A stretch of DNA of 14,048 nucleotides, from the NCBI GenBank assembly GCA_020432595.1, contig JAGQGA010000040.1:1-14048 (forward strand), in the 5' to 3' direction. A program made the position numbers and the translations under genes. The stretch comes from Anaerolineales bacterium. GTDB lineage: Bacteria > Chloroflexota > Anaerolineae > Promineifilales > Promineifilaceae. The notes under the pieces were generated by a model that was given only the letters and a program-made list of their open reading frames with translations, made no database searches and had not been told where the DNA came from. Of this stretch, positions 1 to 14,048 are shown piece by piece. The first letter of the stretch is position 1. The number at the start of each line of letters is the position of its first letter.

Positions 1-58
1 GGCCGTTTTGCGAAGGAAATGAGTTGTCAGCTAACCCCCAAATGCACCCCTTTACCCC

Positions 59-540
59 CTAGATAATACGCTTTGGGTTTTCCAGAACGAGTATGTTGCT
101 TAACAGACGTTGGGGAGAGAAGATAGATAAAAGGTACTGCCCGTTTGGCAGCAGGAGCATAGGCAGAATGTGGTCAAAATGGGTATATTCCACTTCAATA
201 ACAAATACTTGGCGTTTGCTGGGCTGAATAGGCAAATTCACACCAGCGGTTTGGGTTAATTTGGCGACCCAGGCACCGGCGGCGTTGACGACGATGAGAG
301 CCTGAATCACGTCGCCTGATGTAAGTTCAATGCCAGTGATTTGGTTGTGGCTGTGGCACATCCGGCCGACCTCTGCCGTCAAATAAGTTGCACCCAGTTC
401 TATCGCTTTGTGGCGATAGGACAGCAGGGCAGCAAGAGGGGACATGGAGCCATCACGCCGGCCGAACATGGCTCCTACGCAAATCATGTCATAGTTTGCC
501 TGATCTCGCTCAAGATTTTGTTCCTTTAGACTCTTCAAAC
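59..540 (-). pseudogene. Remnant of an FAD-dependent oxidoreductase (DAO/DadA-type), truncated at both ends
   Basis: The reading frame encodes a piece typical of the middle of DAO-family flavoproteins (glycine/D-amino-acid oxidases). It contains FGRRDGSMSP, like the usual DG-x-x-x-P block, then an IELTSGD segment, the VVNAAGAWV signature and a KRQVFVIE strand. The N-terminal FAD-binding GxGxxG region, about 150 residues in family members, is absent. The frame instead runs upstream into the rnhB coding sequence in another phase, so its first 45 or so codons are not meaningful. The frame also stops (TAG at 59-61) soon after a weak LPNGQYL block, so the C-terminal part is missing. Lines in this stretch are near 40% GC, lower than most neighbouring genes. 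I read it as a decayed or recombined fragment. A very divergent short protein starting at an internal ATG is possible but less likely. Confidence 0.6.
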
Positions 541-1163
541 TGTAACGGGGTACGAATGGGAGCAAAGGTGTGGCGATGAACGGCCGTTGCGCCATACTTT
601 GCAATCGCTGCCCGGTGCGCTTCGGTACCATACCCTTTGTGCTGGGCAAAGTTGTACAGTGGGTAAAACGGGTCAAGGGCAATCATCTCCCGGTCGCGGC
701 TCACTTTTGCCAAGATGGAGGCGGCGGCAATGCTCAGGCTGAGGCTGTCGCCGCGCACAATGGCCTGCTGCGGCAAGTTGACACGAGCCAGGCGAATACG
801 GCCGTCAATAAGCAACCCATCGGCAGCGGGGTCTAGCTGCGCCAGTGCCCGCGTCATTGCCAGCCGGGTGGCGGGCAAAATTCCCTCGGCGTCAATCTCT
901 TGGGCTGTGGCTGCCCCGATACCGTAGGCCAAGGCATTGGCAATAATCACGTCAAAGAGGGTTTCGCGGGTAACGGCCGTTAACTGCTTAGAATCATTCA
1001 CCCCCCGCAGTGTTGGTTCGGCACCAGGCGGCAAAATAACCGCCGCTGCCACCACTGGGCCAGCTAATGCCCCTCGGCCGGCCTCGTCCAGCCCGGCCAC
1101 ATATCTCAGTCCATATCGCTCTGCCAGGGCAAGTTCATACGCCAATGTTGGTACCGTTTTCAT
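510..1163 (-). CDS. rnhB: Ribonuclease HII
   Basis: Cytoplasmic endonuclease that cuts the RNA strand of RNA-DNA hybrids and single ribonucleotides misincorporated in DNA. The 217-residue length fits the family. Signature blocks appear in order: GLDEAGRGALAGPVVAAAV at residues 24-42 (catalytic D26 and E27), NDSKQL at 56-61, LLIDG (D120), GDSLSLSIAAASILAKVSRD at 138-157 (D139), and the C-terminal HKGYGT..H at 175-183 followed by HRHTFAPIR at 197-204. D26, E27, D120 and D139 match the four metal-binding acidic residues of the family. The start is ATG at 1161-1163. No strong Shine-Dalgarno sequence precedes it, and a TACACT box about 14 nt upstream could indicate a short leader. The gene holds two copies of the AACGGCCGTT palindrome, both encoding Thr-Ala-Val. 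Its 3' end overlaps the frame of the oxidoreductase remnant. Confidence 0.96.
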   Translation of the reverse strand: MKTVPTLAYELALAERYGLRYVAGLDEAGRGALAGPVVAAAVILPPGAEPTLRGVNDSKQLTAVTRETLFDVIIANALAYGIGAATAQEIDAEGILPATRLAMTRALAQLDPAADGLLIDGRIRLARVNLPQQAIVRGDSLSLSIAAASILAKVSRDREMIALDPFYPLYNFAQHKGYGTEAHRAAIAKYGATAVHRHTFAPIRTPLQFEESKGTKS

Positions 1164-1552
1164 ATTGGGGCAAAGTGTATCACATCATGTGGCTAAATCC
1201 GTGGGAAGTTACGCTTGGGTTGTAAACAATTTCATAGGCAGGGGTTACGGGAACTTACAGGAAACGGCCGTTTCTCTGCTATCCTAAATTCACGACTTCT
1301 TAACGGCCATCCCCGCCCGCACAAACACCCACCACGCAGACCCACAGCCTGCTATGTTTGTGCCAATGCGCCCACGACTCTCCCATACACATAAAGGAGG
1401 TGATACCTTATCACGAGCCATGCCCCCTGTTTGTCATCCGCCAAGGATGATCCGCATCCAACTGCATAGATGAGTGTGTTGGTGTCTGTCTCTCCAACCT
1501 TCATCCTGTCTGTATTTGTACACGTATTGGTATTCAGATTGGAGTATTTTCG
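1164..1552. other. Gene-free leader between rnhB and the protease gene
   Basis: This 389-bp stretch separates divergent genes and should hold promoters for both. It contains an exact AACGGCCGTT (1263-1272) and a degenerate copy (1302-1311, ending CATC). It also has a perfect 9-bp inverted repeat, GCACAAACA (1319-1327) with TGTTTGTGC (1355-1363), and a consensus Shine-Dalgarno-like run at 1393-1404. A weak promoter-like pair, TTACAG (1255-1260) and TATCCT (1280-1285) with 19-bp spacing, straddles the palindrome. No protein of recognisable family is encoded. I do not recognise a known riboswitch. Confidence 0.5.
1393..1414 (+). promoter_or_regulatory. Isolated consensus Shine-Dalgarno sequence within a small hairpin
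   Basis: AAAGGAGGTGAT (1393-1404) is a perfect complement to the usual 3' end of 16S rRNA, far stronger than any ribosome-binding site of the recognised genes here, yet it lies about 150 nt before the next annotated start. GTGATA (1400-1405) and TATCAC (1409-1414) form a 6-bp stem with a 3-nt loop that overlaps it. The following in-frame ATG (1420) opens a 17-codon frame ending in TGA at 1471-1473. That stop overlaps another ATG at 1470, which opens a 33-codon frame rich in V, L and F that runs into the start of the protease gene. This could be a translated leader or chance. Confidence 0.3.
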
Positions 1553-4528
1553 ATGTTGCGTAAAAATTTAACCCGCCAAGTATCCTTTATTCTCATAACC
1601 CTGATTTTGTTGATAACCCCTCTGGTCGCCTTTGCCCAAAACCCTATCCCTGTCACCCGTGACCAACCAGCACAAGCACTATTTGCCCCCGTAGATGAAC
1701 AGGCCAACCGCTTGAACGGCACGCAAACAGCCCAAGCAGATCGCTATGCCAACAAGGCTACAACGGCCGACATGACCATTGTCATGGCCCAACCGCACTT
1801 GCTGCGCAGCGGCAAAATGGTTAACCTCAACCTGTCAGCTGATGTCCAGCTTGCCCTGACACCCGATCTCATTGAGGCACGCAGCGAGCAGGACTTCAGT
1901 TGGTTTGCCCAGGATGAGGCCAACGGTGTCTTTGCCGTTTTGGTTGCCAATGGGGATGTGCTGTTTGGCAATGTGCGAGTCAACGGGGAGCTGTTTCAAA
2001 TTCGCCCGCTTGGTGATGGATTAACGGCCGTTATTCGCGCCGACGAAACGGCCTTCCCCCCCGACCACCCGGCAGATTATGATGAGCAGTTTTTAACGGC
2101 CGTTGCCCAGGAAGCCACCATCGCCCTGGAGGACATCTTCCCCGGCCGTGAAGCCAACCCCGTTGATGACGAAGCCACCTTTGACAACGGCGACACCGTG
2201 AGCGCAGCCGACCTACAGGAAGCTCTGCTCTTTGAAACTGGTGAAAGCAGCGAAAGCGACCTGTTGGAAGAACTGGGAACGGCCGTTGACGACACTCCCC
2301 AGCTTGACGATAGCTCGACCACGAATGACGACACGTTAAACGCTCCGATGGCCCCTCAAGACAAAAGTACCACCATCACTGTCATTGTCGCCTACACCAA
2401 CAACGCCCGCGCTGAAGTGGGTGGCACAGCGAACATGAACGCGCTCATCCAAACGGCCGTTGATGAAGCCAATCAAACCTACCGCAACAGCGGTATCAAC
2501 ACCAGCCTCCACCTCGTCCACCGCTACGAAGTCGCCTACCCCGAAGCCACCATGTCCCTCGACCTCAATCGCTTCCGCACCAGCGGCGACGGCATCATGG
2601 ACAACATCCACACCCAGCGCAACCTGCACGATGCTGACGTAGCCATCCTCATTCGCACCAGCACAGACTCCTGCGGCCTGGCCTACATTTACCCTGCTGC
2701 CACTGATGCCTTTGGTGTCGTTGCCCAAGATTGCGCCACCGGCTACTACTCATTTGCCCACGAAATCGGTCACATCCAGGGTGCCTTGCACAACCCGGAA
2801 GAAAGCAGCAGCAATTGGCCTTTCGCCTATGGGCATGGCTACTACAACAACGCAGATGGCTGGCGCACCGTCATGTCCTACGACTGTCCGAATGATTGTG
2901 ACCGCCTACCCTACTGGTCTAACCCCAACCGCGCTTGGGGCGGCGACCCCATGGGGACAGAAGCGACCCACAACAATGTCCGTGTTCTCAACGAAACGGC
3001 TGGCAAAGTGGCCGGGTTCCGCACCACCGGCATTGCCGACAGCGTTGAAGCAGGAGATCAATTCGGCCGTTCCCTAGCCGAGGGCGACTTCAATGGCGAT
3101 GGCTTTGTAGACCTGGCAATAGGCGTTCCATTTGAAAATCTGTCTACAGGCGGCTTGTTCCCCACCAATATCGGCAACGCAGGCATGGTAAACGTCCTGT
3201 ACAGCACGGCTGGTGGACTATCCACCGTTGACAATCAGGGCTGGCACCAAGATACACCCAACATAGACGGAGCAGCCGAAGCTGGCGACCAGTTTGGCTA
3301 TGCTGTGGCCACAGGTGACTTCAACAACGATGGGTTTGACGATTTGGCTGTCGGAGTGCCGTATGAATCAATTGGCAGCCTGGCTGGGGCTGGTGCAGTT
3401 AATGTTATCTATGGTTCGTCATCTGGGCTGACCAGTTTTGGCGACCAGATTTGGCATCAGAATACAGCCAATGTGGCTGGCGGGTCGGAAGCAGGCGACC
3501 ATTTTGGGGCGGCTCTCGCCACGGGCGACTTTAACAACGATGGGTTCGATGACCTCGCCATTGGCGTACCCGATGAAAGCATTAACAGCAAGAACCATGC
3601 TGGCGCTGTGCATGTGCTGTTTGGCTCGGCGGGAAAATTAACGGCCGTTAATAACCAATTCTGGCATCAGGACAGCACTGGCGTTGTTGGCGGCGTTGAA
3701 ACCGGCGACCTCTTTGGCAGCGCACTCGCTGCTGGCGACTTTGACGGCGACAACTTCGACGACCTCGCCATTGGCGTACCCGATGAGGGCATTGGCACCG
3801 CCAACCACGCTGGTGCCGTCAACGTCCTTTATGGCTCAGCCAGCCGCCTAACCGCCAACGGCGACCAAATGTGGCATCAGAACAGCACCAACATCGTTGG
3901 CGGCTCGGAAAGCGGCGACCACTTCGGCTTCGCCCTCGCCGCAGGTGATTTCAACGGCAACAACCTCTATGACGACCTTGCCATTGGCGTTCCCCATGAA
4001 GGCATTGGCGGCGTGGCTAACGCCGGGGCAGTCAACGTCATCTACGGCAGTTGGAGTGTCGGCTTAGCCAGCGCTAACAACCAGCTATGGCATCAAAACA
4101 GCACCAATGTCGAAGGTGTTGTCGAAGCTGATGATCAGTTTGGCTATAGTCTTGCGGCCGGCAACATCGGCCACATTGGGCGCAGTGCGCTGGTTATTGG
4201 CGTTCCCTATGAAGATTTGGATGCTATCAGTAATAATGGCGTTGTGCAAATCCTCTATAGCAACAACGGTAGCGGGCTTACTGCTACGGGCGACCAAATG
4301 TGGCACCAAGACAGCAATTTTGTTGAAGGGACGGCCGAAGCCAACGATTGGTTTGGTTTTGCTGTGACGGCTGGCGATTTCAACAATGACAACCGCGCTG
4401 ACATTGCCATAGGTGCTCCCGGCGAAGGGGTAGGAAGTGCTAATAACGCGGGGGCTGTGAATGCACTCTACAGCAATGGCACGGCTATCTCGGCAGCGAA
4501 TGACCATTTGTGGCACCAGGACAGTTAG
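1553..4528 (+). CDS. Secreted metzincin metalloprotease (reprolysin-like/M12-M72 type) with seven FG-GAP repeats
   Basis: Probable secreted zinc endopeptidase of 991 residues. A signal peptide is clear: basic MLRKNLTRQ, a hydrophobic core, and VAFAQ near residue 29. Residues about 30-270 form a propeptide-like region ending in an acidic, low-complexity linker. The catalytic domain, about 272-490, has the zinc site HEIGHIQGALH with H403, E404, H407 and H413, then a metzincin Met-turn TVMSY (M441) and a YWSNP segment typical of bacterial reprolysin-like and peptidyl-Asp peptidases. Residues about 496-991 are seven FG-GAP repeats of about 70 residues, enough for one seven-bladed propeller. Most carry a calcium-binding loop of the form DFNxDGxxD. 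The protein ends right after the last WHQDS motif, with no sorting domain or membrane anchor. ATG 1553 has a good ribosome-binding site (TTGGAG, spacing 8). The substrate is unknown. Confidence 0.92.
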   Translation: MLRKNLTRQVSFILITLILLITPLVAFAQNPIPVTRDQPAQALFAPVDEQANRLNGTQTAQADRYANKATTADMTIVMAQPHLLRSGKMVNLNLSADVQLALTPDLIEARSEQDFSWFAQDEANGVFAVLVANGDVLFGNVRVNGELFQIRPLGDGLTAVIRADETAFPPDHPADYDEQFLTAVAQEATIALEDIFPGREANPVDDEATFDNGDTVSAADLQEALLFETGESSESDLLEELGTAVDDTPQLDDSSTTNDDTLNAPMAPQDKSTTITVIVAYTNNARAEVGGTANMNALIQTAVDEANQTYRNSGINTSLHLVHRYEVAYPEATMSLDLNRFRTSGDGIMDNIHTQRNLHDADVAILIRTSTDSCGLAYIYPAATDAFGVVAQDCATGYYSFAHEIGHIQGALHNPEESSSNWPFAYGHGYYNNADGWRTVMSYDCPNDCDRLPYWSNPNRAWGGDPMGTEATHNNVRVLNETAGKVAGFRTTGIADSVEAGDQFGRSLAEGDFNGDGFVDLAIGVPFENLSTGGLFPTNIGNAGMVNVLYSTAGGLSTVDNQGWHQDTPNIDGAAEAGDQFGYAVATGDFNNDGFDDLAVGVPYESIGSLAGAGAVNVIYGSSSGLTSFGDQIWHQNTANVAGGSEAGDHFGAALATGDFNNDGFDDLAIGVPDESINSKNHAGAVHVLFGSAGKLTAVNNQFWHQDSTGVVGGVETGDLFGSALAAGDFDGDNFDDLAIGVPDEGIGTANHAGAVNVLYGSASRLTANGDQMWHQNSTNIVGGSESGDHFGFALAAGDFNGNNLYDDLAIGVPHEGIGGVANAGAVNVIYGSWSVGLASANNQLWHQNSTNVEGVVEADDQFGYSLAAGNIGHIGRSALVIGVPYEDLDAISNNGVVQILYSNNGSGLTATGDQMWHQDSNFVEGTAEANDWFGFAVTAGDFNNDNRADIAIGAPGEGVGSANNAGAVNALYSNGTAISAANDHLWHQDS
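3050..4528 (+). repeat. In-gene tandem array of seven FG-GAP units (~210 bp period)
   Basis: The (A/S/T)-G-D-x-FG blocks start at about 3050, 3281, 3491, 3701, 3911, 4127 and 4340. Spacings are 231, 210, 210, 210, 216 and 213 bp, so the middle units are of equal length. Each unit reads roughly GDxFG-x-A-x-A-x-GDFNxDxxDDLAIGVPxE, followed by GAVNVxYGS and a WHQ(D/N)S linker. Unit 6 has lost the acidic loop (AGNIGHIGRSALVIG), so it probably does not bind calcium. The DNA of the units has diverged, so this is old duplication of protein blades and not a recent expansion. Confidence 0.9.
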
Positions 4529-4560
4529 CTTAACGGCCGTTTCTCACGACCAATAAAACA

Positions 4561-4595
4561 AAAACGAGTGTCGTGGATTCACGATGCTCGTTTTT
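4561..4595 (+). terminator. Rho-independent terminator after the protease gene
   Basis: A 15-nt left arm (4561-4575, AAAACGAGTGTCGTG) pairs with 4580-4594 (CACGATGCTCGTTTT) across a 4-nt loop. The two DNA mismatches become G-U pairs in RNA, so the stem is fully paired. It ends in five T residues, and the A-run on the left side would let it work on the other strand as well. It lies 33 bp after the protease stop, just beyond an AACGGCCGTT copy at 4532-4541. Confidence 0.85.
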
Positions 4596-4700
4596 GCTGT
4601 AACCAGCCAAGCAGCTTTCAAAGATATTGATCGGGCGTTTTCCTTGTCTCCCAACCACCTCTACCCTATCATTTCCTCATACCGATGTCAGGAGATGCAG

Positions 4701-5108
4701 ATGGAACCAAATCACTTTTTAGGCAGTTGGGAACTGGACAGCCAACAATCGCGCTATCAATTGGGCGAACCGCCGTTAACGGGAACGTATCGCATTGCAG
4801 CGGAAGGGCAACAGCTTTGGTTTTACATGGCGTGGACGGCCGTTAATGGCAGCAGTCATGAAGCCAGTTATGCGGGTACGCCGGATGGCAGGGATTATGC
4901 GCTGGCAGAAACGGCCGTTGCCGATGCCGTTTGTCTCTTCTTTGAAGACCCCCTCAACCTTGTTTCTACCGCCAAACGGGACGGTGCCCTCATCCTCCAC
5001 GCCCGCCGCACCCTCGCCGACGACCTCAACACCATGACCGTCGTCCAATCCGGCCACACCGAAGCGGGGCCGTATGCCAATTTTTCGGTCTACAAGCGCA
5101 TTGCCTGA
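4701..5108 (+). CDS. Hypothetical small lipocalin-like protein
   Basis: A 135-residue protein of unknown function. It opens with FLGSWELDSQQSRYQLGEPPLTGTYRI, resembling a recurring bacterial hypothetical family (GTWKLNxxKSKY...P.SGT..I) predicted as a small beta-barrel. Later blocks such as YAGTPDGRDYAL and the closing YANFSVYKRIA match the usual pattern of that family, D-G-K-D-Y and a Y-x-x-x-x-V-Y-x-K/R end. There is no signal peptide or membrane segment, so it is probably cytoplasmic. I chose ATG 4701 because GGAG (4691-4694) sits 6 nt upstream. The frame stays open back to ATG 4584, but that start lies inside the terminator stem and adds residues unlike the family. It contains AACGGCCGTT at 4910 and a 9/10 copy at 4835. 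It is probably transcribed from its own promoter within 4596-4690. Confidence 0.75.
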   Translation: MEPNHFLGSWELDSQQSRYQLGEPPLTGTYRIAAEGQQLWFYMAWTAVNGSSHEASYAGTPDGRDYALAETAVADAVCLFFEDPLNLVSTAKRDGALILHARRTLADDLNTMTVVQSGHTEAGPYANFSVYKRIA

Positions 5109-5164
5109 TGATTGGAGATTAGAGATTGGAGATTCAACCCAATCTCCAATCCCCAATCTCTCCT
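5109..5164. terminator. GATTGGAGATT-family hairpin between convergent genes
   Basis: GATTGGAGATT (5124-5134) and AATCTCCAATC (5141-5151) form a perfect 11-bp stem around a 6-nt CAACCC loop. Further direct copies of the unit flank it on both sides (5110-5120 and about 5151-5159). It fills almost the whole gap between the stop codons of two convergent genes, so it could end transcription from both sides. There is no long T-run, so classical intrinsic termination is uncertain. Related units occur near 6785-6850 and 7927-7995. Confidence 0.6.
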
Positions 5165-6547
5165 CTAAACCACCTTCCCCGGATTCAAAATATTATTCGG
5201 GTCAAACAGCCGCTTAATACTGCTCATTACCGCAATCGCCCCTTCCCCGTGTTCATAAACCATATATTTTTGCTTGCCAATCCCCACCCCATGCTCACCG
5301 GTGCAGGTGCCGCCCAGTGCCAGTGCCTTTTGCACCACTCGATCATTAAACGTTTGCAGTACCGCCTGCTGCGCCGCGTCGTCCTTGCGGCCAAAGGCCA
5401 CCGTGTGCAAATTGCCATCCCCGGCGTGGCCGAACAACGCCCCCTTGACGTGTAGCTCGTCAAACAGGCTGTTGGTGTAGGCAGCCAGCACCGGGTATTG
5501 GGAGATAGGCACGGCGACATCGGTAATCAGATAGATGCTGTCGGGGTAAATGCGGAACAAAATTTCGCCCAGCTTGTGCCGCCCTTCCCACAGCCGATCT
5601 CGTTCATCGCGCCCCACGCCCGCTTCAAAATAAGTGCAACCGCAATCATCACATACCTGCCGCACCAGCTCCAGTTCGGCAGTGATGGTGGCGGCACTGG
5701 CTCCGTGAAATTCCATGAGCAATAACGGCCGTTCTGGTAAATCCACTGAATCCAGCGTGTTCATATACCGCACCGAATCCGCATCCAGCAGCTCCAAAGC
5801 TGCCGGGTTTAGCCCAGAGCCAATAATGCCATACACCGCCTCCGCCGCCGCTGGGGTTGAATCAAATGCCGCCACCACCGCGCTAAAATGCTCCGGCAGC
5901 GGGTGTAGCTTCAGCGTTGCCTCCGTAATCAGCCCCAGCGTCCCCTCCGACCCCGTAAACAGATGGGTCAAATCATACCCCGCCGACTGCTTCACCGAGC
6001 GCGACCCCGTGCGAATGACCTCTCCATTCGCCAACACCACTTCCAGTGCCATGATGTTGTCGCGGGTTGCCCCATAGCGCACCGTGCGCGTTCCCGCCGC
6101 ATTGTTCGCCACCATGCCGCCAACGCTGGCATTGGCTCCGGGGTCGGGGGCAAAAAAGAGGCCATATTGCGCCAGGGTTTTGTTCATATCCTTGTAGAAA
6201 ATCCCCGGCTGCACCGTTACCTGAAAATCATTTTGGTGGACGGCCACAATGCGGTTCATGCGACCAAAATCAATGACAATGCCGCCGCGCAGGGGAATGG
6301 TGTTGCCTTCCAAACTGCTGCCCGCCCCCCAGCCGGTAATGGCAACCTGGTTCTCATTTGCCAGCCGTGCAATCTGGCTCACCTGCGCCGTCGTCTCCGG
6401 CCAAACCACCAGGTCAGGCAGGTGGGCGGTGTGGGAAGATTGGTCTTTGGCGTGTAAATTGCGGTCGCTGTCGGCACTGGAAACATGCTCCGCGCCAACA
6501 ATTTGTTGTAAGGCGTTGGTTAATTGGGTAAGGGTTGTTATATCCAT
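5165..6547 (-). CDS. FAD-linked oxidase, D-lactate dehydrogenase / glycolate oxidase GlcD type
   Basis: A 460-residue flavoprotein that most likely oxidises a D-2-hydroxyacid, such as D-lactate or glycolate, and passes electrons to a quinone or other carrier. The FAD-binding domain (about residues 44-215) shows VVWPETTAQVS, GWGAGSSLEGN (72-82), PDPGANASVGGMVANNAAGTRTVRYG (134-159) and SAGYDLTHLFTGSEGTLGLITEATL (188-212). The C-terminal oxidase domain carries DVAVP (343-347), GHAGDGNLH (373-381), GTCTGEHGVG (413-422) and the closing FDPNNILNPGKV. Length and motifs are closer to the LDHD/D-lactate dehydrogenase branch than to larger fused enzymes. No Fe-S partner (GlcE or GlcF) is adjacent. ATG 6545-6547 has AGGA 6 nt upstream. 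One AACGGCCGTT copy is at 5724, read here as Arg-Pro-Leu. The exact substrate cannot be settled from sequence. Confidence 0.9.
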   Translation of the reverse strand: MDITTLTQLTNALQQIVGAEHVSSADSDRNLHAKDQSSHTAHLPDLVVWPETTAQVSQIARLANENQVAITGWGAGSSLEGNTIPLRGGIVIDFGRMNRIVAVHQNDFQVTVQPGIFYKDMNKTLAQYGLFFAPDPGANASVGGMVANNAAGTRTVRYGATRDNIMALEVVLANGEVIRTGSRSVKQSAGYDLTHLFTGSEGTLGLITEATLKLHPLPEHFSAVVAAFDSTPAAAEAVYGIIGSGLNPAALELLDADSVRYMNTLDSVDLPERPLLLMEFHGASAATITAELELVRQVCDDCGCTYFEAGVGRDERDRLWEGRHKLGEILFRIYPDSIYLITDVAVPISQYPVLAAYTNSLFDELHVKGALFGHAGDGNLHTVAFGRKDDAAQQAVLQTFNDRVVQKALALGGTCTGEHGVGIGKQKYMVYEHGEGAIAVMSSIKRLFDPNNILNPGKVV

Positions 6548-6587
6548 TTCACATCCTATTTGGCAAAATTTTTAGTTGCTATACAGG

Positions 6588-6669
6588 TGTCATTTCGAGG
6601 TCCTCCGAGAAATCCCATTGACATCGCCAAGGGAGCGGGATTTCTCCTCGAAGACTCGTCGAGATGACA
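6588..6669. repeat. Long imperfect inverted repeat (TGTCATTTCGA...GAGATGACA type)
   Basis: The left arm (6588-6616) starts TGTCATTTCGAGG and ends GAGAAATCCC. The right arm (6637-6669) starts GGGATTTCTC and ends TCGAGATGACA. The arms match over about 29-33 nt with a few mismatches and a 20-nt loop. Elements beginning TGTCATTTCGA and with GAGAAATCCC/GGGATTTCTC cores are widespread intergenic palindromic repeats in diverse bacteria, from general knowledge. It may be a small non-autonomous mobile repeat or a transcribed hairpin. Confidence 0.8.
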
Positions 6670-6784
6670 TGTTTGGGTCGAAAATTGATTTATGGTTGCC
6701 AAGCCTGGATAGTTACCGTATTTCTATGAACTTCTAAACCATCTTTTGTCTAGGCTATGAGTATAACATGATTCCATAGAGAAA

Positions 6785-6850
6785 GAGATTAGGGATAAAA
6801 AGTTGCGTGCCGCCAGTGCCTAATCTCCAATCTCCCAATCTCCAATCTGC
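6785..6850. repeat. GATTGGAGATT-family repeat upstream of galT
   Basis: GAGATTAGG (6785-6793) pairs with CCTAATCTC (6819-6827) as a 9-bp stem with a 25-nt loop. The right arm continues as repeated CAATCTCC units up to about 6848. The unit is the complement of the GATTGGAGATT repeats at 5110-5160 and close to those at 7927-7995. It lies within 50 bp of the galT start and could affect its leader RNA. Confidence 0.6.
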
Positions 6851-6889
6851 ATTTGCCCAATTTTGCCAAACCGCCTACCATTCCAGCCA

Positions 6890-8011
6890 ATGGACGAGTT
6901 TAACGGCCGTTGGGAGCAACGCTACCACCCCCTGCGCGACGAATGGGTCATTGTGGCCGCCCACCGGCAAAACCGGCCGTGGCGCGGCGAAATGGCTGTG
7001 TCCAACCGGGTAATTACCCCACCCTACCAACCCGACTGCTACTTCTGTCCCGGTAACCAGCGGGTGGGTGGGGTGCAAAATCCGCCCTATGACGGCGTGT
7101 TTGTGTTTGACAACGACCACCCGTGTGTGGGTGTCAACGCCCCGACGGATTTGCCCCCGCCCACTGGTATCTACCGCAATCGGCCGGCCGACGGGATTGC
7201 CCGCGTCATTTGCTACAGCCCGCGCCATGATTTAACGCTGGCCGAGTTGTCACCGGTTGAAGTGGAAAACCTGGTGGGGGTGTGGCAGCAGCAAATGGCG
7301 GATTTGGGGAAACGGCCGTTTATCAACCACGTCCTCATTTTTGAAAACAAAGGGGAAGCCGTGGGCGTGTCCAACCCGCATCCGCACGGGCAAATCTATG
7401 CCACTAACTTTGTCTTTAAGACGATTGAGACAGAAGTGAAGGCGAACTACCGCCATTGGCAGGAGACGGGGCGGGTGCTGTTTCAGGATATTTTGGCGGC
7501 GGAGTTGGCGGATGGGGCGCGGGTGGTGTGTGAGAATAAAACGGCCGTTGCTTTCATCCCCTACTTTGGCCGCTACGCCTACGAACTATTTGTCGCCCCC
7601 AAAGCGACCCACCCCACCGTTGCCACTCTTTCGGCTGCCGAGATCGTGGATTTTGCCGCCATTTTGCAGGAAGTGACCATCCGGCTGGACAATTTATGGC
7701 AAATGCCGTTCCCCTATGTGATGCCGCTGCACCAGGCCCCCACCGACGGCGGCGATTATCGCCCCTTTCATTTCCACATCGAATTTCACCCGCCGCTGCG
7801 AAAGCCCAATTTGCTCAAATATTTGGCCGGGCCAGAAATTGGCGGCGGCAATTTTCTCAGCGACACGGTGCCGGAGGAGAAGGCGGCGGAGTTGCGGGGG
7901 GTGGCGAGGGTGCATTATAAAAAGAAGGAGATTGGGAGATTGGGAGATTGGGAGACTGTGGAGAGTCTCCCAGTCTCTGAGTCTCCCAGTCTCTTACGAC
8001 CTGATGCTTGA
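6890..8011 (+). CDS. galT: Galactose-1-phosphate uridylyltransferase
   Basis: Transfers UMP between UDP-glucose and a sugar-1-phosphate, classically galactose-1-phosphate in the Leloir pathway. It is a cytoplasmic HIT-superfamily enzyme. Numbered from ATG 6890 (373 residues), it shows [21 protein letters not shown] (11-31), the zinc cysteines C50 and C53 in DCYFCPGN, H113 in [26 protein letters not shown] with H164-P-H166 (H166 the nucleophile, same numbers as in E. coli), and [22 protein letters not shown] (293-314). C50, C53, H113 and H164 fit the class I zinc site. I prefer ATG 6890 to the in-frame TTG at 6863, although neither has a good ribosome-binding site. The last 27 or so residues come from a GGGAGATT repeat and are unlike the family. 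The stop overlaps the next gene by 8 nt. It contains three AACGGCCGTT copies. Confidence 0.95.
7927..7995 (+). repeat. GGGAGATT repeat array with strong hairpin at the galT 3' end
   Basis: Tandem GGGAGATT units (7927-7949) run into a hairpin. The arm 7944-7957 pairs with 7964-7977 over 14 bp (one G-U) around a 6-nt loop, and further AGTCTCCC units follow to about 7995. It lies inside the galT reading frame and encodes the tail beginning [10 protein letters not shown]. It ends 8 bp before the start of the next gene. The structure could attenuate or insulate expression between the two overlapping genes. Confidence 0.75.
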
Positions 8012-9014
8012 CATTCACGATTTACTTCAGCCTATTTTGACCTTGCACAACGAGATACGAACGGCCGTTACTGCCACCAGCGAAACCGCCCAGCTAGACG
8101 ACATGGCCGCCGTGGTGCATGACGGTGACGGCGACACCATCTTTGCCATTGACCGGGTGAGCGAGGAGCGGCTAGTTGATTTTTTCGTCCGCGAGGTTGC
8201 CAGCCACACCCCCATTGTGCTGATTGCCGAGGGGCTGGAAGGGGGAGAAATGGTGCTGCCGCTGGGGGCCAAAGCTGAAGAGGCGGCGTGGCGCATCATT
8301 GTAGACCCAATTGACGGGACGCGGGGGTTGATGTACCAAAAGCGGAGCGGCTGGATTTTGACGGGGGTGGCTCCTAACCGGGGAACGGCAACGTCTCTGC
8401 AAGACATCGTGCTGGCGATACAAACAGAGATCCCGCTGGTGAAGCAGCATTTGTCGGACCAACTGTGGGCTGTGAGGGGTGAGGGGGTAACGGCCGTTCG
8501 CCACAACCGCCTCACCCAGCAAACCACCCCCCTCGCCCTGCACCCCTCCCGCGCCACCACCATCGCCCACGGCTTTGCCATGATCGCCCGCTTTTTCCCT
8601 GGAGCGCGGGAAGAGTTGGCGGCGATTGATGAGGAGATTGTGCTGGGGGCACTGGGGCCGGTGCAGCCGGGCAAAAGCCACTGCTTTGAAGACCAATATA
8701 TTTGCACTGGGGGGCAGTTGTATGAGCTGATGGCGGGGCGGGATCGGTTCGTGGCGGATTTACGGCCGTTAATGGAAACCCTGCTGGCGCGGCGCGGGCT
8801 ACAGCTTGGCATCTGCTGCCACCCCTACGACCTCTGCACCGCGCTCATTGCTCAAGAAATGGGGGTTGTCCTGACCAATGAAACCGGCGGCGTGCTGGAT
8901 GCACCGCTAACTGTTGAGGCCGATGTTGGCTGGGTTGGCTACGCCAATCCTGCCATTCAGCAGCAAATTGAGCCGCTGCTACACGCGGCACTGCAAAGAA
9001 GGAGGTTGTTGTAA
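8004..9014 (+). CDS. Inositol-monophosphatase / FBPase-superfamily phosphatase
   Basis: A 336-residue member of the lithium-sensitive, metal-dependent sugar-phosphatase superfamily. Visible motifs are [14 protein letters not shown] (41-54, D50), the glutamate of IAEG (E76), the signature [11 protein letters not shown] (D101, D104, T106), and a C-terminal [13 protein letters not shown] followed by TGGVLDAPL, corresponding to the WDxAAG region. It is longer than a typical IMPase (about 260). The start is ATG 8004, which overlaps the galT stop by 8 nt. The frame is open further upstream, but that sequence overlaps galT and has no homology. Overlap with galT suggests co-expression and a sugar- or nucleotide-phosphate substrate, though the exact one is unknown. 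It carries AACGGCCGTT at 8060 and 8489 and a 9/10 copy at 8761. Its stop directly abuts the stop of xisI. Confidence 0.85.
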
Positions 9015-9353
9015 TTAGGCAACTGCAAACTCGGTAAACGGCCGTTTAAACGGCGCTTGAAAACCTAACACAATATCTGAAGGTGGCACACCGCGTTCAA
9101 CTAATTCTGTGGCAATACCGGGTTCGGTAAAATCACGCTGAACCCAAATTTTCCCATCTTTGATGTCTACATGGACGATAACGCCATATGTTCTTTGAAA
9201 GTCGTCTTCCCAGCCAATATCAACAACCTGATAATGATCACGGACGGGATCGAAAATAAGTTGCGTTTCAATGGGTTCTGATCCTGCAACCTGCTGGGTA
9301 TATTCGGCCAGAATTTCTTGCACAAACTTGCGGTACTGTTCTATTTTTTCCAC
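9015..9353 (-). CDS. xisI: XisI family protein
   Basis: A 112-residue protein of the XisI family, named after the Anabaena fdxN-element excision controlling factor. The whole length matches the family pattern: an N-terminal YRKFVQEILAEY helix, a middle segment with FDPVRDHYQVVDIGWEDD, then DGKIWVQRDFTEPGIATELVERGVPPSDIVLGF and the conserved end TEFAVA. The start is GTG at 9351-9353, preceded by AGGAGA at a spacing of about 7 nt. It overlaps the xisH stop by 13 nt, so translation is probably coupled. An extended palindrome, AAACGGCCGTTT (9036-9047), falls in the conserved C-terminal region, read as Lys-Arg-Pro-Phe. The biochemical role of XisI outside heterocyst-forming cyanobacteria is unknown. 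Confidence 0.93.
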   Translation of the reverse strand: MEKIEQYRKFVQEILAEYTQQVAGSEPIETQLIFDPVRDHYQVVDIGWEDDFQRTYGVIVHVDIKDGKIWVQRDFTEPGIATELVERGVPPSDIVLGFQAPFKRPFTEFAVA

Positions 9354-9757
9354 TTGATTATCTCCTGTCGAATGGGATCGTAAACAATTAAGCGGATCTG
9401 ATAACGGTCTATTGTTTTTTGAGCAAATGGTGTCGTAAAAAAATCATCGAAGGTGTCACGAGGAATAGCAAGGTAAAGCAGCCGAGTTGAGCCAGATAAC
9501 TCTAGCAGATAATCATAGTTAAGATATTGACCTAGAGCCAAATGGAAATCATTAATAGCTGATGCCCCTAAGAAACTTTTGATTTCAATGGCAATTTGCT
9601 CCTTATCCCGATTTGCGAGAATAAGGCGTTCAGCACCTAAATCAACTCGAACACGAGTCTGTGCATATTCTAGGAGCAGTGGATCATCTGTAATTGTCCA
9701 GCCGTCTTTTTGCAAAGCTATTTTGACAGCCTCATGGAATAAATCCTTTTTCGACAT
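9341..9757 (-). CDS. xisH: XisH family protein (predicted PD-(D/E)xK nuclease fold)
   Basis: A 138-residue XisH-family protein. It opens with KDLFHEAVKIALQKDGWTITDDPL and carries VDLGAERLILA, AIEIKSFLG, ALGQYLNY and YLAIPRDTFDDFF, then ends IRLIVYDPIRQEIIKW, as in cyanobacterial homologues. D39, E58-x-K60 and Q77 are arranged like a PD-(D/E)xK nuclease core, so DNA cleavage is a reasonable prediction but not shown. It is the first gene of a two-gene unit with xisI. Sample lines are about 42% GC, against about 58% in the neighbouring phosphatase gene. It contains no AACGGCCGTT copy, which fits recent acquisition. A promoter with no room for a leader lies directly upstream. Confidence 0.93.
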   Translation of the reverse strand: MSKKDLFHEAVKIALQKDGWTITDDPLLLEYAQTRVRVDLGAERLILANRDKEQIAIEIKSFLGASAINDFHLALGQYLNYDYLLELSGSTRLLYLAIPRDTFDDFFTTPFAQKTIDRYQIRLIVYDPIRQEIIKWKK

Positions 9758-9763
9758 ACAATT

Positions 9764-9794
9764 ATTGTAGCATAGTTGGCGTTGGATTGATCAA
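9764..9794 (-). promoter_or_regulatory. Candidate promoter for xisHI, probably leaderless
   Basis: On the minus strand TTGATC (9794-9789) and TACAAT (9769-9764) form a sigma-70-like pair with a 19-bp spacer. The -10 box ends 6 nt before the xisH ATG, so transcription would begin at or next to the start codon and give a leaderless mRNA. No Shine-Dalgarno sequence precedes this ATG, in agreement. The spacer is slightly long, so this is tentative. Confidence 0.5.
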
Positions 9795-9811
9795 GGTGAG
9801 GATATTGGCAA

Positions 9812-11158
9812 ATGTTAGCTGATGTGGGACATCTGATGGCGTTGGTTCAAAGGCGAAAGGGGTCTTTCTTTTTGCCTACTGCACCCATTTGTGTAGCACG
9901 GGCACCGGGGCGGTTGGATGTGATGGGGGGGATTGCTGATTATTCGGGGTCGCTGGTGCTGGAGATGCCGATTGCTGAGGCGACGCTGGCGGCGGTGCAG
10001 CTAGACGCGGAGCCGACGGTGCGGATTGTCAGTTTGGGCGGGGATCGGGTGGGAGAAACGGCCGTTTTTTCCCTCCCCCTCACCGATTTGCTTGCTAACG
10101 ATGAGCCGATTCGCTATGAAACGGCCGTTGCCTATTTTCGCCAGCGTCAACCGTGGGCGGCCTACATCGCCGGAGCCTTTGTGGTGCTGATGCGTGAAAA
10201 AGGGGTGCGCTTTGAACAGGGGGCGCGGCTGCTGCTCCATTCCGATGTCCCCGAAGGCAAAGGGGTTAGCTCCTCGGCCGCTGTGGAAGTGGCGGCTATG
10301 CAGGCCATTACCGCTGCCTATGGCATCGAGTTGACTCCCCGCGAGCTGGCACTGCTGTGCCAAAAGGTGGAAAACCACGTCGCCGGTGCCCCTTGCGGCA
10401 TCATGGATCAGATGACGGTGGTGGCGGGGCAGCCCAATCAACTGCTAGCACTGCTGTGCCAGCCGACCGAAATCCAGGGCACCGTCCCCATCCCTGACGA
10501 ACTTAGTTTTGTTGGGCTTGATTCTGGTATTCGCCACGCCGTTTCCGGGGCCGATTATGGCTCGGTGCGGGTGGGGGCGTTTATGGGGTACAAGGTGCTG
10601 CAAACGGCCGTTAACCACACCTGGGATGGCTATTTAGCAAACCTCACCCCGTCCGAATTTGAGCAGCATTACCGCCACCTGCTGCCAGAAACGATGCGCG
10701 GCGACGATTTTTTGCGGCAATATGGCGAACTACCCGACACGGTGACGCAGGTTGACCCCACCCGCACCTACGCCGTGCGCCAGCCCACGCTCCACCCCAT
10801 CTACGAGCATTTTCGCGTCCAAACCTTTGCCCGACTATTGGCAGGCGACCCGCTTGCCAACGCGCCCATGATGGGCGAACTGATGTACCAATCCCACGCC
10901 AGCTATTCGGCTTGTGGGCTAGGGTCAGATGGCACCGATTTACTGGTGGCACTGGCGCGAGCTACGTCAGGGGTTCATGGGGCAAAAATTACGGGGGGTG
11001 GTAGCGGGGGGACAGTGGTGGTGCTGGGAGAAACGGCCGTTATTGCCCAAGCCACCGCCCACATCACCCAACAATACGCCGCCCAAACCGGCCACACTCC
11101 CCACATCTTCACCGGCTCCTCCCCCGGTGCTGCCCAATTTGGCACCCTCAGGTTCTAG
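9812..11158 (+). CDS. GHMP sugar kinase, L-arabinokinase/galactokinase-like
   Basis: Phosphorylates a free sugar at C1. The 448 residues resemble the kinase domain of plant L-arabinokinase (ARA1) throughout, more than typical bacterial GalK: PGRLDVMGGIADYSGSLVLEMPI (32-54), PWAAYIAG (114-121), PEGKGVSSSAAVEVAAM (147-163), LLCQKVENHVAGAPCGIMDQM (181-201, catalytic Asp probably D199), DSGIRHAVSGADYGSVRVGAFMG (237-259), PIYEHFRV (329-336), GELMYQSHASYSACGLGSDGTD (355-376), KITGGGSGGTV (392-402) and GSSPGAAQFG near the end. The three GHMP motifs are complete. The plant enzyme's N-terminal glycosyltransferase-like domain is absent. galT lies upstream on the same strand, separated by the phosphatase gene and xisHI, suggesting sugar to sugar-1-phosphate to UDP-sugar salvage. 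ATG 9812 has a weak GAGG about 10 nt upstream. Four AACGGCCGTT copies are present. Galactose remains a possible substrate. Confidence 0.88.
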   Translation: MLADVGHLMALVQRRKGSFFLPTAPICVARAPGRLDVMGGIADYSGSLVLEMPIAEATLAAVQLDAEPTVRIVSLGGDRVGETAVFSLPLTDLLANDEPIRYETAVAYFRQRQPWAAYIAGAFVVLMREKGVRFEQGARLLLHSDVPEGKGVSSSAAVEVAAMQAITAAYGIELTPRELALLCQKVENHVAGAPCGIMDQMTVVAGQPNQLLALLCQPTEIQGTVPIPDELSFVGLDSGIRHAVSGADYGSVRVGAFMGYKVLQTAVNHTWDGYLANLTPSEFEQHYRHLLPETMRGDDFLRQYGELPDTVTQVDPTRTYAVRQPTLHPIYEHFRVQTFARLLAGDPLANAPMMGELMYQSHASYSACGLGSDGTDLLVALARATSGVHGAKITGGGSGGTVVVLGETAVIAQATAHITQQYAAQTGHTPHIFTGSSPGAAQFGTLRF

Positions 11159-11183
11159 GCTTTGTTGACTTTTCAGAATTTGA

Positions 11184-11251
11184 ACCGCAAAATTCGCAGA
11201 GAGCGCAAAGAAAGAGAAGAAAATAAGCAAAATCTTTGTGCCGTTTGCGGT
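11184..11251. repeat. Imperfect palindromic repeat (ACCGCAAA...TTTGCGGT) between convergent genes
   Basis: ACCGCAAA (11184-11191) pairs with TTTGCGGT (11244-11251). GCGCAAAG (11203-11210) pairs with CTTTGTGC (11234-11241) with one G-U. The arms are of unequal spacing, so the hairpin has an internal bulge. Intergenic repeats built of CGCAGAG and CGCAAAG words occur in many bacteria, from general knowledge. It lies between the convergent stops of the sugar kinase and potA and may help end both transcripts. The remaining bases of 11159-11292 hold no gene. Confidence 0.65.
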
Positions 11252-11292
11252 GAAATCTGCTTCTTTTTGCCAATTGCCCCCGCCCCATCATC

Positions 11293-12501
11293 CTAACTGG
11301 TCAAAATTTGCGCCTCATGCGGCTGCCAGACCCCATAAACGGCATCGCCAACCTTGAAGCGGGTGTCATAGCGGCCACTCAGGTTTTGCACCCGCACAAT
11401 CAAGCTTTCGCCATTAGGCAGCCTGATCTGATAGCGAATATCGGTGCCGATGTAGATGGATTCAACAACCGTACCGGGCAAGGCCACCAGCCCTTCCCCC
11501 TGCAAATAGTCGCCAACGGTGCTGTTGGCAGCCGGGATGTTGCCTTGAAACAGCCGCCGCAGCTCTGCGTCGTTTGCCCCTTGTGCTTGCAGGTCGGCCA
11601 CAGTTGCCATTGGGTAAAGGCTAATTTTTTCCGGCCGAATGGCGAGGGTGACGGCCTGGCTGAGCGAAACGGCCGTTTCCGGTGGCTTCACAGCAATCTC
11701 ATTCTCGGCCACGGTGAGGCGGTAGGTGGGGGTGGTTTGGGACAAACGGCCGTTCAGGAAATTCGTCTCCCCAATAAAATCCGCCACAAACCGATTCGAC
11801 GGGCTTTCATAAATCTCACGCGGTGCCCCCATCTGCTGAATCACCCCATCCTGCATGACCGCAATCCGATCCGACATGGTGAGAGCCTCTTCCTGGTCGT
11901 GGGTCACATAGATAAACGTAATCCCAAGCTGGCTTTGCAGTTGCTTTAGCTCAAGCTGCACCTCTTTCCGCAGCTTCAAATCCAACGCCCCTAGCGGCTC
12001 ATCCAGCAGCAGCACCGTTGGCTCATTGACCAACGCCCGCGCTAGCGCAATGCGCTGCTGCTGCCCGCCGGAAAGCTGAGTGGTACGCCGGTTCTCATAG
12101 CCGCCCATTCGCACCAGCTCCAACGCCTCTTTCACCCGCCGCTCCCGTTCCGGCGCAGCCACCCGCCTGATTTTTAGCCCAAACCCCACGTTTTGCCCCA
12201 CGTTGAGGTGGGGAAAGAGGGCGTAGTTTTGAAAGACGGTGTTAACCGGCCGTTTGTTGGCTGGCACATCGGTCATTGGCTCACCGGCAATGGTTATCTG
12301 CCCGGCCGTTGGGTTTTCAAACCCGGCAATCATTCGCAGGGTGGTTGTTTTGCCGCAGCCGCTTGGCCCCAGAAAGGTGAAAAATTCGCCGCGCCATATT
12401 TGCAGATTCATGGCATTAACGGCCGTTACCCGCTGCGCCCCTCTCCCCGCAGGAAACACCTTGCTCACATCCTTCAACTCAACCGCAACAACCTCAGCCA
12501 T
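11293..12501 (-). CDS. potA: Spermidine/putrescine-type ABC transporter ATP-binding protein
   Basis: ATPase that powers import by the PotBC permease pair at the cytoplasmic membrane. In the 403-residue numbering that counts the GTG, motifs are Walker [10 protein letters not shown] (46-54), Q-loop Q92 in [14 protein letters not shown] signature LSGGQQQR (144-151), Walker B VLLLDEP (164-170), D-loop GALD, and H202 in [15 protein letters not shown]-terminal TOBE-type domain follows ([23 protein letters not shown]). A segment of about 35 residues before it ([15 protein letters not shown]...) looks like an insertion. I chose ATG at 12499-12501, in a TGATG overlap with the potC stop and with GGAGG 7 nt upstream. 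A GTG one codon earlier is possible. It is the last gene of the operon. It holds three exact AACGGCCGTT copies. The transported substrate could also be another cation or small molecule. Confidence 0.93.
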
Positions 12502-13292
12502 CACTTCGCCTCCCCTGCCCGGCGCAGCCGTTCAGACAGAAAAATTATCAACACCGAACCCACCATAATCAACGCCCCCAACGCCACCACAATCGGAATC
12601 CGCCGGGGAAAGCGCAGTTGCGAATACATATAAACCGGCAATGTGGCGTTCGTCCCCACCACAAACACGCTCATGGCATACTCGTCAAATGACGTCGTAA
12701 ACGCCGTCAAAAACGCCGCCACCAAAGCCGGTAAACTCATCGGCAAAATTACCTGAAGCTGCGCCCCCCAAAAGCTCGCCCCCAAATCCATCGCCGCCTC
12801 TTCCATGTTGGCCGGGAACCCCGCCAACCGCGACGACACAATCAGCAGCACAATCGGGATATTGATCACCACATGCCCCAGCCCCACCGTCAGCAAACTT
12901 AGCTCCACGTCAAACACCTGCCGATACAAAATCAGCAGAGCCACCCCAATCACCACCGACGGAATCACCAGCGGCAGCGCCGAAATCCCGATAAAAATGT
13001 TTTTGCCGGGAAACTCAAAGCGGTTTATGGCAATGGCCGCCATCGTCCCCAGCACCGTAGCCGCCAGCGATGACCACAACCCCACCCAGATGCTGTTCCA
13101 CAGCGACTTCAAAAGCTCGCCCGCTCCGAATAGCTCCTGATACCAGCGCAGCGTAAACCCCGTCAGCGGAAAGCGCAAATTAGTTGAATCATTAAAGGAA
13201 AACACAATGAGCAAAAGAATCGGCAAGTACAAAAACAGAGCCACCAGCCAATAGTAAAGTGACCCCAGCGAAAAGCGGTTTCTCAGTTCCAT
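12501..13292 (-). CDS. potC: Spermidine/putrescine-type ABC transporter permease
   Basis: A 263-residue inner-membrane permease of the PotC type, forming the channel with PotB. It has a first membrane helix at about residues 13-32 ([20 protein letters not shown]), the FNDS motif, then about five more hydrophobic segments. The ATPase-coupling EAA loop reads [22 protein letters not shown], with the usual Gly and the following Pro. The length is typical of the family. ATG 13290-13292 lies 3 nt after the potB stop, and the stop overlaps the potA ATG, so the three genes form one operon. Neither potC nor the visible part of potB contains the AACGGCCGTT palindrome. Confidence 0.93.
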
Positions 13293-13295
13293 GCT

Positions 13296-14048
13296 TTATA
13301 ACCCCGCCAAATCCGAAAATTTGAACAGCCGTGCCGCGATCACCAGCGGAATCAGCACCACAATCAGCATTGCCAGGCTCATCAGCGAACCCAGCGGCCA
13401 ATTAAGTGCCCGCACAAACTGGTCGCGGACAATGTTGCCAAACATCACCCCTGTCGTTCCCCCCACCAGCGAGGGGGTGACATATTCGCCAACGGTAGGG
13501 ATAAACACAAACAGGAACCCGGCCACGACCCCCGGCAAACTCAATGGCAATGTGACCCGCACAAACGCTTCCGGCCGGCTGCACCCCAAATCATACGCCG
13601 CCTCATGCAAGCTGGGGTCAATGCGCTCCAATCCGGCAAAAATGGGCAGTGCCACAAACGGAATCCAGACGTAAATTAGCGTCAAATTCACCGCTTCCTG
13701 GCTGTAAATCAAAAACGGCATCCCTTCTTCGCTCAAGCCCAAACTTTGCGCCAGCGAAGCAATGGCTCCACTGCCTCCCAGCAGCACCTTCCAGGCCAAA
13801 ATCCGCAGCAAAAAGCTGACCCACGCCGTCACAATGATAATGGTCAACAGCGTCATCTTGCGTTCCCCCGCCTGAAACGACAGGTGGTAGGCCACCGGAT
13901 AGGCCAAGCACACGCTGATGAGCGAAATCCAAAACGACTGCACCACCGACCGCCACAGCAGCCCTTGCAATGCCCGGTCGCTCAAAAAATCATGGTAATG
14001 TGCCAGCGTAAAAATGCGGCTGGTTGGCCCAAAGGAACCCTGCCGAAA
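13296..14048 (-). CDS. potB: Spermidine/putrescine-type ABC transporter permease, 5' end beyond window
   Basis: PotB-type permease, partner of PotC. The frame is open through to the window edge (14048), so the true start and the first membrane helix lie outside. The visible part is 250 codons and reads FRQGSFGPTSRIFTLAHYHDFLSDRALQ at its beginning, then membrane segments. The EAA loop is HEAAYDLGCSRPEAFVRVTLPLSLPG, followed by FIPTVGEYVTPSLVGG, which is characteristic of PotB. The TTG within this frame at 13983-13985 is an internal codon, not the start. It is the upstream gene of potB-potC-potA as seen here. The substrate-binding protein (PotD) is not in the window and could precede it. Confidence 0.92.
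   Translation of the reverse strand, partial: FRQGSFGPTSRIFTLAHYHDFLSDRALQGLLWRSVVQSFWISLISVCLAYPVAYHLSFQAGERKMTLLTIIIVTAWVSFLLRILAWKVLLGGSGAIASLAQSLGLSEEGMPFLIYSQEAVNLTLIYVWIPFVALPIFAGLERIDPSLHEAAYDLGCSRPEAFVRVTLPLSLPGVVAGFLFVFIPTVGEYVTPSLVGGTTGVMFGNIVRDQFVRALNWPLGSLMSLAMLIVVLIPLVIAARLFKFSDLAGL

Follow-up and report, generated by a model that had tools for sequence, protein, structure and literature searches.

Introduction

The closest described counterpart of the sequence analysed here is HIP1 (GCGATCGC), the highly iterated palindrome (HIP) of cyanobacteria. In the sections of Elhai 2015 on which we draw (PMC4390886), genomes with HIP1 are described as carrying a GATC-type Dam together with a methyltransferase for the core of the palindrome, with palindromic extensions in some of them. 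The same sections put the class at about 1000-2000 copies per Mb, give a GC content of at least 75% for the HIPs that replace HIP1, and list alternate cyanobacterial HIPs (GGCGCC, rCCGGy and GCsGC, with the derivatives GGGATCCC and TCGATCGA), a matching methyltransferase being reported for GGCGCC, GCsGC and rCCGGy. The purpose of HIP1 is there still called a 'mystery'. Another iterated signal, the DUS dialects of the Neisseriaceae, combines a conserved CTG core with lineage-specific surroundings and thousands of copies, according to the excerpts of PMC3630211 used here. Methylated motifs in Chloroflexi are given in the part of PMC6329791 cited here: GANTC, TTAA and GCWGC, from three draft genomes of which two are CL500-11-like Anaerolineae. 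In phrase searches of the open-licence PMC literature we came across no description of a HIP from Chloroflexota. Here we describe such a palindrome, starting from a stretch of 14 kb (14,048 nucleotides, "the window") of a genome that the closest matches of one protein assign to an Ardenticatenaceae-like member of the Chloroflexota.

Results

A 10-bp palindrome is iterated beyond sequence composition

The window holds 24 exact copies of AACGGCCGTT spanning positions 579-12427, as a sequence-only reading of the same DNA had claimed; the 0.013 copies which that reading expected with equal base use is also a correct figure. The density is 1700 per Mb. Dinucleotide-preserving shuffles of the window gave a mean of 0.03 copies and none of 200 reached 24, four one-mismatch versions were present, and no other 10-bp palindrome occurred more than once. 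The copies, to which no strand is assigned, lie in unrelated genes and between genes, their flanks look unrelated to each other, with no long shared stretches, and their spacing has a coefficient of variation (CV) of 0.65 (n 23). Copies 1 and 2 (579..588 and 972..981) are in an RNase HII ORF (510-1163, minus strand), copy 3 (1263..1272) lies between this ORF and an M12-like peptidase / FG-GAP ORF (1553-4528, plus strand), and copies 4 to 8 (2023..2032, 2095..2104, 2278..2287, 2452..2461 and 3640..3649) are within the latter. Copy 9 (4532..4541) stands directly past the peptidase stop codon, copy 10 (4910..4919) in ORF 4584-5108, for which Pfam gave no match, and copy 11 (5724..5733) in a FAD-linked oxidase ORF (5165-6547, minus strand). 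A galT-like ORF (6863-8011, plus strand) contains copies 12 to 14 (6902..6911, 7311..7320 and 7540..7549), an inositol-phosphatase-like ORF (7839-9014, plus strand) copies 15 and 16 (8060..8069 and 8489..8498), and a xisI ORF (9015-9353, minus strand) copy 17 (9037..9046). Copies 18 to 21 (10057..10066, 10120..10129, 10603..10612 and 11032..11041) are in a galactokinase-family ORF (9812-11158, plus strand) and copies 22 to 24 (11668..11677, 11745..11754 and 12418..12427) in an ABC-ATPase ORF (11293-12504, minus strand).

Markov models accounted for little of this abundance. The observed-to-expected ratio of AACGGCCGTT in the window was 523 at order 2 and 19 at order 4; in the related genome G007 it was 194 at order 2, and the order-4 values of G007 and the window together ranged from 17 to 19. 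The 12 window ORFs used contain 20 copies, compared to a mean of 0.4 and a maximum of 2 in 50 synonymous-codon shuffles, and in G007 the shuffles predicted 78 copies where 695 were observed. Neither of the two outcomes that would have spoken against a HIP1-like element was observed: the genome-wide count, made in relatives, was not close to the Markov expectation, and codon and dinucleotide usage did not explain the enrichment. Our ORF caller was crude, taking the longest non-overlapping frames, which makes the coding and non-coding split in the window a rough one; with the same caller the 8-mer ACGGCCGT occurred in G007 at 1.66 per kb inside ORFs and 1.26 per kb outside. The palindromes leave a footprint in proteins, where one tripeptide (TAV, SAE or AAA) is in excess. 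In the window, 17 of the 20 copies in the ORFs used are read in the T-A-V frame, and TAV was at expectation in pooled control stretches (59 against 59.8).

A constant core carries arms that vary by genome

The core CGGCCG occurs 43 times in the window; 27 of these belong to ACGGCCGT and 24 of the 27 to AACGGCCGTT. What the genomes have in common is CGGCCG; its palindromic arms vary between them (A_T, G_C or T_A), and wherever a genome shows a clear preference its most frequent arm pair again forms a palindrome. Of the CGGCCG cores in the stretches read from G183, 86% have the arm form GCGGCCGC. GC content is 100% for CGGCCG, 75% for ACGGCCGT and only 60% for the full AACGGCCGTT. The unit is better described as the core with genome-dependent arms, of which AACGGCCGTT is one form. 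ACGGCCGT also keeps its positions better than 8-mers matched for GC.

A minority of Anaerolineae genomes is enriched

A scan of a collection of species genomes for two copies 63 bp apart returned 16 genomes, 15 of them titled Chloroflexota or Anaerolineae; the sixteenth, Microbispora, had a chance-like match. Among 298 genomes of the Anaerolineae class, AACGGCCGTT was present in 2306-3261 copies in five (443-795 per Mb), in 83-840 copies in six and in at most 24 copies in 287. In the 14 strongly enriched genomes of the class, the density of CGGCCG was 1727-5127 per Mb. The whole-genome ratio of CGGCCG to GCCGGC was 6.2 in G016, 9.8 in G010, 26 in G285, 159 in G167 and 271 in G183, and below 1, as judged by eye, in most of the 298. 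The comparison with related genomes was strongly positive in some of them and not in most: the iteration belongs to a minority of Anaerolineae-class genomes and not to one organism. The motif recurs about once per 0.5-0.7 kb in the window, G007, G183 and G111, with near-Poisson spacing in G007 (CV 1.0). Phage-like contigs also carry it, and its density is high in contigs that encode capsid, portal and terminase proteins. No other comparable HIP was found when 20 Dam-bearing genomes and 20 without a Dam match were sampled in pieces of 3-20 kb; the CGGCCG ratio was below 1.5 in 19 of the 20 Dam-bearing genomes and 2.3 in G214, and two samples were unreadable.

Two methyltransferase genes accompany the motif

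A methyltransferase of about 670 residues was found, fragments included, in 13 of the 16 genomes of the 63-bp-spacing scan, and a strong PF02086 match (E <1e-50) in 12 of the 16. Among the class genomes, Dam (at least 240 bits against TIGR00571) occurred in 11 of the 14 strongly enriched and 68 of the 284 others, and the ~670-residue enzyme (at least 47% identity) in 10 of 14 and 26 of 284; both cut-offs were our own choice, and the figure of 26 may be low because at most four candidates per genome were scored in one enzyme search. Both genes were present together in 9 of 14 strongly enriched genomes compared to 5 of 284 others, a contrast uncorrected for kinship, and Fisher p values overstate such differences because the genomes share ancestry. 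With the curated TIGR00571 cut-off the counts for Dam were 12 of 14 and 120 of 284, and any match to the ~670-residue enzyme at E 1e-20 gave 10 of 14 and 49 of 284. With all candidates scored, no copy of the enzyme turned up in G004, G010, G013, G167, G285 and G209, of which G167, G285 and G209 are strongly enriched; G004 had no PF00145 match and one weak PF01555 match only. Draft incompleteness may explain some of these absences, not surely all. Motif IV of the ~670-residue enzyme is DPPY, which is usual in adenine methyltransferases too. From its likeness to known Dam proteins, the Dam found here is predicted to recognise GATC.

Several other genes were considered as a common factor and set aside. 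Cytosine-5 methyltransferases (PF00145) were present in 7 of the 16 scan genomes and 8 of 11 others searched, with no group common to many genomes seen, although one motif filter had dropped 16 of 32 proteins. The beta-class enzymes of PF01555 formed one close group in five genomes and none across the set (30 loci of about 100 places), and Vsr (PF03852) was not general, with matches in 4 of the 25 enriched genomes searched and in 1 of 25 others.

The neighbourhood of the ~670-residue enzyme gene recalls a restriction system. A gene for a NotI-family nuclease (PF12183) adjoins it in G009 and G092 (179 and 195 bits) and in G183 (43 bits), and BLAST and a profile built from these three detected a NotI-like neighbour at 16 of 30 enzyme loci; the family assignment rests on Pfam, a PDB sequence search and NCBIfam giving no match for this nuclease. 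NotI cuts GCGGCCGC. Within a single branch of the tree built for the enzyme, a CGGCCG ratio of at least 1.5 was seen at 9 of 10 loci without the nuclease and 2 of 7 with it (p 0.035), the branch being picked after the tree was seen; taken over all 30 loci, the contrast was weak (10 of 14 without the nuclease, 5 of 16 with it, p 0.066). G193, G166 and G092 possess a close enzyme orthologue and an adjacent NotI-like gene without CGGCCG enrichment; G009 and G183 have both the nuclease gene and the enrichment. The gene nurA adjoins the enzyme gene in three genomes only (G303, G183 and G002), other genes flanking it elsewhere, and a HerA-type helicase gene adjoins dam in G183. DNA ends are the substrate of NurA and of HerA alike. 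We rejected as a general feature a PDDEXK_11 nuclease gene next to dam, which BLAST of the loci examined found in G007 only.

Discussion

In kind, AACGGCCGTT is the counterpart of cyanobacterial HIP1: a highly iterated palindrome, of unrelated sequence. The comparison with HIP1, already drawn in the sequence-only reading, is the right one, since in relatives the palindrome is iterated throughout the genome, in coding as well as non-coding sequence, more often than Markov models or codon shuffles predict. The features of the class recur here: a GC-rich palindrome at hundreds to thousands of copies per Mb, spread over genes and intergenic DNA, palindromic extensions as described in the cited part of the HIP1 work, and Dam generally present. 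For the core methyltransferase, a further feature of the class, the ~670-residue enzyme is a candidate. The palindrome is not HIP1 proper, as AACGGCCGTT differs from GCGATCGC and the organism, by its closest protein matches, belongs to the Chloroflexota and not to the cyanobacteria. GATC lies outside the Chloroflexota motif. The link to Dam can therefore not be put down to shared sites alone, which HIP1 would allow; the candidate core enzyme is an amino-methyltransferase of the type of NotI systems, whereas that of HIP1 is an m5C CGATCG enzyme. Different lineages with different palindromes are also what the cited account of alternate cyanobacterial HIPs describes, but the Chloroflexota keep one core in all enriched genomes and change the arms. 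The resemblance to NotI-family restriction-modification lies in the adjoining nuclease gene and in GCGGCCGC, which includes the core; unlike in such systems, many enriched genomes show no adjoining nuclease gene, and the sites occur in abundance with no sign of avoidance.

The palindrome probably marks the sites of a DNA-methylating enzyme, and among the functions that the sequence-only reading had suggested, a methyltransferase site is the best supported by the genes found. CGGCCG, the invariant core, would most likely be methylated by a cytosine DNA methyltransferase like those of NotI-family restriction-modification systems. The family of the neighbouring nuclease points to the ~670-residue enzyme as the one that would methylate it, often with no nuclease gene beside it and in partnership with a GATC-type Dam. 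The methylated base would be a cytosine, because CGGCCG contains no adenine and PF01555, to judge from the family name, presumably includes N4-cytosine enzymes. The methylated sites may be kept because methyl-directed DNA repair or recombination uses or favours them, repair being the use that we infer for them. In favour of this explanation are the co-occurrence with the two methyltransferase genes, the NotI-like neighbours, the single-branch contrast, the nurA and HerA-type neighbours and the conservation of ACGGCCGT in place; against it stand the enriched genomes in which the enzyme was not found, those with a close orthologue and no enrichment, and the weak contrast over all loci. We give this explanation, taken as a whole, an even chance.

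A palindrome without function could also arise if biased repair or gene conversion, either Vsr-like or by methyl-directed mismatch repair, converted near-matches to CGGCCG and kept them. Amino-acid sequences altered to hold the motif and its presence on phage-like contigs would suit such a bias, as would the depletion of one-off neighbours of CGGCCG in G167 (0.21-0.76 of the order-2 expectation), which is mild elsewhere; in G007 and G183, however, the depletion is weak (0.62-1.19), Vsr occurs in just 4 of the 25 enriched genomes searched, and varied arms round one core would require a changing repair specificity. We regard this account as unlikely. The palindromic arm pairs, the near-Poisson spacing of G007 (with the window at 0.65), the density of one site per about 0.5-0.7 kb and the presence in coding and non-coding DNA would suit an abundant chromosome-organising homodimer whose arm contacts drifted between lineages, but binding by such a protein leaves unexplained both the link to two methyltransferases and the identity of the core with that of the NotI family, and seems distinctly improbable.

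A DNA-uptake signal whose arms were dialects would share with the described DUS a conserved core in lineage-specific surroundings, thousands of copies and conservation in place. DUS are tied to uptake and the described uptake signals are not known to be palindromic, whereas this motif is; we know of no methyltransferase link for DUS, and the density in contigs encoding a capsid, a portal and a terminase argues further against uptake, which we consider very unlikely. Codon, amino-acid or dinucleotide usage alone, to which the shared T-A-V frame might point, is already refuted by the codon shuffles, the order-4 ratios and the presence of the motif outside ORFs; the control TAV counts also speak against it, and it has practically no chance of being right.

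Returning to methylation of the core as the favoured explanation, a bolder form of it can be formulated. Chloroflexota and Cyanobacteria would have reached the same two-methyltransferase code independently: Dam and a domesticated restriction-system methyltransferase would write a palindromic genome-wide grid, a HerA-NurA-type resection machine would read it as methylation-dependent Chi-like sites, and the grid would be demanding enough to rewrite proteins. We offer this as a speculation that is quite unlikely to hold in full.

A second system, in another phylum and with an unrelated palindrome, provides an independent test of the purpose of HIP1, and the features common to both are likely to be those that matter. 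Both systems appear to pair Dam with another methyltransferase that fits the core. Selection and drive can be tested against each other by comparing the arms, the protein footprint, and the genomes that have or lack the NotI-like nuclease gene.

Results

The sequence-only reading had reported 24 exact copies of AACGGCCGTT in the 14,048 bases of the window, from 579 to 12427 and without long shared flanks; our recount returned the same number and range, and the sequences around the copies appear unrelated. Dinucleotide shuffles of the window gave an expectation of 0.03 copies, four single-mismatch forms were present, and no other 10-bp palindrome occurred more than once in the window. The excess also held against codon usage, since 12 ORFs (longest non-overlapping frames, from a crude caller) contained 20 copies against a mean of 0.4 after synonymous-codon shuffling. 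The core CGGCCG was observed 43 times against 11 by an order-2 model; 27 of these cores were ACGGCCGT, and 24 of those 27 were AACGGCCGTT. GGCC was depleted in some other contexts (e.g. TGGCCA, 1 against 12.4 expected).

Gene content of the window is unremarkable and comprises RNase HII, an M12-like peptidase that carries FG-GAP repeats, an FAD oxidase, galT, a protein resembling inositol phosphatases, xisI/xisH, a GHMP kinase and an ABC ATPase, with an FAD-dependent oxidoreductase domain encoded at the left end. The adjacent xisI and xisH homologues (PF08869, PF08814; 9015-9757, minus strand), whose names come from a cyanobacterial excision element, lie amid ordinary genes. Placement of the organism by protein search used the galactokinase-family protein alone, which shares 91% identity with an Ardenticatenaceae MAG protein and 87% with a Chloroflexota MAG protein, and was present in one of 21 enriched genomes searched (G004, 63% identity; G numbers denote compared genomes).

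A species-genome collection was scanned for two AACGGCCGTT copies exactly 63 bp apart, which detects dense genomes only. Of 44 stretches, 43 fell in 16 genomes, of which 15 have titles naming Anaerolineae, Anaerolineaceae or Chloroflexi/Chloroflexota and the sixteenth is labelled only bacterium; the remaining 8-kb stretch, from GC-rich Microbispora, carries just the two copies. Among 298 genomes from the class of one scan genome, drawn from a larger group, AACGGCCGTT occurred 2306-3261 times in five (G008, G009, G010, G014, G016), 83-840 times in six (G167, G209, G238, G257, G285, G303) and at most 24 times in 287. The iteration proposed from the window was borne out genome-wide in a minority of these related genomes: with GCCGGC, a palindrome of equal composition, as control, the CGGCCG/GCCGGC ratio was at least 1.5 in 37 of the 298 genomes (picked by eye), with extreme counts in G183 (13814/51) and G167 (21019/132). 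Fourteen genomes are termed strongly enriched, having a ratio no lower than 2.5 together with a density of 1.5 or more cores per kb; G126, G244 and G281 passed on ratio but failed on density and were excluded. GCCGGC was almost absent from the two highest-ratio genomes (51 in the 8.0 Mb of G183, 132 in the 4.1 Mb of G167) and the stretches read also contained little GCGCGC in either genome and little GGGCCC in G183. CGGCCG itself was nearly missing from G068, G141, G255, G283 and G287 (2-35 copies against 192-1479 of GCCGGC), which resembles site avoidance, perhaps under restriction.

Arms were surveyed in 24 genomes, 19 of them represented by 20-60 kb stretches and five by 4-14 kb. A_T was the top pair flanking CGGCCG in G007 (80%) and, at 42-67%, in G009, G010, G011, G012, G014, G016, G238, G257 and G303; G_C dominated in G183 (86%, giving GCGGCCGC) and T_A in G111 (74%), while no pair exceeded 18% in G167, G285, G209, G052, G228, G131 and G084. 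Thus a single core is kept and the arms vary among genomes. Longer forms were AACGGCCGTT, TACGGCCGTA and GACGGCCGTC in G007, CGCGGCCGCG in G183, and TTCGGCCGAA and ATCGGCCGAT in G111.

Where stretches of related genomes were aligned, ACGGCCGT was intact in the partner in 46/55 cases against 3172/4901 equal-GC 8-mers (G257/G238, 93% identity), 6/7 against 222/651 (G011/G257, 83%) and 10/24 against 207/1821 (G009/G303, 72%); the p values of these comparisons are too small because every site was counted from both sides. The ten-letter form was intact in just 2 of 6 cases. The palindrome also marks proteins: TAV showed the top excess of all tripeptides in G007 (394 against 106 expected from dipeptides), 375 of the 394 being encoded by ACGGCCGTN, as were all 18 in the window, where its excess ranked second behind the repeat-borne WHQ. 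TAV was at expectation in pooled control stretches (59 against 59.8). The top tripeptides were SAE in G111 (motif TCGGCCGA; 59 against 14.5) and AAA in G183 (motif GCGGCCGC; 194 against 84), the motif-coded share being counted for TAV alone. Spacing was near-Poisson in G007 (CV 1.0).

Most enriched genomes carry D12-type enzymes, and 12 of the 16 scan genomes have a strong match (E below 1e-50). These enzymes form two distant types, both scoring as Dam subfamily, one of them very similar to PDB chains that bear the name DNA adenine methylase (E 2.4e-90), which we take to be E. coli Dam. TIGR00571 reached at least 240 bits in 79 of the 298 class genomes (11/14 strongly enriched, 68/284 others) and exceeded its curated cut-off in 12/14 against 120/284. 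GATC, the presumed Dam site, lies outside the Chloroflexota motif, so that the Dam link is not mere site overlap.

A second enzyme, a candidate for CGGCCG, is a 650-700-aa amino-methyltransferase weakly resembling DUF1156 proteins. It was present in 13 of the 16 scan genomes and not found in G004, G010 and G013. At 47% identity or more, it occurred in 10/14 strongly enriched genomes against 26/284 others (at most four candidates per genome scored, kinship uncorrected), and counting every hit at E 1e-20 gave 10/14 against 49/284. Dam and the second enzyme occurred together in 9/14 against 5/284, also uncorrected for kinship. On the enzyme tree, a label of ratio at least 1.5, which also counts the scan genomes G002, G003 and G007 as enriched, took 6 changes against 11.1 in shuffles; enrichment is therefore clustered on this tree.

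A NotI-family nuclease gene (PF12183) adjoins the second enzyme in G009, G092 and G183. Using BLAST and a profile from these three, with flanks up to 1.5 kb, NotI-like neighbours were found in 16 of 30 second-enzyme loci, a set in which flanks are truncated at six loci, the match in G276 is weak and that in G208 is split across two frames. The nuclease gave no match in a PDB sequence search or NCBIfam; NotI itself recognises GCGGCCGC. In one large tree branch the ratio was at least 1.5 in 9/10 loci without the nuclease gene against 2/7 with it, and over all 30 loci in 10/14 against 5/16 (p 0.066). No such gene was found in the 460 kb of G007 searched, where the second enzyme sits among ORFs that read as P450-like, glycosidase-like and transporter-like.

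nurA (PF09376) adjoins the second-enzyme gene in G303, G183 and G002, overlapping it in G303 given the starts picked by the ORF caller. A HerA-type helicase gene adjoins dam in G183; one small ORF separates dam from a HerA-like frame truncated at the locus end in G006; and G227, without CGGCCG enrichment, has a nurA match, herA and dam within 6 kb. Other genes flank the second enzyme in G007, G014, G016, G009 and G257. Read from few loci, the herA/nurA neighbourhoods hint at DNA-end processing. ORFs of 200-224 aa, similar by eye, repeatedly lie beside nurA (loci L139 8749-9423, L167 8022-8663, L268 12991-13593); the two scanned (L139, L268) matched no Pfam family, and these ORFs may encode a HerA-NurA partner. 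A PD-(D/E)XK nuclease ORF (PF20472) follows dam by about 10 bp in G007 (L184 2290-2790), and dam in G227 is followed by an ORF with a sub-cut-off PF20472 match (L268 17315-17857).

In a viral collection, 18 stretches carry two AACGGCCGTT copies 50-80 bp apart. A number of them, such as L001, L008 and L017, carry the palindrome densely, at 1.2-1.5 per kb; in others (e.g. L005, L012, L015, L016) there are only two copies, which lie in GC-rich sequence and look fortuitous. L008 and L017 code for portal or terminase and head-maturation/capsid proteins and, judged from collection and gene content, are virus or provirus contigs. Since their palindrome density equals that in loci of cellular genomes, it might serve as a signature for host assignment.

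Discussion

For cyanobacteria, Elhai describes highly iterated palindromes (HIPs) that are GC-rich and vary between lineages, in genomes with Dam and another methyltransferase for the core, and proposes methyl-directed mismatch repair as the cause (PMC4390886). Our observations match this pattern in the iterated GC-rich palindrome, its variants, Dam and a candidate core enzyme. The best reading, to which we give an even chance, is a HIP that would be methylated and connected with repair. Its main weakness is that the second enzyme is missing in six motif-rich genomes, G004 and G013 being counted as motif-rich from sampled loci only. Other explanations remain in contention: the palindrome could be a functionless footprint of repair or conversion, a site for a chromosome protein, or an uptake signal.

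Literature searches turned up no HIP described in Chloroflexota, and one methylome study that includes Chloroflexi drafts reports motifs other than the CGGCCG palindrome (PMC6329791). We place the Chloroflexota palindrome in the HIP class, not with HIP1 itself.
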